A stretch of 64,000 nt of DNA from contig JALUAG010000106.1 in the NCBI GenBank assembly GCA_027045875.1, forward strand, positions 1 to 64,000. Reading direction: 5' to 3'. Position 1 is the stretch's first letter. Every line of letters begins with the position of its first letter. Both the position numbers and the translations under genes were made by a program. Shown here one piece after another: positions 1 through 64,000 of the stretch. The notes below the pieces were generated by a model. That model saw nothing but the letters and a program-made list of their open reading frames with translations. It ran no database searches and had not been told where the DNA came from. Source of the DNA: Alphaproteobacteria bacterium. GTDB lineage: Bacteria; Pseudomonadota; Alphaproteobacteria; Geminicoccales; Geminicoccaceae.

Positions 1-174
1 GCGCCGGTCACGCCAGAGCCCTGCTCGCGGCTTCCGACCCCGCCGCCCTCGCCGAGATGGTGGTGGCGCGCGCCAGCTCCTCGGTACGACGGACGTTGAG
101 CCCGCGCGCCACCACCATCTCGGCGAGGGCGGCGGGGTCGGAAGCCGCGAGCAGGGCTCTGGCGTGACCGGCGC
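1..174. repeat. Perfect inverted repeat at window edge
   Basis: Bases 1-72 are the exact reverse complement of 103-174, separated by a 30-base spacer (73-102). The right arm reads as normal parB coding sequence on the minus strand; the left arm is the same sequence flipped. Perfect 72-base arms inside a conserved coding gene at the extreme edge of the sequence are typical of a fold-back chimera or contig-end artefact. A real palindrome would have destroyed parB. The left arm may continue beyond the window. Confidence 0.95.
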
Positions 175-730
175 TGATGCGGCCGGCGCGCAGCATGCCG
201 CGGATGACGTCCGGCAGGGCGAGGAGGCGCAGGGTGTTGGCGACATGGCTGCGGCTGCGCCCGACGGCCTGTGCCACCTCTTCCTGGGTGTGGCCGAACT
301 CCTCGATCAGCCGGCGGTAGGCCTCCGCCTCCTCGAGCGGGTCGAGGTCCTCGCGCTGGAGGTTCTCGACCAGCGCGAGCTGCACCACCTCGCGGTCCTC
401 GAGCTCGCGCACCACCACCGGCAGCTCGAAGATTCCGGCCTTCTGGGCGGCCCGCCAGCGCCGTTCGCCGGCGACGATCTCGAAGCCGCCGCCGGCGCCG
501 CGGGAGGGCCGCACCAGCAGCGGCTGCAGCAGCCCGTGGCGGCGCAGGGAATCGGCGAGCTGGGCGAGCTCCTCCTCACCGAAATCCCGCCGCGGCTGCA
601 GCGGCGAGGGTTCGAGGCTCTCGATGGGGACGGTGCGCACCCCATCCTCGGTGCCGTTGCCGAGAAGCCCGTCCTCGCCGAGCAGCGCCGACAGGCCGCG
701 GCCCAGACCGCGGCGGCTCGCGGGCGCCAT
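8..730 (-). CDS. parB: Chromosome partitioning protein ParB, 3' end broken
   Basis: ParB binds parS, spreads and clamps DNA for origin segregation with ParA. Starting at the ATG at 730, the N-terminus begins MAPASRRGLGRGLSALL. The ParB/sulfiredoxin-like CTPase fold follows, with the GERRWRA box at about residues 84-90 and the ENLQREDL box at about 117-124, then a helix-turn-helix (TQEEVAQAVGRSRSHV, about 143-158). Homology stops near base 73: the last 20 or so residues before the stop at 8-10 are encoded by the inverted copy, so the C-terminal dimerisation domain is absent. The start overlaps the parA stop (TGATG), suggesting coupled translation. The true 3' end must lie outside this sequence or be lost in assembly. 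Confidence 0.9.
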   Translation of the reverse strand: MAPASRRGLGRGLSALLGEDGLLGNGTEDGVRTVPIESLEPSPLQPRRDFGEEELAQLADSLRRHGLLQPLLVRPSRGAGGGFEIVAGERRWRAAQKAGIFELPVVVRELEDREVVQLALVENLQREDLDPLEEAEAYRRLIEEFGHTQEEVAQAVGRSRSHVANTLRLLALPDVIRGMLRAGRISAGHARALLAASDPAALAEMVVARGLNVRRTEELARATTISARAAGSEAASRALA

Positions 731-1542
731 CAGGCGGCTCCCCGGGCGCGCTCGCGACGCAGCAGCTCGCCGGCGAGACGGGCGTAGGCCTGGGCACCGC
801 TGCAGCGCACGTCGTAGAGCAGCACCGGCTTGCCGTGGGAAGGCGCCTCGGAGATCCGCACGTTGCGGGGGATGACGGTGCGGAACACGCGCTCGCCCAT
901 GAAGCTGCGCACGTCCTCGGCCACCTGTTCCGAGAGATTGTTGCGGCGATCGAACATGGTCAGCACCACCCCGTGGATGTCGAGGCGCGGATTGTAGCTG
1001 CGGCGCACGCGGTCGATGGTGCGCAGCAGCAGCCCCAGCCCTTCGAGGGCGAAGAACTCGCACTGCAGCGGCACCAGCACCGCATCGGCGGCGACCAGGG
1101 CGTTGACGGTCAGGAGGCCCAAGGAGGGCGGGCAGTCCACCAGCACGTAGTCGTAGGGCCGCGGCAGGCGGCGCAGCGCGTTGCGGAGCCGCCACATCCG
1201 CCGCGGATCCTCGGCGAGCTCGAGCTCCGCCGCCGACAGATCGACGGTGGCGGGAACGAGATCGAGCCCCGGCACCATGCTCCCTCGCAGCACCTCGGCC
1301 GGCTCCGCCGTGCCCAGCAGCAGCTCGTAGGTCGTCGGCACGCCGGCCCCGCGCTCCACCCCGAGCCCGGTGCTGGCGTTGCCCTGGGGGTCGAGATCGA
1401 CCAGCAACACCCGCCGGCCGGCGGCCGCCAGCGCGGTGCCGAGATTGATCGCGGTCGTCGTCTTGCCGACCCCGCCCTTCTGGTTGGCGACGGCGAACAC
1501 CCGCCGCGGGGGCGGGGCCTCAGGCTCGGCTGCTTCGGACAC
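730..1542 (-). CDS. parA: Chromosome partitioning ATPase ParA
   Basis: ParA is a Walker-type ATPase that binds DNA non-specifically and pulls ParB-parS complexes apart during chromosome segregation. The 270-residue protein has the deviant Walker A motif KGGVGKTT at residues 22-29, the A' region LLVDLDPQGNAS at about 46-57 and the Walker B-like VLVDCPPSLGLLT near 133-145. Length is normal for chromosomal (Soj-type) ParA. Its 5' end overlaps rsmG by 23 bases and its stop overlaps the parB start, so rsmG-parA-parB look like one leftward transcription unit, as in other alphaproteobacteria. Confidence 0.96.
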   Translation of the reverse strand: MSEAAEPEAPPPRRVFAVANQKGGVGKTTTAINLGTALAAAGRRVLLVDLDPQGNASTGLGVERGAGVPTTYELLLGTAEPAEVLRGSMVPGLDLVPATVDLSAAELELAEDPRRMWRLRNALRRLPRPYDYVLVDCPPSLGLLTVNALVAADAVLVPLQCEFFALEGLGLLLRTIDRVRRSYNPRLDIHGVVLTMFDRRNNLSEQVAEDVRSFMGERVFRTVIPRNVRISEAPSHGKPVLLYDVRCSGAQAYARLAGELLRRERARGAA

Positions 1543-2150
1543 GTCGGACCTCGCGCAGGACCAGGATGCGCCCCTCGGGAGAGGAGAGGCTGGGCTCGAT
1601 CTGCGTGCGCATTCTCCAATGTCGGCGGGCTTCGGTCAATTCCGCCTCGAAGTTCCCTCCCTTGGGGAACAACCCCAGGGTTGCGGGCCCCAGGAAGGGG
1701 GCGGCCAGCTCCAGGAGCCGCGGCAGGGGGGCGAGCGCCCGCGCCGTCACCACCTCCACGGGAAAGGGCGCGAGCGCCTCGATGCGGCAGCGGTGCAGGG
1801 TGACGCCGGTGGCGCCGGTGATCCGCACCGCCTCGGCCAAGAAGGCGGCCTTGCGGCGGTCGCTTTCGACGAGATGCACCTCCCGCACCCCGAGAAGCGC
1901 CAGCACGAGCCCCGGAAAGCCGGCGCCGCTGCCGAGATCGAGGAGGCGGAGGTCGGTTCCCGGCAGGAGGCGGAGGAGCTGGGCCGAATCGAGGATGTGG
2001 CGCCGCCAGGGATCGGCGAGGCTGGCCGCACCGACGAGGTTGATCCGCCGCTGCCAGCGGGCGAGCAGGGCGAGATGGGCCTCGAGCCGGGCCAGTGTTT
2101 CACGTGAAACGGGGACCAGGCGGGCGAAGCCCTCGGCGTCCAGCGGCGCC

Positions 2151-2170
<20 letters not shown>
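1520..2170 (-). CDS. rsmG: 16S rRNA (guanine527-N7)-methyltransferase RsmG
   Basis: RsmG (GidB) methylates N7 of G527 in 16S rRNA using S-adenosylmethionine. The 216-residue protein has the SAM-binding motif [11 protein letters not shown] at about residues 76-86 and the family feature [12 protein letters not shown] near 165-176. It overlaps mnmG at its 5' end (20 bases) and parA at its 3' end (23 bases). A parS-like palindrome lies inside its coding sequence (2096-2111) and encodes part of VPVSRETL near the N-terminus. Confidence 0.96.
2096..2111. promoter_or_regulatory. parS site (one mismatch) inside rsmG
   Basis: TGTTTCACGTGAAACG matches the widely conserved ParB-binding consensus TGTTTCACGTGAAACA at 15 of 16 positions. 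It lies within rsmG, about 1.4 kb from parB and about 2 kb from the second site at 4051-4066. Clustered parS sites close to parAB and oriC are the norm for chromosomal segregation loci. Confidence 0.9.
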
Positions 2171-3998
<1,828 letters not shown>

Positions 3999-4050
3999 GG
4001 CCCGCTATCTGATGCCCGTCCCGGCGACCGTCAAGCGCGCCGCTGATGAG

Positions 4051-4066
4051 TGTTTCACGTGAAACA
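4051..4066. promoter_or_regulatory. parS site (perfect consensus)
   Basis: TGTTTCACGTGAAACA is the exact 16-base palindromic ParB-binding consensus. It sits in the gap between the mnmG start (3998) and the mnmE stop (4078). With the parAB genes 3 kb away and the putative origin about 8.5 kb to the right, this is very likely the main nucleation site for ParB. Confidence 0.96.
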
Positions 4067-4077
4067 CCGCCCCGCCC

Positions 4078-5400
4078 CTACTTGCCGATGCAGAAGCGGG
4101 CGAAGATCCGGTCCAGCACCTCCTCCACCCCCACCTCGCCGGTGATGCGGCCCAGGGCGCGCCGGGCGAGGCGCAGGTCTTCGGCTGGCAAGGCCAGCTC
4201 CGCGCCTTCGGCCAGCGCCCGTTCCGCCCGTTCCAGCGCCTCCGCCGCCTCCGTCAGCGCCGCCCGGTGACGTGCCCGGTTGAAGAGCGCCTCCCCGGCA
4301 CCGCCCACGAGCGCCCGTGCCTCCTCCGCGAGCCAGGCGAGGAGCCGGTCGATGCCGCGGCCGTCGCGACAGGAAATCGCCACCGAGGGCTCCGGCAGCG
4401 CCGGCGGCGGGGCGAGATCGGCCTTGTTGAAGACGAGGAGGCAGGGGGCCACGGCGCCCGCCGCTTCGTCCACGGTATCCGGATCCACCACGAAGAGCCT
4501 GAGGTCCGCCGCCTCGGCCCGCGCCCGGGCACGGCGGATCCCCTCCGCCTCGATCGCGTCCGCCGCCTCCCGCAGGCCGGCCGTGTCGAGGAGCGTCACG
4601 GGCAGCCCGTCGAGCTCGAGATCCACCTCCAGCACGTCACGGGTGGTGCCGGCGAGCGGGGTGACGATCGCCACCTCGCGCCGCGCGAGGAGGTTGACGA
4701 GGCTCGACTTGCCGACATTGGGCGGCCCCACCACCGCCACCGTCACCCCGCTGCGCAGCCGTTCGCCGCAGACCGCCCGCGCCGCCTCGCGCCGCATGGC
4801 CTCGCGCACCGGTGCGAGCAGCCCGCCGATCCGCTGCCACAGATCCTCGGGCACGTCCCCCTCCTCGGCGCCGAAGTCGATCTCCGCCTCGATCAGCGCC
4901 GAGGCCTCGAGGATGGCCTCCCGCCAGCCGGCGCAGGCGCGCGCGAGTGCCCCCTCCGCCTGGGCCAGCGCCGCCCGCGCCTGGGCGCGGGTGCGCGCCT
5001 CGACGAGATCGGCGATCCCTTCGGCGGCGGTGAGATCCAGCCGGCCGTTCAGGAAGGCGCGGCGGCTGAACTCGCCGGGCTCGGCGGGGCGCAGGCCCGG
5101 CAGGGCGGCGAGGGCGTCGAGCAGCGCCGCCAGCACCGCCGGGCCGCCGTGATGCTGGATCTCGAGCAGGTCCTCGCCGGTGTAGCTCGCGGGCGCCGCG
5201 AACCACAGCAGGAGCGCCCGGTCGAGGGGCTCGCCGCTTTCCGGATCGCGCAGCAGCCGCAGGCTCGCCCGCCGCGCCGGCGGCGGCCCGTCGCCGCTGA
5301 GACGCCGGCAGACCGTCGCCGCCTCGGGACCGCTGATGCGCAGGATGCCGATGGCCGCCCGTCCGGGCGCCGTCGCCGGCGCGAAGATGGTCTCCGCCAT
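4078..5400 (-). CDS. mnmE: tRNA modification GTPase MnmE
   Basis: MnmE (TrmE) is the GTPase partner of MnmG in xm5U34 tRNA modification. The 440-residue protein has the N-terminal tetrahydrofolate-binding domain (starting MAETIFAPATAPGRAAIGILR), a G domain with P-loop GPPNVGKSS at 215-223, DTAG at about 262-265 and NKAD at about 319-322, and the C-terminal FCIGK that carries the catalytic cysteine. It abuts the DUF6489-type gene upstream with no gap. Confidence 0.97.
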   Translation of the reverse strand: MAETIFAPATAPGRAAIGILRISGPEAATVCRRLSGDGPPPARRASLRLLRDPESGEPLDRALLLWFAAPASYTGEDLLEIQHHGGPAVLAALLDALAALPGLRPAEPGEFSRRAFLNGRLDLTAAEGIADLVEARTRAQARAALAQAEGALARACAGWREAILEASALIEAEIDFGAEEGDVPEDLWQRIGGLLAPVREAMRREAARAVCGERLRSGVTVAVVGPPNVGKSSLVNLLARREVAIVTPLAGTTRDVLEVDLELDGLPVTLLDTAGLREAADAIEAEGIRRARARAEAADLRLFVVDPDTVDEAAGAVAPCLLVFNKADLAPPPALPEPSVAISCRDGRGIDRLLAWLAEEARALVGGAGEALFNRARHRAALTEAAEALERAERALAEGAELALPAEDLRLARRALGRITGEVGVEEVLDRIFARFCIGK

Positions 5401-5718
5401 TCAGTCGCCGCGCTTCTCTCCGCCCTTGCGGCCGCCGCGGCCCGCGCCGCCCTCCTGGGCGCCCCCGCCGCCGGCCTTGCCGCCTCCCGCCGCCGAGGCG
5501 GCGAGCTGGGTCCAGAAGCTCTGCCACTGTTCGATGCCCTTGAGACCGAGGGGCATCCACTGCTCGAGGAGCTTGCCGGTATCGGCGGCGGCGATGGCCT
5601 CGGCGAGACGCTTCTGCAGGTCCTTCATGATCACGTCCTGCATCGGCGCCACGTCCGGCAGGCCGAAGAACCGGCGCGCCTCCTCGGGGGTGCAGTCGAC
5701 CTCGATGTGGATTTTCAT
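5401..5718 (-). CDS. DUF6489-type small conserved protein
   Basis: A 105-residue protein starting MKIHIEVDCTPEEARRFFGL at an ATG (5716-5718), followed by a PDV-containing segment, an amphipathic helix region and a Gly/Lys/Arg-rich low-complexity tail (about residues 75-105). The N-terminus resembles the alphaproteobacterial DUF6489 family, whose function is unknown. An upstream in-frame ATG would add 45 residues of non-conserved sequence, so the shorter start is chosen. It ends immediately before the mnmE start and is probably co-transcribed with it. Confidence 0.75.
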   Translation of the reverse strand: MKIHIEVDCTPEEARRFFGLPDVAPMQDVIMKDLQKRLAEAIAAADTGKLLEQWMPLGLKGIEQWQSFWTQLAASAAGGGKAGGGGAQEGGAGRGGRKGGEKRGD

Positions 5719-5827
5719 GCTTCCTCGCACGCTGCCACTGTTCTCGCGCCACCCATCTTGCCACAATACGCGGCCCAGATGTCGCCGATCCCGACCCGCG
5801 ACAAGAGACCGAGCGAACGGAGCCCCC

Positions 5828-7792
5828 ATGGCCAACGCCCTGGCCGATGCCACCAGCCCCTATCTCCTCCAGCACAAGGACAATCCCGTCGCCTGGCGGC
5901 CCTGGGGCCCGGAGGCCCTCGCCGAGGCGCGCCGGCTCGACTGCCCCATCCTGCTGTCGGTGGGCTACGCCGCCTGCCACTGGTGCCACGTGATGGCCCA
6001 CGAGAGCTTCGAGGATCCGGCCACCGCCGAGCTCGTCAACCGCCATTTCGTCCCCGTCAAGGTGGACCGCGAGGAACGGCCCGACGTGGACGCCCTCTAC
6101 CAGCAGGCGCTGGCGCTCCTCGGCCAGCCCGGCGGCTGGCCCCTCACCATGTTCCTCACCCCCGAGGGGGAGGCCTTCTGGGGCGGCACCTACTTCCCGC
6201 CCGAGCCGTGCTTCGGACGGCCCGGTTTCCGGCAGGTGCTGGCCCGCATCGCCGAACTCTGGGCAGCCGACCGCGACCGTCTTTTCGCCAACCGGGACGC
6301 CATCCGCGAGGCCCTGGGCCGCCTCAACCGGCCCGAACGCGGCGCCCTCGACCCCGACACGCGTACCGCCGCCGCCCGCCGGCTCGCCTCCCTGTTCGAT
6401 CCCGTCCACGGCGGCCTCGGCGGCCCACCCAAGTTCCCCCAGGCGCCGGTCCTCGCCTTCCTCTGGCGGATGGCCCGCCACCATGCCCTGCCGGAGCTCG
6501 AACAGCCGGTGCTCCACACCCTGCGCCGCATCTGCCAGGGCGGCATCTACGACCATCTCGGCGGTGGCTTCGCCCGCTACGCCGTGGACGAGCGCTGGCT
6601 GGTGCCGCATTTCGAGAAGATGCTGTACGACAACGGACAGCTTCTCGAGCTCCTGGCCGAGGCCCACGCCGTAACCGGCGATCCCCTCTTCGCCACCCGC
6701 ATCGCCGAGACGGTCGGCTGGCTCGAACGGGAGATGCTCACCGAAGGGGGGTTCGCCGCCAGCCGCGATGCCGACAGCGAGGGCGAGGAGGGGCGCTACT
6801 ACCTCTGGACCCCGGAGGAGATCGAGGCGGTGCTGGGACCGGACGACGCCGCCCGCTTCGGAGCCGTCTACGGGGTCACCCCGGAAGGCAATTTCGAAGG
6901 CCGCACGGTGCTCGCGCGGCTCGGCGAGCAGGGTCTCCGGCCGCCAGCCGAGGAGGCCGAGCTCGCGGCGCTGCGCGCCCGCCTCCTCGAAGCCCGCCAC
7001 CGACGCGTGCCTCCCGCCCGCGACGACAAGGTGCTGGCCGACTGGAACGGCACCGCCCTGGCCGGGCTCGCCGTCGCCGCCGCCCGCACCGGCGAGGCGC
7101 GCTGTCTCCGGCTCGCCGAGGAGGTCTTCGCGCGGGTGACGGCGGTGCTGGCCGAGGGCGACCGTCTCCATCACGCCTGGCGTGCCGGCCGGCGCCTCGA
7201 GGTGGGCTTTCTCGACGACTATGCCCAGATGATCCGGGCGGCGCTGCTGCTCCACCAGCTTTCCGGGAACCCGGTCCATCGTGCCCGGGCCGAGGCCTGG
7301 GCGGCGCGGGTGGAGGCGGAGTTCCGGGCCCCCGACGGCCGGCTTCGGATGGCGGATCCCCGGGAGGGCGGGCTCCCGCTCCTGCCCCTCGCGAGCGAGG
7401 ACGGGCCGGTGCCTCCGGGGATGGCGGTCCAGGCGGAGAACCTCGCGCGCCTCTTCCTCCTCACCGGCGATCCCGAATACCGCCGTCTCGGCCGCACCAC
7501 CCTCGAGGCGGTGGCGGGGCGGGTGGCGCGCGCCCCCCACACCCATGTGAGCTTGCTCGCGGCCTCCCTGTTCCTCGACCGGGCGGTGAGCGTCACCCTC
7601 CACGGCCCGCCCGGCGCGGCCGATACCGAGGCGCTGCGGAGGACCGCGCTGCGGCGGGCGCCGCCGGTCCATGTGCTGCGCTCGGAAGGCGCGGAGACGG
7701 GATCCGCCTTCGCCGTGGTCTGCCTGGGCGAGCAGTGCCGCGACCCGGCGCGGAGTGGCGATGAGCTCGCGCGACAGTTGAATTGCCTCTGA
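5828..7792 (+). CDS. DUF255 thioredoxin-domain protein (YyaL/spermatogenesis-associated 20 type)
   Basis: A 654-residue protein of the YyaL/SSP411 family: an N-terminal thioredoxin-like DUF255 domain (about residues 1-165) with the CxxC site ACHWCHVM and the family motif [14 protein letters not shown], followed by a long alpha/alpha-barrel resembling glycan-processing six-hairpin folds. [26 protein letters not shown] and [13 protein letters not shown] are recognisable family signatures. The start ATG follows GAGCGAACGGAGCCCCC. The biochemical role in bacteria is not established. It is transcribed divergently from the mnmE block. Confidence 0.9.
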
Positions 7793-7884
7793 CCAACACC
7801 CGAAAAGGCTGCCGGCGACTGGTCCTCGGGCGGGGAAGGGGCTAAGAGCGGGCTGAGGGAGATCCAGCGGGGAGGAACACGGCC

Positions 7885-8865
7885 ATGGCCAGACGCATCG
7901 TCGTCCACGCGTTCGGCGGTCCCGAGGTGCTGCGGCTCGAGAGCTACGAGCCGCCCGCCCCCGGCTCCGGCGAGGTGCGGGTCCGCCACCGGGCGATCGG
8001 CCTCAACTTCATCGACATCTATTTCCGGACCGGCCTCTATCCGCCGCCGGAGGGGCTTCCCTTCACGCCCGGCCTCGAGGCGAGCGGCGTGGTGGAGGCG
8101 GTCGGCGAGGGCGTGACGGAATTCCGGCCCGGCCAGCGGGTCGCCTATGGCACGGGACCGCTCGGCGCCTACACCGATCTCCGGACCATGCCCGCCGACA
8201 GGCTGGTCGCCATCCCGGACGAGATCTCCGACGAGGTGGCGGCGGCCATGATGCTCAAGGGCATGACCGCCCGCTATCTCCTCAAGCAGACCTACGCCGT
8301 GAAGCCGGGCGATACCATCCTCGTCCATGCCGCCGCCGGCGGGGTGGGGCTCATCCTCTGCCAGTGGGCCAAGCATCTCGGGGCGACGGTGATCGGCACC
8401 GTCGGCAGCCGCGAGAAGGCGGAGATCGCCCGCGCCCACGGCTGCGACCATCCGATCGTCTACACCGAGGAGGATTTCGTCGCCCGGGTGAAGGCAATCA
8501 CCGGCGGCGCCGGCCTGCCGGTAGTCTACGACGGGGTGGGACGGGCCACCTTCATGAAGTCCCTCGACTGCCTGCGCCCGCGCGGGCTGATGGTGAGCTT
8601 CGGCAATGCGAGCGGCCCGGTCGAGAACTTCAACCTCGGCATCCTGAGCCAGAAGGGCTCCCTCTACGTGACCCGGCCGACCCTGTTCCACTACACCGCG
8701 ACGCGGGAGGAGCTCCTGGCCTGCGCCAACGACGTCATCGAGGTGGTCCGCGACGGTGTCGTGCGCATCGAGGTCAACCAGCGCTTTCCCCTCGACCAGG
8801 CGGCGGAGGCGCACCGTGCGCTGGAGAGCCGCCGCACCACCGGCGCCACGGTGCTCCTGCCGTAA
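7885..8865 (+). CDS. qor: NADPH:quinone oxidoreductase (zinc-independent MDR family)
   Basis: A 326-residue medium-chain dehydrogenase/reductase of the Qor type, which reduces quinones with NADPH. It begins with a GroES-like fold (residues 1 to about 115, with NFIDIYFRTGLYP typical of Qor), followed by a Rossmann domain with the nucleotide-binding AAAGGVGLILCQWAK at about residues 150-164. No structural zinc cysteines are seen, consistent with the zinc-independent group. A GGGGAGG ribosome-binding site precedes the ATG. The sequence cannot give the physiological substrate. Confidence 0.9.
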   Translation: MARRIVVHAFGGPEVLRLESYEPPAPGSGEVRVRHRAIGLNFIDIYFRTGLYPPPEGLPFTPGLEASGVVEAVGEGVTEFRPGQRVAYGTGPLGAYTDLRTMPADRLVAIPDEISDEVAAAMMLKGMTARYLLKQTYAVKPGDTILVHAAAGGVGLILCQWAKHLGATVIGTVGSREKAEIARAHGCDHPIVYTEEDFVARVKAITGGAGLPVVYDGVGRATFMKSLDCLRPRGLMVSFGNASGPVENFNLGILSQKGSLYVTRPTLFHYTATREELLACANDVIEVVRDGVVRIEVNQRFPLDQAAEAHRALESRRTTGATVLLP

Positions 8866-8880
8866 GCCGCGACGGGCCGT

Positions 8881-8897
8881 CCCGGCGGAGCGCCGGG
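8881..8897. terminator. GC-rich hairpin between convergent genes
   Basis: CCCGGCG-GAG-CGCCGGG forms a perfect 7-pair stem with a 3-base loop in the gap between the qor stop (8865) and the converging small membrane-protein gene. There is no T-tract on either side, so it could be a weak bidirectional terminator or a Rho-associated 3'-end stabiliser. Confidence 0.35.
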
Positions 8898-8919
8898 GCG
8901 GTTCCTACCGCCGGGCGCG

Positions 8920-9273
8920 TCATCCCGACAGATAGTAGCCGTCGAGGATCGACCACAGCGCCCAGAAGAGGGGCACCAGGAACAGGGAAAGGCCCCAGGC
9001 GAGGAGAAAGCGGCCGGGGGCCATCCGCTGCCGGAACCGGAACCGCCAGGCGAGGACCCAGAGCAGCAGGAACACCAGCAGCATGGCGGGCGCCATCGTC
9101 AGGATGAGCGCGCCGAGGATGCCGAACCCCTCGGGGCCCAGCGGCACCAGGCCCGAGAAGACCATCAGCATGGCCATAAGGGCGGCGAGCGCGAAGCCCA
9201 AGGGCCAGGTGAGGGCGAGGATCGCGAGCTGCGCCAGCAGCACCTCGAGCCAGGGGCGGAGCCGCCGCCACAT
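8920..9273 (-). CDS. Small hydrophobic membrane protein, unknown function
   Basis: A 117-residue protein dominated by hydrophobic segments: about residues 9-28, 32-44, 51-74 and 87-108, giving three to four predicted membrane helices joined by an RFRFRQR basic loop near residues 75-82. No known family was recognised. It lies 19 bases downstream of rho on the same strand and is probably co-transcribed with it. Confidence 0.7.
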
Positions 9274-9292
9274 GCGGTCGCGGGGGAACGCC

Positions 9293-10804
9293 TCAGGCGT
9301 TCATGGAGGCCCAGAACTCGTCGTTGCTCTTGCTGAGCCGCATCTTGTCGAGCAGGAACTCCATCGCGTCCACCGTGCCCATCGGGCTCAGGATGCGGCG
9401 CAGCACCCACATCCGCTGCAGGGTGGCGCGATCCACCAAGAGCTCCTCCTTGCGGGTGCCCGATTTGGCGATGTCGATGGCCGGCCACACCCGCTTGTCG
9501 GCGAGGCGCCGGTCGAGGGCGATCTCGGAATTGCCGGTGCCCTTGAACTCCTCGAAGATCACCTCGTCCATGCGCGAGCCGGTGTCCACGAGGGCGGTGG
9601 CGATGATGGTCAGCGAGCCGCCGTCCTCGATGTTGCGGGCGGCGCCGAAGAAGCGCTTGGGGCGCTGCAGGGCGTTGGCGTCGACGCCGCCCGTGAGCAC
9701 CTTGCCCGAGGAGGGCACCACCGTGTTGTAGGCGCGGGCGAGCCGGGTGATGGAATCGAGGAGGATCACCACGTCGCGGTTGTGCTCGACGAGCCGCTTG
9801 GCCTTCTCGATCACCATCTCCGCCACCTGCACGTGCCGCGTCGCCGGCTCGTCGAAGGTGGAGCTCACCACCTCGCCCCGGACCGTACGCTGCATGTCGG
9901 TGACCTCCTCCGGCCGCTCGTCGATCAGCAGCACGATGAGGAACACCTCCGGGTGATTGTGCATGATGGCATGGGCGATGTTCTGCATCAGCATCGTCTT
10001 GCCGGTCCGCGGCGGCGCGACGATCAGGCCCCGCTGGCCCTTGCCGAGGGGGGCTACGATGTCGATCACCCGGGTCGAGGGATCCTTCTGCCCCGGCACC
10101 TCGAGCTTGATCTTCTCGGTCGGGTAGTAGGGGGTGAGATTGTCGAAATGGACGCGGTGGCGGGCCACCTCGGGCGGATCGAAATTGATCGTCGTCGCCC
10201 GCAGGAGGGCGAAATAGCGCTCCCCCTCCTTGGGCGCCCGCACCTGGCCCTGCACCACGTCGCCGGTACGCAGCCCGAAGCGGCGGATCTGCGAGGGCGA
10301 GACGTAGATGTCGTCCGGCCCGGAGACGTAGTTGGTGTGCGGCGAGCGGAGAAAGCCGAAGCCGTCCTGGAGGATCTCCAGCACCCCCTCGCCGTAGATC
10401 GGCACCCCGGTCTGGGCGAGCCGCTTGAGGATCGAGAACACGAGATCGGATTTCTTGAGGGTGCTCGCGTTCTCGATGCCGATTTCCTCGGCGTAGCGCA
10501 GCAGTTCGGCCGGCGGCCGCCGCTTGAGCTCGGTGAGGTTGATGCTCGGCATCGGTTCCGCCGCCGGCGCCTCCTCGCCCGGCGCCTCGGCGGCGGTCGG
10601 CTGTTCACCACCGGCGGGCGCCAGCCCGAGCACCAGTTCCGGCTCCGGCTGGGGCGTCGCCTCCTGGATCCGCGGCTCGCGGCGGCGGGTACGGCGACGG
10701 CGCGGCGTCTGGCCGCCCTCGCTCTCCTCCCGCTCGGGCTCGGCCGCCGGCGCCTCGCTCGGCACCGCGACCGCTTCGGTGTTCGGTTCGGCTTTGTCGC
10801 TCAC
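9293..10804 (-). CDS. rho: Transcription termination factor Rho
   Basis: Rho is the hexameric RNA-dependent ATPase that terminates transcription. The core shows the Rho N-domain ([20 protein letters not shown]), the RNA-binding cold-shock fold ([20 protein letters not shown]), the Walker A APPRTGKT, Walker [17 protein letters not shown] and the R-loop/Q-loop region. The GTG start at 10804 gives 503 residues with about 84 N-terminal Pro/Glu/Arg-rich low-complexity residues (including RRRRTRRR). The ATG at 10552 would give a standard 419-residue Rho. Both starts are possible. The longer form keeps the upstream region coding and resembles N-terminal extensions known in other high-GC Rho proteins. 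Confidence 0.95.
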
Positions 10805-10847
10805 GATCTCTGGCTACTCCCGTGAAATGCCTTCCGCGGCCCCCGCA

Positions 10848-11282
10848 TCACGTCCACGGCCTGATCACCGCCACGACGACGATGACGAGGAACAGAACGG
10901 TCGGCACCTCGTTGACGATCCGGTACCAGCGGGCCGGGCGCGGTCGCTCATCGGCGGCGAAGCGCCGCACATGGCCCGCGAGCAGCCCGTGCACCGCGGT
11001 CAGCAGGACGACGGCCGAAAGCTTGACGTGGAGCCATCCCTCGCCCCAAAGACCCGCCCCGGAGGCCAGTGCGATGCCGGCGAGCCAGGTCACCACCATC
11101 GCCGGCGTGGCGATCGCCAGGAGGAGCCGCCGCTCCATCACCTTGAAGAGCTCCGAAGGCGCGCTGCCCGGTGCGGTGTCGGCATGATACACGAAAAGCC
11201 TCGGCAGATACCACATCCCGGCCATCCAGGCCGAAAAGGCGGCGATGTGAAGGGCCTTGATCCAGGGATAGAGATTTTCCAC
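10848..11282 (-). CDS. hemJ: Protoporphyrinogen IX oxidase HemJ
   Basis: HemJ is the membrane heme-dependent enzyme oxidising protoporphyrinogen IX to protoporphyrin IX, used by many alphaproteobacteria instead of HemG/HemY. From the GTG at 11280-11282 the protein is 144 residues, the family length, and starts MENLYPWIKALHIAAFSAWM with the conserved His and WMAG, then YLPRLFVYH. Four hydrophobic segments are visible. A longer frame opens at an ATG at 11402, adding 40 residues without family similarity. It is adjacent to hemE, so two late heme-pathway steps sit together. Confidence 0.85.
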   Translation of the reverse strand: MENLYPWIKALHIAAFSAWMAGMWYLPRLFVYHADTAPGSAPSELFKVMERRLLLAIATPAMVVTWLAGIALASGAGLWGEGWLHVKLSAVVLLTAVHGLLAGHVRRFAADERPRPARWYRIVNEVPTVLFLVIVVVAVIRPWT

Positions 11283-11417
11283 GATTCGCCGCTTCGCGAC
11301 CAGGCAGCCTTCCGGCGTGCACGGGAGAAATGTCCGATCTGGGCGTGATGGCCGCGCGCACCCTCGTCCGATGCAGTCGTGCCGCGCGGGCAGGTGGATC
11401 ACGCGACAGTAATTGGA

Positions 11418-12488
11418 TCATCTCCCCCGCGAATGCAAGTGGCTTATCAGGGCCTCGACATGGGCCACCGGCGTCTGCGGCAGGATGCCGTGGCCGAGAT
11501 TGAAGATGTGCGGCCGGGCCCGGAAGGCGTCGCGGATCCGCGCCACCTCCTCGGCCAGAGGATCTCCGCCCACGAGGAGGGTCACCGGATCGAGATTGCC
11601 CTGCAGCGCCGTGTCACCCGGCAGTGCGTCCCGGGCCCAGCCACAGGGCACCGTGGTGTCGAGGCCGACGCCGGCCGGTCGCACGGCCTCGACGAAGGCC
11701 GGATAGAGGGGGCCGATGCCGCGCGGAAAGGCGATCAGCGGCACACCCGGATGCCGCGCCGCCAGCGCCTCGGCGATGCGGCGGGCGGGCTCGATCACCC
11801 AGCGCCGGGTCTCGCTCTCCGGCAGCACGCCGGCCCAGCTGTCGAAGAGCTGCACGACTTCGGCACCATGGGCGATCTGGGCCGACAGATAGGCGACGAC
11901 GCTGTCGGTCAGGAGCCCGATCAGCCGCTCGAAGAAGGCGGGTTCGGCGAGCGCCGCGCGCCGGGCCGCGAGCCAGTCCTTGGAGCCGCCGCCTTCGAGC
12001 ATGTAGCAGGCGAGGGTCCAGGGCGCGCCGGAAAAGCCGATCAGGGTCACCCGCGGCGGCAGCTCGCGGGCGAGGGTCGCCACCGTTCCGTAGACCGGCC
12101 GCAAACGCTCGTGCAGGCGGTCGGCGTCCAGCCGCGCGAGATCGGCGGGGCCGCGCAGGGGCTCGAGCTTCGGTCCCTCTCCTTCCAGAAAGCGCACTTC
12201 CATGCCGAGGGCGTGCGGCACCACCAGGATGTCGGAGAACAGGATCGCCGCGTCGAGCGGGAAGCGCCGCAGCGGCTGCAAGGTGACCTCGACCGCGAGC
12301 TCGGGCGTGTAGCAGAGCTCCAGAAAGCCCGACACCCGGGCCCGCACCTCGCGGTACTCCGGCAGATAGCGTCCCGCCTGCCGCATCAGCCACAGGGGGG
12401 GCGGATCGAGCACCCGACCGGCGAGCACTTCGAGGACGGGCTTGGCGACCCGTTGTGCGCGCTTTTCCAAACCCTCTTCCTTCCTCAT
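11418..12488 (-). CDS. hemE: Uroporphyrinogen decarboxylase HemE
   Basis: HemE decarboxylates the four acetate side chains of uroporphyrinogen III to give coproporphyrinogen III. The 356-residue protein shows the PROSITE-type signature PPLWLMRQAGRYLPEYR at about residues 29-45, with catalytic Arg and Tyr, the ILFSDILVVPHALG segment near 82-95 with the catalytic Asp, and the GFSGAPWT motif. Length is typical. It flanks the gene-free stretch 12489-12842, as hemE flanks the chromosomal origin in Caulobacter. Confidence 0.97.
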   Translation of the reverse strand: MRKEEGLEKRAQRVAKPVLEVLAGRVLDPPPLWLMRQAGRYLPEYREVRARVSGFLELCYTPELAVEVTLQPLRRFPLDAAILFSDILVVPHALGMEVRFLEGEGPKLEPLRGPADLARLDADRLHERLRPVYGTVATLARELPPRVTLIGFSGAPWTLACYMLEGGGSKDWLAARRAALAEPAFFERLIGLLTDSVVAYLSAQIAHGAEVVQLFDSWAGVLPESETRRWVIEPARRIAEALAARHPGVPLIAFPRGIGPLYPAFVEAVRPAGVGLDTTVPCGWARDALPGDTALQGNLDPVTLLVGGDPLAEEVARIRDAFRARPHIFNLGHGILPQTPVAHVEALISHLHSRGR

Positions 12489-12842
12489 TCTTTCTTAATT
12501 CCCGATGGGAGATGTAGCAGATGGAAGGGGAAATGTGGGGATTCCGTTTCGTCCCCAGACTGCTGCACAGACCGGGACCGGCGACCGCGGACGGCGCGCG
12601 ATGTCGAAAAGAATCTTGAAATCGCACGGGCGAAGGACGACTCTCGGGGGCGAGCCGCGGTTGGGGAAAGCGTGGAAAACCGGAGCCCGTGCGGCGCCGC
12701 GCGCAGTCTTCCACCGGGGCGGGACAAGCCGGGCCGCGTGGGAAAGACGGGGTCTGTGGGGCGGACCGGAGGGGATGTCTTCCACCGGCGCCGATCCGTC
12801 CCCGTTCCTCCCCCGGTTGTGCACAGGCTGAGGGCGGAGACG
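12489..12842. other. Putative chromosomal origin of replication (oriC)
   Basis: A 354-base stretch without a convincing gene, between divergent hemE and ppsR. In Caulobacter crescentus and Rickettsia the origin lies between hemE and the DUF299 gene (RP001/CC0001), the same arrangement. The hemE-proximal 60 bases are relatively AT-rich. DnaA-box-like 9-mers (consensus TTATCCACA) are scattered through it: TTTTCCACG (minus, 12671-12679) and TTGTGCACA (12817-12825), each with two mismatches, and TCTTCCACC at 12707-12715 and 12778-12786, ATCCCCACA (minus, 12534-12542) and TTTCCCACG (minus, 12737-12745) with three. Synteny is the main evidence; the boxes are degenerate. Promoters of hemE and ppsR must also lie here. 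Confidence 0.7.
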
Positions 12843-13727
12843 GTGCGGCTCCATCTCCATCTCATTTCCGATTCCACCGGGGAGACGGTGACCACCGTCG
12901 CCCGCGCCGCCGTCTCCCAGTTCGACGACGTGGTGCCGGTGGAGCACGTATGGTTCTTCGTCCGCACCACGGGCCAGCTCGAGCGCATCCTCCGCATCGT
13001 CGAGGCGCTGCCGGGCCTCGTCATCTACACCCTGGTCTCCCCCGAACTCCGCCACCAGCTCCAGGAACATTGCCGACAGCGGGGCATTCCCTGCGTGGCG
13101 GTGCTCGATTCCGTGATGCAGACCCTGAGCATGCTGGTGGGCACCGCCGGCCGGCCCAAGGTGGGCCGCCAGCACATGATGGACGACAGCTATTTCTCCC
13201 GCATCGAGGCGATGGATTTCGCCATGCGGCACGACGACGGGCAGTTCAGCGAGGAGCTGGAGCAGGCCGACGTGGTGCTGGTGGGCGTCTCCCGCACCTC
13301 GAAGACGCCCACCTGCGTCTATCTCGCCAACCGCGGCGTCAAGGCCGCCAACGTGCCGCTGGTGCCGGATCTGCCGCAGCTCCCGATCCTCGAACGGCTG
13401 CGCCATCCGCTGATCGTCGGTCTCACCATCAAGCCCGAGGCCCTGGTGGAGATCCGCCGCAGCCGTCAGCGAATCATGGGGCTCGACGAGACCGCGCCCG
13501 GCCGCTACGGGCGGGACTATGTGGACGTGGAGAAGATCCGCCGGGAGATCGTCGAAGCCCGTCGACTGTTCGCCCGCCATCGCTGGCCCGAGATCGACGT
13601 CACCCGCCGCTCGGTGGAGGAGACGGCCGCCGCGATCTACCAGATGCTCCAGGCCCGTCGCCAGCCCGAGCTCGCGGCCCTGGGCGCCGAGGTGCCGGGG
13701 CCGGGGATCACCGAGGAGGGACACTGA
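12843..13727 (+). CDS. ppsR: Bifunctional kinase/phosphorylase regulator (DUF299, PpsR/PDRP type)
   Basis: DUF299 proteins reversibly phosphorylate a threonine of pyruvate-phosphate dikinase or PEP synthase, with ADP as donor and Pi as acceptor in the reverse reaction. From the GTG at 12843, preceded by AGGGCGGAG, the protein is 294 residues and begins MRLHLHLISDSTGETV, the family N-terminus. The P-loop VGVSRTSKTPTCVYLA lies at about residues 147-162. An in-frame GTG at 12819 is an alternative start. This is the RP001 homologue that flanks the alphaproteobacterial origin. Confidence 0.92.
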   Translation: MRLHLHLISDSTGETVTTVARAAVSQFDDVVPVEHVWFFVRTTGQLERILRIVEALPGLVIYTLVSPELRHQLQEHCRQRGIPCVAVLDSVMQTLSMLVGTAGRPKVGRQHMMDDSYFSRIEAMDFAMRHDDGQFSEELEQADVVLVGVSRTSKTPTCVYLANRGVKAANVPLVPDLPQLPILERLRHPLIVGLTIKPEALVEIRRSRQRIMGLDETAPGRYGRDYVDVEKIRREIVEARRLFARHRWPEIDVTRRSVEETAAAIYQMLQARRQPELAALGAEVPGPGITEEGH

Positions 13728-13742
13728 CGCGATGCGGCGGCG

Positions 13743-14501
13743 ATGAGGTCGCGGGTCACCTCGCGCGCCACCCGGCGCCAGCGGCGCCGCCGGTTCCTGC
13801 TGGCCCTCGTGGGCGGCGCTGGCACCGTCGCCCTCCTTCTCCTCGTGGTGATGATGGCCTACGAGACGGGGCTTTCCCAGGACGCCGCCGAGCGCGAGCG
13901 TCTGCGGGCGGATCTGCAGCGGCTCAAGGAGGTCAACCGCATCCTCAACGAGAAGCTGGCCACCACGCAGGAACGGCTCGAGGGGCTGGCCAAGACCTAC
14001 GCCGAGCTGCGGGCCGCCTACGAGGAGAAGACCGTCCGGGGCGAGCTCGCGGCCCTGGTCGCCCTCCTCGAACGGCGCATGGAGGAAGGGATCCCCGCCG
14101 AGCGGCTGGCCTTCCTGTTGCGCAACGCGACCGCCGATGCGGGCTGCGAGAGCGAGGTGGAGACGGCGCGTCTGTTCGTGGCCGTACCCCTGGCCCGCGG
14201 CCAGCGCACGAGCGCCAGCCTCGCCGGGGGCCGGATCGCCCTCGCCGTCGAAGGCCAGCCGGCACGGGACGAAGGCGGCCGACCCGAGGCCTGGTTCGAT
14301 CCGGCGGCGCCGGTGCGTGCCACCCTGACCCTGATCGACGGGCGCCGCGAGCGCTTCGAGGGGGTGCTCCCGGCCACCTACCGGCTGCTCCTCGAGGGGC
14401 GGGAATACCGCCTCGTCCTGCAGGCCGCGGCCCGGCGCGGCTTCCTCGAGGTGGCGCTCCAGCGCTGCGGCACCGCGGTGGCGGAACCGGCCACCGAATG
14501 A
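13743..14501 (+). CDS. Single-pass membrane protein with coiled coil, unknown
   Basis: A 252-residue protein with a strongly basic N-terminus (RRQRRRR), one membrane helix at about residues 18-40, and a charged helical region at about 46-115 (ERERLRADLQRLKEVNRILNEK...) likely to form a coiled coil. The C-terminal half is mixed alpha/beta with two cysteines. No catalytic motif or named family was recognised. It starts 16 bases after ppsR, so it may be co-transcribed with it. Topology suggests a cytoplasmic N-terminus and a periplasmic body. Confidence 0.7.
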   Translation: MRSRVTSRATRRQRRRRFLLALVGGAGTVALLLLVVMMAYETGLSQDAAERERLRADLQRLKEVNRILNEKLATTQERLEGLAKTYAELRAAYEEKTVRGELAALVALLERRMEEGIPAERLAFLLRNATADAGCESEVETARLFVAVPLARGQRTSASLAGGRIALAVEGQPARDEGGRPEAWFDPAAPVRATLTLIDGRRERFEGVLPATYRLLLEGREYRLVLQAAARRGFLEVALQRCGTAVAEPATE

Positions 14502-14507
14502 CCCCGG

Positions 14508-15635
14508 TCAGCCACCCGCGAGGAAGCGCCGGAGGGCGGCGTTGCAGGCCTCGGCCTTCTCCATGTGGGCGAGATGCCCGCACTCCTCGAGGATGGTGAC
14601 GGCGACGCCTTCCGGCAGGCCCTCCGCCTGGCGGGCCGGCAGGATGCGGTCCTCCCTCCCCCACAGCACCTGCACCGGCATCGGCAGCTCCGCGAGGCGG
14701 TCGCGCAGCAGGATCCGCTGGCGGCCGCCGCCGAAACATCGTTCGCGGATCTTCGCGAGCGCCTCGGGCACGCCGTCGAGACGCTTGTAGCGCAGCACCT
14801 CCTCCACCATTTCGCGGCCGATCATGGTCGGATCCCGGACCAGCATCTCCAGCACCGGCCGCAGCTTCTTCGCCCGCCGTTCGCGCAGGAAGCCCTCGAG
14901 ATAGGCGTCCGCGATCTCCTCGCCGAAGCCGGCCGGGGCCACCAGGGTCAGGCTCGCCACCCGCCCGGGCCGATCGAGGGCGAAGCGAAGCGCCACCGCC
15001 CCGCCCAGACTGTGGCCCACGAGATGGACCCGGGAAAGCCCGAGGGTGTCGAGGAACGCCGCCACCGCCTCCGCGAGTTCCTCGAGATCGCCGCGGGCGA
15101 TCCGCTTGTCGGAGCCGCCGTGGCCGGGAAGGTCGAGGGCCAGGGTCCGACGTTCGCCCGCGAGCGCCTCCTGGTTGAGGCTCCAGCTCGTGAGATCGCC
15201 CCCGAACCCGTGGAGGAAGAGGACGGGCGGTCCCTCCCCCTCGCCCACCTCCAGATAGCGGATCCGTCGCCCACCCGCCTCCAGGGTGGCGGGTTCGGGC
15301 GCGGCCTCCGCCTTGCGGGCGGCCAGCGCCTCCGCGAAGCGGGCCTCGAACTCGGCGACGAAGCGGTCGATCGCCTCCTCGTGCACGGACGCGGGTGCCA
15401 GCACGGCGAGCAGCGCGCCCACCGGCAGCGTCTCCCCCTCGCGGGCCACGCGCCGGCGCAGCACGCCCGCCGCCGGACTCTCGAAGACGTTGGCGATCTT
15501 GGAGGTCTCGATCTCCGCGATCTCCTGGCCCCTGGCGACGGTCTCCCCCTCCTCCACGAGCCAGGCGGCCAGCATGCCCTCCTGCATCGCCAGCCCCCAT
15601 TTGGGCATGACGACGGCTTCGATGCCCTCGCTCAT
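14508..15635 (-). CDS. acoC: Acetoin dehydrogenase E2-type subunit: lipoyl domain fused to alpha/beta hydrolase
   Basis: A 375-residue protein with an N-terminal lipoyl domain (lipoylated Lys in EIETSKIANVFES, about residues 41-53) and a C-terminal alpha/beta-hydrolase fold: HGFGGD oxyanion segment, GHSLGGA nucleophile elbow, GREDRI acid and CGHLAHME histidine. This architecture is that of AcoC, the acyltransferase subunit of acetoin dehydrogenase complexes. The usual E1/E3-binding domain and HxxxD acyltransferase core of pyruvate dehydrogenase E2 are absent. Its start overlaps the E1 beta stop by four bases (ATGA). No dihydrolipoamide dehydrogenase gene is present in the window. Confidence 0.85.
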   Translation of the reverse strand: MSEGIEAVVMPKWGLAMQEGMLAAWLVEEGETVARGQEIAEIETSKIANVFESPAAGVLRRRVAREGETLPVGALLAVLAPASVHEEAIDRFVAEFEARFAEALAARKAEAAPEPATLEAGGRRIRYLEVGEGEGPPVLFLHGFGGDLTSWSLNQEALAGERRTLALDLPGHGGSDKRIARGDLEELAEAVAAFLDTLGLSRVHLVGHSLGGAVALRFALDRPGRVASLTLVAPAGFGEEIADAYLEGFLRERRAKKLRPVLEMLVRDPTMIGREMVEEVLRYKRLDGVPEALAKIRERCFGGGRQRILLRDRLAELPMPVQVLWGREDRILPARQAEGLPEGVAVTILEECGHLAHMEKAEACNAALRRFLAGG

Positions 15636-16648
15636 CGCCGCCCGTGTCCGTGGACCTCGCGCACCGCCTCGGCGATGCGGTCGGCGCTCGGGATGTAGAG
15701 GTCCTCGAGCGCCGGCGAGAAGGGGACCGGGGCATGGGGCGCCGTCACCATCCGGACGGGTGCCTCCAGACTTTCGAAGGCCTCCTGGGCGATCAGGGCC
15801 GCGATGTCCGTGGCGACGCTGCAGCGGGGGTGGGCCTCGTCCACCACCACCACGCGGCCGGTCTCGGCGGCGGTCTCGAGCACCGTCTCGCGATCGAGGG
15901 GCGAGGTGGTGCGCAGATCCACCACCGTGCAGGAGATGCCCTCCCCTTCGAGCCGGTCGGCGGCGTCCCGCGCGACATTGACCATCCGGCCGAGGGCGAC
16001 GATGGTGACGTCCTCCCCCTCGCGGACCAGGTTGGCCTCGCCGAAGGGAATGGCGTAGGGCTCGTCCGGCACCTCCGCCTCCTCGTCGTACATCGCCTTG
16101 TGCTCGAAGAACATCACCGGATCGTCGTCGCGGATGGCCTGGATGAGCAGGCCCTTGGCCTCGTAGGCGTTGGACGGGATCGCGACCTTGAGGCCGGGGA
16201 TGTGGGTGAAGATGTTGTAGAGGCACTGGCTGTGCTGGGAGGCGGCCCGGAAACCGGCACCGTACATGGTGCGGATCACCACCGGGGTGGTCGCCTTGCC
16301 GCCGAACATGTAGCGGAACTTGGCCGCCTGGTTGAAGATCTGGTCGAAGCAGACCCCCATGAAATCCACGAACATGAGCTCGGCCACCGGACGCAGGCCG
16401 GTGGCGGCGGCGCCCACCGCGGCGCCGATGAAGGCGCTCTCGGAGATCGGCGTGTCCAGCACCCGCTCGCGGCCGAACTGCGGCATCAGCCCCTTGGTGA
16501 CCCCGAGCGGGCCGCCCCAGGCGTCCTGCTCGCCGGGGGCGCCCATGCCGCCGGCCACGTCCTCGCCCATGACGACGACCGTCGGATCGCGCTCCATCTC
16601 CTGGCGCAGCGCCTCGTTGACGGCCTGACGGAAGCTCTTCTTCGGCAT
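15632..16648 (-). CDS. acoB: Thiamine-dependent dehydrogenase E1 beta subunit (AcoB/PdhB type)
   Basis: The 338-residue E1 beta chain pairs with the E1 alpha chain immediately upstream to decarboxylate a 2-oxo acid or cleave acetoin using thiamine diphosphate. It has the transketolase pyrimidine-binding domain (GEDVAGGMG; ISESAFIGAAVGAA near residues 68-81) and the C-terminal transketolase domain (VVVDEAHPRCSVATDIA). It follows E1 alpha after 12 bases and overlaps the E2 gene by four. The hydrolase-type E2 favours acetoin as substrate, but pyruvate or another 2-oxo acid cannot be excluded. Confidence 0.88.
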   Translation of the reverse strand: MPKKSFRQAVNEALRQEMERDPTVVVMGEDVAGGMGAPGEQDAWGGPLGVTKGLMPQFGRERVLDTPISESAFIGAAVGAAATGLRPVAELMFVDFMGVCFDQIFNQAAKFRYMFGGKATTPVVIRTMYGAGFRAASQHSQCLYNIFTHIPGLKVAIPSNAYEAKGLLIQAIRDDDPVMFFEHKAMYDEEAEVPDEPYAIPFGEANLVREGEDVTIVALGRMVNVARDAADRLEGEGISCTVVDLRTTSPLDRETVLETAAETGRVVVVDEAHPRCSVATDIAALIAQEAFESLEAPVRMVTAPHAPVPFSPALEDLYIPSADRIAEAVREVHGHGRR

Positions 16649-16660
16649 GGCGACCTCCCC

Positions 16661-17629
16661 TCAGTAGGATGCGTAGACGTCGGTGAGGAGATCGGCCTCG
16701 GTCGGATAGCCGGCAGCCTTGGCGTCGCTCACCGCGCGGGCGATCTGCTCCCGCGCCTCGCGGTCGATGGCGTCGAGGTCCGTGGGTTCGAGGAGGCCGG
16801 CCTCGCCGACGCGACGCCGGAACAGCATCAGCGGGTCCTTCTCGGCCTTGAGCCGCTCCACCTCGTCGGGGGCGCGATAGGTGCAGGCGTCACCCTCGAA
16901 ATGGCCGTAGTAACGGCCGAGGCGCACGTGCAGCAGGCTCGGACCACCGCCTTCGCGGGCCCGTTCCACCGCCTCCCGCGCCGCCTCCCAGACGGCGAAG
17001 AAGTCGAAGCCGTCGACCTCCACTCCGGGCATCCCGAAGCCCGCCGCGCGCCCGGTCTGGCTGCCGCCCACCGACCAGGAACTGGCGGTGCTCTCGGCGT
17101 AACCGTTGTCCTCGATCACGAAGATCGCCGGCAGGTTCCACACCTTGGCGAGATTGTAGCTCTCGAGCGTCGTGCCCTGGTTGGAGCCGCCGTCGCCGAC
17201 GAAGGCCACCGCCACGCCGCCGGTGCCGAGGGTCTTGGCGGCCAGCGCCGCGCCGCAGATGAGCGGTGGCCCGCCGCCCACGATGCCGTTGGCCCCCATC
17301 ATGCCCTTCTCGAGATCGGCGATGTGCATCGACCCGCCCTTGCCGGCGCAGAGCCCTTCGCGCTTGCCGAAGATCTCGAGCATCATCGCCCGCGGATCGC
17401 AGCCCTTGGCGATGCAGTGGCCGTGGCCGCGGTGGGTGGAGGCGATGCGGTCGCGATCATCGAGATGCATGCACATGCCGACCGCCGAGGCCTCCTCGCC
17501 GGCGTAGAGGTGCACGAACCCCGGAATGTTGCCGGCCGCGAATTCCTCGTGGACGGCGTCCTCGAACTCGCGGATGAGGCGCATCCGCCGATAGGCCTCG
17601 AGCAGATCCTCGCGACTGAGCTGCATCAC
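16661..17629 (-). CDS. acoA: Thiamine-dependent dehydrogenase E1 alpha subunit (AcoA/PdhA type)
   Basis: The 322-residue E1 alpha chain carries the thiamine diphosphate-binding motif GDGGSNQGTTLESYNLAKVW at about residues 141-160, the HRGHGHCIAKG segment and KGGSMHIAD typical of E1 alpha proteins. It is first in a leftward three-gene operon (E1 alpha, E1 beta, E2). The ATG is preceded by AGGGGAGGTCGTG, a good ribosome-binding site. Family length is about 320-330 residues, so it is complete. Confidence 0.88.
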   Translation of the reverse strand: MMQLSREDLLEAYRRMRLIREFEDAVHEEFAAGNIPGFVHLYAGEEASAVGMCMHLDDRDRIASTHRGHGHCIAKGCDPRAMMLEIFGKREGLCAGKGGSMHIADLEKGMMGANGIVGGGPPLICGAALAAKTLGTGGVAVAFVGDGGSNQGTTLESYNLAKVWNLPAIFVIEDNGYAESTASSWSVGGSQTGRAAGFGMPGVEVDGFDFFAVWEAAREAVERAREGGGPSLLHVRLGRYYGHFEGDACTYRAPDEVERLKAEKDPLMLFRRRVGEAGLLEPTDLDAIDREAREQIARAVSDAKAAGYPTEADLLTDVYASY

Positions 17630-17747
17630 GACCTCCCCTGATCGTCGTCGGACGGCGGTCGTCGGCCGCCGCCGTTCCGTTTGTCTTTCGGGGCAGGGTG
17701 ATCAGCGCAACCGGAGCTGTCAAGAAGCTTCCGGGACATGCTACCGG

Positions 17748-17777
17748 CCCGCCGCCGGGACCGCCCCCGGCGGCGGG
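17748..17777 (-). terminator. Strong GC hairpin downstream of the 94-residue gene
   Basis: CCCGCCGCCGGG (17748-17759) and CCCGGCGGCGGG (17766-17777) form a perfect 12-pair stem with a 6-base loop, 24 bases beyond the stop of the leftward small gene and upstream of acoA. No T-tract follows on the minus strand, so termination would be non-canonical or Rho-assisted. Confidence 0.4.
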
Positions 17778-17801
17778 AGCCGGGCCGGAGCCGGCGGCGG
17801 T

Positions 17802-18086
17802 TCAGACCCGGCCGATGCCCTCCCGGATGGCGTCGAGCTTGAGATCGTGCCGCAGGGCGACGAGCGCCACTTCCATCTGTTCGGACCACTGTTCCGGCGT
17901 GAGCCCCCAGCGTTCGAGCTCCTCCCGGTCCGCGTCCTCGGGGCGGTGCGGCCGGTCCACATAGGCGATCCCCTGCTCGTACTTGGCACGGGCGAAGGAG
18001 CCCTCCGGCAGCAGTTCCTCGGCCAGCCGGTCCGGATCCTCGGCCAGGGCCGTTCGCAGATCCTCGAGCCTGACCAATACGGGCAT
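17802..18086 (-). CDS. Small acidic protein, unknown
   Basis: A 94-residue, strongly acidic, largely helical protein (for example DREELERWGLTPEQWSEQMEVALV) with no cysteines, signal peptide or membrane segment. No family was recognised. It stands alone on the minus strand, divergent from the secreted 130-residue protein, and is followed by a strong hairpin. Codon use is the same GC-rich pattern as its neighbours. Confidence 0.6.
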   Translation of the reverse strand: MPVLVRLEDLRTALAEDPDRLAEELLPEGSFARAKYEQGIAYVDRPHRPEDADREELERWGLTPEQWSEQMEVALVALRHDLKLDAIREGIGRV

Positions 18087-18208
18087 GACGATCCTCCCTC
18101 GGCGGTGATCACGAGCGCTTTACAGCGGGCGGCCCCCTCGACATGCTGAACGGGGCGCCAATCTGCATTATGCCATCGACCGGGCATCCGACGAAAGGGA
18201 GGTGCGGC

Positions 18209-18601
18209 ATGCGGACGGGTTTCCCGACCTTTCTCCTGGGCGCGCTGCTGCTGGCCGCGCCGGCCTCGGCCGGGGAGGCGGATGTCGTCGATGCCCGGGC
18301 GCGCCGGACCGCCGACGGAAGCTGGCGGTTCGAGGTCACCGTGCGCCACGCCGATACCGGCTGGGAGCATTATGCCGACGAATGGGAGGTGCTGGCTCCG
18401 GACGGCACCCTCCTCGGGGAGCGCGTCCTGCTCCATCCGCATGTCGAGGAGCAGCCCTTCACCCGTGCCCTCTCGGGGGTGGAGATCCCGCCGGGGGTGA
18501 ACCGGGTGCGGATCCGCGCCCACGACAGTGTCCACGGCTACGGAGGGCGGGAGCTCGTCCTCGAGCTGCGCCGAGGCGCGGTGGCGACGGAGGATCGATG
18601 A
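18209..18601 (+). CDS. Secreted beta-rich protein, unknown
   Basis: A 130-residue protein with a signal peptide (MRTGFPTFLLGALLLAAPASAGE; likely cleavage after ASA, about residue 21), then a beta-rich domain (WRFEVTVRHADTGWEHYADEW... VRIRAHDSVHGYGGREL). The ATG at 18209 is chosen because AAGGGAGG lies just upstream; the frame is open to 18143. Its stop overlaps the amidohydrolase start (ATGATG), so the two are translationally coupled. Predicted periplasmic; function not recognised. Confidence 0.75.
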   Translation: MRTGFPTFLLGALLLAAPASAGEADVVDARARRTADGSWRFEVTVRHADTGWEHYADEWEVLAPDGTLLGERVLLHPHVEEQPFTRALSGVEIPPGVNRVRIRAHDSVHGYGGRELVLELRRGAVATEDR

Positions 18602-19467
18602 TGCCGGAGATGCCGATCGTCGACAGCCACGTCCATTTCTGGGATCCGGCGCGGCTGCCGCTGCCCTGGCTCGAGGGTCTGCCGGAACTGAACCGTCGTT
18701 TCCTGCCCGAGGATTTCGCGGCCGCCGCCGGCGACCTCGAGGTGGCGGCGATGGTCTTTCTCGAATGCGACGTGGCACCCGGCCGTCATCGCGAGGAGCT
18801 CGCCTTCGTGGCCGGGCTGGCGGCGGAAGAGCCGCGCATCGCCGCCTTCGTCCCCCACGCGCCCCTCGAGCGCGGTGCGGCGGTGGAGGAGGACCTCGCC
18901 GCGCTCGCGGCCGATCCGCGGGTGCGGGGCGTGCGCCGGCTGCTGCAGCAGGAGCGCGATCCCGCCTTCTGCCTGCGGCCCCCCTTCCTCGAGGGGGTGC
19001 GGTTGCTGCCGCGCTTCGATCTCCATTTCGAGATCACCGTCTACCACCATCAGATGGAGAGCGTGGTGCGCCTCGTGGAAGCCTGCCCGGAGGTGCGTTT
19101 CGTGCTCGACCACGGCGGCAAGCCGGGCATCGGCGCCGGGCTGTTCGAGCCCTGGGCGACCCACGTCCGGCGCCTCGCCGCTCTTCCCAACATCGTCTGC
19201 AAGCTGTCGGGGCTCGTCACCGAGGCCGACCATCATCGCTGGCGGGAGGAGGAGATCCGCCCCTACATCGACCATCTGCTGACCTGTTTCGGCGCCGATC
19301 GGGTGATGTTCGGCGGCGACTGGCCGGTGGTCACCCTGGCCGCCTCCTATCGTCGCTGGGTGGAGATCGTCGATCGCGCGCTCGCGGGGGCCGATGCCGG
19401 GGACCGGCGCCGCATCTGGCAGGACAATGCGCGGCGGGTGTACCGTCTGGCAGAGGGCCGTGACTAA
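18598..19467 (+). CDS. Amidohydrolase family protein (2-pyrone-4,6-dicarboxylate lactonase-like)
   Basis: A 289-residue TIM-barrel amidohydrolase of the Amidohydro_2 type. It has the N-terminal metal-binding VDSHVHFWDP (about residues 7-16), FVLDHGGKPGIG near 167-178 and the C-terminal FGGDWPVV near 241-248. These match the COG3618 group (lactonases acting on sugar- or aromatic-derived lactones). Substrate cannot be fixed from sequence. It overlaps the preceding secreted protein gene and is followed by a short hairpin with a T-rich tail. Confidence 0.85.
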   Translation: MMPEMPIVDSHVHFWDPARLPLPWLEGLPELNRRFLPEDFAAAAGDLEVAAMVFLECDVAPGRHREELAFVAGLAAEEPRIAAFVPHAPLERGAAVEEDLAALAADPRVRGVRRLLQQERDPAFCLRPPFLEGVRLLPRFDLHFEITVYHHQMESVVRLVEACPEVRFVLDHGGKPGIGAGLFEPWATHVRRLAALPNIVCKLSGLVTEADHHRWREEEIRPYIDHLLTCFGADRVMFGGDWPVVTLAASYRRWVEIVDRALAGADAGDRRRIWQDNARRVYRLAEGRD

Positions 19468-19474
19468 CCTCTTC

Positions 19475-19492
19475 GTTCGGAAGCGAACTTTT
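19475..19492 (+). terminator. Probable intrinsic terminator after amidohydrolase
   Basis: GTTCG-GAAG-CGAAC forms a 5-pair stem with a 4-base loop, immediately followed by TTTTCGTTT, 8 bases after the amidohydrolase stop. The stem is short but position and T-rich tail are right. Confidence 0.45.
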
Positions 19493-19495
19493 CGT

Positions 19496-19524
19496 TTGAC
19501 CTTCCGGTTGTATCGACGCATCAT
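19496..19524 (+). promoter_or_regulatory. Possible sigma70-type promoter
   Basis: TTGACC (19496-19501), a 17-base spacer and CATCAT (19519-19524) resemble a housekeeping promoter (5/6 and 4/6 matches). It lies right after the terminator hairpin and would start transcription into the hairpin-rich region near 19531. Confidence 0.4.
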
Positions 19525-19530
19525 GCGAAA

Positions 19531-19850
19531 TGGCGAGAAAAAGGTGAATCCCCTGGGGACGGAACGTGCCGTTCCCGCAGACGGGATGGTCGCCTTTTCT
19601 TTCGCCGCCGGTCCGCAACTCTTGCGGGAGGATGGGTAACGACCATGACTCCACCGGGCCAGGTAGACGGGGCTTCCGTTTGAGTGAAGCCCCCGGTCCT
19701 CGATGGGGCCTTCGGGCGAGGGTCGAGGGTCGTCATTCCGACAATTCGCCGAACGACAGCGCGCGACCGCAGGTCGGGCGCGACATCGAACAGCGTGATA
19801 CCCGGTATCGACCGGGCTGACCCCGCCGCGCCACATCAGCCGGCGGGGTC
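19531..19850 (+). other. Hairpin-rich intergenic region, candidate leader or non-coding RNA
   Basis: The 486-base gap between the amidohydrolase and the cupin gene holds no recognised gene but several inverted repeats: GGAACG/CGTTCC (19561-19575); a nested pair in which ATGGTCG around 19586 can pair with CGACCAT around 19640-19646 and encloses CCGCAA/TTGCGG (19613-19627); GGGGCTTC/GAAGCCCC (about 19669-19693); CCCGGT/ACCGGG (19801-19816); and a 10-pair stem GACCCCGCCG/CGGCGGGGTC (19819-19850). A 38-codon ORF (ATG at 19524) crosses part of it. It matches none of the riboswitch, 6S, SRP, RNase P or tmRNA hallmarks I know. Confidence 0.35.
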
Positions 19851-19953
19851 GTTGTGCGGGATCCACGCACCACACGATCGTACGGACCGGACGGGGGACG
19901 GGCTTGCCCGCGCCGGCGGCCGGTGTCTCAATGGCCGCCACGGAGGTGAAGGG

Positions 19954-20319
19954 ATGAGCGAAGTTGTCTACAGGCGCGGCGATGCCGACGAGCGGCCGTG
20001 GGGGCGCTGGGAGGTGCTGGACGTCGGCGAGCGTTTCGTGGTCAAGCGGATCAGCGTCCGTCCCGGCGGCAAGCTCTCGCTCCAGCGCCACAACCACCGG
20101 CAGGAACACTGGGTCATCGTGCGCGGCCGCGCCCGCGTCACCCGCAACGAGGAGATCCTGGATCTGGGCCCCGACGACAGCGTGTTCATTCCGCTGCACG
20201 CCTGGCACCGAATCGAGAACCCCGGCGACGAGCTGATGGAATTCATCGAGGTGCAGACCGGCGACCGCCTCGACGAGAACGACATCGAGCGCCGCGAGGA
20301 CGTCTACGGGCGCGGCTGA
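19954..20319 (+). CDS. Cupin protein, mannose-6-phosphate isomerase type II-like
   Basis: A 121-residue single-domain cupin resembling the C-terminal phosphomannose-isomerase domain of ManC/AlgA proteins: RPWGRWEVLDVGERFVVKRI, then PGGKLSLQRHNHRQEHWVIV (metal-binding His, Gln and Glu residues, about 47-66) and PLHAWHRIENPG for the second cupin motif. GGAGGTGAAGGG precedes the ATG. No mannose-1-phosphate guanylyltransferase domain is attached, so it is a stand-alone isomerase-like cupin; activity on mannose-6-phosphate is an inference from family. Confidence 0.85.
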   Translation: MSEVVYRRGDADERPWGRWEVLDVGERFVVKRISVRPGGKLSLQRHNHRQEHWVIVRGRARVTRNEEILDLGPDDSVFIPLHAWHRIENPGDELMEFIEVQTGDRLDENDIERREDVYGRG

Positions 20320-20325
20320 GGGCCA

Positions 20326-21012
20326 TCAGCCGTCGGGAAGCTCGCCGGGCCGCCGGTAGCCGTCGGCACGCGCGTTGTCGTCGCTGCAGTAGACGCGGCT
20401 CGCGGGATCGGCGGCCACGGCGTCGAACGCCTCGTCGAACAGCGTATAGTAGAGGCGGCGGCCGTCCGCCTCCCTGCGCGCCCGCAGCATGCAGCCCGGA
20501 TCCCTCGCCTGCGCCCGGCGCGCCGTCGCGCGCCAGCGTGCCGGAGGGGTGAATTCGCTGTGCCAGATGCCGAGCCGGGCCTGGCGGGCCCGTGCCTCGG
20601 TGCGGCGATAGCCCTGCGGCGCCCCCTCGGCCACCACCGCCATGCCGCTTTCGAGCTGCACCACGGCGAGATCGAGCTCCCCCAGCACGCAGACCGCCTC
20701 GCGCACGCCGTCCTCGCGCACCGCCCCGACTTCGCAGCGCAGCGGCCCGCGGCCCAGGATCACGTGCTTCCGGAGATCGTGGGCGGCGGCGAGACCGCAG
20801 GTCCAGGCGAGATCGTCGTAGCGGCAGCGCTGACCGATCTCCGGCGCGTCGATGCCGGAAAGCGCGATCACCCGGCCGTCGATCTGCAGGCTGTCGCCGT
20901 CGATGACGCGCGCCTGCCGGGGATCGTCGATCGCGATCACCTCCGCCCGCGGCACTTTCGCCGGAAACAGGATGGCGATCAGCAGCGCGAGCAGGATCCT
21001 CGATACCGGCAA
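20326..21012 (-). CDS. Secreted thermonuclease (SNase-like) family protein
   Basis: A 228-residue protein with a hydrophobic N-terminal segment (about residues 5-22) likely to be a signal peptide, followed by a staphylococcal-nuclease-like OB-fold: RVIDGDSLQIDG, LSGIDAPEIGQRC and the WHSEFTPPARWRA tail typical of alphaproteobacterial members. The start appears to be TTG at 21010-21012, preceded by AGGAGAG. The C-terminal 50 residues with two cysteines (CMLRARREADGRRL... VYCSDDNARADGYR) are an extra segment. Nuclease activity is likely but unproven; some family members lack catalytic arginines. Confidence 0.8.
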   Translation of the reverse strand: MPVSRILLALLIAILFPAKVPRAEVIAIDDPRQARVIDGDSLQIDGRVIALSGIDAPEIGQRCRYDDLAWTCGLAAAHDLRKHVILGRGPLRCEVGAVREDGVREAVCVLGELDLAVVQLESGMAVVAEGAPQGYRRTEARARQARLGIWHSEFTPPARWRATARRAQARDPGCMLRARREADGRRLYYTLFDEAFDAVAADPASRVYCSDDNARADGYRRPGELPDG

Positions 21013-21040
21013 GCCCTCTCTCCTTCCGCGGCGGCCCGTC

Positions 21041-22504
21041 TCAGCGGCGCCAGAACTGGGGGTGGAAAAGCACGAGCAGAGTGAAGAATTCGAGCCGGCC
21101 GAGCAACATCGCCGACAGCAGCACCCATTTCACGGGATCGCCGAGGGCGGCGAAATTGCCCGAGGGGCCGATGACCGGCCCGAGGCCCGGACCGACGTTG
21201 GCGAGGCTGGTGGCGGCGGCCGAGACGGCGGTCACCAGATCGAGACCGAGGGCGCCCAGGAGCACCGTGAGCACCCCCCAGGAGCCGATGAACAGGAAGA
21301 CGTAGCTCAGGACCGCGATGATCACCTGGCCGGTGACCGGCTTGCCGGCGTAGCGGGGGCTGCCGATGCGGTTCGGCAGGAACAGCTGCACGAGGTATTC
21401 GCGGGTCGCGATCCACAGGATCTCGAAGCGGAAGATCTTGATGCCGCCGGCGGTCGATCCGGTGCAGCCGCCGATCACGGTGACGGCGAGGAAGAGGGCC
21501 ACCGCCGGCGCCCCCCAGAGGGTGTAGTCCTCGGAGCTGTAGCCGGTGGTGGTGACGATGGAGACGAGGTTGAAGGTGGCGGCCAGCAGCGCCTCGCCGA
21601 AGCCCCGCCCCTGGGCGACCATCAGCCACAGCGTGACCGGCAGGCTCAGCACCAGCAGCAGGAGGAGGAAGGTGCGGATCTGGCTGTCGGCGAGGAACGG
21701 GTCGCCGCGGCCGGCGGCGAGCCCGACGTAGCGGGCGTAGGGCAGGGCGCCCATCAGCATGCCGAGCAGCAGGACGAGCTCCACCGCCTCGCTGTCGAAG
21801 GCGGCGATGGAGGCGTCGCGGGTGGAGAAGCCGCCGGTGGCGATGCTGGTGAAGGCGTGGTTGACGGCGTCGAAGGCGGGCATGCCGGCCAGATGCAGGG
21901 CCACCGCCAGGAACAGGGTGAGGGCGAGGTAGATCATCACCAGCCGCCGCACGAACTCGGCGGTGGTCGGCAGCACCTTCTCCGAGCGGTCGGAACTCTC
22001 GCTGCGGAAGAGCTGCATGCCGCCGATGCGCAGGAAGGGCAGCAGCACGAGGGCCATCACGATGATGCCGATGCCGCCGACCCACTGCAGCAGCGAACGC
22101 CACAGGAGAAAGCCGGGCGGCGCCCGGTCGAGGCCGGTGATCACCGTCGATCCGGTGGTGGTCATCGCCGAGACGGCCTCGAACAGGGCGTCGGTGAGGG
22201 TCAGGTTGTAGCCGCCGAGCTTGAAGGGGAGCGCGGCGAAGAAGGCGGTCACCAGCCAGCTCGAGGCGGTCATCAGGAAGGCGGCCCGCAGCGACAGCCC
22301 GTGCCCGCGATCGCGGTGGGCGAGGATGAGGGCGATGCCGAAGAAGGCGGTGATGGCGCTGGAGGCGAGGAAACCCGCCCAGTCGGGGTTGGCGACGGCG
22401 AGATCGACCAGGAGCGGCACCAGCATGGCCGCCGCCAGGATGACCAGCAGCCAGCCGAGGGCGTAGAAGACCGTGCCCAGACCGGGAAACGGGCGCATTG
22501 CCAT
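21041..22504 (-). CDS. trkH: Trk-type potassium uptake membrane protein TrkH
   Basis: A 487-residue membrane protein of the TrkH/KtrB superfamily, which moves K+ with four pore-loop repeats. Selectivity-filter-like loops are visible: SAMTTTGSTVI, FTSIATGGFS, SIVTTTGYSS and TSLANVGPG. About 10-12 hydrophobic segments are present. GAAGGACCGTC precedes the ATG. The NAD-binding regulator TrkA is not encoded in the window and must be elsewhere. It shares its orientation with the thermonuclease gene 28 bases downstream. Confidence 0.95.
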   Translation of the reverse strand: MAMRPFPGLGTVFYALGWLLVILAAAMLVPLLVDLAVANPDWAGFLASSAITAFFGIALILAHRDRGHGLSLRAAFLMTASSWLVTAFFAALPFKLGGYNLTLTDALFEAVSAMTTTGSTVITGLDRAPPGFLLWRSLLQWVGGIGIIVMALVLLPFLRIGGMQLFRSESSDRSEKVLPTTAEFVRRLVMIYLALTLFLAVALHLAGMPAFDAVNHAFTSIATGGFSTRDASIAAFDSEAVELVLLLGMLMGALPYARYVGLAAGRGDPFLADSQIRTFLLLLLVLSLPVTLWLMVAQGRGFGEALLAATFNLVSIVTTTGYSSEDYTLWGAPAVALFLAVTVIGGCTGSTAGGIKIFRFEILWIATREYLVQLFLPNRIGSPRYAGKPVTGQVIIAVLSYVFLFIGSWGVLTVLLGALGLDLVTAVSAAATSLANVGPGLGPVIGPSGNFAALGDPVKWVLLSAMLLGRLEFFTLLVLFHPQFWRR

Positions 22505-22627
22505 GACGGTCCTTCACGATCCCGCAAGTTCCGCGGTGCTGGTAGCGCAGGCCGGGCGCGGATGGTAGCGTCCGCGCGAGAAAAAGCCGGGGTGCGATCG
22601 CGCCTCCGGGCGGTTCGAAAGCCTTCC

Positions 22628-23980
22628 TCAGGGCTGAACCGGCGGGCTCTCGAGGGCGGGCACGGCGCGCGGTCCGGCGGCCGGCGCGATGCCGTTGCGG
22701 AGCCGGAAGCGGGCGAGCTCGACGGCCGATTCCTCCACCTCGCCCGGCGAGAGCCGGCGCAGCAGCCGCGCCACCCGCGATTCGGCCCGCGCATAGCCGG
22801 CCTCCGCGGCGAGGCGATACCACATCAGTGCCCGGGCCGGCCGCTCCGCCCCCTCGGCGATCCGGCCCAGACGGTAGAAGCCCTTGCCGTCGCCGGCGAG
22901 ACCGGCCTGCAGGTACCAGTGCCGGGCGGCGGCCGGATCGGTGGGGGGAAGCCCGGGATCGGCCAGCAGATCGCCGAGACGGAGGAACGCCCGTCTCTCG
23001 CCCCGTTCCGCGGCGAGGCGCAGATAGTACGCGGCGCCGCGCCCGTCGGGGGCCATCTCGGGACCGCCCTCCTGGAGGATCCGCCCCGCCTGGTAGGCCG
23101 CCCCGGCGTCGCCGGCGTCCGCGGCGACGGTGTAAAGGCGCAGCGCGGCCGCGCGATCCGGCGGCAGATCGGGCCCGCCGTCCCGGTAGAGGCGGGCCAG
23201 CTTCAGGCGCACCCTCTCCCGTCCCCGGGCGAGCGCCCGTTCGTAGTAGGCGGCGGCGCGACGGGCATTCGCCGGTACCCCCTTGCCGGCCAGATGGAGG
23301 CGCCCGAGCTGCTCGAGCGCCCACGCGTCGCCGGTCTCCGCCCGCCGCTCGAGCTCGGCGCGGGCCCGGCGGTACAGCCGTTCCGCCTCTCCGGCGTCGC
23401 CGGGCGCGCCGCGGGCCACGAGGGCGTCGGCGAGGTCGATCCGCGCCGGCAGATAGCCGCGTCGCGCGGCCTCGCCCAGCCAGGTGACGGCGCCCTCGAG
23501 ATCGACCGCGATGTCCTCCTCGCCGCGCAGCAGCAGCCGGCCGAGGCGGTGCATGGCGATCGGATCGTTCCGTTCGGCGGCGAGACGGTACCAGGTGAGG
23601 GCGGCCACCGTGTTGCGCGGCGTGCCCTCGCCTGCGAGCAGCATCGCGGCGAGGGTGCGCATCGCCGGAAGGTCGCCCTGTGCCGCCGCCTTGCGCAGCC
23701 AGGACAGCGCCCGTTCGGGATCACGGGGCACCCCCCGGCCGGCGGCATAGAGCCGGCCGAGTTCGCGCTGCGCGCGCGCCACGCCGGCCCGGGCGAGGAT
23801 GCGGTAGCGGCTGACGGCGGCCGCGTAGTCTCCGCTCTCCGCCGCCTCGCGGGCGCCGGCCAGGAGCTCGCGCTGGATGCGGGTCGGTTGCCGGGTGCCG
23901 CTGCAGGCAACGAGCCCGGCGAGCAGCAGGAGCGACAGGAGGCGGCCTGCGCGGAGGAGGGCAGACGGCGGCGCGGTCAC
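22628..23980 (-). CDS. Sel1-repeat lipoprotein
   Basis: A 450-residue protein starting at the GTG at 23980, which overlaps the stop of the DUF721 gene (GTGA). The N-terminus has a lipoprotein signal with lipobox LVAC (Cys at about residue 26). The rest consists of repeated 36-residue Sel1-like TPR units, for example GRLYAAGRGVPRDPERALSWLRKAAAQG, presented here as AGRGVPRDPERALSWLRKAA, running to about residue 410. Such proteins act as protein-interaction scaffolds, often in the envelope; this one's partner is unknown. Confidence 0.85.
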   Translation of the reverse strand: MTAPPSALLRAGRLLSLLLLAGLVACSGTRQPTRIQRELLAGAREAAESGDYAAAVSRYRILARAGVARAQRELGRLYAAGRGVPRDPERALSWLRKAAAQGDLPAMRTLAAMLLAGEGTPRNTVAALTWYRLAAERNDPIAMHRLGRLLLRGEEDIAVDLEGAVTWLGEAARRGYLPARIDLADALVARGAPGDAGEAERLYRRARAELERRAETGDAWALEQLGRLHLAGKGVPANARRAAAYYERALARGRERVRLKLARLYRDGGPDLPPDRAAALRLYTVAADAGDAGAAYQAGRILQEGGPEMAPDGRGAAYYLRLAAERGERRAFLRLGDLLADPGLPPTDPAAARHWYLQAGLAGDGKGFYRLGRIAEGAERPARALMWYRLAAEAGYARAESRVARLLRRLSPGEVEESAVELARFRLRNGIAPAAGPRAVPALESPPVQP

Positions 23981-24507
23981 CGGTCGGCCCCGCCGGTGCG
24001 CACCGCCTCGCCCAGGGCCAGCAGCGCCTCCCGCAGGCCGGGCTCGGCGATGGCCCCGGTGAGTGCCGCGAGCTCCCGCCGCTCGGCCGGCGACAGCTCG
24101 CGCGCCGGCGGTGCCGGGGGCCGCGGCCGCATACGCGGCGGCGGGGCGTGGATGAAGCGCAGGCGGGCCACCGCCGGATAGCCGAAATGGGTGTTGATGC
24201 GCTCGAGGAGCTGGGGAGCGGCGTGCTGCAGTTCGAGGGCGGCGCCGCCGGTCGCCCGCAGCAGCAGGGTGCCGCCGCGCCGGCCGCCGCGGGGATGGTC
24301 GATGCGTACCGGCTGGCAGCGGGCGGCGAAGCCCGCCCCCACCACCCGGCTCCACTCGGTGAGGATGGTGGTCTCGGCGAAGCCGCGGCGGCGCGCCGCC
24401 GGGCTCAGGAGCGGCGCCAGCAGACCGGCGAGCCCGCGCACGCCGCCACGCCGCTCTTCCCGAGCGCCGCCTCTCTGGCCTATGGCTGGGCGCGAAGGCC
24501 GCGTCAT
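23977..24507 (-). CDS. dciA: DUF721 protein, DciA-like helicase loader
   Basis: A 176-residue protein with the DUF721 domain at about residues 20-115 (LAGLLAPLLSPAARRRGFAE, then ILTEWSRVVGAGFAARCQPV, a basic loop and LQHAAPQLLERINTHFGYPAVARL). DUF721 proteins include DciA, the ancestral loader of the replicative helicase DnaB in bacteria lacking DnaC. The start (ATG, 24505-24507) lies only 12 bases from the divergent mutY start, an arrangement I recall from other alphaproteobacteria. Assignment as a functional DciA is by family only. Confidence 0.8.
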   Translation of the reverse strand: MTRPSRPAIGQRGGAREERRGGVRGLAGLLAPLLSPAARRRGFAETTILTEWSRVVGAGFAARCQPVRIDHPRGGRRGGTLLLRATGGAALELQHAAPQLLERINTHFGYPAVARLRFIHAPPPRMRPRPPAPPARELSPAERRELAALTGAIAEPGLREALLALGEAVRTGGADR

Positions 24508-24519
24508 GGTGATTCCCGC

Positions 24520-25662
24520 ATGTGCCCGAGCACTATAGTCGAAGCCGCGGCGGCGGTGCAGTCCCCGCCTCCGCCCGTGCCGCCGGAGGCGCGGGCGGCC
24601 CTGCGCGCCTGGTACCTTCGGGCGGCGCGTCCCCTGCCCTGGCGGGCGGCCGGCGAGGCGCCCGATCCCTGGTCGGTGCTGGTGTCCGAGTTCATGCTCC
24701 AGCAGACGACGGTGGCCACGGTGCGGGCCCGCTTTCCGGCCTTCCTCGCCCGCTTCCCCGATCCCGCCGCCCTCGCCGACGCCGGCGCGGAGGCGGTGCT
24801 CCATGCCTGGCAGGGGCTCGGCTACTACCGTCGGGCGCGGCTGCTGCATGCCTGCGCCCGCGAGATCCGCGACCGCCACGGCGGCCGCGTGCCCCGGCAG
24901 CGGGCGGCCCTCGAGGCCCTGCCCGGGATCGGCCCCTACACCGCGGCGGCGGTGGCGGCGATCGCCTTCGGGGAACCGGTGGTGCCGGTGGACGGCAACG
25001 TCGCCCGCGTGCTGGCGCGACTGCACGCGATCGCGCGACCCCTCACCCGGGCGATGCCGGAGCTGCGCCGCCTGGCCGCCGGGCTGGGGGATCCCGAGGC
25101 GCCCGCCGAGGGCGCCCAGGCCTGGATCGAACTCGGTGCCCTCCTCTGTCGGCCGCGCCGGCCCCGCTGCGGCGACTGTCCGCTCGCCCTCGGCTGCCGG
25201 GCGCGGCGCGAGGGCCGACAGGGGGAGATCCCGGTCCCGCCGCCCCGGACCGCACGGCCCCGCCGCTACGGTCGCGCCTTCCTCGCCCGCCGCGGCGACG
25301 GGCGGATCCTCCTGCGCCGGCGCCCCGAGGGTGGCCTCCTCGGCGGCATGATGGAGCTGCCGGGCACCGCCTGGGAGGACGTTCCGCCGGGTGACCCGCC
25401 GGCCTTCCCGCTTTCCGGCCGCTGGTCGCGGGTGCCGGGCCGCGTGCGGCACCCGTTCACCCACTTCGCCCTCGAGCTCGAGCTGTGGCGGGGAGAGGTG
25501 GAGGCGCCCGCCGACCAGCCGGGCTGGTACCTGCCGGCGGAGATGGCGGGCCTCGCCCTTTCCTCCCTGACCCGCAGGCTGCTGCGCCACGGCGGCGTCG
25601 AGCCGCCGGCGGTCAGGGGCGCCAGGCGTCCGTCAGGTGGCGCGGCGGCCGGCCGGGAGTGA
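24520..25662 (+). CDS. mutY: A/G-specific adenine DNA glycosylase MutY
   Basis: MutY removes adenine mispaired with 8-oxoguanine. The 380-residue protein has the N-terminal catalytic region (VSEFMLQQTTVATV with the catalytic Glu), the helix-hairpin-helix LPGIGPYTAAAVAAIAFGEP and catalytic Asp in VPVDGNVARVLAR, a [4Fe-4S] site of the form C-x6-C-x2-C-x5-C (CRPRRPRCGDCPLALGC), and the C-terminal NUDIX-like domain that recognises 8-oxoG. The 3' end overlaps the convergent yraN by 50 bases. Confidence 0.95.
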   Translation: MCPSTIVEAAAAVQSPPPPVPPEARAALRAWYLRAARPLPWRAAGEAPDPWSVLVSEFMLQQTTVATVRARFPAFLARFPDPAALADAGAEAVLHAWQGLGYYRRARLLHACAREIRDRHGGRVPRQRAALEALPGIGPYTAAAVAAIAFGEPVVPVDGNVARVLARLHAIARPLTRAMPELRRLAAGLGDPEAPAEGAQAWIELGALLCRPRRPRCGDCPLALGCRARREGRQGEIPVPPPRTARPRRYGRAFLARRGDGRILLRRRPEGGLLGGMMELPGTAWEDVPPGDPPAFPLSGRWSRVPGRVRHPFTHFALELELWRGEVEAPADQPGWYLPAEMAGLALSSLTRRLLRHGGVEPPAVRGARRPSGGAAAGRE

Positions 25663-25966
25663 TCAGCACCAGATCGAAGCGCAGCCGCAGACCGGCGAGT
25701 TCCGGCCGCTGGCTGAGGAAGGCCTCGGCGGCGCGGGCGATGCGCCGGCGCTGTGCCGGCCGCAGGGCCTCGGCGGCGGCCGCCGGACTGTCGCGGCGCT
25801 TCACCTCCACGAAGGCCAGCAGATCGCCGCGGCGGGCCACGAGGTCGATCTCGCCCACCGGGCAGGCGAAGCGCCGGGCGAGGATGCGGTAGCCGCGGAG
25901 CCGCAGCAGCCAGGCCGCGAGCCGTTCGGCGCGCCGGCCCCGGCGTTCGGCGTCAGCCCTCGCCAC
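25613..25966 (-). CDS. yraN: YraN family (UPF0102) protein
   Basis: A 117-residue protein of the UPF0102 family, which has a nuclease-like fold: RRAERLAAWLLRLRGYRILA followed by GEIDLVARRGDLLAFVEVKRR, the conserved GEIDLV and VEVK motif. The GTG at 25964-25966 is chosen because it gives the family N-terminus and overlaps the rsmI stop by 14 bases. YraN genes commonly sit beside rsmI and lpoA, as here. Molecular function remains undefined. Confidence 0.88.
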   Translation of the reverse strand: MARADAERRGRRAERLAAWLLRLRGYRILARRFACPVGEIDLVARRGDLLAFVEVKRRDSPAAAAEALRPAQRRRIARAAEAFLSQRPELAGLRLRFDLVLITPGRPPRHLTDAWRP

Positions 25967-26849
25967 GGCCCCGGAGCCCGAGGGCGAGGCGGTAGACGAG
26001 GGAGCGGGGCGCCCCGCTCGCGGCCGCCACCGCGGCCACCGCATCCCTGAGGGAGGTCCGCGAGAGGGCCTCCTGCAGGGCCCGGCGGAGCGCCTCCTCG
26101 TCGGGCGCCGCCGTCGGCGGCGGGCCGATCACCAGCACGATCTCGCCCCGCGGCGCCGCCGCGAGGCCGGCGAGGAGCTCGCCGATGCGGCCGCGACGGA
26201 GCTCCTCGTGGCGCTTGGTGAGCTCGCGGGCGATGCAGGCCTCGCGGTCGCCGAGCTCCTCGAGACAGTCCTCGAGGGTGTCCCGGAGCCGGTGCGGCGC
26301 CTCGTAGAGGACGAGGGTGGCGCCCACCGCCCGCAGCTCCGCGAGCACCCGCCGCCGGGCGGCGCGCTTCGCCGGCAGGAAGCCCTGGAACAGGAAGCGG
26401 TCGGTGGGCAGGCCGCAGACCGAGAGGGCGGCGACGGCGGCGCAGGGGCCGGGCACGGCGCGCACCGGCACCCCCCGGGACAGCGCCTCGCGCACGAGCT
26501 TGTAGCCGGGATCGGCGATGCAGGGGGTGCCGGCGTCGGCCACCAGCGCCAGGCTCTCGCCCCGGGCGAGGCGCGCCAGCAGCTTGGGCCGCATGCGGGC
26601 GGCATTGTGTTCGTGGTAGACGAGAAGCGGCCGCGCGATGCCCAGATGGCGCAGCAGCCGGCCGGTCACCCGGCTGTCCTCGCACACCACGGCGTCGACG
26701 GCGGCCAGCACCGCACGGGCGCGCGCGGTGATGTCGCCGAGATTGCCGATCGGCGTGGCGACCACATGGAGACCCGGGCCCGGTTGTCCGCCGGTCGCGC
26801 TTTCGCTAGGCTCCGGTCCAGCCCCGTTCGGACGGTCCGAAATGCTCAC
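25953..26849 (-). CDS. rsmI: 16S rRNA (cytidine1402-2'-O)-methyltransferase RsmI
   Basis: RsmI (YraL) methylates the ribose of C1402 in 16S rRNA. The 298-residue protein has LHVVATPIGNLGDITARARA near the N-terminus, VVCEDSRVTGRLLRHLGI, LVADAGTPCIADPGYKLVRE and GPCAAVAALSVCGLPTDRF, all family signatures of the tetrapyrrole-methylase fold. The GTG at 26847-26849 is the likely start, giving about 24 residues before the conserved core. It then overlaps the divergent lpoA-like ATG at 26842 by 8 bases. Confidence 0.9.
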   Translation of the reverse strand: MSISDRPNGAGPEPSESATGGQPGPGLHVVATPIGNLGDITARARAVLAAVDAVVCEDSRVTGRLLRHLGIARPLLVYHEHNAARMRPKLLARLARGESLALVADAGTPCIADPGYKLVREALSRGVPVRAVPGPCAAVAALSVCGLPTDRFLFQGFLPAKRAARRRVLAELRAVGATLVLYEAPHRLRDTLEDCLEELGDREACIARELTKRHEELRRGRIGELLAGLAAAPRGEIVLVIGPPPTAAPDEEALRRALQEALSRTSLRDAVAAVAAASGAPRSLVYRLALGLRGRGEG

Positions 26850-28194
26850 CTCGACGGCAAATCCCCGGCCCCGCGTCCGCCTGCTGTGCGGGGCGCTGAT
26901 CCTCGCCCTGCTCGGCGGATGCGCCGTCCGGCAGCAAAGCACGGTGCCGGAACCCGCGCAACCGCCACCGCCCCCCACCGCCGAGCCGGAACCCGGCCCG
27001 CCGCCACCGCCCCGGGTGGCGGTGCTGCTGCCGCTGAGCGGAGCCGGCGCGGCGGTGGGGCGGGACCTCCTCGACGCCGTCCAGATGGCGCTGTTCGAGG
27101 TCGGCGACAACGAGCTCGAGATCCTGCCCCGGGACACCGCCGGCGATCCGGCCACCGCGCGCCGGGTAGCGGCCGAGGTGCTCGATCTCGGGGCCGAGCT
27201 CATCCTCGGCCCGCTGTTCGCCCGCTCGGCCCGGGAGGTGGCGGCCGTGGCCCGTCCCCGCGGCGTGCCGGTGCTCTCCTTCTCCAACGATTCCTCGATC
27301 GCCGGCCCCGATCTGTTCGTGCTGGGCTTCCGCCCCGAGGAGCAGGTGCAGCGCATCGTCGCCTACGCCCGCGCCCAGGGGCTCGCCCGCATCGCGGCGC
27401 TGGTCCCCGACGACGCCTACGGCCGGCGGGCGCTCGAGGCCTGGCGGGCGGCACTCGGCGAAGACTTCGCGCCACCCCCCTCCGCCGTCTATAGCGGCGA
27501 TCAGAACGCCATCGCCGAGACCCTGCGGGGGTTCACCGCCTACGATGCGCGGGTGGCGGCGCTCGAGGAGCAGAAGAAGGCCCTCGCCGGCCGCGAGGAC
27601 GAGGCGGCCAGACGGGCGCTGGCACGGCTCGGGAGCCAGGACACCTTCGGCCCGCCGCCCTTCGACGCGGTGCTGATCGCCGATGGCGGGCTGCGGCTGC
27701 GGGCGGTGGCGGCGCTGCTCGCCTACTACGACGTCGACGGCACCAACGCCCGCTTCCTCGGCACCATGCGCTGGCTCGAGGACGTCGAGCTCGCCGCCCA
27801 GGAGGTGCTGGTCGGAAGCTGGCTCGCCACCCGTTCCCCGGCCAAGGAGGCGGCCTTCGGCGAACGCTTCGAGGCGGTCTACGGCCGCGCGCCGCGTCCG
27901 CTCGCGAGCCTCGCCTTCGACGCCGCCGCGCTGGCCGTGCTGCTGTCGCGCACCGAGCCCCGCTTCGATCGCGCCCAGCTCACCGATCCCCAGGGGTTCG
28001 ACGGCTTCAGCGGCATCTTCCGGCTGCGTCCGGACGGGCTCGCCGAACACGGGCTCGCGGTCCTGGAGATCCGCAAGGGGGAGCTCGTGGAGATCGATCC
28101 GGCGCCGCGCGCCTTCCCCGCCGGCTTCGCCGTGCGGCGGCAGGGACCGGAACCGGTCAGGGCAGTTCCGCCACCTGCAGCCAGAACAGGCTGA
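26842..28194 (+). CDS. LpoA-like penicillin-binding protein activator lipoprotein
   Basis: A 450-residue lipoprotein: signal peptide with lipobox LLGGC (Cys at about residue 31), a Pro-rich linker (residues 36-55) and a periplasmic-binding-protein type I fold (VAVLLPLSGAGAAVGRDLLD... ILGPLFARSAREVAAVARP... RIAALVPDDAYGRRALEAWR). This is the LpoA C-domain architecture without the TPR N-domain. In gammaproteobacteria LpoA activates PBP1A, and lpoA lies next to rsmI and yraN, as here. The 3' end overlaps the convergent receiver gene by 38 bases. Confidence 0.85.
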   Translation: MLTSTANPRPRVRLLCGALILALLGGCAVRQQSTVPEPAQPPPPPTAEPEPGPPPPPRVAVLLPLSGAGAAVGRDLLDAVQMALFEVGDNELEILPRDTAGDPATARRVAAEVLDLGAELILGPLFARSAREVAAVARPRGVPVLSFSNDSSIAGPDLFVLGFRPEEQVQRIVAYARAQGLARIAALVPDDAYGRRALEAWRAALGEDFAPPPSAVYSGDQNAIAETLRGFTAYDARVAALEEQKKALAGREDEAARRALARLGSQDTFGPPPFDAVLIADGGLRLRAVAALLAYYDVDGTNARFLGTMRWLEDVELAAQEVLVGSWLATRSPAKEAAFGERFEAVYGRAPRPLASLAFDAAALAVLLSRTEPRFDRAQLTDPQGFDGFSGIFRLRPDGLAEHGLAVLEIRKGELVEIDPAPRAFPAGFAVRRQGPEPVRAVPPPAARTG

Positions 28195-28603
28195 TCGCCT
28201 CCGCCACCCGCTCGAAGTGCCCGAGATCGACGGGCTTGGCGACGAAACCGTTGGCGTGCAGCGCGTAGCACTGCTGGATGTCCTGTTCGGCCACCGAGGT
28301 GGACATCACGATCACCGGCAGCCGGCGCATGCGCGGATCGGCCTTGATCTCGGCCAGCACCTCGCGGCCGTCCTTGCGCGGCAGATTGAGATCGAGCAGC
28401 ACGAGCCGCGGCCAGGCGTCCTCGGCCGCGCAGCGCCTCAGATAGTCGAGCGCCTCCACCCCGTCGACCACGTGACGGATGGCCCCCTCGAGGCCGATCT
28501 CGCGGAAGGCCTCGCGCGCGAGCCGTGCATCGGCGGGGTTGTCCTCGACCAGAAGGATGGGCGGCGGCCCGCCCGTCTCGTCGGCAAGGGTTCTGGCGTC
28601 CAT
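28157..28603 (-). CDS. Stand-alone response-regulator receiver (Rcp1/CheY-like)
   Basis: A 148-residue single receiver domain: acidic pocket ILLVEDNPADARLAREAF (about residues 14-31), phospho-acceptor Asp in LVLLDLNLPRKDG (near residue 68), MSTS switch Ser/Thr and AKPVDL lysine. The long loop between beta-4 and alpha-4 resembles Rcp1 receivers that partner phytochrome-type kinases. There is no output domain. It is divergent from the receiver-GGDEF-EAL gene 140 bases away. No histidine kinase is encoded nearby. Confidence 0.88.
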   Translation of the reverse strand: MDARTLADETGGPPPILLVEDNPADARLAREAFREIGLEGAIRHVVDGVEALDYLRRCAAEDAWPRLVLLDLNLPRKDGREVLAEIKADPRMRRLPVIVMSTSVAEQDIQQCYALHANGFVAKPVDLGHFERVAEAISLFWLQVAELP

Positions 28604-28743
28604 GGCGTTTCCCGTCCTTGGCGATGCCCTCGGCCGCGTCGGGCCGAAGGCGGTCTTGTCAACCATAAATTATGTTTGACGCGGTGATACCCTCGTTTAA
28701 GTTTATGACCGCGCATCCTTTTAAACCCGAGGTCGAGCATCTC

Positions 28744-30603
28744 ATGGAAGGCAGCGAGGAGTTCGAGTCCTTCCCGGAGCCGTCGGCGGCGGGGTCGGGG
28801 ACGCCGTCCGGGCTCGCCGAAGGCGTCGCCGTGGTCGCCCTCGGCCGCGGGCCCGGCCAGCCGCGTCCGGCCGACGCGGTGGCTGCCGGCGGCGCCGCCC
28901 GCAGCCTGCGGCTGCTGCTGGTGGAGGACGATCCCGAGGAGGCCGATCTCACCCGACGGCTGCTGCTGCGGGCCCAGCGGGCGCGCTACGAGGTGGACCG
29001 GGTGGGCACCGCCGAGGAGGGGCTGCAGCGGCTGGCCGAGGGGGCGTACGATGTCTGCCTCGCCGATCTGTATCTTCCCGGCCGCGACGGGCTCGCCTTC
29101 CTGCGCACTCTGCGGGCGCGGGACGTGCAGATCCCGGTAGTGCTCTATTCCGGCTATGCCGACGAGGAGATGGAAAGTCTGGCCATCGATCTCGGCGCCG
29201 CCGACTTCCTCGACAAGGAGGAGCTCGACACCGCCCGTCTCGACCGCAGCCTGCGCTTCGCCATCGCCCGCTCGCGGGATCTCGCCCGTCTCGACCGCCT
29301 GGCCCAATACGACGAGCTCACCGGGCTCGCCAATCGCGCCCTGTTCCGCGACCGCCTCGACAAGGCGCTGGCGGCCGCCCGCCGGCACCGCAGCCTGGTC
29401 GGCGTGGTGCTGCTCGATCTCAACGGCTTCAAGGCGGTCAACGACCGTCTCGGCCACGGTGCCGGCGACGCGCTGCTGCGGGAGGTGGGCGAGCGGCTGC
29501 GCCGCTCGCTGCGGGAGACCGACACCGTGGCCCGGCTCGGGGGCGACGAGTTCGCGGTGGTGGTGGAGGATCTGCGGCGGGCCGAGGACGCCGCCATCGT
29601 CGGCCGCAAGATCCTGGATGCGGTGGCCCCGGCCTTCGCCTTCGACGGCGAGCCGGTGTGCATCACGGCCAGCATCGGCATGGCGCTCTATCCCCGCGAC
29701 GGGGAGACCGCGGAGCAGCTCGTCGAACGCGCCGACGCCGCCATGTACCGGGCCAAGCGGGAGGGCGGCAACCTCTGCCGCTTCCACGATTCCGCCCTCG
29801 ACCGCGAGATCGCCCGCGGGCCGGTGCTGGCGGCGGAGCTGCAGGCGGCGATCGCCGCCGACGAGCTCGCGCTGCTGTTCCAGCCCCAGGTGACGCTGGC
29901 CCCGGGACCGGTCGGGCTCGCCACCATCGTGCGCTGGGACCATCCCGGCTACGGCGAGGTGGAGGCCGAGGACTTCCGGGCGCTCGCCGAACGGGCCGGG
30001 CTGATGGAGGAGCTCACCGACTGGCTGATCCGCGCCGCCTGTGCCCAGGCCCGCCGCTGGGTCTCCCAGGGATTCGGTCCGCTGCATCTGGCGGTACCCA
30101 TCTATTCCCGCCGCCAGCTCGCCTGGAGCGGGCTCGCCGAGCGGGTCGAGGAGCAGTGCCGGCTGCACGGCATCCCGCCGGCGGCCCTCGAGCTCGAGAT
30201 CGAGGAACAGCTGCTGCTCGAGGAGCTCCTGGCCGGCGGGGCGGCGTTCGACTCCCTGCGCCGCAGCCGGGTGCGGATCGCGGTCGCGCGCTTCGGCGCC
30301 GGCCCCACCTCGCTCATGGTGCTGCGCGACGCGCCGGTGCACACCCTGAAGCTGGCCCGCGAGCTCATTCACGACACGCCTCGCGACGAGCACCGTACCC
30401 TGTTCGTGAGCTCGATCGTCGAGCTCGCGCGCACCCTCAGGCTGCGCCTCGTGGCCGAGGGCATCGAGAACAAGGCCCAGCTCCAGATGCTGCGGCGGGC
30501 CGGCTGCGACGCCGTGCAGGCGATCATCAGCTGCCCTCCGTTGCCGGAACGGGACGCCACGGCCTGGCTGCGACGGGCCCAGCAGCGCCAGCGCCGGCGC
30601 TGA
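28744..30603 (+). CDS. Receiver-GGDEF-degenerate EAL protein
   Basis: A 619-residue protein: a low-complexity N-terminus, a receiver domain (LRLLLVEDDPEEADLTRR, phospho-Asp in CLADLYLPGRDG, DKEEL lysine), a GGDEF domain with intact active site RLGGDEFAVV and an RETD inhibitory site five residues before it, then an EAL-type domain. The EAL motif itself is replaced (ATIVRW where EALVRW is expected) and the paired aspartates of the DDFG motif are missing (IAVARFGAG), so phosphodiesterase activity is unlikely. It probably makes c-di-GMP under phosphorylation control. In-frame ATGs at 28672 and 28705 are alternative starts. Confidence 0.88.
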   Translation: MEGSEEFESFPEPSAAGSGTPSGLAEGVAVVALGRGPGQPRPADAVAAGGAARSLRLLLVEDDPEEADLTRRLLLRAQRARYEVDRVGTAEEGLQRLAEGAYDVCLADLYLPGRDGLAFLRTLRARDVQIPVVLYSGYADEEMESLAIDLGAADFLDKEELDTARLDRSLRFAIARSRDLARLDRLAQYDELTGLANRALFRDRLDKALAAARRHRSLVGVVLLDLNGFKAVNDRLGHGAGDALLREVGERLRRSLRETDTVARLGGDEFAVVVEDLRRAEDAAIVGRKILDAVAPAFAFDGEPVCITASIGMALYPRDGETAEQLVERADAAMYRAKREGGNLCRFHDSALDREIARGPVLAAELQAAIAADELALLFQPQVTLAPGPVGLATIVRWDHPGYGEVEAEDFRALAERAGLMEELTDWLIRAACAQARRWVSQGFGPLHLAVPIYSRRQLAWSGLAERVEEQCRLHGIPPAALELEIEEQLLLEELLAGGAAFDSLRRSRVRIAVARFGAGPTSLMVLRDAPVHTLKLARELIHDTPRDEHRTLFVSSIVELARTLRLRLVAEGIENKAQLQMLRRAGCDAVQAIISCPPLPERDATAWLRRAQQRQRRR

Positions 30604-31651
30604 CGGCGGTCGCTTCCGGCGCCGCGTCCTCCGCCATCACCACCCGGTCGCGTCCCTGCCGCTTGGCGGCGTAGAGGGCGGCGTCCACCCGCTCGACCCA
30701 GGCCTGCATGGTCTCGCCGGGGGCCAGCCGGCCGACGCCGAGGGAGACCGTCAGCCGGTCCAGGAACTCGTTGGCGTTCCTGAGGCGGATGCGGCAGTTG
30801 GCGATGCGCCGGCGCAGCCGCTCGGCCACCTCCAGCGCCTGCGCTTCGAGGACGTCGCGCAGCAGCACCGCGAATTCCTCGCCGCCGAGCCGCCCCACCA
30901 CGTCCTCCTCCTTGACGTTGGCGGCCATCAGCCGTGCCACCACCTGCAGCACCTTGTCCCCGACACGATGGCCGTGATGGTCGTTGAAGGCCTTGAAATG
31001 ATCGATGTCGAGAAGGATCAGGGAGGGCAGGGGCCCGCCCGCGGCGGCACCCTCCACCGCCTCCTGGAGGGCCGATTCGAGGTGCCGGCGGTTGCCGATG
31101 CCGGTCAGCGGATCGGTCAGCGCCTCGCTGCGCGCCTGCTCGAGATCGTGGCGCAGGCGCGCGATCTCGGCGTTGCTCTCGCACAGACGGGTCTCGATCG
31201 CCGCCATGGTCTCGATCACCGCCGAGGTCTCCTCGAGCAGGGCGCCGAAGCTGCGTTTGAGCTCGGCGAGGGTGGTGGCGCCGTCCACCTCGGCCGCGAA
31301 GCTGCCCACGCGGTCGCGATAGCGCCGCGTGCCCTCGCCCGCGCTGGCGAGCTCCGCGCCCAGCTGCGAGGTCAGTCGCTCCAGCCGTTCGCCCGCCTCG
31401 CGGAGCTGCTTCGCCTCCGCCGCGGTCGACAGATGCCGCTCGTAGAGCGCCAGCATGCGCCCGTCGTCGAGGGGCCGGCCGTCCGCGAGATGGGCGTCGA
31501 TTGCGGCCACGAGGTCCGGATGGCCGCCGGCGTAGTAGGCGTACCAGACATGGTAGTTCTCGGGCGTCGGGCTCTGCCGATGCCTGCGGATGGCCTTGGC
31601 GGCGCGGGCCGCCGTCCGCCGTGCGTGCCGCCCAACCTTGCCTTGCACCAT
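30527..31651 (-). CDS. Diguanylate cyclase (GGDEF domain) with helical N-terminus
   Basis: A 374-residue soluble protein. The N-terminal half (residues 1 to about 195) is helical and begins with QSPTPENYHVWYAYYAGG, a motif common in alphaproteobacterial GGDEF proteins; a predicted coiled coil (EAKQLREAGERLERLTSQL) leads to the GGDEF domain. The active site is GRLGGEEFAVLL. The inhibitory-site position reads KEED rather than RxxD, suggesting weak product inhibition. The ATG at 31649-31651 follows GGGAG. Its 3' end overlaps the convergent GGDEF-EAL gene by 77 bases. Confidence 0.88.
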   Translation of the reverse strand: MVQGKVGRHARRTAARAAKAIRRHRQSPTPENYHVWYAYYAGGHPDLVAAIDAHLADGRPLDDGRMLALYERHLSTAAEAKQLREAGERLERLTSQLGAELASAGEGTRRYRDRVGSFAAEVDGATTLAELKRSFGALLEETSAVIETMAAIETRLCESNAEIARLRHDLEQARSEALTDPLTGIGNRRHLESALQEAVEGAAAGGPLPSLILLDIDHFKAFNDHHGHRVGDKVLQVVARLMAANVKEEDVVGRLGGEEFAVLLRDVLEAQALEVAERLRRRIANCRIRLRNANEFLDRLTVSLGVGRLAPGETMQAWVERVDAALYAAKRQGRDRVVMAEDAAPEATAVSAGAGAAGPVAARPWRPVPATEGS

Positions 31652-31721
31652 TGCTCCCGTCCCGGGCGATCCAGCCTCGAACACGCGGTCGAGGATCGGC
31701 CTCGCCCGTGAACGGACTGTT

Positions 31722-31747
31722 AATATACGCCGGCATGCCCGGGCATG
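31722..31747 (-). promoter_or_regulatory. Possible promoter with palindromic operator upstream of diguanylate cyclase
   Basis: On the minus strand TATATT (31722-31727) is a good -10 element about 70 bases before the cyclase ATG. Seven bases upstream lies a perfect 14-base palindrome, CATGCCCGGGCATG (31734-31747), occupying the -13 to -30 zone. No good -35 was found, which would fit an activator-dependent promoter. Confidence 0.35.
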
Positions 31748-31766
31748 TCGTACCCGGGGATGCTTT

Positions 31767-32486
31767 TCAACCCATGTGCTGGCCGCCGTCCACCAGCAAC
31801 GTCTCCCCGGTAACGCTCGGCGCCTCGAGGAAGAAGCCCAGCGCCGCCGCGATCTCCTCCGGCGTGGGGCCGCGCCCGAGCGGTGTCGCCCGCACGATCC
31901 GGGCGAAGCGCTCCGCCTCCATGCCGGGCGCCGGCAGCACCGGACCGGGCGCGATGGCGTTGACCCGGATGCGCGGCGCGAAGGCCTTGGCCATGACACG
32001 GGTGGCGGCGGCGAGGCCCGCCTTGGAGACGGTGTAGCTCAGATAGTTGGCGGTGGGGCGCGCGAGCCGGCTGTCGAGGAGATTGACGATCAGCCCCTCG
32101 CTGCCTTCGGGCAGCTGCCCGGCGAAATCCCGGGCCAGCACCACCGGCGCCCGAAGGTTGACCTCGAGCTGCCGGTCCCAGACCGCCCGCTCCCGGTCCG
32201 CCGGATCCTCGAGGAAGACGGAAGCGTTGTTGACCAGCAGCTCGAGGGGGCCGAGGGCTGCCACGGCGGCCGGCACGAGCCCCCGCACCTCGTTCTCGCG
32301 GGCGAGGTCGGCCACCAGCACCGCGGAGCGGCGGCCGAGCGCCCGGATCTCGGCGGCGACCGCCAGGGCGGGGGCGATCGAGGACAGGCAGTGCAGCGCC
32401 ACGTCGAAGCCGCGGCGCGCGAGCGCGCGTGCCAGCACGCAGCCGATCCGGCGGCCGGCGCCGGTGACGAGGGCGGTGCGGGACAT
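31767..32486 (-). CDS. Short-chain dehydrogenase/reductase (pteridine reductase-like)
   Basis: A 239-residue classical SDR: cofactor motif TGAGRRIG (residues 8-15), NNAS near 87-90, catalytic Ser in NLLDSRLARP, and Tyr-x3-Lys in SYTVSK. The RIG after the glycine motif and the overall length resemble FolM/PTR1-type pteridine reductases, but substrate cannot be assigned. It is divergent from the alpha/beta hydrolase gene and lies upstream of the diguanylate cyclase on the same strand. Confidence 0.85.
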   Translation of the reverse strand: MSRTALVTGAGRRIGCVLARALARRGFDVALHCLSSIAPALAVAAEIRALGRRSAVLVADLARENEVRGLVPAAVAALGPLELLVNNASVFLEDPADRERAVWDRQLEVNLRAPVVLARDFAGQLPEGSEGLIVNLLDSRLARPTANYLSYTVSKAGLAAATRVMAKAFAPRIRVNAIAPGPVLPAPGMEAERFARIVRATPLGRGPTPEEIAAALGFFLEAPSVTGETLLVDGGQHMG

Positions 32487-32628
32487 GGCGTGCCGTCTCC
32501 CGATCGTGACCTTTGTGCGCGCGCCGGAGAGGGCATACTTGGCCGGCACCGGTCAATGCCCTAATCATCGGATCGGCCGCCGGTCCCGTCGGGATCCGGG
32601 TGGCCGGACGGAGGTCTGCGGACGGGCG

Positions 32629-33471
32629 ATGGTTCCTCTTCTTCTGGGCGGCGCGGCGATCTACGGGGCCACGGTGGGTGCGCTCTACCTGCTGCAGGAG
32701 CAGCTCCTGTTCCCCCGTTCGGCCGCCGCCGAGCCTCTCTACCGGTTGCCCGCCCACGCCGAGCGCATCGTCCTGCAGACGGCCGAGGGCCACCGCCTCG
32801 TCGGCCATCTGATCCGCGCCCTCGGCACCGGCCGCGGTCTCGTGCTGGGGTTTTCCGGCAACGCCTGGAACGCCGCCGACTGCGCCACCTTCCTCGCCCA
32901 GCGGCTGCCCGATTTCGACCTCGCCGTGTTCCACTACCGCGGCTACCCGCCGAGCGAGGGCGAGCCCGGCGAGGCGGCGCTGTTCGCCGACGCCGAGCTC
33001 GTCCACGATACCCTCGTGCGGGGTCTCGCGCCGGCACGGGTCTACGCCGTGGGCTTCAGCCTCGGCAGCGGCGTCGCCTCCTATCTCGCGCGGGCACGGC
33101 CCCTGCACGGGGCGGTCCTGGTGACCCCCTTCGACTCCATCGAGGCCGTCGCCCGCCGCCGCTATCCCTTCGCCCCGGTGCGCCTGCTCCTCAAACACCC
33201 CTTCCGCAGCGACCGGCATCTCGCGGGGGTCGACCTGCCGGTGGCGGTGCTGGTGGCGCGGGACGACCGGGTGGTGCCCCGCCGGCACAGCGAGGAGCTC
33301 GTGCGGGTGCTGCGGCGTCCGGTGCTCTACGAGGTGCTGCCCGGCGATCACAGCGGCATCTACGACCTGCCGGAGATCGACCGTGCCCTGCGCCGCGCCC
33401 TCGACGCTGTCGAGCGTGCCCATGCGCCCATGGAGGCGGGCGACCGGGTGACCCTCACCTTCGACCGATGA
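32629..33471 (+). CDS. Membrane-anchored alpha/beta hydrolase
   Basis: A 280-residue protein with an N-terminal hydrophobic anchor (residues 2-22) ending at LLQEQLLFPR, then an alpha/beta-hydrolase core: GFSGNAWNA oxyanion region, GFSLGSGVAS nucleophile elbow (Ser near residue 144), ARDDRVV acid loop and DHSGIYDL histidine. The layout resembles the BEM46/ABHD13-like group of small membrane hydrolases. Substrate unknown. The ATG at 32629 follows a GACGGG element. Confidence 0.82.
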   Translation: MVPLLLGGAAIYGATVGALYLLQEQLLFPRSAAAEPLYRLPAHAERIVLQTAEGHRLVGHLIRALGTGRGLVLGFSGNAWNAADCATFLAQRLPDFDLAVFHYRGYPPSEGEPGEAALFADAELVHDTLVRGLAPARVYAVGFSLGSGVASYLARARPLHGAVLVTPFDSIEAVARRRYPFAPVRLLLKHPFRSDRHLAGVDLPVAVLVARDDRVVPRRHSEELVRVLRRPVLYEVLPGDHSGIYDLPEIDRALRRALDAVERAHAPMEAGDRVTLTFDR

Positions 33472-33541
33472 TCGACCGTCGGGCGAACCCGTTCCCGGAC
33501 CGCACAATCCTACGTATCGGAAATCGCGGCCCGAATATCTC

Positions 33542-33569
33542 TTGACGATATATATCGTGCCGATATCGT
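33542..33569 (+). promoter_or_regulatory. padR promoter with overlapping inverted repeats
   Basis: TTGACG (33542-33547), a 16-base spacer and TATCGT (33564-33569) form a plausible sigma70-type promoter 26 bases before the padR ATG. It overlaps a perfect 14-base palindrome, ACGATATATATCGT (33545-33558), and a second inverted repeat, ATATCG-TGC-CGATAT (33552-33566). The AT-rich dyads stand out in GC-rich surroundings and suit PadR autorepression. Confidence 0.6.
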
Positions 33570-33594
33570 AGGGCCGCACCACCACGGGGCGGCC

Positions 33595-34191
33595 ATGGAC
33601 ACGCGGACCCTCTGCCTCGGCGTGCTCAGCCTGGGCGAGATGAGCGGCTACGACATCAAGAAGTGTCTGGAGGCGAGCTTCCGGCACTTCTTCCAGGCGA
33701 GCTACGGCTCCATCTATCCGGCCCTCGCCGAGCTCGCCAGGAAGGGCTACGTGCGGGTCCGCACCATCGTCCAGGAGGGACGGCCGGACAAGAAGGTCTA
33801 CAGCATCACCCCGGCCGGTCTCGAGGCGCTCCGGGCCGAGCTCGCGGCGGCCGAACCGCGGCATCGCGTGCGCTCGGAATTCCTCGTGCTGATGTTCTTC
33901 GCCCATCACCTGCCGCCCGAACGGCTGGCCGAGGTGATCGACGAGATGATCGCCCGCTGGGAGCGCATCCTGTTCGAGGATCTGGCGGCCTTCGAGAAGG
34001 CCGAAGGCGGGCCGGGCGTGGGCGAGCTCGAGCCCGGCATGCGCTTCGCCCTCGGCTTCGGGCGTACGGTGCTGTCGGCCGCGCTCGCCTACGTGCGCCG
34101 CCAGCGGCCGGGCCTCCTGCGGGAGATCGCCGAACGGCCGTCCGGGGAGGATGCGGCGGCCGACGGAGCGATCGCCGGAGCGGGGGACTGA
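33595..34191 (+). CDS. PadR family transcriptional regulator
   Basis: A 198-residue PadR-type regulator: winged helix-turn-helix at residues 1 to about 80 (LSLGEMSGYDIKKCLEASFRHF, then SYGSIYPALAELARKGYVRV and KKVYSITPAGLEAL) and a C-terminal helical dimerisation/effector domain. It lies directly upstream of an RND adaptor and pump (start codon 2 bases after its stop), so it very likely controls them and itself through the dyads at 33545-33566. Effector unknown. Confidence 0.92.
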   Translation: MDTRTLCLGVLSLGEMSGYDIKKCLEASFRHFFQASYGSIYPALAELARKGYVRVRTIVQEGRPDKKVYSITPAGLEALRAELAAAEPRHRVRSEFLVLMFFAHHLPPERLAEVIDEMIARWERILFEDLAAFEKAEGGPGVGELEPGMRFALGFGRTVLSAALAYVRRQRPGLLREIAERPSGEDAAADGAIAGAGD

Positions 34192-34193
34192 CC

Positions 34194-35303
34194 GTGCGGC
34201 GTTCCCATCTCACCGCGGGGCTCCTGCTGCTGGCCGTCGTGCTGTGGATGGTCTCGCCCTATTTCGGCTCCGGCGCCGCCGAGGACCGGGCCGGCGGCAC
34301 CACCGCCACCACCGCCGCCGGCGGTGTCGCCGAACGGCCGCGCATGCGGGTCCGGGTACGCGACAGCATCGCCCGCCCGGTGGCCCGGGAACTCGTCCTC
34401 TACGGCCATACCGAGGCCGATCGCCGGGTCGAGCTCGCGGCCGAGATCGAGGGGCGGATCCTCGCCCTGCCGGTGGCCAAGGGCGATACCGTACGCGAGG
34501 GGGAGATCGTGGCGGTCATCGATCCGCGCGATCGCGCCGCCTGGGTGCGGGAGGCCGAGGCGCTGGTGCGGCAGCGGGAACGCGACTACGAGGCGGCCCG
34601 CCGCCTCGGCGCCAAGGGGTTCCAGAGCGAGAACCGGGTGGCGGCGGCGCTGGCGCTCCTCGAGGAGGCCCGGGCGCGCCTCGAGCGGGCCCGCTTCGAG
34701 CTGTCGCGCACCGAGATCCGCGCTCCCTTCGCCGGCATCCTCGAGCGGCGCGAGGTGGAGGTGGGCGACTACGTCAAGCCGGGCGATCCCATCGGCGTGA
34801 TCGTCGATCTCGATCCGCTGCTGGTGGTGGCCGATCTGCCCGAGGCCCGCCTCGCCGGGGTGCGTCCCGGTCTGCCGGGACGGGCGCGGCTGGGGGACGG
34901 CCCGCCGCTCGCCGGCCGGCTGCGCTACATGGCGCGGGAGGCCGACGTCGCCACCCGCACCTTCCGTCTCGAATTCGCGGTGCCCAATCCCGAGCTCGCC
35001 TTCGCCGCCGGCAGCAGCGCCGATCTCTACCTCGAACTGGAGCCCGTGCCCGCCCACGAGATCGCCAGCAGCACCCTGACCCTGGCCGACGACGGCCGGC
35101 TCGGCGTGTTCGTCGTCGAAGCGGAAAACCGGGTGCGTTTCCTGCCGGTGACCATCGTCCGCAGCGCGGGTGGTCGCCTGTGGGTCACCGGCCTGCCGGA
35201 GCGGGCGCGCATCGTCACCACCGGCCAGGGCTTCCTGACCGAGGGCGAGATCGTGGAACCGGCGGTGGAGCCCCCGGCGACGGTGGCGGGGCCGGCCTCG
35301 TGA
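34194..35303 (+). CDS. RND efflux periplasmic adaptor subunit
   Basis: A 369-residue membrane-fusion protein (HlyD/AcrA family): N-terminal anchor (residues 6-22), barrel-sandwich/lipoyl halves (AAEIEGRILALPVAKGDTVR... EIRAPFAGILERREVEVGDY), a short alpha-hairpin (about 115-165) and a beta-barrel. GTG start at 34194. Its stop overlaps the pump's GTG (GTGA), implying equimolar coupled synthesis. It would link the inner-membrane pump to an outer-membrane channel not encoded here. Confidence 0.92.
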   Translation: MRRSHLTAGLLLLAVVLWMVSPYFGSGAAEDRAGGTTATTAAGGVAERPRMRVRVRDSIARPVARELVLYGHTEADRRVELAAEIEGRILALPVAKGDTVREGEIVAVIDPRDRAAWVREAEALVRQRERDYEAARRLGAKGFQSENRVAAALALLEEARARLERARFELSRTEIRAPFAGILERREVEVGDYVKPGDPIGVIVDLDPLLVVADLPEARLAGVRPGLPGRARLGDGPPLAGRLRYMAREADVATRTFRLEFAVPNPELAFAAGSSADLYLELEPVPAHEIASSTLTLADDGRLGVFVVEAENRVRFLPVTIVRSAGGRLWVTGLPERARIVTTGQGFLTEGEIVEPAVEPPATVAGPAS

Positions 35304-38300
35304 GGCGCCTCATCGAGACCGCCTTCGCGCATTCGCGCACCGTGCTGCTGGCCCTGGCGTTGCTGCTGGTGGCCGGTGCGGCCGCCTACCGGAGCATCCC
35401 CAAGGAGGCCGATCCCGACATCCAGGTGCCCATCGTCTACGTCTCCGTGCGCCACGAGGGCATCTCGCCGGAGGACGCCGAGCGGCTCCTGGTGCGGCCG
35501 CTCGAGCAGGAGCTCAGGGCCCTCGAGGGGCTCAAGGAGATGCGCGCCGTGGCGAGCCAGGACCACGCCTCGGTGACGCTGGAGTTCGAGGCCGGCACCG
35601 ACATCGACGCCGCCATCGCCGACGTGCGGGAGAAGGTGGATCTGGCCAAGGCCGACTTCCCCGACGGCACCGAGGAGCCGACCGTCAACGAGGTCAACCT
35701 GGCGCTGTTCCCGGTCCTCGTCGTGACCCTGTCGGGAGAGGTGCCGCAGCGGGTCCTCTACCGGCTCGCGCGCGAGCTGCGGGACGAGATCGAGGCCCTG
35801 CCCCAGGTGCTCGAGGCGGAGCTCGTCGGCGAGCGCGAGGAGCTCCTCGAGGTGGTGATCGACCCCCGCACCATCCTGAGCTACGGGCTCGAGCTCGAAT
35901 CGGTGCTGCGGGCGGTGGACCGCAACAACCGCCTGGTGGCGGCGGGCGCGCTCGACGCCGCCGAGGGGCGCTACGCCGTCAAGGTGCCGGGCGTGTTCGA
36001 GACCTTCGAGGATCTGGCGGCGCTGCCGATCAAGGCCTCGGACGGCCGGGTGGTGCGGCTCGGCGACATCGCCGAGATCCGTCCCACCTTCAAGGACGCC
36101 GAGGGCACCGCCCGCTTCAACGGCCGGCCGGCGGTGGCGCTCGAGGTGAAGAAGCGCATCGGCGCCAACATCATCGACACCATCGCCCGGGTGCGGGAGA
36201 CGGTGCAGCGGGTGCGCGCCCGCTGGCCGGAGGTGATCGAGGTCGGCTTCCTGCAGGACAAGTCCGATCGCATCGCGCGGATGCTGAACGATCTCCAGAA
36301 CAACGTGCTGAGCGCCATCCTGCTCGTCACCGTGGTGGTGATCGCCGCGCTCGGCCTGCGGTCGGGCCTGCTCGTGGGCTTCGCCGTGCCGGCCTCGCTG
36401 CTGACCGGCATCCTGGTGCTCGCGCTGTCCGGCCTCACCGTCAACATCGTGGTGCTGTTCTCGCTCATCCTGTCGGTCGGCATGCTGGTCGACGGCGCCA
36501 TCGTCGTGACCGAATTCGCGGACCGCAAGATGGCCGAGGGGCTGGACCGCAGGCAGGCCTACCGGCAGGCGGCCATGCGCATGGCCTGGCCGATCACCGC
36601 CTCCACCCTGACCACCCTCGCCGCCTTCCTGCCCCTCGTGTTCTGGCCGGGGATCGTCGGCGAGTTCATGAAGTACCTGCCCATCACCCTGCTCGCCACC
36701 CTGACCGCCTCCCTCGCCATGGCGCTCGTCTTCGTCCCCGGCCTCGGCGCCATCGTCGGCCGGCCGGGAGCCGCCGATCCCGCCACCATGCGGGCGCTGT
36801 CGGCGGCCGAGGGTGGACGGCTCGAGGATCTCCGCGGGCTCACCGGGCTCTACCTGCGGGTGCTGCAGCGGGCGCTGCGTCGGCCGGGCACGGTAGCCCT
36901 CGTCCTGTTCGGCCTCGCCATCGCGGTCTACGCCCTCTACGGCGTCTACGGGCGGGGGGTGCAGTTCTTCCCCGATGTGGAGCCCGAGGAATCGCAGCTC
37001 CTGATCCACGCCCGCGGCGACCTCTCGGTGCGGGAGCGCGATGCGCTGGTGCGCGAGGTGGAAGACCGCATCCTCGACGTCGAGGGTCTCGAGACGGTCT
37101 ACGCCCGGAGCGGCCTGAAGCTGCGGGGCGACGGCATCGACGACGACGTGGTGGGCATCGTCCTGCTCGAGTTCCTGCCCTGGGACGAAAGGCGGCCCGT
37201 GCGCCGGATCATGGAGGAGATCCGCGCGCGGACCGCCGACATTCCCGGCATCTGGGTCGAGGAACGGGTGCCGCGGGCCGGGCCGCCGGTCGCCAAGCCG
37301 GTCGAGATCCGCATCGCCTCGAAGCTCCCCGACCGGCTCGATCCGGTGGTCGAGGCGGTCCGCGCGCGCTTCGAGGCGATGCCCGAGCTGGTGGATGTCA
37401 GCGACAGCCGGCCGGCCCCGGGCATCGAATGGCACGTCCTCGTCGACCGCGAGCAGGCGAGCCGCTTCGGCAGCGACATCGCCGGCGTCGGCGCCACCGT
37501 CCAGCTCGTCACCAACGGCATCCTGCTCGGCACCTACCGTCCCGACGAGGTGGAGGAGGACGTCGAGATCCGCGCCCGCTTTCCGGTCGAGAAGCGGGGC
37601 CTCGGGGCGTTCGACGATCTGGTCGTCAACACGCCGCGCGGTACCGTGCCGCTTTCCACCTTCGTGCGGCGCGTGCTGCGGCCGCGGGTGGGCGATATCG
37701 ACCGCGTCGACGGGCGGCGGAGCGTCACCGTCTCGGCCGATGTCCGCGAGGGCGTGCTGGTCGACGACGTGGTGCGCGATCTCAAGGCCTGGGTAGCCGC
37801 CCAGGACTTCGACCCCGAGGTGCAGATCACCTTCCGCGGCGAGGACGAGGAACAGGCCAAGGCGCAGGCCTTCCTCGGCCGCGCCTTCGCGGTCGCCCTG
37901 TTCCTGATCGCCATCGTCCTCGTTACCCAGTTCAACAGCTTCTACCAGGCGCTGCTGATCCTGAGCGCGGTGCTGTTCTCCACCGTCGGCGTGCTGCTGG
38001 GCCTGCTGGCCACCGGCCAGCCCTTCGGCATCGTCATGAGCGGGGTGGGCGTGATCGCGCTGGCCGGCATCGTGGTCAACAACAACATCGTCCTCATCGA
38101 CACCTACAACGAGCTGCGTCGCCGCGGCCTGCCCGCCCGGGAGGCGATCCTGCGCACCGGCGCCCAGCGCCTGCGGCCGGTGTTGCTGACCACCGTCACC
38201 ACCAGCCTCGGGCTGATGCCCATGGTGCTGCGTCTCAACATCGATCTCATCGGCCGGCGGATCACCGTCGGCGGCCCCTCCACCGACTGGTGGGTGCAGC

Positions 38301-38479
38301 TCTCCTCGGCGGTGGCCGGCGGCCTCGCCTTCGCCACCCTCTTGACCCTGGTGCTCACCCCCTGTCTGCTCGCCCTCGGGGTGGGCGCGCGCGAGCGGCT
38401 CTCGCGCCTCCGGAGCTCGCTGGCGCGGCGGCCGTCGCGCCCGCAGGCCGAGGCCCCCCTCGCCACCCCCGCGGAGTGA
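35300..38479 (+). CDS. RND family efflux transporter permease
   Basis: A 1059-residue inner-membrane proton antiporter of the AcrB/HAE1 superfamily. Two repeats are visible, each with a membrane helix, a large periplasmic loop and further helices; recognisable blocks are SIPKEADPDIQVPIVYVSV near the N-terminus, SVGMLVDGAIVVTEF (helix 4 with acidic residues) at about 392-406 and GVGVIALAGIVVNNNIVLID in the C-half. Together with the upstream PadR and adaptor it forms a regulated export system. Exported substrate is not predictable. Confidence 0.94.
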   Translation: MRRLIETAFAHSRTVLLALALLLVAGAAAYRSIPKEADPDIQVPIVYVSVRHEGISPEDAERLLVRPLEQELRALEGLKEMRAVASQDHASVTLEFEAGTDIDAAIADVREKVDLAKADFPDGTEEPTVNEVNLALFPVLVVTLSGEVPQRVLYRLARELRDEIEALPQVLEAELVGEREELLEVVIDPRTILSYGLELESVLRAVDRNNRLVAAGALDAAEGRYAVKVPGVFETFEDLAALPIKASDGRVVRLGDIAEIRPTFKDAEGTARFNGRPAVALEVKKRIGANIIDTIARVRETVQRVRARWPEVIEVGFLQDKSDRIARMLNDLQNNVLSAILLVTVVVIAALGLRSGLLVGFAVPASLLTGILVLALSGLTVNIVVLFSLILSVGMLVDGAIVVTEFADRKMAEGLDRRQAYRQAAMRMAWPITASTLTTLAAFLPLVFWPGIVGEFMKYLPITLLATLTASLAMALVFVPGLGAIVGRPGAADPATMRALSAAEGGRLEDLRGLTGLYLRVLQRALRRPGTVALVLFGLAIAVYALYGVYGRGVQFFPDVEPEESQLLIHARGDLSVRERDALVREVEDRILDVEGLETVYARSGLKLRGDGIDDDVVGIVLLEFLPWDERRPVRRIMEEIRARTADIPGIWVEERVPRAGPPVAKPVEIRIASKLPDRLDPVVEAVRARFEAMPELVDVSDSRPAPGIEWHVLVDREQASRFGSDIAGVGATVQLVTNGILLGTYRPDEVEEDVEIRARFPVEKRGLGAFDDLVVNTPRGTVPLSTFVRRVLRPRVGDIDRVDGRRSVTVSADVREGVLVDDVVRDLKAWVAAQDFDPEVQITFRGEDEEQAKAQAFLGRAFAVALFLIAIVLVTQFNSFYQALLILSAVLFSTVGVLLGLLATGQPFGIVMSGVGVIALAGIVVNNNIVLIDTYNELRRRGLPAREAILRTGAQRLRPVLLTTVTTSLGLMPMVLRLNIDLIGRRITVGGPSTDWWVQLSSAVAGGLAFATLLTLVLTPCLLALGVGARERLSRLRSSLARRPSRPQAEAPLATPAE

Positions 38480-38483
38480 CCCC

Positions 38484-38957
38484 ATGCGACGTCTCTCTTC
38501 CCTGCTGTACCTCCTCCTCGCGGGTTGCGTGGCGGCGACGCCGGCCGACGGGGTGTTCGCCAAATATCCGGGGCTCGAGCGGGCGATCCGGAAGGCCTAC
38601 GAGGACTACGCCATCGAGCGCAACGGCATGTGCGTCAATCCGGTGATGCAGACCATCACCCGCAGCAAGGTGATCCGCGACGATCCGGAGATGCTGGTGG
38701 TGGAGGTCCGCTACGCCTGGACGAGCCCGACCGACAACGCCGGATCCGGCGGCTCGGTGTGCAACGGTTTCGCCACCCGGCGGTTTCTGTTCGCCCGCCA
38801 GGGCAAGGTCTTCCAGCTCGTCGACATCACCGGCCAGCGCCGCACCAAGCCCTATTTCACCGTCGGTACCTCGCCCGCCGGCACGACCCTCAAGATCCGC
38901 ATCCCGGTCTTTCTCGAGGGGCTGGTGCCGGGGCCGGCGGCGCTGCCGAAGCGCTGA
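38484..38957 (+). CDS. Small lipoprotein, unknown
   Basis: A 157-residue protein with a lipoprotein signal (lipobox LAGC, Cys at residue 15), a short helical part (RAIRKAYEDYAIERNG) and a beta-rich domain with two further cysteines (MCVNP and SVCNGFATRRF) that may form a disulphide. It starts 5 bases after the RND pump stop and is probably in the same operon, suggesting an accessory envelope role. No family recognised. Confidence 0.75.
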   Translation: MRRLSSLLYLLLAGCVAATPADGVFAKYPGLERAIRKAYEDYAIERNGMCVNPVMQTITRSKVIRDDPEMLVVEVRYAWTSPTDNAGSGGSVCNGFATRRFLFARQGKVFQLVDITGQRRTKPYFTVGTSPAGTTLKIRIPVFLEGLVPGPAALPKR

Positions 38958-38966
38958 GGAGGGGCC

Positions 38967-39761
38967 TCAGCCGGCCGCCCAGGCGGGCTTGCGCTTCTCG
39001 AGGAAGGCCCTGAGCCCCTCCTCGAAGTCCCGGCCGAGGGCGTTGTCGACGATCACCTCGGTGGTCATCGCATAGGCCTCCTCGAGGCCCATCTCGAGCT
39101 GGGCGTAGAAGGCGCGCTTGCCCAGGGCCAGCACCTCGCGCGGCTTGTCGAGCAGCCGCCCGGCCATGGCGTCCACCGCCGCATCCAGCTCCGCCCGCGG
39201 CACCACCCGGTTGACGAGGCCCGCGCGGCGCGCCTCGGCGGCGTCGATGAAATCGCCGGTCAGCAGCATCTCCATCGCCGTCTTGCGGGGCACGTTGCGG
39301 GACAGCGCCACCATCGGCGTCGAGCAGAAGAGGCCGTATTTCACCCCCGAGGTAGCGAAACGGCTGTCCTCGCCGCAGATCGCGAGATCGCAGGCGGCCA
39401 CGAGCTGACAGCCGGCGGCGGTGGCGATGCCCTCGACGCGGGCGATCACCGGCTGGGGGATGCGGGTGAGCTTGACCATCACCCGCGAGCACTGGTCGAA
39501 CAGGGCCTTGAGGGCCTCGTAGGTGCGCTCGGCGCCCATCTCCTTGAGATCGTGGCCGGCGCAGAAGGCGCGGCCGCCGGCGCCGGTGATCACCACCACC
39601 CGGATGCGGGGATCCTCGGCGATGGCATCGAGGGTCTCGTCGAGGGCGCCGAGGAGGGCCCGCGACAGGGCGTTGAAGGCCGCGGGCCGGTTGAGGGTGA
39701 GGCGGGTCACCCCGTCCCCGCGATCCTCCCGCAGCAGTTCCGGTGTGCCGGTCTCGGTCAT
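38967..39761 (-). CDS. Enoyl-CoA hydratase/isomerase family protein
   Basis: A 264-residue crotonase-fold protein: LTLNRPAAFNALSRALL, oxyanion motif AFCAGHDLKEMGAER, and GIATAAGCQLVAACDLAICGEDSRF followed by GLFCSTPMVALSRNVPRKTAME. It resembles the ECHDC3-like subgroup. The catalytic glutamates of classical hydratases are not obvious (the second position lies in GLFCSTP), so the precise reaction is uncertain. It lies 45 bases downstream of paaN on the same strand. Confidence 0.82.
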   Translation of the reverse strand: MTETGTPELLREDRGDGVTRLTLNRPAAFNALSRALLGALDETLDAIAEDPRIRVVVITGAGGRAFCAGHDLKEMGAERTYEALKALFDQCSRVMVKLTRIPQPVIARVEGIATAAGCQLVAACDLAICGEDSRFATSGVKYGLFCSTPMVALSRNVPRKTAMEMLLTGDFIDAAEARRAGLVNRVVPRAELDAAVDAMAGRLLDKPREVLALGKRAFYAQLEMGLEEAYAMTTEVIVDNALGRDFEEGLRAFLEKRKPAWAAG

Positions 39762-39806
39762 GGCCCTTCTCCGCTGCTTGCCTGCCCCGTCACCATCGCG
39801 GCGTCC

Positions 39807-41483
39807 TCACCCCGCGAGCGGCCGCCGCCGCTGGACGAAGCGGAAGCGCGGGGCGACGAAGGCGTCGTCGGTGAGCGTCGCGTTGCCGGCGGGATTGGCG
39901 CCGCTGACGTGGAAATCGCTGAAGGCCGCCGACTGGTTGACGTAGATGCCGCCGGTCAGGTTCTCCGACAGCGCCACCCCGGCCTCCAGCATGGCCGCCG
40001 CGGTGGCCGCCAGCACCTCGCCGTCGGTGCTGTAGACGGCGGCGGTGATGGCCCCCCGTTCCCGCGCCCCGCGGGCCGCCCGCTCGATGGCGTCGAGGGT
40101 GCTGTCGGCCTCGATCAGGAAGCTGATGGGGCCGAACCACTCGCGCATGTAGAGATCCTCCTCGCCGCTCTCGGCGTGGACCACGAGCGGGCTGCGCAGG
40201 CAGGCCTTCTCGAAGCGCGGATGGGCGAGCGGCGTCGAGGCCCGCAGTACCGCGTCGCCCGCCGCCGCCGCCACCCGGTCGATGCGTTCCAGGGTGTCGG
40301 GGTTCTGGATGCAGCCCAGCACCTCGGCCGCCCGCTCGGCTTCCGACAGCAGGCCGTCGATGGCGCCGAGGATGCCCTGCGCCACCTCGTCGAAGCTCTT
40401 GCGCCCCTCGTCGGTGGCGATGCCGCCGGCGGGCACGAACAGGTTCTGGGGCGTGGTGCACATCTGCCCCGAGTAGAGGCAGAGGGAGAAGGCGAGGTTG
40501 CGGGTCATGCCGGCGAAATCGTCCGTCGAATCGATGATCACCGGATTGACCCCGGCCTTCTCGGTGAAGAGCTGGGCCTGGCGGGCATGGGCCTCGAGCC
40601 AGTCGCCGAAGGCACCCGAACCCGTGTAGTCGATGAGCCGGATCTCCGGCCGGGTGGCGAGGGCGGTGGTGATGGGCGCACCCGCGCTGTCCACCGCGAG
40701 CTGGACGAGATCGGCCGAAAACCCCTGCTCGCGCAGCACCTCACGCATGGTCTCGACGGTGATCGCGAGCGGCAGCACCGCCCGCGGATGGGGCTTGACG
40801 ATCACCGGATTGCCGCAGGCCAGGGATGCGAAGAGGCCCGGATAGCTGTTCCAGGTGGGAAAGGTGGAGCAGCCGATCACCAGCGCGAGGCCGCGCGGGA
40901 CGACGCTGTAGAGCTTCTCGAGCCGTGCCGTGCGGCCCTTGCCGACGGGCTTCTCCCATACCACCCGCGGCGGGATCCGCGTCATCGCCTCGTAGGCCAG
41001 CGCCACCGCCTCGAGGCCCCGGTCCTGGGCGTGCGGCCCGCCGGCCTGGAAGGCCATCATGAAACCCTGGCCGGTGGTGTGCATCACCGCATGGGCGAGC
41101 TCGAAGCTGCGGCGGTTGAGGCGCTGGAGGATCTCCATGCAGACCCCGACCCGGCCCTCGATGCCGGCCTCCCGCCAGGCGCCCATGGCGCCCTTCGCGC
41201 TGCGCAGCATGGCCGGGATGTCGGGGGCGGGATAGCTGATGCCGAGCGGGAAGCCGTAGGGGCTGCGCTCGCTGCCCAGGCGCTCGCCGCTCGATGGCTG
41301 ATCGAGCTCGAACGGCTTGTCGAGCCGCGCCTCGAACGCACGGCGGCCCTCCTCGGCCGCCGTCTCGCCGTAGATCCGGCCGCTCGGCACCTCGGGAAAG
41401 GGGCTCCAGTGACGACGCGCGCGGCAGGCGGCGACCGCCTGTTCGAGACGTTCACGGTGCTGATCGAACAGTGATGACGGCAT
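39807..41483 (-). CDS. paaN: Phenylacetic acid degradation protein PaaN (aldehyde dehydrogenase family)
   Basis: A 558-residue aldehyde-dehydrogenase-superfamily protein of the PaaN type: N-terminal extension MPSSLFDQHRERLEQAVAAC, Rossmann-like region (TFPTWNSYPGLFASLACGNPVIVKPHP), IDYTGSGAFGDWLEAHA and catalytic Cys in YSGQMCTTPQNLFVP. PaaN members occur in phenylacetate catabolic clusters and are thought to act on an aldehyde after ring cleavage. It is divergent from paaG, which supports the assignment. An in-frame extension to 41849 lacks family similarity. Confidence 0.85.
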   Translation of the reverse strand: MPSSLFDQHRERLEQAVAACRARRHWSPFPEVPSGRIYGETAAEEGRRAFEARLDKPFELDQPSSGERLGSERSPYGFPLGISYPAPDIPAMLRSAKGAMGAWREAGIEGRVGVCMEILQRLNRRSFELAHAVMHTTGQGFMMAFQAGGPHAQDRGLEAVALAYEAMTRIPPRVVWEKPVGKGRTARLEKLYSVVPRGLALVIGCSTFPTWNSYPGLFASLACGNPVIVKPHPRAVLPLAITVETMREVLREQGFSADLVQLAVDSAGAPITTALATRPEIRLIDYTGSGAFGDWLEAHARQAQLFTEKAGVNPVIIDSTDDFAGMTRNLAFSLCLYSGQMCTTPQNLFVPAGGIATDEGRKSFDEVAQGILGAIDGLLSEAERAAEVLGCIQNPDTLERIDRVAAAAGDAVLRASTPLAHPRFEKACLRSPLVVHAESGEEDLYMREWFGPISFLIEADSTLDAIERAARGARERGAITAAVYSTDGEVLAATAAAMLEAGVALSENLTGGIYVNQSAAFSDFHVSGANPAGNATLTDDAFVAPRFRFVQRRRPLAG

Positions 41484-41600
41484 CCTCCCTCTCCCCGCAT
41501 GCGCGCCCTTCCGGGGTGCCCCGAAACGGTGGCGCTGCTCTACCAAAGAAGGCCGCCCCGGTCTATCGTGGCGCCATCCGGTGACGCGGGGAGAGGTGTG

Positions 41601-42392
41601 GTGAGCGAGGCGGTGGTGTTGCTGGCGCGGGACCGTGGGGTGGCGGAGATCACCCTCAACCGTCCCGACAAGCTCAATGCCTTCAACGAGGAGATGCACC
41701 GCGAACTCCGGCGCTGCCTCGATGCGGCGGAAGCCGATCCCGAACTGCGGGCGGTCCTGCTGACCGGCGCCGGACGGGGCTTCTGCGCCGGTCAGGATCT
41801 GGGCGACCGGACGGTCGCCGAGGGCGCCGAGCCGCCCGATCTCGGCCACACGCTCGAGACCCTCTACAACCCGCTGATCCGCCGCCTGCGCCGTCTCGAG
41901 AAGCCGGTGGTCTGCGCCGTCAACGGCGTCGCGGCGGGGGCCGGCGCCAATCTCGCACTCGCCTGCGACATCGTGCTGGCGGCCCGTTCCGCAAGCTTCA
42001 TCCAGGCCTTCTGCCGCATCGGCCTCGTGCCCGATTCGGGCGGCACCTGGTTCCTGCCCCGGCTCGTGGGCGATGCGCGCGCCCGCGGGCTCGCGCTCCT
42101 GGGCGAGAAGCTGTCGGCCGAGGAGGCGGCCGCCTGGGGGCTCATCTGGCGGGCGGTGCCGGACGAGGCGCTCCTGGACGAGGCGCGCGGTCTCGCCCGT
42201 CGGCTGGCCGAGGCGCCGACCCGCGGGCTGGCGCTCGTCAAGCGGGCGCTCGATGCCTCCTGGGCCAACGATCTCGACGCCCAGCTCGATCTCGAACGCG
42301 ATCTCCAGCGCGTGGCCGGCCGCACCGAGGACTACCGGGAAGGCGTGCGCGCCTTTCTCGAAAAGCGCCCGCCGCGGTTCCGGGGGCGGTGA
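41601..42392 (+). CDS. paaG: Phenylacetate ring-epoxide isomerase PaaG (crotonase family)
   Basis: PaaG isomerises ring-1,2-epoxyphenylacetyl-CoA to an oxepin-CoA and acts again later in the pathway. The 263-residue crotonase-fold protein has LNRPDKLNAFNEEMHREL, GRGFCAGQDLGDR oxyanion motif and RIGLVPDSGGTWFLPRLVG, the PaaG-typical block with the catalytic Asp. Start GTG at 41601 follows GGGGAGAGG. Its stop overlaps the paaH start (TGATG). Confidence 0.9.
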   Translation: MSEAVVLLARDRGVAEITLNRPDKLNAFNEEMHRELRRCLDAAEADPELRAVLLTGAGRGFCAGQDLGDRTVAEGAEPPDLGHTLETLYNPLIRRLRRLEKPVVCAVNGVAAGAGANLALACDIVLAARSASFIQAFCRIGLVPDSGGTWFLPRLVGDARARGLALLGEKLSAEEAAAWGLIWRAVPDEALLDEARGLARRLAEAPTRGLALVKRALDASWANDLDAQLDLERDLQRVAGRTEDYREGVRAFLEKRPPRFRGR

Positions 42393-43909
42393 TGGGCGCG
42401 CTCTCCCGGGAGGCTGTGGTCGGCATCGTGGGCGCCGGCACCATGGGGGCGGGCATCGCCCAGCTCGCCGCCACCGCCGGCCATCGCGTGCGCCTTTACG
42501 ACGCCCGTCCGGAGGTCGCCCCGCGGGCGATCGCGGGCATCGCCCAGCGGCTCGAGGCCTCGGTCGCCAGGGGCCGGCGGCGCGCGGAGGAGGTGCGGGA
42601 GATCCTCGCCCGGCTGGAAGCCGTCTCCGGCCTCGCCGAGCTCGCCCCGGCGGCGCTCGTGATCGAGGCCATCCTCGAGGAGCTCGAGGCCAAGCGGGCG
42701 CTCTTCGCCGAGCTCGAGGCGATCCTCGGGCCCGAGGCGATCCTCGCGAGCAACACCTCCTCGCTGTCGATCACCGCCCTCGCCGCGGGTCTCGCGCGGC
42801 CTGGCCGCCTCGCCGGCATGCACTTCTTCAATCCGGCGCCGGTGATGCCCCTCGTCGAGATCGTCTCGGGGCTGGAGACCGATCCCGGGGTGGCGGCCAC
42901 CCTGTTCGACACCGCCGCCGCGTGGGGCAAGGAGCCGATCCGGGTCCGCAACACGCCGGGCTTCGTCGTCAACCGGGTGGCGCGTCCCTTCTACGGCGAG
43001 GGCTTCCGGCTGCTGGCCGAGGGGGCGGCGGATCCCGCCACCCTGGATGCCGTCTACCGCGATTGCGGCGGCTTCCGGATGGGGCCCTTCGAGCTGGTCG
43101 ATCTCATCGGCCTCGACGTCAATCTCGCCGTCACCCGGAGCGTCTTCGCCGCCTGCCACTACGACCGCCGCTACACCCCCTCCCATCTCCAGGAGGAGAT
43201 GGTCGCGGCGGGGCGTCTCGGCCGCAAGAGCGGCCGCGGGTTCTACGAGTACGGCGAGGGCGCCGCGCGGCCCGAACCGGCGGTGGAGCCCGAGGGTGCG
43301 GCGCCGGCCGAGATCCTCGCCGAAGGCCATCTCGGTCCCGCCGAGCCGCTCCTCGATCTCGCCCGCGAGGCCGGCATCCGCGTCCAGTGGCAGCCGCACG
43401 GGCCGGGCCTCCTGCATCTCGGCGGCAGCGTGCTGATGATGACCGACGGCACCGCCGCCGAGGAGCATGCGGCGCGTCAGGGGCGGCCGGTGGTGACCTT
43501 CGATCTCTGCCTCGACTACCGGACCGCGCCGCGGATCGCCATCGCCGCCGCCGACCGCTGCGGAGCAGGCGATCTCGCGGCGGCCGCCGGGTTCTTCCAG
43601 GCCATGGGCAAGCGGGTGATGCGCATCGGCGATCTTCCCGGCATGGTGGTCCTGCGCACCCTCGCCATGCTGGCGGCCGAGGCGGCCGATCTCGTGCACC
43701 ACGGCATCGCCGCGCCCGAGGCGGTGGATCTCGCCATGCGCAAGGGAGTGAACTACCCCCGCGGTCCCCTCGCCTGGGCCGGGGAGGTGGGCTGGCTGCG
43801 GATCGTCGAATGCCTCGACCATCTGGCCCGCGTCTACGGCGAGGAGCGCTACCGCGGCTCCCTCTGGCTGCGACGGCGCCTGTGGCGCGAGGCCCATCGC
43901 CATGGATAG
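42392..43909 (+). CDS. paaH: 3-hydroxyacyl-CoA dehydrogenase PaaH
   Basis: PaaH oxidises 3-hydroxyadipyl-CoA to 3-oxoadipyl-CoA with NAD+. The 505-residue protein has the NAD-binding GIVGAGTMGAGIAQLAATAG at the N-terminus, the HFFNPAPVMPLVEIVSG catalytic block and two C-terminal helical domains (TPGFVVNRVARPFYGEG; a second after residue 400). The length of about 505 is typical of PaaH and longer than FadB-type single-domain enzymes. ATG at 42392; an alternative GTG is three bases earlier. Confidence 0.92.
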   Translation: MGALSREAVVGIVGAGTMGAGIAQLAATAGHRVRLYDARPEVAPRAIAGIAQRLEASVARGRRRAEEVREILARLEAVSGLAELAPAALVIEAILEELEAKRALFAELEAILGPEAILASNTSSLSITALAAGLARPGRLAGMHFFNPAPVMPLVEIVSGLETDPGVAATLFDTAAAWGKEPIRVRNTPGFVVNRVARPFYGEGFRLLAEGAADPATLDAVYRDCGGFRMGPFELVDLIGLDVNLAVTRSVFAACHYDRRYTPSHLQEEMVAAGRLGRKSGRGFYEYGEGAARPEPAVEPEGAAPAEILAEGHLGPAEPLLDLAREAGIRVQWQPHGPGLLHLGGSVLMMTDGTAAEEHAARQGRPVVTFDLCLDYRTAPRIAIAAADRCGAGDLAAAAGFFQAMGKRVMRIGDLPGMVVLRTLAMLAAEAADLVHHGIAAPEAVDLAMRKGVNYPRGPLAWAGEVGWLRIVECLDHLARVYGEERYRGSLWLRRRLWREAHRHG

Positions 43910-44345
43910 GCAGGCCCTCGCCGCCCGCGTCGCCCGCGGCATGTACGCGCGGGATTTCGCCGCCCGGCGCAACGGTGTCGAGATCCTCGAGGTGGGCCCC
44001 GGCTTCGCCCGGGTGGCGATGCGGGTGCGCCGCGAGATGCTGAACGGCCACGCCCTCTGCCACGGCGGCTACATCTTTCTGCTCGCCGACAGCGCCTTCG
44101 CCTACGCCTGCAACGCCGACAACCACGTCACGGTGGCACTCGCCTGCCACATCTCCTTCGTCGCCCCGGCGCGGGAGGGCGACCGGCTGGTGGCAGTGGC
44201 GCGGGAGGCGGCGAAGGCCGGTCGTACCGGCGTCTATGATGTCACCGTGCTCGACCAGGACGGCACCACCATCGCCATCTTCCGCGGCAACAGCTACCGC
44301 ACCCGGGGCCAGGTGGTGCCATCGGCGGCGCCGCCGGAGGCCTAG
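43902..44345 (+). CDS. paaI: Hydroxyphenylacetyl-CoA thioesterase PaaI
   Basis: PaaI is a hotdog-fold thioesterase that salvages CoA from dead-end ring-hydroxylated phenylacetyl-CoA. The 147-residue protein shows the family motif NGHALCHGGYIFLLADSAFA at about residues 48-67, with the active-site region HGG...LADSAFAYACN. It overlaps paaH by 8 bases. Its stop shares the bases CTAG with the stop of the convergent ATP-grasp gene. Confidence 0.92.
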   Translation: MDRQALAARVARGMYARDFAARRNGVEILEVGPGFARVAMRVRREMLNGHALCHGGYIFLLADSAFAYACNADNHVTVALACHISFVAPAREGDRLVAVAREAAKAGRTGVYDVTVLDQDGTTIAIFRGNSYRTRGQVVPSAAPPEA

Positions 44346-45439
44346 AGGGGCAGATCGCGGGGATCGCGTCCGCGCATCCGCATCAGGAACTTGGCGATGC
44401 GCGGGGCGGGATCGGCGATGTCGGCGGGATGCCGCCAGCGGGCGCCGATGGCCTCGCGGGCGGCCAGCAGACAGGCCGCCGGCCCCTCCTCGGCCAAGAG
44501 CTCCCGGCAGAGCTTGAGATAGACGCCGGGATTGAGCATCCGCCGTCCCACCACATAGCTGGTGGGGCTCGTGACCTCGCCGCAGGCGGCCTCCACCAGG
44601 AGCCGCGGCAGGTGCAGGCCGCAATCGAGGAAGTAGCGGACGTAGCCGGGCAGGCGGGGATTGATCTCGATCACCCTGGGCGTGCCGCAGCGGGCGTCGA
44701 TCTTGAACTCCACCTCCGCCGGTCCCTGCCATCGGAGATGGTCGAAGAAGGGCAGCACGGCCTCGACCAGGGCCGGCTCGTGGCTGCTCTCGACGAGGGC
44801 GGCGAGGCCGCCTTTTGCCGGGTACTGGCGGATCTTGCGCAGGGTGAACCAGGCGACGAGCCGCGAGCGGCGGTCGAACAGCAGGGTGGCGGCGCGCATC
44901 GCCGTCGGCGGACCGGGCACATATTCGCACAGGAGATCGTCCGGGCCGGCGGCGCGCCGGGCGGCGGCGGCATCCGCGAAACGCCGCACCCCGCGCGCCC
45001 CGCCGACATCGAAGCGGGGCTTGACGACCACCGGCCCCGTCGCCTCCGCGGGGGTGAAAAGCCGCGGCGCCGGGATCCCGAGACGCGCACACAGGCGATG
45101 GGTCCGGCACTTGTCGTAGGCCGCCAGCACCGTCTCGTGGTCGGGGAAGGTCAGTGCGAAATGCCGCGCCAGCAGCGATCGCGCTCGGCTGAGCCGGACC
45201 ACATCGGCGGAGCTCATGGCCAGCAGCAGCTCCACGCCCGCCGCCCGCAGCCGTTCGGCGAGGCGCGCCGGCGGAAGATCGTCCGGCAGGCGCAGATGCG
45301 TCCCGCAGTAGCGCGATCGCAGGCCGAGCGCCGGCATCCGCGGATCGCAGCCGATCACCGCGTGACCGCCCCGGCCGAGATCCCGGATCACGGCCAGAGC
45401 CGCGCGATCCAGCGCTCGCGTCACCGCCACCCGGGTCAC
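44342..45439 (-). CDS. ATP-grasp ligase of unknown specificity
   Basis: A 365-residue ATP-grasp protein (carbamoyl-phosphate-synthase L-like). A Rossmann-like N-domain (RAALAVIRDLGRGGHAVIGC) precedes the ATP-grasp fold: VVVKPRFDVGGARGVRRF nucleotide loop (about residues 135-152), LLCEYVPG hinge and the metal-binding EVEFKIDARCGTPRVIEINP with RLPGY. Such enzymes join a carboxylate to an amine or thiol via an acyl-phosphate. It is in tandem with the FemAB-like gene 16 bases upstream. No carrier or substrate gene was recognised nearby. Confidence 0.82.
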   Translation of the reverse strand: MTRVAVTRALDRAALAVIRDLGRGGHAVIGCDPRMPALGLRSRYCGTHLRLPDDLPPARLAERLRAAGVELLLAMSSADVVRLSRARSLLARHFALTFPDHETVLAAYDKCRTHRLCARLGIPAPRLFTPAEATGPVVVKPRFDVGGARGVRRFADAAAARRAAGPDDLLCEYVPGPPTAMRAATLLFDRRSRLVAWFTLRKIRQYPAKGGLAALVESSHEPALVEAVLPFFDHLRWQGPAEVEFKIDARCGTPRVIEINPRLPGYVRYFLDCGLHLPRLLVEAACGEVTSPTSYVVGRRMLNPGVYLKLCRELLAEEGPAACLLAAREAIGARWRHPADIADPAPRIAKFLMRMRGRDPRDLPL

Positions 45440-45455
45440 CTTGCCGCGCTCCGCT

Positions 45456-46607
45456 CTACGAGGGCGTGAGGACGTCTGTGAACTTGTAGCGTCGCGCGAC
45501 CCAGCGGTGGAGCCGGAACACGGGTCGCGCCACGAGGTTTTCCGCCCCTCCGGGCCCGCGGAAGTAGAGCCGGGTGGGGAGGAAGTCGAAGCCGCGGCGG
45601 GCCTTGAGCCGGTGCTGCAGGATGCCGCCGTAGAGACGCCGGAGCCCGAGCTCGGTCGCCCGGCGCACCGGCAGGTAGTAGCCCATGTTGAAATAGAGGA
45701 ACGATCCGCGGGTCTCGGGCAGAAAGCCGCAGAAGGACAGATGGCCGACGCGCCCGTCGTGCACGACGGCCGCGAAGCCCACCAGCTCCCGGCCGGCGAA
45801 GGCCCCGAAGATGATGCAGCGCTCGCCCAGATGCTGCCTGAGCAGCGGCAGCAGGCGCGGACCGTAGGGATAGGGTACGTCGGGATTGAGGCGACGGTGA
45901 TGGGCGAGGGCGATCCCGTGCAGCCGGTCGGCCAGAGGCTCCGGATCGGCGATCTCCCGGATCTCGATGCCGCTGCGGGCGAAGACGCGGATCTCCCTGC
46001 GCACCATGCTGGGAAGGGTCGGCGAGCGGGCCCGCAGCGCCTCCAGATAGCCGTCGAAATCCGACCAGGCGATGTCCATGTAGGCGACGGGATTGTCGAG
46101 GGTGGCGAGGAAGCCGCGGTCGCGGAGGAGGCCCTGGAGCTCGCTGTCGGTGGCCGGCACCCGGCGGAAGACGAGCGGCAGGCCGCGCTCGCGCGCCCGT
46201 TCCAGCAGCCGGTCGAGGAGCTCCGCGCGCCGCGGGCCGAAGAGGGCGGGATCGCAGTCCTTGTGGGGTCCCACCAGCAGGCAGGGCACGAAGGAGACGC
46301 CCAGCCGGGCCAGCGGCCGGCGCAGGCGACCCAGAAGCACGCGGTCGGGAGAATGGAAGCAGTCCTGGCTCGCGACCTCGCGCAGGACGGCGGCGGCGGT
46401 CAGCCGTCCGCCCTCCTCGAGGGCGAGGTAGAGGGGGCACTCGTCGCGGGCGGCCTCGTCGAGGGCGCGCAGCCAGCCGTGGCCCACCATCATGCCGGGC
46501 GACAGCCGCGTCCAGACGTCCTCGTCGAAGGCGGTGACCCGGTCGGTGGACCGGAGGCGGGTTGCCGTGTCGGCCGGTGGCCGCGTCCGCGTCGCGGTCT
46601 CGCTCAT
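45456..46607 (-). CDS. FemAB/GNAT-like acyltransferase (peptidoglycan-recognition family type)
   Basis: A 383-residue protein resembling the Acetyltransf_6/FemAB-like GNAT group. The C-terminal half has typical segments: LPSMVRREIRVFARSGIEIR (about residues 211-230), IALAHHRRLNPDVPYPYGPR, FGAFAGRELVGFAAVVHDGR and SFLYFNMGYYLPVRRATELG. Relatives transfer aminoacyl or acyl groups from carriers such as aminoacyl-tRNA. The ATG at 46605-46607 is chosen from the position of conserved sequence. It is first in a two-gene leftward unit with the ATP-grasp gene and divergent from paaK. Confidence 0.75.
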   Translation of the reverse strand: MSETATRTRPPADTATRLRSTDRVTAFDEDVWTRLSPGMMVGHGWLRALDEAARDECPLYLALEEGGRLTAAAVLREVASQDCFHSPDRVLLGRLRRPLARLGVSFVPCLLVGPHKDCDPALFGPRRAELLDRLLERARERGLPLVFRRVPATDSELQGLLRDRGFLATLDNPVAYMDIAWSDFDGYLEALRARSPTLPSMVRREIRVFARSGIEIREIADPEPLADRLHGIALAHHRRLNPDVPYPYGPRLLPLLRQHLGERCIIFGAFAGRELVGFAAVVHDGRVGHLSFCGFLPETRGSFLYFNMGYYLPVRRATELGLRRLYGGILQHRLKARRGFDFLPTRLYFRGPGGAENLVARPVFRLHRWVARRYKFTDVLTPS

Positions 46608-46728
46608 CTGCCGTTCCCTGCGATCCTGCCGCCGCACGGGGGCGCGCCCGGATGTCCGGTGGCCGCGGCGCGCGCCGCGGCCCGTTACGGATAGGCGCGA
46701 TGCGGCGATGACGCCACCCGCGGATCGC

Positions 46729-46760
46729 GGGCGCCATATCATCGGGCACCATATCATGGT
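46729..46760. promoter_or_regulatory. Tandem repeat and dyad between paaK and FemAB-like gene
   Basis: GGGCGCCATATCAT (46729-46742) is repeated with one change as GGGCACCATATCAT (46744-46757), a 15-base period. The second copy also forms a perfect dyad, ACCAT-ATC-ATGGT (46748-46760). This sits in the 260-base divergent intergenic region and looks like an operator, for paaK, for the leftward pair, or both. Confidence 0.5.
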
Positions 46761-46867
46761 GGGGATCGCCACCGGGCTCCGGCTGGAGGCGTCGGCGACT
46801 TGAAAATTCGCCCGCCGCCCGTGATCTTGGACCCGCTTCAGGAGGGACCGCCGGGAGGGAGGTTGCC

Positions 46868-48181
46868 ATGCGGCATGCGCGTGCGCCCAGGAAGGAGGAA
46901 CTCGATCCGATCGAGATGGCGAGCCGGGACGAGATCGAGGCGCTGCAGCTCGACCGTCTCAAATGGTCGCTGCGGCATGCCTACGACAACGTTCCCTTCT
47001 ACCGCGAGCTGTGGGACGAGAAGGGGGTGCATCCCGAGGACGTGCACGCGCTCGAGGACCTGCGGCGGTTTCCCTTCGTCACCAAGCAGGATCTGCGGCG
47101 CTACTACCCCTTCGGCATGTTCGCCGTGCCGCGCGAGCAGGTGGTGCGCATCCACGCCTCCTCCGGCACCACCGGCAAGCCGACGGTGGTCGGCTACACG
47201 CGCAACGATCTCGAGACTTGGTCGGAGGTGGTGGCCCGCTCCCTGCGCGCGGCCGGCGCCCGGCCCGGCGAGATCATCCACGTGGTGTACGGCTACGGCC
47301 TGTTCACCGGCGGGCTCGGCCTCCACTACGGGGCCGAGCGCATGGGGATGACGGTGGTGCCCATGTCGGGCGGCATGACCGAGCGCCAGGTCCAGCTGAT
47401 CGCCGATTTCCGGCCGCAGGTGATCGCCGTCACCCCCTCCTACATGCTGGCCATCGCCGACGAGTTCGAGCGTCAGGGGCTCGACCCCCGCGAGAGCTCG
47501 CTCGAGGTGGGGGTGTTCGGGGCCGAGCCCTGGACCGAAGCCATGCGCCGCGAGATCGAGGAGCGCTTCGCCATGGACGCGGTCGACATCTACGGGCTGT
47601 CCGAGGTGATCGGCCCGGGGGTGGCGATGGAGTGTATCGAGACCAAGGACGGGCTGCACGTATGGGAGGACCATTTCCTGCCCGAGGTGATCGATCCGGC
47701 CACCGGCGAGGTGCTGCCCGACGGCGAGATGGGCGAGCTCGTCTTCACCTCCCTTTCCAAGGAGGCTTTTCCGGTGATCCGCTACCGCACCCGGGACCTC
47801 ACCCGGCTGCTGCCGGGCACCGCCCGCAGCATGCGGCGGATGGAGAAGATCACCGGCCGCAGCGACGACATGCTGATCATCCGCGGCGTCAATCTGTTCC
47901 CCTCCCAGATCGAGGAGCTCCTCGAGGCGGATCCCCGCCTCACCCTCCACTACGTGCTCGAGGTGCGGCGGGACGGTCCCCTCGATCAGCTCACGGTGCT
48001 GGTCGAGGCGCGGCCGGAGGCGGCGGAGGCGTCCGTACGCGAGGCGGCGGAGGCCGAGCTGCGGCACCATATCAAGAGCCGCATCGGCGTCAGCGCCGCG
48101 GTACGGGTGACCGAGCCCGGAAGCATCGAGCGCTCGATGGGCAAGGCGAAGCGCATCGTCGATCTGCGCAAGAGCGGCTGA
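46868..48181 (+). CDS. paaK: Phenylacetate-CoA ligase PaaK
   Basis: PaaK activates phenylacetate to phenylacetyl-CoA with ATP, the entry step of the aerobic hybrid pathway. The 437-residue adenylate-forming enzyme has LKWSLRHAYDNVPFYRELWD, the P-loop SSGTTGKPTVVGYTRND at about residues 98-114, YGLSEVIGPGVAMECIETKD and the C-terminal DDMLIIRGVNLFPSQIEELL. Length is exactly that of PaaK. GGGAGGGAGGTTGCC precedes the ATG. It ends 12 bases from the convergent folD stop. Confidence 0.95.
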   Translation: MRHARAPRKEELDPIEMASRDEIEALQLDRLKWSLRHAYDNVPFYRELWDEKGVHPEDVHALEDLRRFPFVTKQDLRRYYPFGMFAVPREQVVRIHASSGTTGKPTVVGYTRNDLETWSEVVARSLRAAGARPGEIIHVVYGYGLFTGGLGLHYGAERMGMTVVPMSGGMTERQVQLIADFRPQVIAVTPSYMLAIADEFERQGLDPRESSLEVGVFGAEPWTEAMRREIEERFAMDAVDIYGLSEVIGPGVAMECIETKDGLHVWEDHFLPEVIDPATGEVLPDGEMGELVFTSLSKEAFPVIRYRTRDLTRLLPGTARSMRRMEKITGRSDDMLIIRGVNLFPSQIEELLEADPRLTLHYVLEVRRDGPLDQLTVLVEARPEAAEASVREAAEAELRHHIKSRIGVSAAVRVTEPGSIERSMGKAKRIVDLRKSG

Positions 48182-48193
48182 CGGGCGGGCGCC

Positions 48194-49078
48194 TCAGGGC
48201 TCGAGGCGGCGGCGGGCGGCGAGCAGCGTGTTGTAGAGCAGACAGGCCACCGTCATCGGCCCCACGCCGCCCGGCACCGGGGTGATGGCGGCGGCCCGCT
48301 CCGCCGCTTCGGCGAAGGCCACGTCGCCGACCAGACGGCTCCCGCCGTCGTCCTCGATGCGATTGATGCCCACGTCGATCACCACCGCCCCCTCGCGGAC
48401 CCAGTCGCCGCGCACCATTTCCGGCCGGCCGACGGCGGCCACCAGGATCTCCGCCTCGCGGCAGCGGTCGGCGAGATCGCGGGTGCGCGAATGGGCCAGG
48501 GTGACGGTGGCATCGGCGCCCAGCAGCAGCGCCGCCATCGGCTTGCCGACGATGTTGGAACGCCCCAGCACCAGCGCCCGACGCCCGCGCAGCCCCTCGC
48601 GGCCGAGCACCGATTCGAGCAGCATCATGCAACCGAGCGGCGTGCAGGGCAGCAGCAGGCCGGCCTCGCGCGGCCGCGCGGCGGCCCACATGCGGCCGAC
48701 GTTCACGGGGTGGAAACCGTCCACGTCCTTGGCCGGATCGATCGCCTCCAGCACCACCCGGCCGTCGATGCCGGCGGGCAGGGGGAGCTGCACCAGGATG
48801 CCGTGCACCGAGGGGTCGGCGTTGAGAGCGGCGAGGCGGGCGAGGAGGGCCTCCTGGCCGATGTCGGCCGGCAGCCGCTCGACCTCGCCCGCGATCCCCA
48901 CCTCCGCCGCCATCTTCGCCTTGGTGCGCACGTAGACCTGGCTCGCCGGGTTCTCGCCCACCAGCAGCACCACGAGGCGCGGCACGACGCCGTGCCGCCA
49001 GCGCAGCGCCGCCACCTCCTCGGCCACCCGTGCCCGCAGCGCCGCCGCCCGGGCCCGACCGTCGATGATCTCCGCCAT
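48194..49078 (-). CDS. folD: Methylenetetrahydrofolate dehydrogenase/cyclohydrolase FolD
   Basis: FolD interconverts 5,10-methylene-, methenyl- and 10-formyl-tetrahydrofolate using NADP. The 294-residue protein has [20 protein letters not shown] (with the active-site YxxxK), [25 protein letters not shown], the NADP motif [13 protein letters not shown] and the C-terminal [11 protein letters not shown]. It is last in the leftward set yggT-yggU-folD. Confidence 0.96.
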
Positions 49079-49112
49079 GTCGCCGCTCTCCCTCCGTTTC
49101 TGCGCGCCCTTC

Positions 49113-49460
49113 CTAACGCCGGCGAGCCTGCCCGCCGCGGGCCCCCGCCTCCGCCGTCAGCGCGACCGCGCGTTCCCGCAGGGCGACGGGCGGGCCGCGC
49201 AGCAGCACGCGCTTGCGGCGCGAGGCGACGCCGCTCCGCAGCTCGACCGCCGAAACGGGCACCCCGAGCGCGCGGGCGAGCAGCCGGCGCACCGCGAGAT
49301 TGGCGCGCCCGCCTTCCGCCGGCACCGCCACCCGGACGGCCAGCCAGGCGCCGCCCGCCGCGTCCTCGACGATCCCGGTGATCCGGTCCTCGCCGCCCCG
49401 CGGCGTCACCCGGACCGCGAGCTCGAGACCCGCACCGGTCGTCCGCCAGGGTACCGCCAC
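49113..49460 (-). CDS. yggU: DUF167 (YggU) family protein
   Basis: A 115-residue DUF167/UPF0235 protein with the typical pattern [37 protein letters not shown] and [20 protein letters not shown] followed by the basic [10 protein letters not shown]. Function is undefined. It lies between yggT (13 bases upstream) and folD (34 bases downstream), a common association. Confidence 0.9.
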
Positions 49461-49473
49461 CGCCGGTTCCCGC

Positions 49474-49755
49474 TCAGAAGCACAGCAGCTCGAAGGCGAG
49501 ATCGCGGACGAAGTAGAGGGCGAGGATGAGGACGATCGGCGAGATGTCGAGGCCGCCGAAGCTGGGCAGGAAATTGCGGATCGGGGCCAGCAGCGGCTCG
49601 GTGATGCGGTGGAGGAATTCCCCCACCTGCCAGACGAAGCGGTTGTGGGTGTTGAGGACGTTGAAGGCGACCAGCCAGCTCAGCACGACCGAGGCGATGA
49701 GGAGCCAGATGTAGATCGAGACGACCGTGTCGATCAGTCTGCAGAGCGCGTACAT
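49474..49755 (-). CDS. yggT: YggT family membrane protein
   Basis: A 93-residue protein with two membrane helices (about residues 9-30 and 68-88) separated by the family motif HRITEPLLAPIRNFLPSFGG followed by LDISPIVLILALYFVRD. YggT proteins have been linked to osmotic adaptation and division-site/photosynthetic compartment functions in other organisms; the role here is not inferred. It is first of the yggT-yggU-folD group. Confidence 0.92.
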   Translation of the reverse strand: MYALCRLIDTVVSIYIWLLIASVVLSWLVAFNVLNTHNRFVWQVGEFLHRITEPLLAPIRNFLPSFGGLDISPIVLILALYFVRDLAFELLCF

Positions 49756-49875
49756 ATCGCTTCGCCCCTTCGCCCGGGCCGCCGACGCCCCTCCGGTTAG
49801 CGGATCCGGTTGCGGGCGGCAAGCGTCGCCGGGCGCCGCCGCCTGCGATCGGGCGACCGCAGGCGGCCCGTCGGC

Positions 49876-50094
49876 TCAGGCGGGAAGGCGCGCTTTCTCG
49901 AACGACGCCACCGCGTCGGCGAGGCGGCGCAGGGCGAAGACGAGCGAGGATTCGTCCCGCATGCGGAAGGCGGTGCTCACGAGCAGGGCGGCGCTGATCA
50001 CCGCCTCGCTGCGCTCGTCCCGCGGCTCCGCCGCCCGGGGCGGGATCTCCCCGCTCTTCTGTTCGTAGTCGAGAATCGCTGCCAGAGCCTTCAT
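49876..50094 (-). CDS. Small conserved-looking protein, unknown
   Basis: A 72-residue helical protein beginning MKALAAILDYEQKSGEIPPR with a C-terminal amphipathic segment (SSLVFALRRLADAVASFEKA). The ATG at 50092-50094 follows GGGAAGCGAGA; an upstream ATG would add 11 residues. No family recognised. It lies just downstream of the intrinsic terminator at 50139-50175, so its transcription may depend on read-through from the promoter at 50215-50243. Confidence 0.55.
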   Translation of the reverse strand: MKALAAILDYEQKSGEIPPRAAEPRDERSEAVISAALLVSTAFRMRDESSLVFALRRLADAVASFEKARLPA

Positions 50095-50138
50095 TCTCGC
50101 TTCCCTCGATGCAGTTGGCGCAAACACGCAGGTCCTCC

Positions 50139-50175
50139 AAAAAAGAGCCCCCGCAAGCGGCTGCTCGGCGGGGGC
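50139..50175 (-). terminator. Intrinsic terminator, leftward
   Basis: On the minus strand GCCCCCGC (50175-50168) pairs perfectly with GCGGGGGC (50154-50147), an 8-pair GC stem, followed by TC and six T (50144-50139). It is the most canonical Rho-independent terminator in the window. Confidence 0.85.
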
Positions 50176-50208
50176 GCAGTGAGGGAGGGAGGCACCGTCT
50201 GACTTGAC
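50139..50208 (-). ncRNA. Candidate small RNA with anti-Shine-Dalgarno motif
   Basis: A leftward promoter at 50215-50243 and the terminator at 50139-50175 would define a transcript of about 70 nucleotides. Its unpaired 5' half contains CCTCCCTCCC (minus strand of 50183-50192), complementary to Shine-Dalgarno sequences, as in several alphaproteobacterial trans-acting sRNAs. No ORF fits. The alternative is a terminator-containing leader (attenuator) for the 72-residue gene at 50094. No match to a named sRNA family was recognised. Confidence 0.5.
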
Positions 50209-50553
50209 GCGCCGAACATAGCCTTAACCGAAATCCACGTCAACAAGAAATGCATCGGCTGTACTTAAAAACATCAATGACTTCACCGCAAAGCCTTGTC
50301 GACTCTTGCGGAAAATTTTGCGACAAGTTTATCCATTTTCAACGCACCCAAGACCAGAACCGGAAATTCACGTGTTTTCAAGGAGTTGGCCGGCAAAGTC
50401 ACATCAAGCATCACTTCAAGCGCCGTCCCGGCGCCGATCCCCTCACGGATCGCGCGGATCCCCGGCACCGGTTCATATCAAACTTCGAAAACGAACGCTA
50501 GCACAAAATGTTAGGTGAAAATTCTCAGATCAGACTTGATGGAATCGCGACAT
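50209..50553. other. AT-rich intergenic island
   Basis: This stretch is visibly lower in GC (roughly half) than the ~70% surroundings. It holds only short overlapping ORFs on both strands (for example a 61-codon GTG ORF, 50283-50468 minus, and a 72-codon ORF, 50296-50514 plus), none with recognised similarity or a good ribosome-binding site. It may be a regulatory region, a decayed insert or a small transferred fragment. Confidence 0.5.
50215..50243 (-). promoter_or_regulatory. Leftward sigma70-type promoter
   Basis: On the minus strand TTGACG (50243-50238), a 17-base spacer and TATGTT (50220-50215) form a good promoter, 5/6 and 4/6 to consensus, with predicted start near 50208. It lies in an AT-rich island and points directly into the terminator about 40 bases downstream. 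Confidence 0.6.
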
Positions 50554-50901
50554 TCATGTCGGCGGCGCGCTCAGCATCAGGAACATCGTCAGCGCATCCT
50601 CCGTCTCCGGGTCGAGCTCGAAGGCCAGATGCATGCGTTCCGCACCGGCCCGCAGCACCCGCGCCGCCAGCCCCCCGGGGACGCCGAAGCAGCCGCATTC
50701 GAGCCGCACCCGCCGCCCCTGCCAGTCGGGGCGCCCGGGCAGCACCGCGGCGCCGCCCAGGGAGATGTCGAGGAGGCCCGCCTCCAGGGTCTCCCCCTCC
50801 CGCACCACCCTGACCGGCAGGGTCACCGCATAGCGGCGATACAGCCGGCGGTCCTCGATCGGATCGTCCTGCGCGTCCACGGGCGGATGGGGGCTGCGCA
50901 T
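50554..50901 (-). CDS. PilZ domain protein
   Basis: A 115-residue single-domain PilZ protein: the c-di-GMP-binding RxxxR motif is in RRLYRRYAVTLPVRV (about residues 18-32) and the DxSxxG motif in DISLGGAAVLPG (about 45-56). It would act as a small c-di-GMP effector, complementing the two GGDEF proteins at 28.7-31.7 kb. It stands alone on the minus strand and is followed by the AT-rich island. Confidence 0.88.
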   Translation of the reverse strand: MRSPHPPVDAQDDPIEDRRLYRRYAVTLPVRVVREGETLEAGLLDISLGGAAVLPGRPDWQGRRVRLECGCFGVPGGLAARVLRAGAERMHLAFELDPETEDALTMFLMLSAPPT

Positions 50902-51084
50902 GCGGCTTCGCTCCTCGCTCGGCCGCCGGAGGGCTGTCGCGGAAGCGGGTGGCGGCCGGCCATCCGGTATAGCGGCGCCGGGTTAAGGGCCGGTTAACGA
51001 CCGCTCTGGCGGTGGGGCCTCGTCCTCTGGTATAGAGCCGCCAGTTTCCCGCCCGGAAGGACGACAGCGGCTTTTCGAGGAACG

Positions 51085-51828
51085 ATGGCCGGACACTCCC
51101 AGTTCAAGAACATCATGTACCGCAAGAACCGCCAGGACGCCGCCCGGGCACGGCGGTTCACGCGGCTGGTGCGCGAGATCCAGGTGGCGGCCCGCTCCGG
51201 GCTGCCCGATCCCGCCCACAACCCCCGTCTCAGGAGCGCCATCCAGGCCGCCAAGGCGGCCAACGTGCCCAAGGAGAACATCGAGCGCGCGATCAGGAAG
51301 GGCCAGGGCGGCGAGGGCGAGGCCTACGAGGAGGTGCGCTACGAGGGCTACGGCCCGGGCGGGGTGGCGATCATCGTCGAGGCCCTGACCGACAACCGCA
51401 ACCGCACCGCGGCCGAGATCCGCGCCGCCTTCAGCAAGCACGGCGGCAGCCTCGGCGAGAGCGGCAGCGTCGCCTTCCAGTTCGAACGCGTGGGGATCGT
51501 GCGCTATCCGGCCGAGGCGGCGGACGCCGACAGCATGCTCGAGGCGGCCATCGAGGCCGGCGCCGAGGACTGCCAGAGCGGCGAGGAAGGGCACGAGATC
51601 CGCTGTGCGCCGGAGGAGCTGGCGGCCGTGCGGGACGCCCTCGAGGCGCGCTTCGGCCCGCCCGAGGAGGCGGTCCTCACCTGGCAGCCGCAGGTCACCG
51701 TGCCGGTGGCCGAGGACAAGGCTCAGACCCTCTTCAAACTCCTGGAAGCGCTCGACGAGAGCGACGACGTCCAGCGCGTGGTGGCCAACTTCGAAGTTTC
51801 CGAGGAGGTCCTGGCACGGCTCGCGTGA
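51085..51828 (+). CDS. yebC: YebC/PmpR family protein (TACO1)
   Basis: A 247-residue YebC-type protein: [20 protein letters not shown] at the N-terminus, [19 protein letters not shown] and [20 protein letters not shown] are family hallmarks. YebC proteins have been described as transcriptional regulators and, more recently, as factors helping ribosomes translate difficult (proline-rich) sequences. Its stop overlaps the ruvC GTG (GTGA), the usual yebC-ruvCAB arrangement. Confidence 0.95.
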
Positions 51829-52325
51829 TCCGCGTCCTCGGTCTCGATCCGGGCCTGCGGCGCACTGGCTGGGGCATCGTCGAGGCGGACGGCAACAGTC
51901 TCCGGTACCGGGCCTGCGGCACCGTCGAGGTCGCCGCCGAGGGCGACCTCGCGCTCCGGCTGCAACGGCTCTACGATGCGCTGGCCGCCACCATCCGCGA
52001 GTTCCGCCCCCGCGAGGCGGCGGTGGAGGAGACGGTGGTCAACCGCAACGCCGGCTCCTCGCTGAAGCTCGGCCATGCCCGCGGGGTGGTGCTGCTGGCC
52101 GCCGCCCACGGCGGCCTCGCGGTGCACGAGTACGGCGCCAAGACGGTGAAGCGGGCGGTGACCGGCACCGGCGGCGCCGACAAGCGGCAGGTGGCGAGCA
52201 TGGTGCGCATGCTGCTGCCCGGCTGCGGCAACCCCGGCACCGATGCCGCCGACGCCCTCGCGGTCGCCATCTGCCATCTCCACCACCGGGCCGGCCGGGC
52301 GCTGCTGGCGGCGGTCCCGCCATGA
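51825..52325 (+). CDS. ruvC: Holliday-junction resolvase RuvC
   Basis: RuvC cuts Holliday junctions symmetrically. The 166-residue protein has the N-terminal acidic residue in [14 protein letters not shown], Glu in [11 protein letters not shown], and the C-terminal [13 protein letters not shown] with catalytic acidic residues. GTG start at 51825. Its stop overlaps the ruvA ATG (ATGA), coupling the two. Confidence 0.97.
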
Positions 52326-52924
52326 TCGCGCTCCTGCGCGGCCGGGTCGCCGTGTCCGAGGAGGAGGCGGTGGTGATCGACGTCGGCGGGGTGGGCTACC
52401 GGGTGTTCTGCGACGCCCGCACCCTGGCCGCCCTGCCGCCCGCGGGCGAGGCGGTGGAACTCCTGATCGAGACCCACATGCGCGAGGGGGCGATCCAGCT
52501 CTTCGGCTTCCGCGACCGGGCGGGCCAGCACTGGTTCCGCCTGCTGCAGAACATCCAGGGGGTGGGGGCGCGTCTCGCCCTGGCGCTGCTCTCCGCGCTC
52601 ACCCCCGAGGAGCTCGCCGCCGCCATCGCCGCCCAGGACCGCAGCGCCCTCGCCCGGGCGAACGGCGTCGGCCCGCGCCTCGCCGGCCGCATCATCGCCG
52701 AGCTCGAGGACCGGCTGGGCAGTCTGCCGCCGGCGATGGCCGCCGGTCCCGCCGCCGCCTCCCCCGGCGACGACGCCCTCGGTGACGCGGTGTCGGCGCT
52801 CCTGCATCTGGGCTACGGCCGCAGCGAGGCCCATCGGGCGGCCACCCTGGCGCGCGACCGGCTCGGGCCGGAGGTCGCGGTCGACCGGCTCATCCGCGAG
52901 GCCCTGAAGGAGCTCGCCCCGTGA
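52322..52924 (+). CDS. ruvA: Holliday-junction DNA helicase subunit RuvA
   Basis: RuvA binds the four-way junction and positions RuvB. The 200-residue protein has the N-terminal OB-fold ([20 protein letters not shown]), two helix-hairpin-helix motifs ([13 protein letters not shown] and [16 protein letters not shown]) and the C-terminal RuvB-contacting domain ([20 protein letters not shown]). It sits between ruvC and ruvB with four-base overlaps at both ends. Confidence 0.97.
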
Positions 52925-53955
52925 CCGACCGGCTGACCACCCGCGAGGAACTCGCGGAGGATCTCGACCAGGGGCTGCGCCCCCGCCGCCTCGACGCCTT
53001 CATCGGCCAGGAACGTCAGCGCGCCAATCTGCGGGTGTTCATCGACGCCGCCCGCGGCCGCAGCGAGCCCCTCGACCATGTGCTGTTCGCCGGCCCGCCC
53101 GGCCTCGGCAAGACCACCCTCGCGCAGATCGTCGCCGCCGAGCTCGGGGTCGGGTTCCGCATGACCTCGGGGCCGATCATCGTCCGCGCCGGCGATCTCG
53201 CGGCGCTGCTCACCAACCTCCAGCCGCGCGACGTGCTGTTCATCGACGAGATCCACCGCCTCGCCCCGGCGGTGGAGGAGATCCTCTATCCGGCGATGGA
53301 GGACTTCAAGCTCGACCTCATGATCGGCGAGGGGCCGGCGGCCCGGTCGGTGCGCATCGATCTGCCGCCCTTCACGCTGATCGGCGCCACCACCCGCACC
53401 GGTCTCCTGACGACGCCGCTGCGCGACCGCTTCGGCATCCTCGCCCGCCTCGACTTCTATGCGGTCGAGGAGCTCGAGGCGATCGTCGCCCGTGGCGCCG
53501 CCCTGCTCGGGCTCGAACTGGCGCCCGAGGGGGCGCGGGAGATCGCCCGCCGCGCCCGCGGCACGCCCCGCATCGCCACCCGCCTGCTGCGCCGGGTGCG
53601 CGATTTCGCCACCGTCCGGGGCGACGGGCCGGTGGACGCGGCGCTGGCCGACGAGGCGCTGACCCGGCTCGAGGTGGACCATCTCGGCCTCGACGCCCTC
53701 GACCGCCGCTATCTCGGGGCCATCGCCCACAACTACGGCGGCGGGCCGGTGGGCATCGACACTCTGGCGGCGGCGCTCTCCGAGCAGCGCGACACTCTCG
53801 AGGAAACGGTGGAGCCCTTCCTGCTCCAGCAGGGCCTCCTGCAGCGCACCCCGCGCGGCCGGGTGCTGACCCGCCTCGCCTGGCGGCATCTGGGGCTCGA
53901 GATGCCGGCGCGCCTGCTCGACCAGCCCGAGCTGTTCGACGGGAAGGCGGATTGA
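52921..53955 (+). CDS. ruvB: Holliday-junction DNA helicase ATPase RuvB
   Basis: RuvB is the AAA+ motor of branch migration. The 344-residue protein has [20 protein letters not shown], Walker [10 protein letters not shown] at about residues 58-66, Walker [11 protein letters not shown], sensor 1 [10 protein letters not shown], and the C-terminal winged helix ([17 protein letters not shown]). GTG start at 52921 overlaps the ruvA stop. Its own stop overlaps the ybgC TTG start. Confidence 0.97.
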
Positions 53956-54374
53956 GGGTCGGCGGGAAGCATCGCGCCCGCTTCCGCGTCTATTACGAGG
54001 ACACCGACGCGGGAGGGATCGTCTACCATGCCAACCATCTGCGCTTCGCCGAGCGCACCCGCACCGAGATGCTGCGGGAGTGGGGGTTCGACCATCCCGG
54101 CCTGCGGGACCGCCACGGTGTCCAGTTCACCGTCCGCCGCTGCCGCATCGAGTTCCTCGGCCCGGCCCGGCTCGACGAGATGCTGACGGTGGAGACCGAG
54201 GTCCTGGAGATGCGCGGTGCCCGGCTCGAGCTCCTGCAGCGCATCCGCGGCGAGCGGGGTCCGGTGGCCGAGATCGCCGTCACCCTGGCGCTGGTCGATC
54301 TGCGGATGCGGCCGGTGCGCGTCGACCGCATCCTGCCCACGGGGCCGTCCGCCGGCGGCCGTTCGGAGGGCTGA
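53952..54374 (+). CDS. ybgC: YbgC acyl-CoA thioesterase (Tol-Pal associated)
   Basis: YbgC is a hotdog-fold thioesterase conserved at the head of tol-pal operons. The 140-residue protein has [20 protein letters not shown] with the catalytic Asp and [18 protein letters not shown]. The only suitable start is TTG at 53952, overlapping the ruvB stop (TTGA); the conserved YYEDTDAGG begins by residue 14. A separate promoter lies between it and tolQ, so it may be read with ruvCAB as well. Confidence 0.92.
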
Positions 54375-54383
54375 GGTTCCCGC

Positions 54384-54420
54384 TTGACAGCCTTTCGGAC
54401 GAAACTGATACCTCGGTATC
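54384..54420 (+). promoter_or_regulatory. tolQ promoter with inverted repeat
   Basis: TTGACA (54384-54389) is a perfect -35; 17 bases later GATACC (54407-54412) is a weak -10. The -10 is embedded in the dyad GATACC-TC-GGTATC (54407-54420), suggesting operator control of the tol-pal operon about 100 bases upstream of the tolQ ATG. Confidence 0.55.
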
Positions 54421-54517
54421 CACGATCGACGCGTGACCCGTCCGGAGCCGCGCACTATCTCCGGTGGTGTTGCCGGGACCCCCGGCAGCCTTCTCGCAAC
54501 GCAGGAAACGACGCGAC

Positions 54518-55240
54518 ATGGATAGCGACGTGATCACCGGCGCCGGTCTCGGCGATGCGACGGCGGGCACCAGCCTCCTCGAGCTCGTGCTCGACGCCGA
54601 TCCGGTCGTCAAGCTCGTCATGCTGCTGCTGCTGCTGGCCTCCATCTGGTGCTGGGCGGTGATCATCGACAAGACGGTGCGGCTGGGCCGGCTGCGCCGC
54701 AAGGCCAATCTCTTCGAGCGGCTGTTCTGGTCCGGCGCCTCGCTGGACGAGCTCTACCGGCGGCTCGCCAAGCGCCCCGATCACCCCATGGCCCTCATCT
54801 TCACCAACGCCATGGCGGAATGGAAGGAGGCGCCGCGCAACCTCGATCCCGAGGGCCAGCGCAACCTGATCGAGCGGGTGACGCGGGTAATGGAGCTCAC
54901 CCTGCAGCGCGAGATGGTGGCCCTCGAGCGCAGCCTGCCGTCGCTCGCCACCATCGGCGCCACCGCCCCCTTCGTCGGCCTGTTCGGCACCGTCTGGGGC
55001 ATCATGAACAGCTTCCAGTCCATCGCCCTCACCAAGAACACCACCCTTGCGGTGGTGGCGCCGGGCATCGCCGAGGCCCTGTTCGCCACCGCGATGGGTC
55101 TCCTGGCCGCGATCCCGGCGGTGGTGGCCTACAACAAGCTGTCGGAGATGCTCGATGCCTACGCCGAGCGGCTCGGCAGCTTCAGCGACGAGTTCGGGGT
55201 CGTGCTCGGGCGCGAGCTCGACACGCGCAGGGTCGCCTGA
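54518..55240 (+). CDS. tolQ: Tol-Pal system proton channel subunit TolQ
   Basis: TolQ forms with TolR the proton-driven motor of the Tol-Pal envelope machine used in cell division. The 240-residue protein has three membrane helices: about residues 28-48, 150-170 (TIGATAPFVGLFGTVWGIMN) and 185-210 (GIAEALFATAMGLLAAIPAV). ATG at 54518 follows AGGAAA. First gene of tolQRAB-pal-cpoB. Confidence 0.96.
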   Translation: MDSDVITGAGLGDATAGTSLLELVLDADPVVKLVMLLLLLASIWCWAVIIDKTVRLGRLRRKANLFERLFWSGASLDELYRRLAKRPDHPMALIFTNAMAEWKEAPRNLDPEGQRNLIERVTRVMELTLQREMVALERSLPSLATIGATAPFVGLFGTVWGIMNSFQSIALTKNTTLAVVAPGIAEALFATAMGLLAAIPAVVAYNKLSEMLDAYAERLGSFSDEFGVVLGRELDTRRVA

Positions 55241-55243
55241 GCG

Positions 55244-55753
<510 letters not shown>

Positions 55754-55763
55754 GGCGGAGACC

Positions 55764-56792
55764 GTGCGACGGGCGCTGCTGCTGTCCTTCCTCCTGCATC
55801 TGACGGTGGTCGGCGTCGTCTGGCTGGGCGGGCTGCTGCCGGGACGGCGCCTGCCGGTGGAGGAGGCGGTGACGGTGGAGATCGTGGCCGAGCTGCCGCC
55901 CAGCGAGGAGGCGGAGACGACCCCGCCCGAACCGGAGCCGGTGGCCGCCGCACCGCTGCCCGAACGCAGCGCCGCGAGCCCGCCGCCGGAACCCGAGCCG
56001 CCACCCGCTCCGGAACCGGAACCGGAGCCGGAACCCGAGCCGCCCGTCCCGCCGCCCGCGCCGCCGGAGCCCCCGGCACCGGAGGTGAAGCTGGCCGAGC
56101 AGGTGCCCGAGCCGGCGCCGGCCCCGCCGGCCCCGGTCGAAGCCGCACCGCCGCCCCCGCCGCCGGCGGTGGAGAAGGAGCCCGAACGGGCGGTCGCCCG
56201 CATCGTGCGCCCGCCCCGGCCGAAGCCGCAACCGCCGGGGCCGAAGCGGGAGGTGAAGCTGGCCGCCGCCAAGGCGCCGAAGCCGAGACTGCGGCCGGAG
56301 CGGCCCGAACGGCGTGCCGATGTCACCGAGGCCGAGAAGGACGAGCCCTTCGACACCCTGCTGCGCAGCGTCGAACGGCTCGACAAGCGGGTGCGGGCCG
56401 AGCGCAAGCGGGAGGGACGCGGTCGCAGGGAGGCGGCCGGCCGGCAGCCGGCGAAGCGGCCGGGAGAGAGCGAGAACGCGGTCTCCCTTGCGGCCCTCCA
56501 GACGATGGTCGAGAAACAGATCTACCGCTGCTGGATCGTTCCGGTGGGCGCCAAGGGGGTGGGGAAGATGCAGGTCGTGGTGCGCTTTTCCGTCGATCCC
56601 GACGGCTCGGTGCGGCGGCCGCGGGTGGTGGACGGCGAGCGCTTCGCCCGCGATCCCGTCTTCCGCATCGTCGCCGAGAGCGCGATGCGCGCGGTGCGGC
56701 AATGCTCCCCGCTGCGGCTGCCGCGGGAAAGCTATGCCCAGTGGCGCGACATCGAGATGAACTTCGATCTGGAACGGGCGTTGAACGGATGA
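55764..56792 (+). CDS. tolA: Tol-Pal system protein TolA
   Basis: TolA spans the periplasm and transmits TolQR energy to TolB-Pal. The 342-residue protein has an N-terminal membrane helix (about residues 3-22), a long Pro/Glu-rich segment (about 45-130, with repeated PEP units), a basic Lys/Arg/Pro region, and a C-terminal TonB/TolA-like domain (LAALQTMVEKQIYRCWIVPV, KMQVVVRFSVDPDGSV). GTG start at 55764 follows GGCGGAG. Its stop overlaps the tolB ATG (ATGA). The central domain is rigid Pro-Glu-rich rather than the Ala/Lys-rich helix of E. coli TolA. Confidence 0.9.
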   Translation: MRRALLLSFLLHLTVVGVVWLGGLLPGRRLPVEEAVTVEIVAELPPSEEAETTPPEPEPVAAAPLPERSAASPPPEPEPPPAPEPEPEPEPEPPVPPPAPPEPPAPEVKLAEQVPEPAPAPPAPVEAAPPPPPPAVEKEPERAVARIVRPPRPKPQPPGPKREVKLAAAKAPKPRLRPERPERRADVTEAEKDEPFDTLLRSVERLDKRVRAERKREGRGRREAAGRQPAKRPGESENAVSLAALQTMVEKQIYRCWIVPVGAKGVGKMQVVVRFSVDPDGSVRRPRVVDGERFARDPVFRIVAESAMRAVRQCSPLRLPRESYAQWRDIEMNFDLERALNG

Positions 56793-58117
56793 CGGAACGA
56801 GGTCTCACCCGACGCCGGCTGCTCATGGCCGGTAGCGCCCTCGCCCTGGGCGGGGTGCCCTTCGCCGCGCGCGGTCAGCTCCGCGTCGACATCACCCGCG
56901 GCCAGGTGGAGCCGCTGCCGATCGCCGTCAGCCCCTTCGCCGGCGACGGTGCGGGGGCGGCCGAGCTCGGGCGTCGGACGGCCGAGGTGATCGCCGCCGA
57001 TCTCGACGGTTCCGGCCTGTTCCGCACCATCGACCCGCGCGCCTACATCCAGGGCCCGGAGGAACTGCGCGATCTGCCGCGCTTCGCCGACTGGCGGCAG
57101 ATCAACGCCCAGGCGCTGGTGACGGGGGTGGTGCGCACCGGCGGCGCCGAGGGGCTCACGGTGGAGTTCCGGCTGTGGGACGTCTTCGCCGGCACCCAGA
57201 TGACCGGCTTCCGGTATACCCTCGCGCGGCGGCTGTGGCGGCGGGTGGCGCACAAGATCGCCGATGCGGTCTACGAGCGGATGACCGGCGAGAAGGGCTA
57301 TTTCGACACCCGCATCGTCTACGTCAGCCAGACCGGGCCGGCCACCGACCGCGTCAAGCGCATCGCCATCATGGACCAGGACGGGGCCAACCACCGCTTC
57401 CTCACCCGGGGGCGCGAACTGGTGCTCACCCCCCGCTTCACCCCGGACGCGCGGCGGGTCGCCTATCTCGCCTACCGCGGCCGCACCCCCGGCATCTTCC
57501 TGCGCGATCTGGCGAGCGGTCGCGACCGCCGCATCGGCAGCTTCGCCGGCATGAACTTCAGCCCCCGCTTCTCGCCCGACGGGCGGGTGATGCTGATGAC
57601 CATCGCCCGCGAGGGCAACTCCGACATCTTCGCCTTCGACCTGTCGAGCCGCCGTCTCGTGCGCCTCACCGACCATCCGGCCATCGACACCTCGCCGAGT
57701 TTCTCGCCGGACGGTCGCGAGATCGTCTTCAACTCGGATCGCGGCGGCAGCCCCCAGCTCTACGTCATGGCCCGCGACGGCGGCAACCCGCGGCGCATCA
57801 GCTTCGGTGCCGGCCGCTACGGCAGTCCCGTCTGGTCGCCCCGCGGCGACTTCATCGCCTTCACCAAGATCAAGGGCGGCTACTTCCATATCGGCGTGAT
57901 GCGCCCCGACGGCAGCGACGAGCGGCTGATCACCCGCAGCTTCTTCGACGAGGCGCCGGTCTGGTCGCCCAACGGCCGGATCATCATGTTCACGCGCCAG
58001 GATCCGGCCACCGACCGTACGCGGCTGATGCGGATCGATCTCTCCGGCTACGATCTGAAGGAGATTCCGACCCCCACCGATGCCTCCGACGGTGACTGGT
58101 CGAACTTGATCCCCTGA
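56789..58117 (+). CDS. tolB: Tol-Pal system beta-propeller TolB
   Basis: TolB is the periplasmic protein linking TolA and Pal. The 442-residue protein has an N-terminal domain (IAVSPFAGDGAGAAELGRRT... IAADLDGSGLFRTIDPRAYI) and a six-bladed WD-type propeller with repeats such as FSPDGREIVFNSDRGGSPQL. The signal peptide reads LTRRRLLMAGSALALGG, with a twin-arginine-like motif rather than a plain Sec signal. Start ATG overlaps the tolA stop. Confidence 0.95.
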   Translation: MTERGLTRRRLLMAGSALALGGVPFAARGQLRVDITRGQVEPLPIAVSPFAGDGAGAAELGRRTAEVIAADLDGSGLFRTIDPRAYIQGPEELRDLPRFADWRQINAQALVTGVVRTGGAEGLTVEFRLWDVFAGTQMTGFRYTLARRLWRRVAHKIADAVYERMTGEKGYFDTRIVYVSQTGPATDRVKRIAIMDQDGANHRFLTRGRELVLTPRFTPDARRVAYLAYRGRTPGIFLRDLASGRDRRIGSFAGMNFSPRFSPDGRVMLMTIAREGNSDIFAFDLSSRRLVRLTDHPAIDTSPSFSPDGREIVFNSDRGGSPQLYVMARDGGNPRRISFGAGRYGSPVWSPRGDFIAFTKIKGGYFHIGVMRPDGSDERLITRSFFDEAPVWSPNGRIIMFTRQDPATDRTRLMRIDLSGYDLKEIPTPTDASDGDWSNLIP

Positions 58118-58204
58118 CCCCGGATCCTGTATGCGATGCCCGACGGACCCGCATCGGCACCTTCCCCGCCCCACTCCTCGTCACCGCAACCCGAGAGGCC
58201 TCCC

Positions 58205-58753
58205 ATGCTGCGTCGCATCCTGCCCTTCGTCCTCCTCGCCTTCGTCCTCGCCGCCTGCAGCGCCACTCCCGACCGGGCGAGCAGTGGCGCCGCGGGAGGC
58301 ACCGCCGCCGAGGCCGCCGACGGCATCGGCGCCGAAGGTCTGGCCGACGGCGACATCGCCCAGAGCGAGCTCGAGGGGGCGCCGATGCCCGGCAGCCAGG
58401 AGGATCTCGAGATCAACGTCGGCGACCGGGTGTTCTTCGCCTTCGACAGCGCCGCCCTCGACGAGGCCGCCCAGGAGACCCTCGACCGCCAGGCGGCCTG
58501 GCTCATGCAGTTCCCCGATCTCACCGTCACCGTCGAGGGCCATGCCGACGAGCGGGGCACCGCCGAGTACAATCTGGCGCTCGGCGAGCGCCGCGCCGCC
58601 GCGGTCAAGAACTATCTGGTGGCCAAGGGCATCGATCCCGACCGCATCCTCACCATTTCCTACGGCGAGGAGCGGCCCGTCGATCCGGCCCACAACGAGG
58701 CGGCCTGGGCGCTCAACCGCCGGGCCGTGACGGTGGTCAACGTCGTCAACTGA
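58205..58753 (+). CDS. pal: Peptidoglycan-associated lipoprotein Pal
   Basis: Pal anchors the outer membrane to peptidoglycan. The 182-residue lipoprotein has lipobox LAAC (Cys at about residue 18), a Gly/Ala linker and an OmpA-like domain: [20 protein letters not shown], then [20 protein letters not shown] with the diaminopimelate-binding Asp and Arg, and [12 protein letters not shown] at the end. An upstream in-frame ATG at 58136 is not used because the signal peptide starts at 58205. Confidence 0.95.
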
Positions 58754-58775
58754 GGCCGTCACGAGGAGCCTACCG

Positions 58776-59705
58776 ATGCGTCTCGTTCCGCTGGCGGCCG
58801 GACTCCTGCTGACGGTCGCCGCGCCCGTTTCGCCGGCGGCGCCGGCGGCGATGCCGGATCCGGCGTCGCTGCAGCGGGAGATCGACGGGGCGAGGGATCT
58901 GCTGCGCTTCGCCCAGGCGACCCCCGGCGGCAGCGACCGTCTTGCCGGCTTCGAGGCGCGGCTGCAGCGGCTGGAGGAGGAGCTGCGGCGCCTCACCGGC
59001 AGGCTCGAGGAGCTCGAATACCGCCAGCGCCGGCTCGAGCGGGCGTTGACCGCCGCCCCCTCGACGCCACCCACCGCCGGGGCGGGCGAGGCTGAGGGGC
59101 GAGCAGGCGTTGCCGGCGATGCGTCCCCCGCCCCGCGGGCGGTCGCGGAACCGCTCGCCGCACCCGGTCGCGGCGAGGGGCCGGCGGCCCCGCTTCCCGA
59201 GCCCGATGCGGCGGCCAGGAGGGGCTACGTGCTGGGTACCCTGCCGGCGGACGCCTTGCGCGAGCCGCCCGCCTCTCCGGCCGAAGGCGCGGCGGCCGCG
59301 ACCGCTCCCGCCGGCGCCTCGCCCGAGGAACGCTACGAGGCGGCGCTGGCCCTCCTCGAGAGCGGCGATTTCGACGCCGCCGAGAAGGCGTTTTCACGCT
59401 TTCTCGAGGATTTCCCCGACCACCCGAAGGCCGCGAGCGCCGCCTTCTGGCTGGGCGAGACCTTCTTCTTCCGCCAGGACTACGCCACCGCCGCCTCGGT
59501 CTACGCCCGCAACTACCGCACCTACGGCCCGGAGGCGCCGCGTGCCCCCGACACGCTCCTCAAGCTGGGCATGGCGCTGGCCGCCATCGGCGATCGCGAA
59601 CGCGCCTGCCAGACCTTCGCCGAGCTGGAGCGACGCTATCCGAGGGCACCGGCACCCGTCCGCCAGGCCCTCGAACGTGAGCGGACGGCGGTCGGCTGCA
59701 GCTGA
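58776..59705 (+). CDS. cpoB: Cell-division coordinator CpoB (YbgF)
   Basis: CpoB coordinates peptidoglycan synthesis by PBP1B with Tol-Pal constriction. The 309-residue periplasmic protein has a signal peptide (cleavage near residue 21), a coiled coil at about residues 55-92 (GFEARLQRLEEELRRLTGRL), an Ala/Pro-rich linker and a TPR domain (residues about 185-300; YEAALALLESGDFDAAEKAF, FWLGETFFFRQDYATAASVY). It follows pal by 22 bases. An LpoA-type activator is encoded elsewhere in the window. Confidence 0.93.
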   Translation: MRLVPLAAGLLLTVAAPVSPAAPAAMPDPASLQREIDGARDLLRFAQATPGGSDRLAGFEARLQRLEEELRRLTGRLEELEYRQRRLERALTAAPSTPPTAGAGEAEGRAGVAGDASPAPRAVAEPLAAPGRGEGPAAPLPEPDAAARRGYVLGTLPADALREPPASPAEGAAAATAPAGASPEERYEAALALLESGDFDAAEKAFSRFLEDFPDHPKAASAAFWLGETFFFRQDYATAASVYARNYRTYGPEAPRAPDTLLKLGMALAAIGDRERACQTFAELERRYPRAPAPVRQALERERTAVGCS

Positions 59706-61014
59706 CACGGTCCCCCTCGGCCCGGAGGAATTCGCCGGGCTGATGGCCCGCTTCTCGCCCTTCGAACCGCGGCCGCGCCTCGCCGTCGCCCTCTCCGGCG
59801 GCGCCGACAGCATGGCGCTCCTGGCCCTCGCCCGCGACTGGCTGCGCGAACGGGAAGGGGATCTCCTGGCCCTGATCGTCGATCACGGGCTGCGCCCCGG
59901 CTCGGATCGCGAGGCGACGCGGGTGGCGGGCTGGGCGCGGGCCCTCGGCGCCCGGGCGGAGATCCTGCGCTGGGAGGGGCCGAAACCGGTCTCCCGCATC
60001 CAGGAGCGGGCGCGGGAAGCGCGCTACCGGCTGCTTCGAGACGCCTGCCGGCGGGCCGGTGTCCTGCACCTGGCGACCGCCCATCACCGCGACGATCTCG
60101 CCGAGACGGTGGCCCTCCGCAGGATGCGGGGAAGCGGTGCGCGGGGTCTGGCCGGCATGTTCGCCGAACGGTTCTTCGAGGAGCTGCGGCTCCTGCGCCC
60201 TCTGCTCGCGATCCCGCGGGCACGGCTCGAGGCGACCCTGCGCGCGCGCGGCCTGCCCCGGCTCGAGGATCCGAGCAATCTCGATCCGCGTTTCGCCCGC
60301 GGACGACTGCGTCACGGGCCACCGCTGCCGGTGGCGGCTCTCTTCGACGAGGCGGTGGCGGCGGCCCGCCGGCGGGCCGGGCTCGAGGCGGCCCTCGCGA
60401 GCTTCTGCGCCCGCCATCTGCGGCCCCACCCGACCGGCCTGCTGGAGGTCTCCGCGACGGCCTGGCGGGCGCTGTCCCCGGAGCCCGCCGAACTGTTCCT
60501 CGAGCGGGCGGCGATGGTGGCCGCCGGCAGCCCCTATCCGCCGCGGCGGCGGAAGCTCGCCGCCCTCGCCGCGACCCTCCGGCACCTGGGGGAGGGACGG
60601 CGTACGCTGGCCGGCTGCATCTTCGAGATCGTCCCGGGGGGCCGCCGGCTGCGGATCGGCCGCGAACCGGGAAGGATCGCCCCGCCGCTCGCCTCGGGGG
60701 GCGAAGGGACCGTGCTCTGGGACCGGCGCTGGCGGCTCGAGACGGGCCTCGGCTGTCCGCCCGTCACCATCGGCGCCCTCGCCGCGATCGAGGATGCGGC
60801 GTTGCGTCGCCGGCTGTTCGCCCGCGCCCGAGCCTGCGGGCTGCCGCGCTGGTTCGCGGCCGGCCTGCCGGTGGTGGTCCGCGACGGACGGCCCGTGCTC
60901 TGGCCGCTGGCCGCCGGTCCTCGCCGGGGGCCGGCGCTGCGCCTCGTCTACGCCCCCCGCCGGCGGATGACCGAGCCCCCGGTCGAGGGGATTCTTGTTT
61001 CAACGTTCTGTTAG
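59677..61014 (+). CDS. tilS: tRNA(Ile)-lysidine synthase TilS
   Basis: TilS attaches lysine to C34 of tRNA-Ile(CAU), switching decoding from AUG to AUA. The N-type ATP-pyrophosphatase domain has the PP-loop AVALSGGADSMALLALA, IVDHGLRPGSDREAT and THHRDDLAE (here ATAHHRDDLAETVALRRMRG). The start is uncertain: GTG at 59677 (445 residues, overlapping cpoB by 29 bases) keeps the conserved EEFAGLMARFSPFEPRPRLA, while ATG at 59743 begins inside it. tilS followed by ftsH is a widespread order. Confidence 0.92.
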   Translation: MSGRRSAAADTVPLGPEEFAGLMARFSPFEPRPRLAVALSGGADSMALLALARDWLREREGDLLALIVDHGLRPGSDREATRVAGWARALGARAEILRWEGPKPVSRIQERAREARYRLLRDACRRAGVLHLATAHHRDDLAETVALRRMRGSGARGLAGMFAERFFEELRLLRPLLAIPRARLEATLRARGLPRLEDPSNLDPRFARGRLRHGPPLPVAALFDEAVAAARRRAGLEAALASFCARHLRPHPTGLLEVSATAWRALSPEPAELFLERAAMVAAGSPYPPRRRKLAALAATLRHLGEGRRTLAGCIFEIVPGGRRLRIGREPGRIAPPLASGGEGTVLWDRRWRLETGLGCPPVTIGALAAIEDAALRRRLFARARACGLPRWFAAGLPVVVRDGRPVLWPLAAGPRRGPALRLVYAPRRRMTEPPVEGILVSTFC

Positions 61015-61020
61015 CATAAC

Positions 61021-61026
61021 TATTAT
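61021..61026 (+). promoter_or_regulatory. Likely -10 element of ftsH promoter
   Basis: TATTAT (5/6 to the sigma70 -10) stands in a locally AT-rich patch between tilS and ftsH, about 80 bases before the ftsH start. A matching -35 is weak (TTTCAA at 60998-61003, 17-base spacing), and no clear sigma32 promoter was found, although ftsH is heat-regulated in many bacteria. Confidence 0.4.
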
Positions 61027-61108
61027 AGGGTCTCGACGGTCGGATCGCACCGCCGCCCACGGGTGATGGCAGCGACCGGGCCGACGATCAGTAGAAGAGG
61101 TTTCTCCG

Positions 61109-63055
61109 GTGAACAATTTCAGCAAGAATCTCGCCCTCTGGGTGATCATCGGCCTGCTGCTCATCGCCCTCGTCAATCTCTTCCAGGGCTCGCAGCCGCG
61201 CGCGCCGCAGACGAGCCTCGCCTATTCCGACTTCCTCGCCGACGTCGAGGCGGGACGGGTGAGCGAGGTGGCGATCCAGGGAGACGCCATCTCCGGTCGC
61301 TACACCGACGGACGCCCCTTCCAGACCTTCGCGCCCCAGGATCCCAAGCTCATCGACCGGCTGACCGGGGCGGGCGTCCGCATCAACGTGATGCCGGTGG
61401 ACGAGAACATGCCCTCGCTCCTCGGCGTGCTGGTCTCCTGGTTCCCGATGCTGCTGCTCATCGGGGTGTGGATCTTTTTCATGCGGCAGATGCAGTCGGG
61501 CGGCGGCAAGGCGATGGGCTTCGGCAAGTCGCGGGCGCGCCTGCTGACCGAGAAGCACGGCCGGGTGACCTTCGCCGACGTGGCCGGCATCGACGAGGCC
61601 AAGGAGGAGCTCGAGGAGATCGTCGAGTTCCTCAAGAACCCGCAGAAGTTCCAGCAGCTCGGCGGGCGGATCCCCAAGGGCTGCCTCCTGGTGGGGCCGC
61701 CCGGCACCGGCAAGACCCTGCTCGCCCGGGCCATCGCCGGCGAGGCCAACGTGCCCTTCTTCACCATCTCCGGTTCCGATTTCGTGGAGATGTTCGTGGG
61801 CGTCGGCGCCTCGCGGGTGCGCGACATGTTCGACCAGGCCAAGAAGCACGCGCCCTGCCTCGTCTTCATCGACGAGATCGACGCCGTGGGCCGCCATCGC
61901 GGCGCCGGGCTGGGCGGCGGCAACGACGAGCGCGAGCAGACCCTGAACCAGCTCCTCGTGGAGATGGACGGCTTCGAGGCCAACGAGGGGGTGATCCTGA
62001 TCGCCGCCACCAACCGGCCCGACGTGCTCGATCCGGCGCTGCTGCGGCCGGGGCGCTTCGACCGCCAGGTGGTGGTCTCCAACCCCGACGTCGTCGGCCG
62101 CGAGAAGATCCTCAACGTCCACATCAAGAAGATCCGCGTCGGTCCCGACGTCGACACCCGGGTGATCGCTCGCGGCACGCCCGGCTTCTCGGGCGCCGAT
62201 CTCGCCAACATCGTCAACGAGGCGGCGCTGCTCGCCGCCCGCCGCGGCAAGCGGATGGTGACCATGGCCGAGTTCGAGGCGGCCAAGGACAAGATCATGA
62301 TGGGCGTCGAGCGCCGCTCGATGGTGATGACCGACGAGGAGAAGCGGCTCACCGCCTACCACGAGGCCGGCCACGCGCTGGTGGCCTATTTCACGCCGAG
62401 CTCGGATCCCATCCACAAGGCCACCATCATCCCCCGCGGCCGCGCCCTGGGCATGGTCATGCGGCTGCCGGAGGGCGACCGTATCTCGGTCAGCCGCGAG
62501 AAGCTCGAGGGGGATCTGGCGGTGGCCATGGGCGGCCGGGTCGCCGAGGAGCTCATCTTCGGGCGCGAGAAGGTGACCGCCGGCGCCGCCTCGGACATCG
62601 AGCAGGCGACCAAGATCGCCCGCCACATGGTCACCCAGTGGGGCATGTCGGACGCCCTCGGTCCGGTGGGCTATGCCGAGAACAGCCAGGAGGTGTTCCT
62701 CGGCCACGCCATCACCCAGACCAAGATGATCTCCGAGGCCACCGCCCAGAAGATCGACGAGGAGATCCGCCGCATCGTCGAGGAGGGCTACCAGGAGGCG
62801 CGCCGCATCCTCGAGGAGAAGATCGATCTCCTGCACGAGCTCGCCAAGGCGCTCCTCGAATACGAGACCCTGACCGGCGAGGACATCGACCGCATCATGC
62901 GCGGCGAGCCGGTGGTGCGCAGCGAGGGCGGCGACGACACGCCGAGCGCCGCCGCGCCCAGCGCCTCGGGCAAGCGCAGCTCGGTGCCGCCCACCAAGCG
63001 GCCGCTCGGTGGCGAGGGCGGCGGCATCCGGCCGAGCCCGCAGCCCGGCACCTGA
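61109..63055 (+). CDS. ftsH: ATP-dependent zinc metalloprotease FtsH
   Basis: FtsH is the membrane AAA+ protease degrading misassembled membrane proteins and regulators such as sigma32 and LpxC. The 648-residue protein has two membrane helices (about residues 9-24 and 107-128), Walker A GPPGTGKT at about 196-203, Walker [13 protein letters not shown], the second region of homology [18 protein letters not shown], and the zinc site HEAGH ([12 protein letters not shown]). A disordered Ser/Pro/Gly-rich tail closes it. GTG start at 61109. Confidence 0.97.
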
Positions 63056-63060
63056 CGGGC

Positions 63061-63111
63061 GCCGTCCGCGCGCGGGAGCGGGTCCCGAACGGGGCGCCGG
63101 CCGCGGACGGC
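63061..63111 (+). terminator. Long inverted repeat after ftsH
   Basis: GCCGTCCGCG (63061-63070) and CGCGGACGGC (63102-63111) are perfect 10-base arms around a 31-base GC-rich loop, 6 bases after the ftsH stop. No T-tract follows. It could be a Rho-independent-like 3' stem or an RNA stabiliser. Confidence 0.35.
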
Positions 63112-63180
63112 GTGTCCACGGGGCCGCGGCTTCCTTCGCCGCCGCACGCGTGATATGCGCGCCGCCGGGGGGAGGGGCGC

Positions 63181-64000
63181 ATGCACGGCACCATACTGGT
63201 CCTCAACGCCGGTTCCTCGAGCGTCAAGTTCTCGCTGTTCGAGGCCCGCGAGCCGGACGGGCTCGAGCTCCGCGCGCGCGGCCAGGTGGAAGGCATCGGC
63301 ACGGCGCCGCGCTTCCTCGCCCGGGACGGCGCGGGGGCGCCGCTCGTCGAAAGGCGCTGGCCGGCGGATGCCTCCTTCGACCACGAACGGGCGATCGATA
63401 CCGTCCTTCGCTGGCTCGAGGAGCGGCGTGCCGATGCGCGGCTCCTGGCCGCCGGCCATCGGGTGGTCCACGGCGGTCCGGATTTCGCGGCCCCGGTGCG
63501 CATCGACCGCGAGGTGCTATCCCGCCTCGAGGCCCTCTGCCCGCTGGCGCCGCTGCACCAGCCCCACAATCTGGCCGGCATCCGGGCGCTCCTGCGGCTG
63601 CGGCCGGCTCTCCCGCAGGTGGCCTGTTTCGATACCGCCTTCCACCGCGCGCGGCCGCCGGTAGCCGACCGCTTCGCGCTGCCCGGGGAGCTGTTCGCGG
63701 CCGGCGTGCGCCGCTACGGCTTTCACGGGCTCTCCTACGAATCCATCCTGACGACTCTCGCCGAACGCGATCCCGCCCTCGCCGGCGGTCGGCTGCTCGT
63801 CGCCCATCTCGGCAACGGCGCCAGCCTCTGCGCCATCCGCGACGGCCGGCCGCTGGACACCACCATGGGCTTCACGCCCCTGGACGGGCTGGTGATGGGC
63901 ACCCGGCCCGGCAGTCTCGATCCCGGCGTGCTCCTCCATCTGCTGACCGCCCACGGCATGGACGCCGCCGCGCTCGAGGATCTCCTCTACCACCGCAGCG
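63181..64000 (+). CDS. ackA: Acetate kinase AckA, 3' end beyond window
   Basis: Acetate kinase interconverts acetate and acetyl phosphate with ATP. The frame is open from ATG 63181 (preceded by GGGGGGAGGGG) to the last base, giving 273 residues of an expected 390 or so. Motifs in order: LNAGSSSVKFSLF (residues 7-19), GHRVVHGG, FDTAFH, RYGFHGLSYE, HLGNGASLCAI and DTTMGFTPLDGLVMGTRPGS, all acetate/butyrate-kinase signatures with the catalytic and phosphate-binding residues. A phosphotransacetylase partner may follow outside the window. Confidence 0.95.
   Translation, partial: MHGTILVLNAGSSSVKFSLFEAREPDGLELRARGQVEGIGTAPRFLARDGAGAPLVERRWPADASFDHERAIDTVLRWLEERRADARLLAAGHRVVHGGPDFAAPVRIDREVLSRLEALCPLAPLHQPHNLAGIRALLRLRPALPQVACFDTAFHRARPPVADRFALPGELFAAGVRRYGFHGLSYESILTTLAERDPALAGGRLLVAHLGNGASLCAIRDGRPLDTTMGFTPLDGLVMGTRPGSLDPGVLLHLLTAHGMDAAALEDLLYHRS

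Follow-up and report, generated by a model that had tools for sequence, protein, structure and literature searches.

A conserved, probably regulatory RNA that recurs in one alphaproteobacterial family, usually ahead of a gene for a small protein

Among the described systems closest to the locus analysed here, the CcsR RNAs of Rhodobacter sphaeroides carry a CCUCCUCCC-type motif. CcsR1-4 and the 71-aa protein CcaF1 (CIN1 locus) are encoded in one transcription unit, in which RNase E releases the sRNAs from a transcript that also carries ccaF1, the terminator being at the 3' end of the operon (PMC10253847). In Sinorhizobium meliloti, AbcR1 and AbcR2 (alpha-r15) and NfeR1, of 121, 114 and 115 nt, respectively, block the translation of solute-binding-protein mRNAs by means of two or three anti-Shine-Dalgarno motifs, with livK among the AbcR targets; the AbcR RNAs (114-121 nt) have two such motifs, CUCCUCCC in the loop of a 5' hairpin and UUCCCCUC between stem-loops (PMC8844928). 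The C-rich duf1127-1 leader of the same species attenuates a small-protein gene and, as reported, has a translated uORF and no intrinsic terminator, termination being probably Rho-dependent (PMC12218461). Expression of the Betaproteobacteria toxic sRNA (RF02278) has been detected by Northern blot, its function being unknown (PMC4603805).

The RNA predicted here would work most like the anti-Shine-Dalgarno sRNAs, yet it falls into no Rfam family: searches against Rfam 15 with the whole window (the 64,000-nucleotide stretch of DNA that was analysed) and with the loci of 12 relatives returned no family above its curated cut-off. The top sub-threshold match was RF02278, which the window RNA resembles in being short and C-rich with a GC-rich terminator at its end, but this match scores 17 bits against a cut-off of 50 bits, the first hairpin of RF02278 is unmatched in the window RNA and the two come from different bacterial classes. 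Compared with AbcR and NfeR1 as they have been described, the window RNA is ~71 nt long, has a single stretch, differs in sequence and lies upstream of a small gene, which places it outside the AbcR group. As in the published CcsR/CcaF1 arrangement, the locus joins an RNA to a small protein; unlike that arrangement, as far as its description goes, the locus opens with the RNA, which ends at a terminator of its own, and its protein does not match DUF1127, setting the locus apart from CIN1. The window leader likewise differs from the duf1127-1 leader, in the terms in which the latter has been reported, in that it ends in an intrinsic terminator and lacks a conserved uORF.

On the minus strand, a promoter is followed by a small 5' hairpin, the open stretch CCTCCCTCCC and a GC-rich terminator with six T (Table 1). 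The original prediction had placed a leftward promoter here, a terminator about 40 bases after it and a transcript of about 70 nt; the promoter was confirmed on this strand, with its -10 element ending ~40 bases ahead of the terminator, and the coordinates and description of the terminator and transcript proved correct. The site is thus predicted to yield a discrete RNA of ~70 nt that starts from its own promoter and stops at an intrinsic terminator, the 5' end of the unit being estimated from the promoter and the edge of conservation. Two promoter-like sites, including that of the RNA, were found in positions 44001-64000, compared with 0.6 expected from shuffled sequences. Among relatives, TTG at the -35 distance is present 45-46 nt ahead of an ACGG anchor in each of the 21 loci whose upstream sequence was long enough; the -10 element drifts between relatives, and in 10 of 23 upstream regions the best promoter score is above that of at least 95% of shuffles. 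The other promoter-like site (TTGAAA-16-CAAAAT, 50315-50342) lies on the same strand, ~100 nt upstream of the RNA promoter.

Table 1 Features of the RNA unit and the adjoining small gene in the window.
Feature	Position	Strand	Details
Promoter, sigma-70-like	50215..50243	(-)	-35 TTGACG (50243-50238), 17-nt spacer, -10 TATGTT (50220-50215)
Conserved RNA unit, ~71 nt (predicted)	50139..50209	(-)	Covariance model R1 match of 86.7 bits; alignment A1; edge of BLAST similarity
5' hairpin	50196..50209	(-)	CGUC-AAGUCA-GACG; folding and alignment A1
Anti-Shine-Dalgarno-like stretch, single-stranded	50183..50192	(-)	CCTCCCTCCC; predicted unpaired
Intrinsic terminator	50139..50175	(-)	Stem GCCCCCGC (50175-50168) / GCGGGGGC (50154-50147), then TC and six T (50144-50139)
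Small gene, 72 aa	49876..50094	(-)	ATG at 50094; helical hairpin, no named family

A DNA search (BLAST) of 40 genomes, including that of the window, detected the leader in members of the family; outside the window's genus, similarity was confined to approximately query positions 44-138, and mostly to 52-126, which correspond to the transcript. In an alignment of 18 leaders (A1), 19 of the first 26 columns are invariant and a further two are at least 90% identical, with CCTCCC included, unlike the terminator loop, spacer and flanks, which vary across leaders. Of 31 Geminicoccaceae-like genomes of the order, 22 yielded the unit in the covariance search for relatives that had been proposed as a check: the model (R1) reached E 0.01 in 23, of which 22 were accepted, and since R1 scored at most 150 candidates per genome, a missing match is no proof of absence. 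The match dropped was that of G009 (28 bits, E 0.007), in which the conserved motif is lacking. A wider scan for an 18-nt core with up to two mismatches, run on 385 genomes sampled from the class, matched 14 genomes, four of them exactly (all family members) and ten with two mismatches, while a reversed control pattern matched 16; diverged relatives would escape such a scan, given its two-mismatch limit on an 18-nt core.

Relatives carry the 5' hairpin in the variants CCGUC-AGUCA-GACGG and CCGUC-CAGUAU-GACGG, and the leader of G044, identified later, alters part of the loop. None of the pairs of this hairpin is changed on both sides in A1 and covariation support is weak, although this count understates the helix, because A1 sets the 5' stem of three leaders (L013, L015 and L024) off register. 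The terminator stem is kept in 94.1% of alignment cells, with two pairs changed on both sides and with differing loops. A simple terminator scan of positions 1-20000 and 24001-64000 does not list this terminator, presumably because its loop exceeds the 3-8 nt that the scan allows. Folding of a 73-nt RNA gave -28.6 kcal/mol (z -1.85), a value equalled or bettered by 8 of 200 shuffles. The fold by itself is only mildly unusual, and the unit stands above chance because it is conserved and not because of its fold alone.

A short unit with an open C-rich stretch had been foreseen, and both sequence analysis and conservation across relatives bear this out. The open stretch GUGCCUCCCUCCCUCACU, which resembles the anti-Shine-Dalgarno end of 16S rRNA, sits between the 5' hairpin and the terminator. 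For CCUCCCUCC, the mean unpaired probability is 0.95 in the window's RNA; 20 of 22 leaders have values of at least 0.75, the exceptions being those of G044 (0.40) and G020 (0.67). By its sequence, the RNA has the attributes of an anti-Shine-Dalgarno sRNA, namely a short unit that has its own promoter and terminator and exposes a CCUCC-type stretch.

The small gene lies downstream of the RNA in 21 of the 22 genomes, with 25-52 nt between the U-run and the chosen start codon (in the window, an in-frame GTG at 50127 would extend the protein to 83 aa). A separate promoter would not fit into this distance, and the small gene therefore probably depends on read-through of the terminator. The arrangement is that of an attenuator, with a terminator between a promoter and a gene that, judging from the spacing, has no promoter of its own. 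A protein profile (A2) matches in 26 of the 31 genomes; 16 aligned members are 63-86 aa long and share the motif VVSAAxLVATAFRLRDExxLVxALRRL. Named database records with the protein are titled Geminicoccaceae or Geminicoccus in 10 of 19 cases, the others bearing broader names. Pfam and NCBIfam gave no match for the window's protein at E up to 5, and the 16 members at E up to 0.1 gave one weak Pfam match each to four families (best E 0.0045), none of them DUF1127 and none named as RNA-binding. An AlphaFold2 model (mean pLDDT 83) contains two confident helices; a structural search with this model returned nothing at E 0.001, and a sequence search of the PDB returned one designed protein (E 0.16) and no convincing relative.

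RNA and gene are separable, as indicated by one genome with the RNA only and five with the gene only. G005 retains the promoter, RNA and terminator beside yebC, while no match to the small-protein profile was found at E 0.01 in this genome, and the DNA beside the RNA, when searched with a profile, gave a non-significant 14-residue resemblance and no credible gene remnant; this sole RNA-without-gene genome has an estimated contamination of 7%. Its RNA without the gene favours a function of the RNA in its own right. The gene without a credible RNA is present in G009, G015, G019, G040 and G011, for which the upstream DNA was read in addition to the R1 search, with G011 having a possible degenerate leader containing CCTGCCTCCC. 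Among named species, Geminicoccus flavidas and G. harenae have the gene and lack the RNA motif. Neither RNA nor gene was found at the thresholds used in G010, G012, G022 and G041, two of which are <75% complete. Genomes with only the RNA or only the gene provide natural tests of the role of each part.

Candidate trans targets were sought among gene starts carrying GGAGGCACC, the complement of GGUGCCUCC, with GGAGGMCMC as the control pattern and a gene filter based on our own criteria (at least 100 aa and GC by codon position). In the window's genome, solute-binding proteins account for four of seven filtered GGAGGCACC starts compared with none of six control starts (one-sided p 0.049). The livK-like start of this genome holds GGAGGGAGGCACC, with 13 nt fully complementary to the RNA, and the livK-like starts of its congeners offer, as counted by eye, 10 pairs, one of them G-U (G001), and 11 pairs (G002). 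Duplex energies for target pairings were set aside, as they involved implausible long gapped pairings. Across seven genomes, a set picked after solute-binding matches had been seen, such proteins account for 12 of 29 starts (identified by Pfam) compared with 7 of 44 control starts (one-sided p 0.016, or 0.033 with orthologues collapsed), the control figure combining tallies by eye and by Pfam among the first 25 of 64 families and standing for 7, at most 8, proteins, with 91 of 94 control sites recovered.

Beyond this set, solute-binding proteins were recognised by eye at 1 of 21 starts in the other RNA-bearing genomes examined (49 of 50 sites recovered; G013, G021 and G046 left out, G004 and G045 covered in part) and at 3 of 23 starts in seven genomes without a credible RNA (sites of G010 left out; G022 had none). 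One more solute-binding start, L296 of G005, was excluded by the GC filter. Given these counts and the post hoc choice of the seven genomes, family-wide targeting of solute-binding proteins was rejected. LivK was also abandoned as a family-wide test, with matches at E 1e-40 in 3 of the 31 genomes, all from the window's genus. DppA matches occur in 12 of the 31 genomes, nine of them outside the genus, and GGAGGCACC is present in none of the eight start regions displayed for these nine dppA-like orthologues. A conserved targeting of rpoH was discarded, since its GGAGGCACC start, found in five RNA-bearing genomes, also occurs in the RNA-less G019. The rpoH-like GGAGGCACC starts are L169, L172, L174, L175, L177 and L243. 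The solute-binding targets are thus suggestive as a lead for the window's genus, and we do not claim them as a family-level result. An hfq gene is present in the genome.

The RNA is probably regulatory, and we favour, at a probability of roughly one half, a trans-acting anti-Shine-Dalgarno sRNA whose read-through transcripts would also feed the small gene. An RNA of ~70 nt would be transcribed from its own promoter and end at the intrinsic terminator; its exposed CCUCCCUCC, with GGUG on the 5' side, would pair with GGAGG-containing ribosome-binding sites and lower the translation of these mRNAs, with Hfq probably involved, and transcripts reading through the terminator would allow expression of the small helical protein. 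The near-invariant open stretch, the RNA-only genome and the genus-level targets argue for trans action. The sRNA role put forward in the original prediction is supported in part: the unit and its open C-rich stretch are conserved, as such an sRNA would require, whereas its trans targets are suggestive in the window's genus only. The alternative named there, in which the RNA is an attenuated leader for the 72-residue gene, has a basis of similar strength: the gene follows closely in nearly all RNA-bearing genomes, but G005 has the RNA without it. In its strict form, as a cis-acting attenuator only, the conserved 5' part would sense a protein, a ligand or the state of translation and set read-through, leaving the RNA as a by-product. 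We regard this as a serious possibility that falls short of an even chance, in view of the constant gene downstream, too near for a separate promoter, the potential of GCCUCC in the conserved part to pair, by sequence, with GGGGGC in the 3' arm of the terminator, and the precedent in S. meliloti, where attenuation of a small-protein gene by a C-rich leader follows translation state (PMC12218461). It fits less well with the separate occurrence of RNA and gene or with the C-rich stretch being unpaired in most leaders. A read-through switch in which this stretch pairs with the 25 nt of G-rich sequence past the U-run was rejected, as at least 95% of shuffles were beaten in only 3 of 22 leaders, and no general alternative antiterminator fold was predicted in most of the 22. 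Trans action and cis attenuation are compatible, and both can operate at once.

A protein-binding decoy, in which the RNA would titrate an RNA-binding protein (perhaps the small protein) instead of pairing with mRNAs, would account for the conservation of hairpin loop and C-rich stretch and recalls the RNA-binding DUF1127 protein reported to be co-transcribed with the CcsR sRNAs in Rhodobacter (PMC10253847), but we consider it unlikely, as the window's small protein has no Pfam match and the weakly matched families among the 16 members are not RNA-binding by name. Attenuation through a leader peptide begins from the observation that each of the 24 leaders translated has GTG CCT CCC, and 23 of them VPPS, so that the GTG at 50195 could open a short, proline-rich ORF (VPPSL...), with the terminator under the control of its translation. 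However, no Shine-Dalgarno sequence was seen ahead of this GTG, and past VPPS the frame, length and stop vary by genus, from 14 codons to no stop within 300 nt; this reading was rejected, the frame not being maintained, and we hold it to be very improbable. Even less credit is due to a chance co-occurrence of promoter-like and terminator-like sequences without a functional unit: the modest fold z-score and the 13 of 23 upstream regions with promoter scores within the shuffle range are what it would lead one to expect, but it is at odds with the conservation of the whole arrangement in the 22 genomes.

More speculatively, and with less than even odds in our estimation (we would rate it as doubtful), the favoured anti-Shine-Dalgarno sRNA could be one product of a dual-output locus, with terminated sRNAs restraining nutrient-uptake mRNAs and the read-through small helical protein tuning the same circuit. 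If true, this would mirror the CcaF1-CcsR arrangement of Rhodobacter, with the RNA first and the terminator as the switch. The locus defines an RNA family with no counterpart in Rfam 15, together with a companion small-protein family for which the window's member has no Pfam or NCBIfam name; a literature search for Geminicoccaceae and small RNA, in that narrow wording, found no paper. Should the RNA act in trans, small-protein-linked C-rich anti-Shine-Dalgarno sRNAs would extend to another alphaproteobacterial lineage.

Regarding the genomic surroundings, 14 of the 19 RNA-bearing loci L038-L056 have yebC upstream in divergent orientation. An ORF that appears PilZ-type by eye (50554-50901 in the window) precedes the RNA in the window's genus and also in HRbin40. 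G021 contains two slightly different versions of the RNA (L020 and L032) at contig ends, representing either a strain mixture or a second copy.
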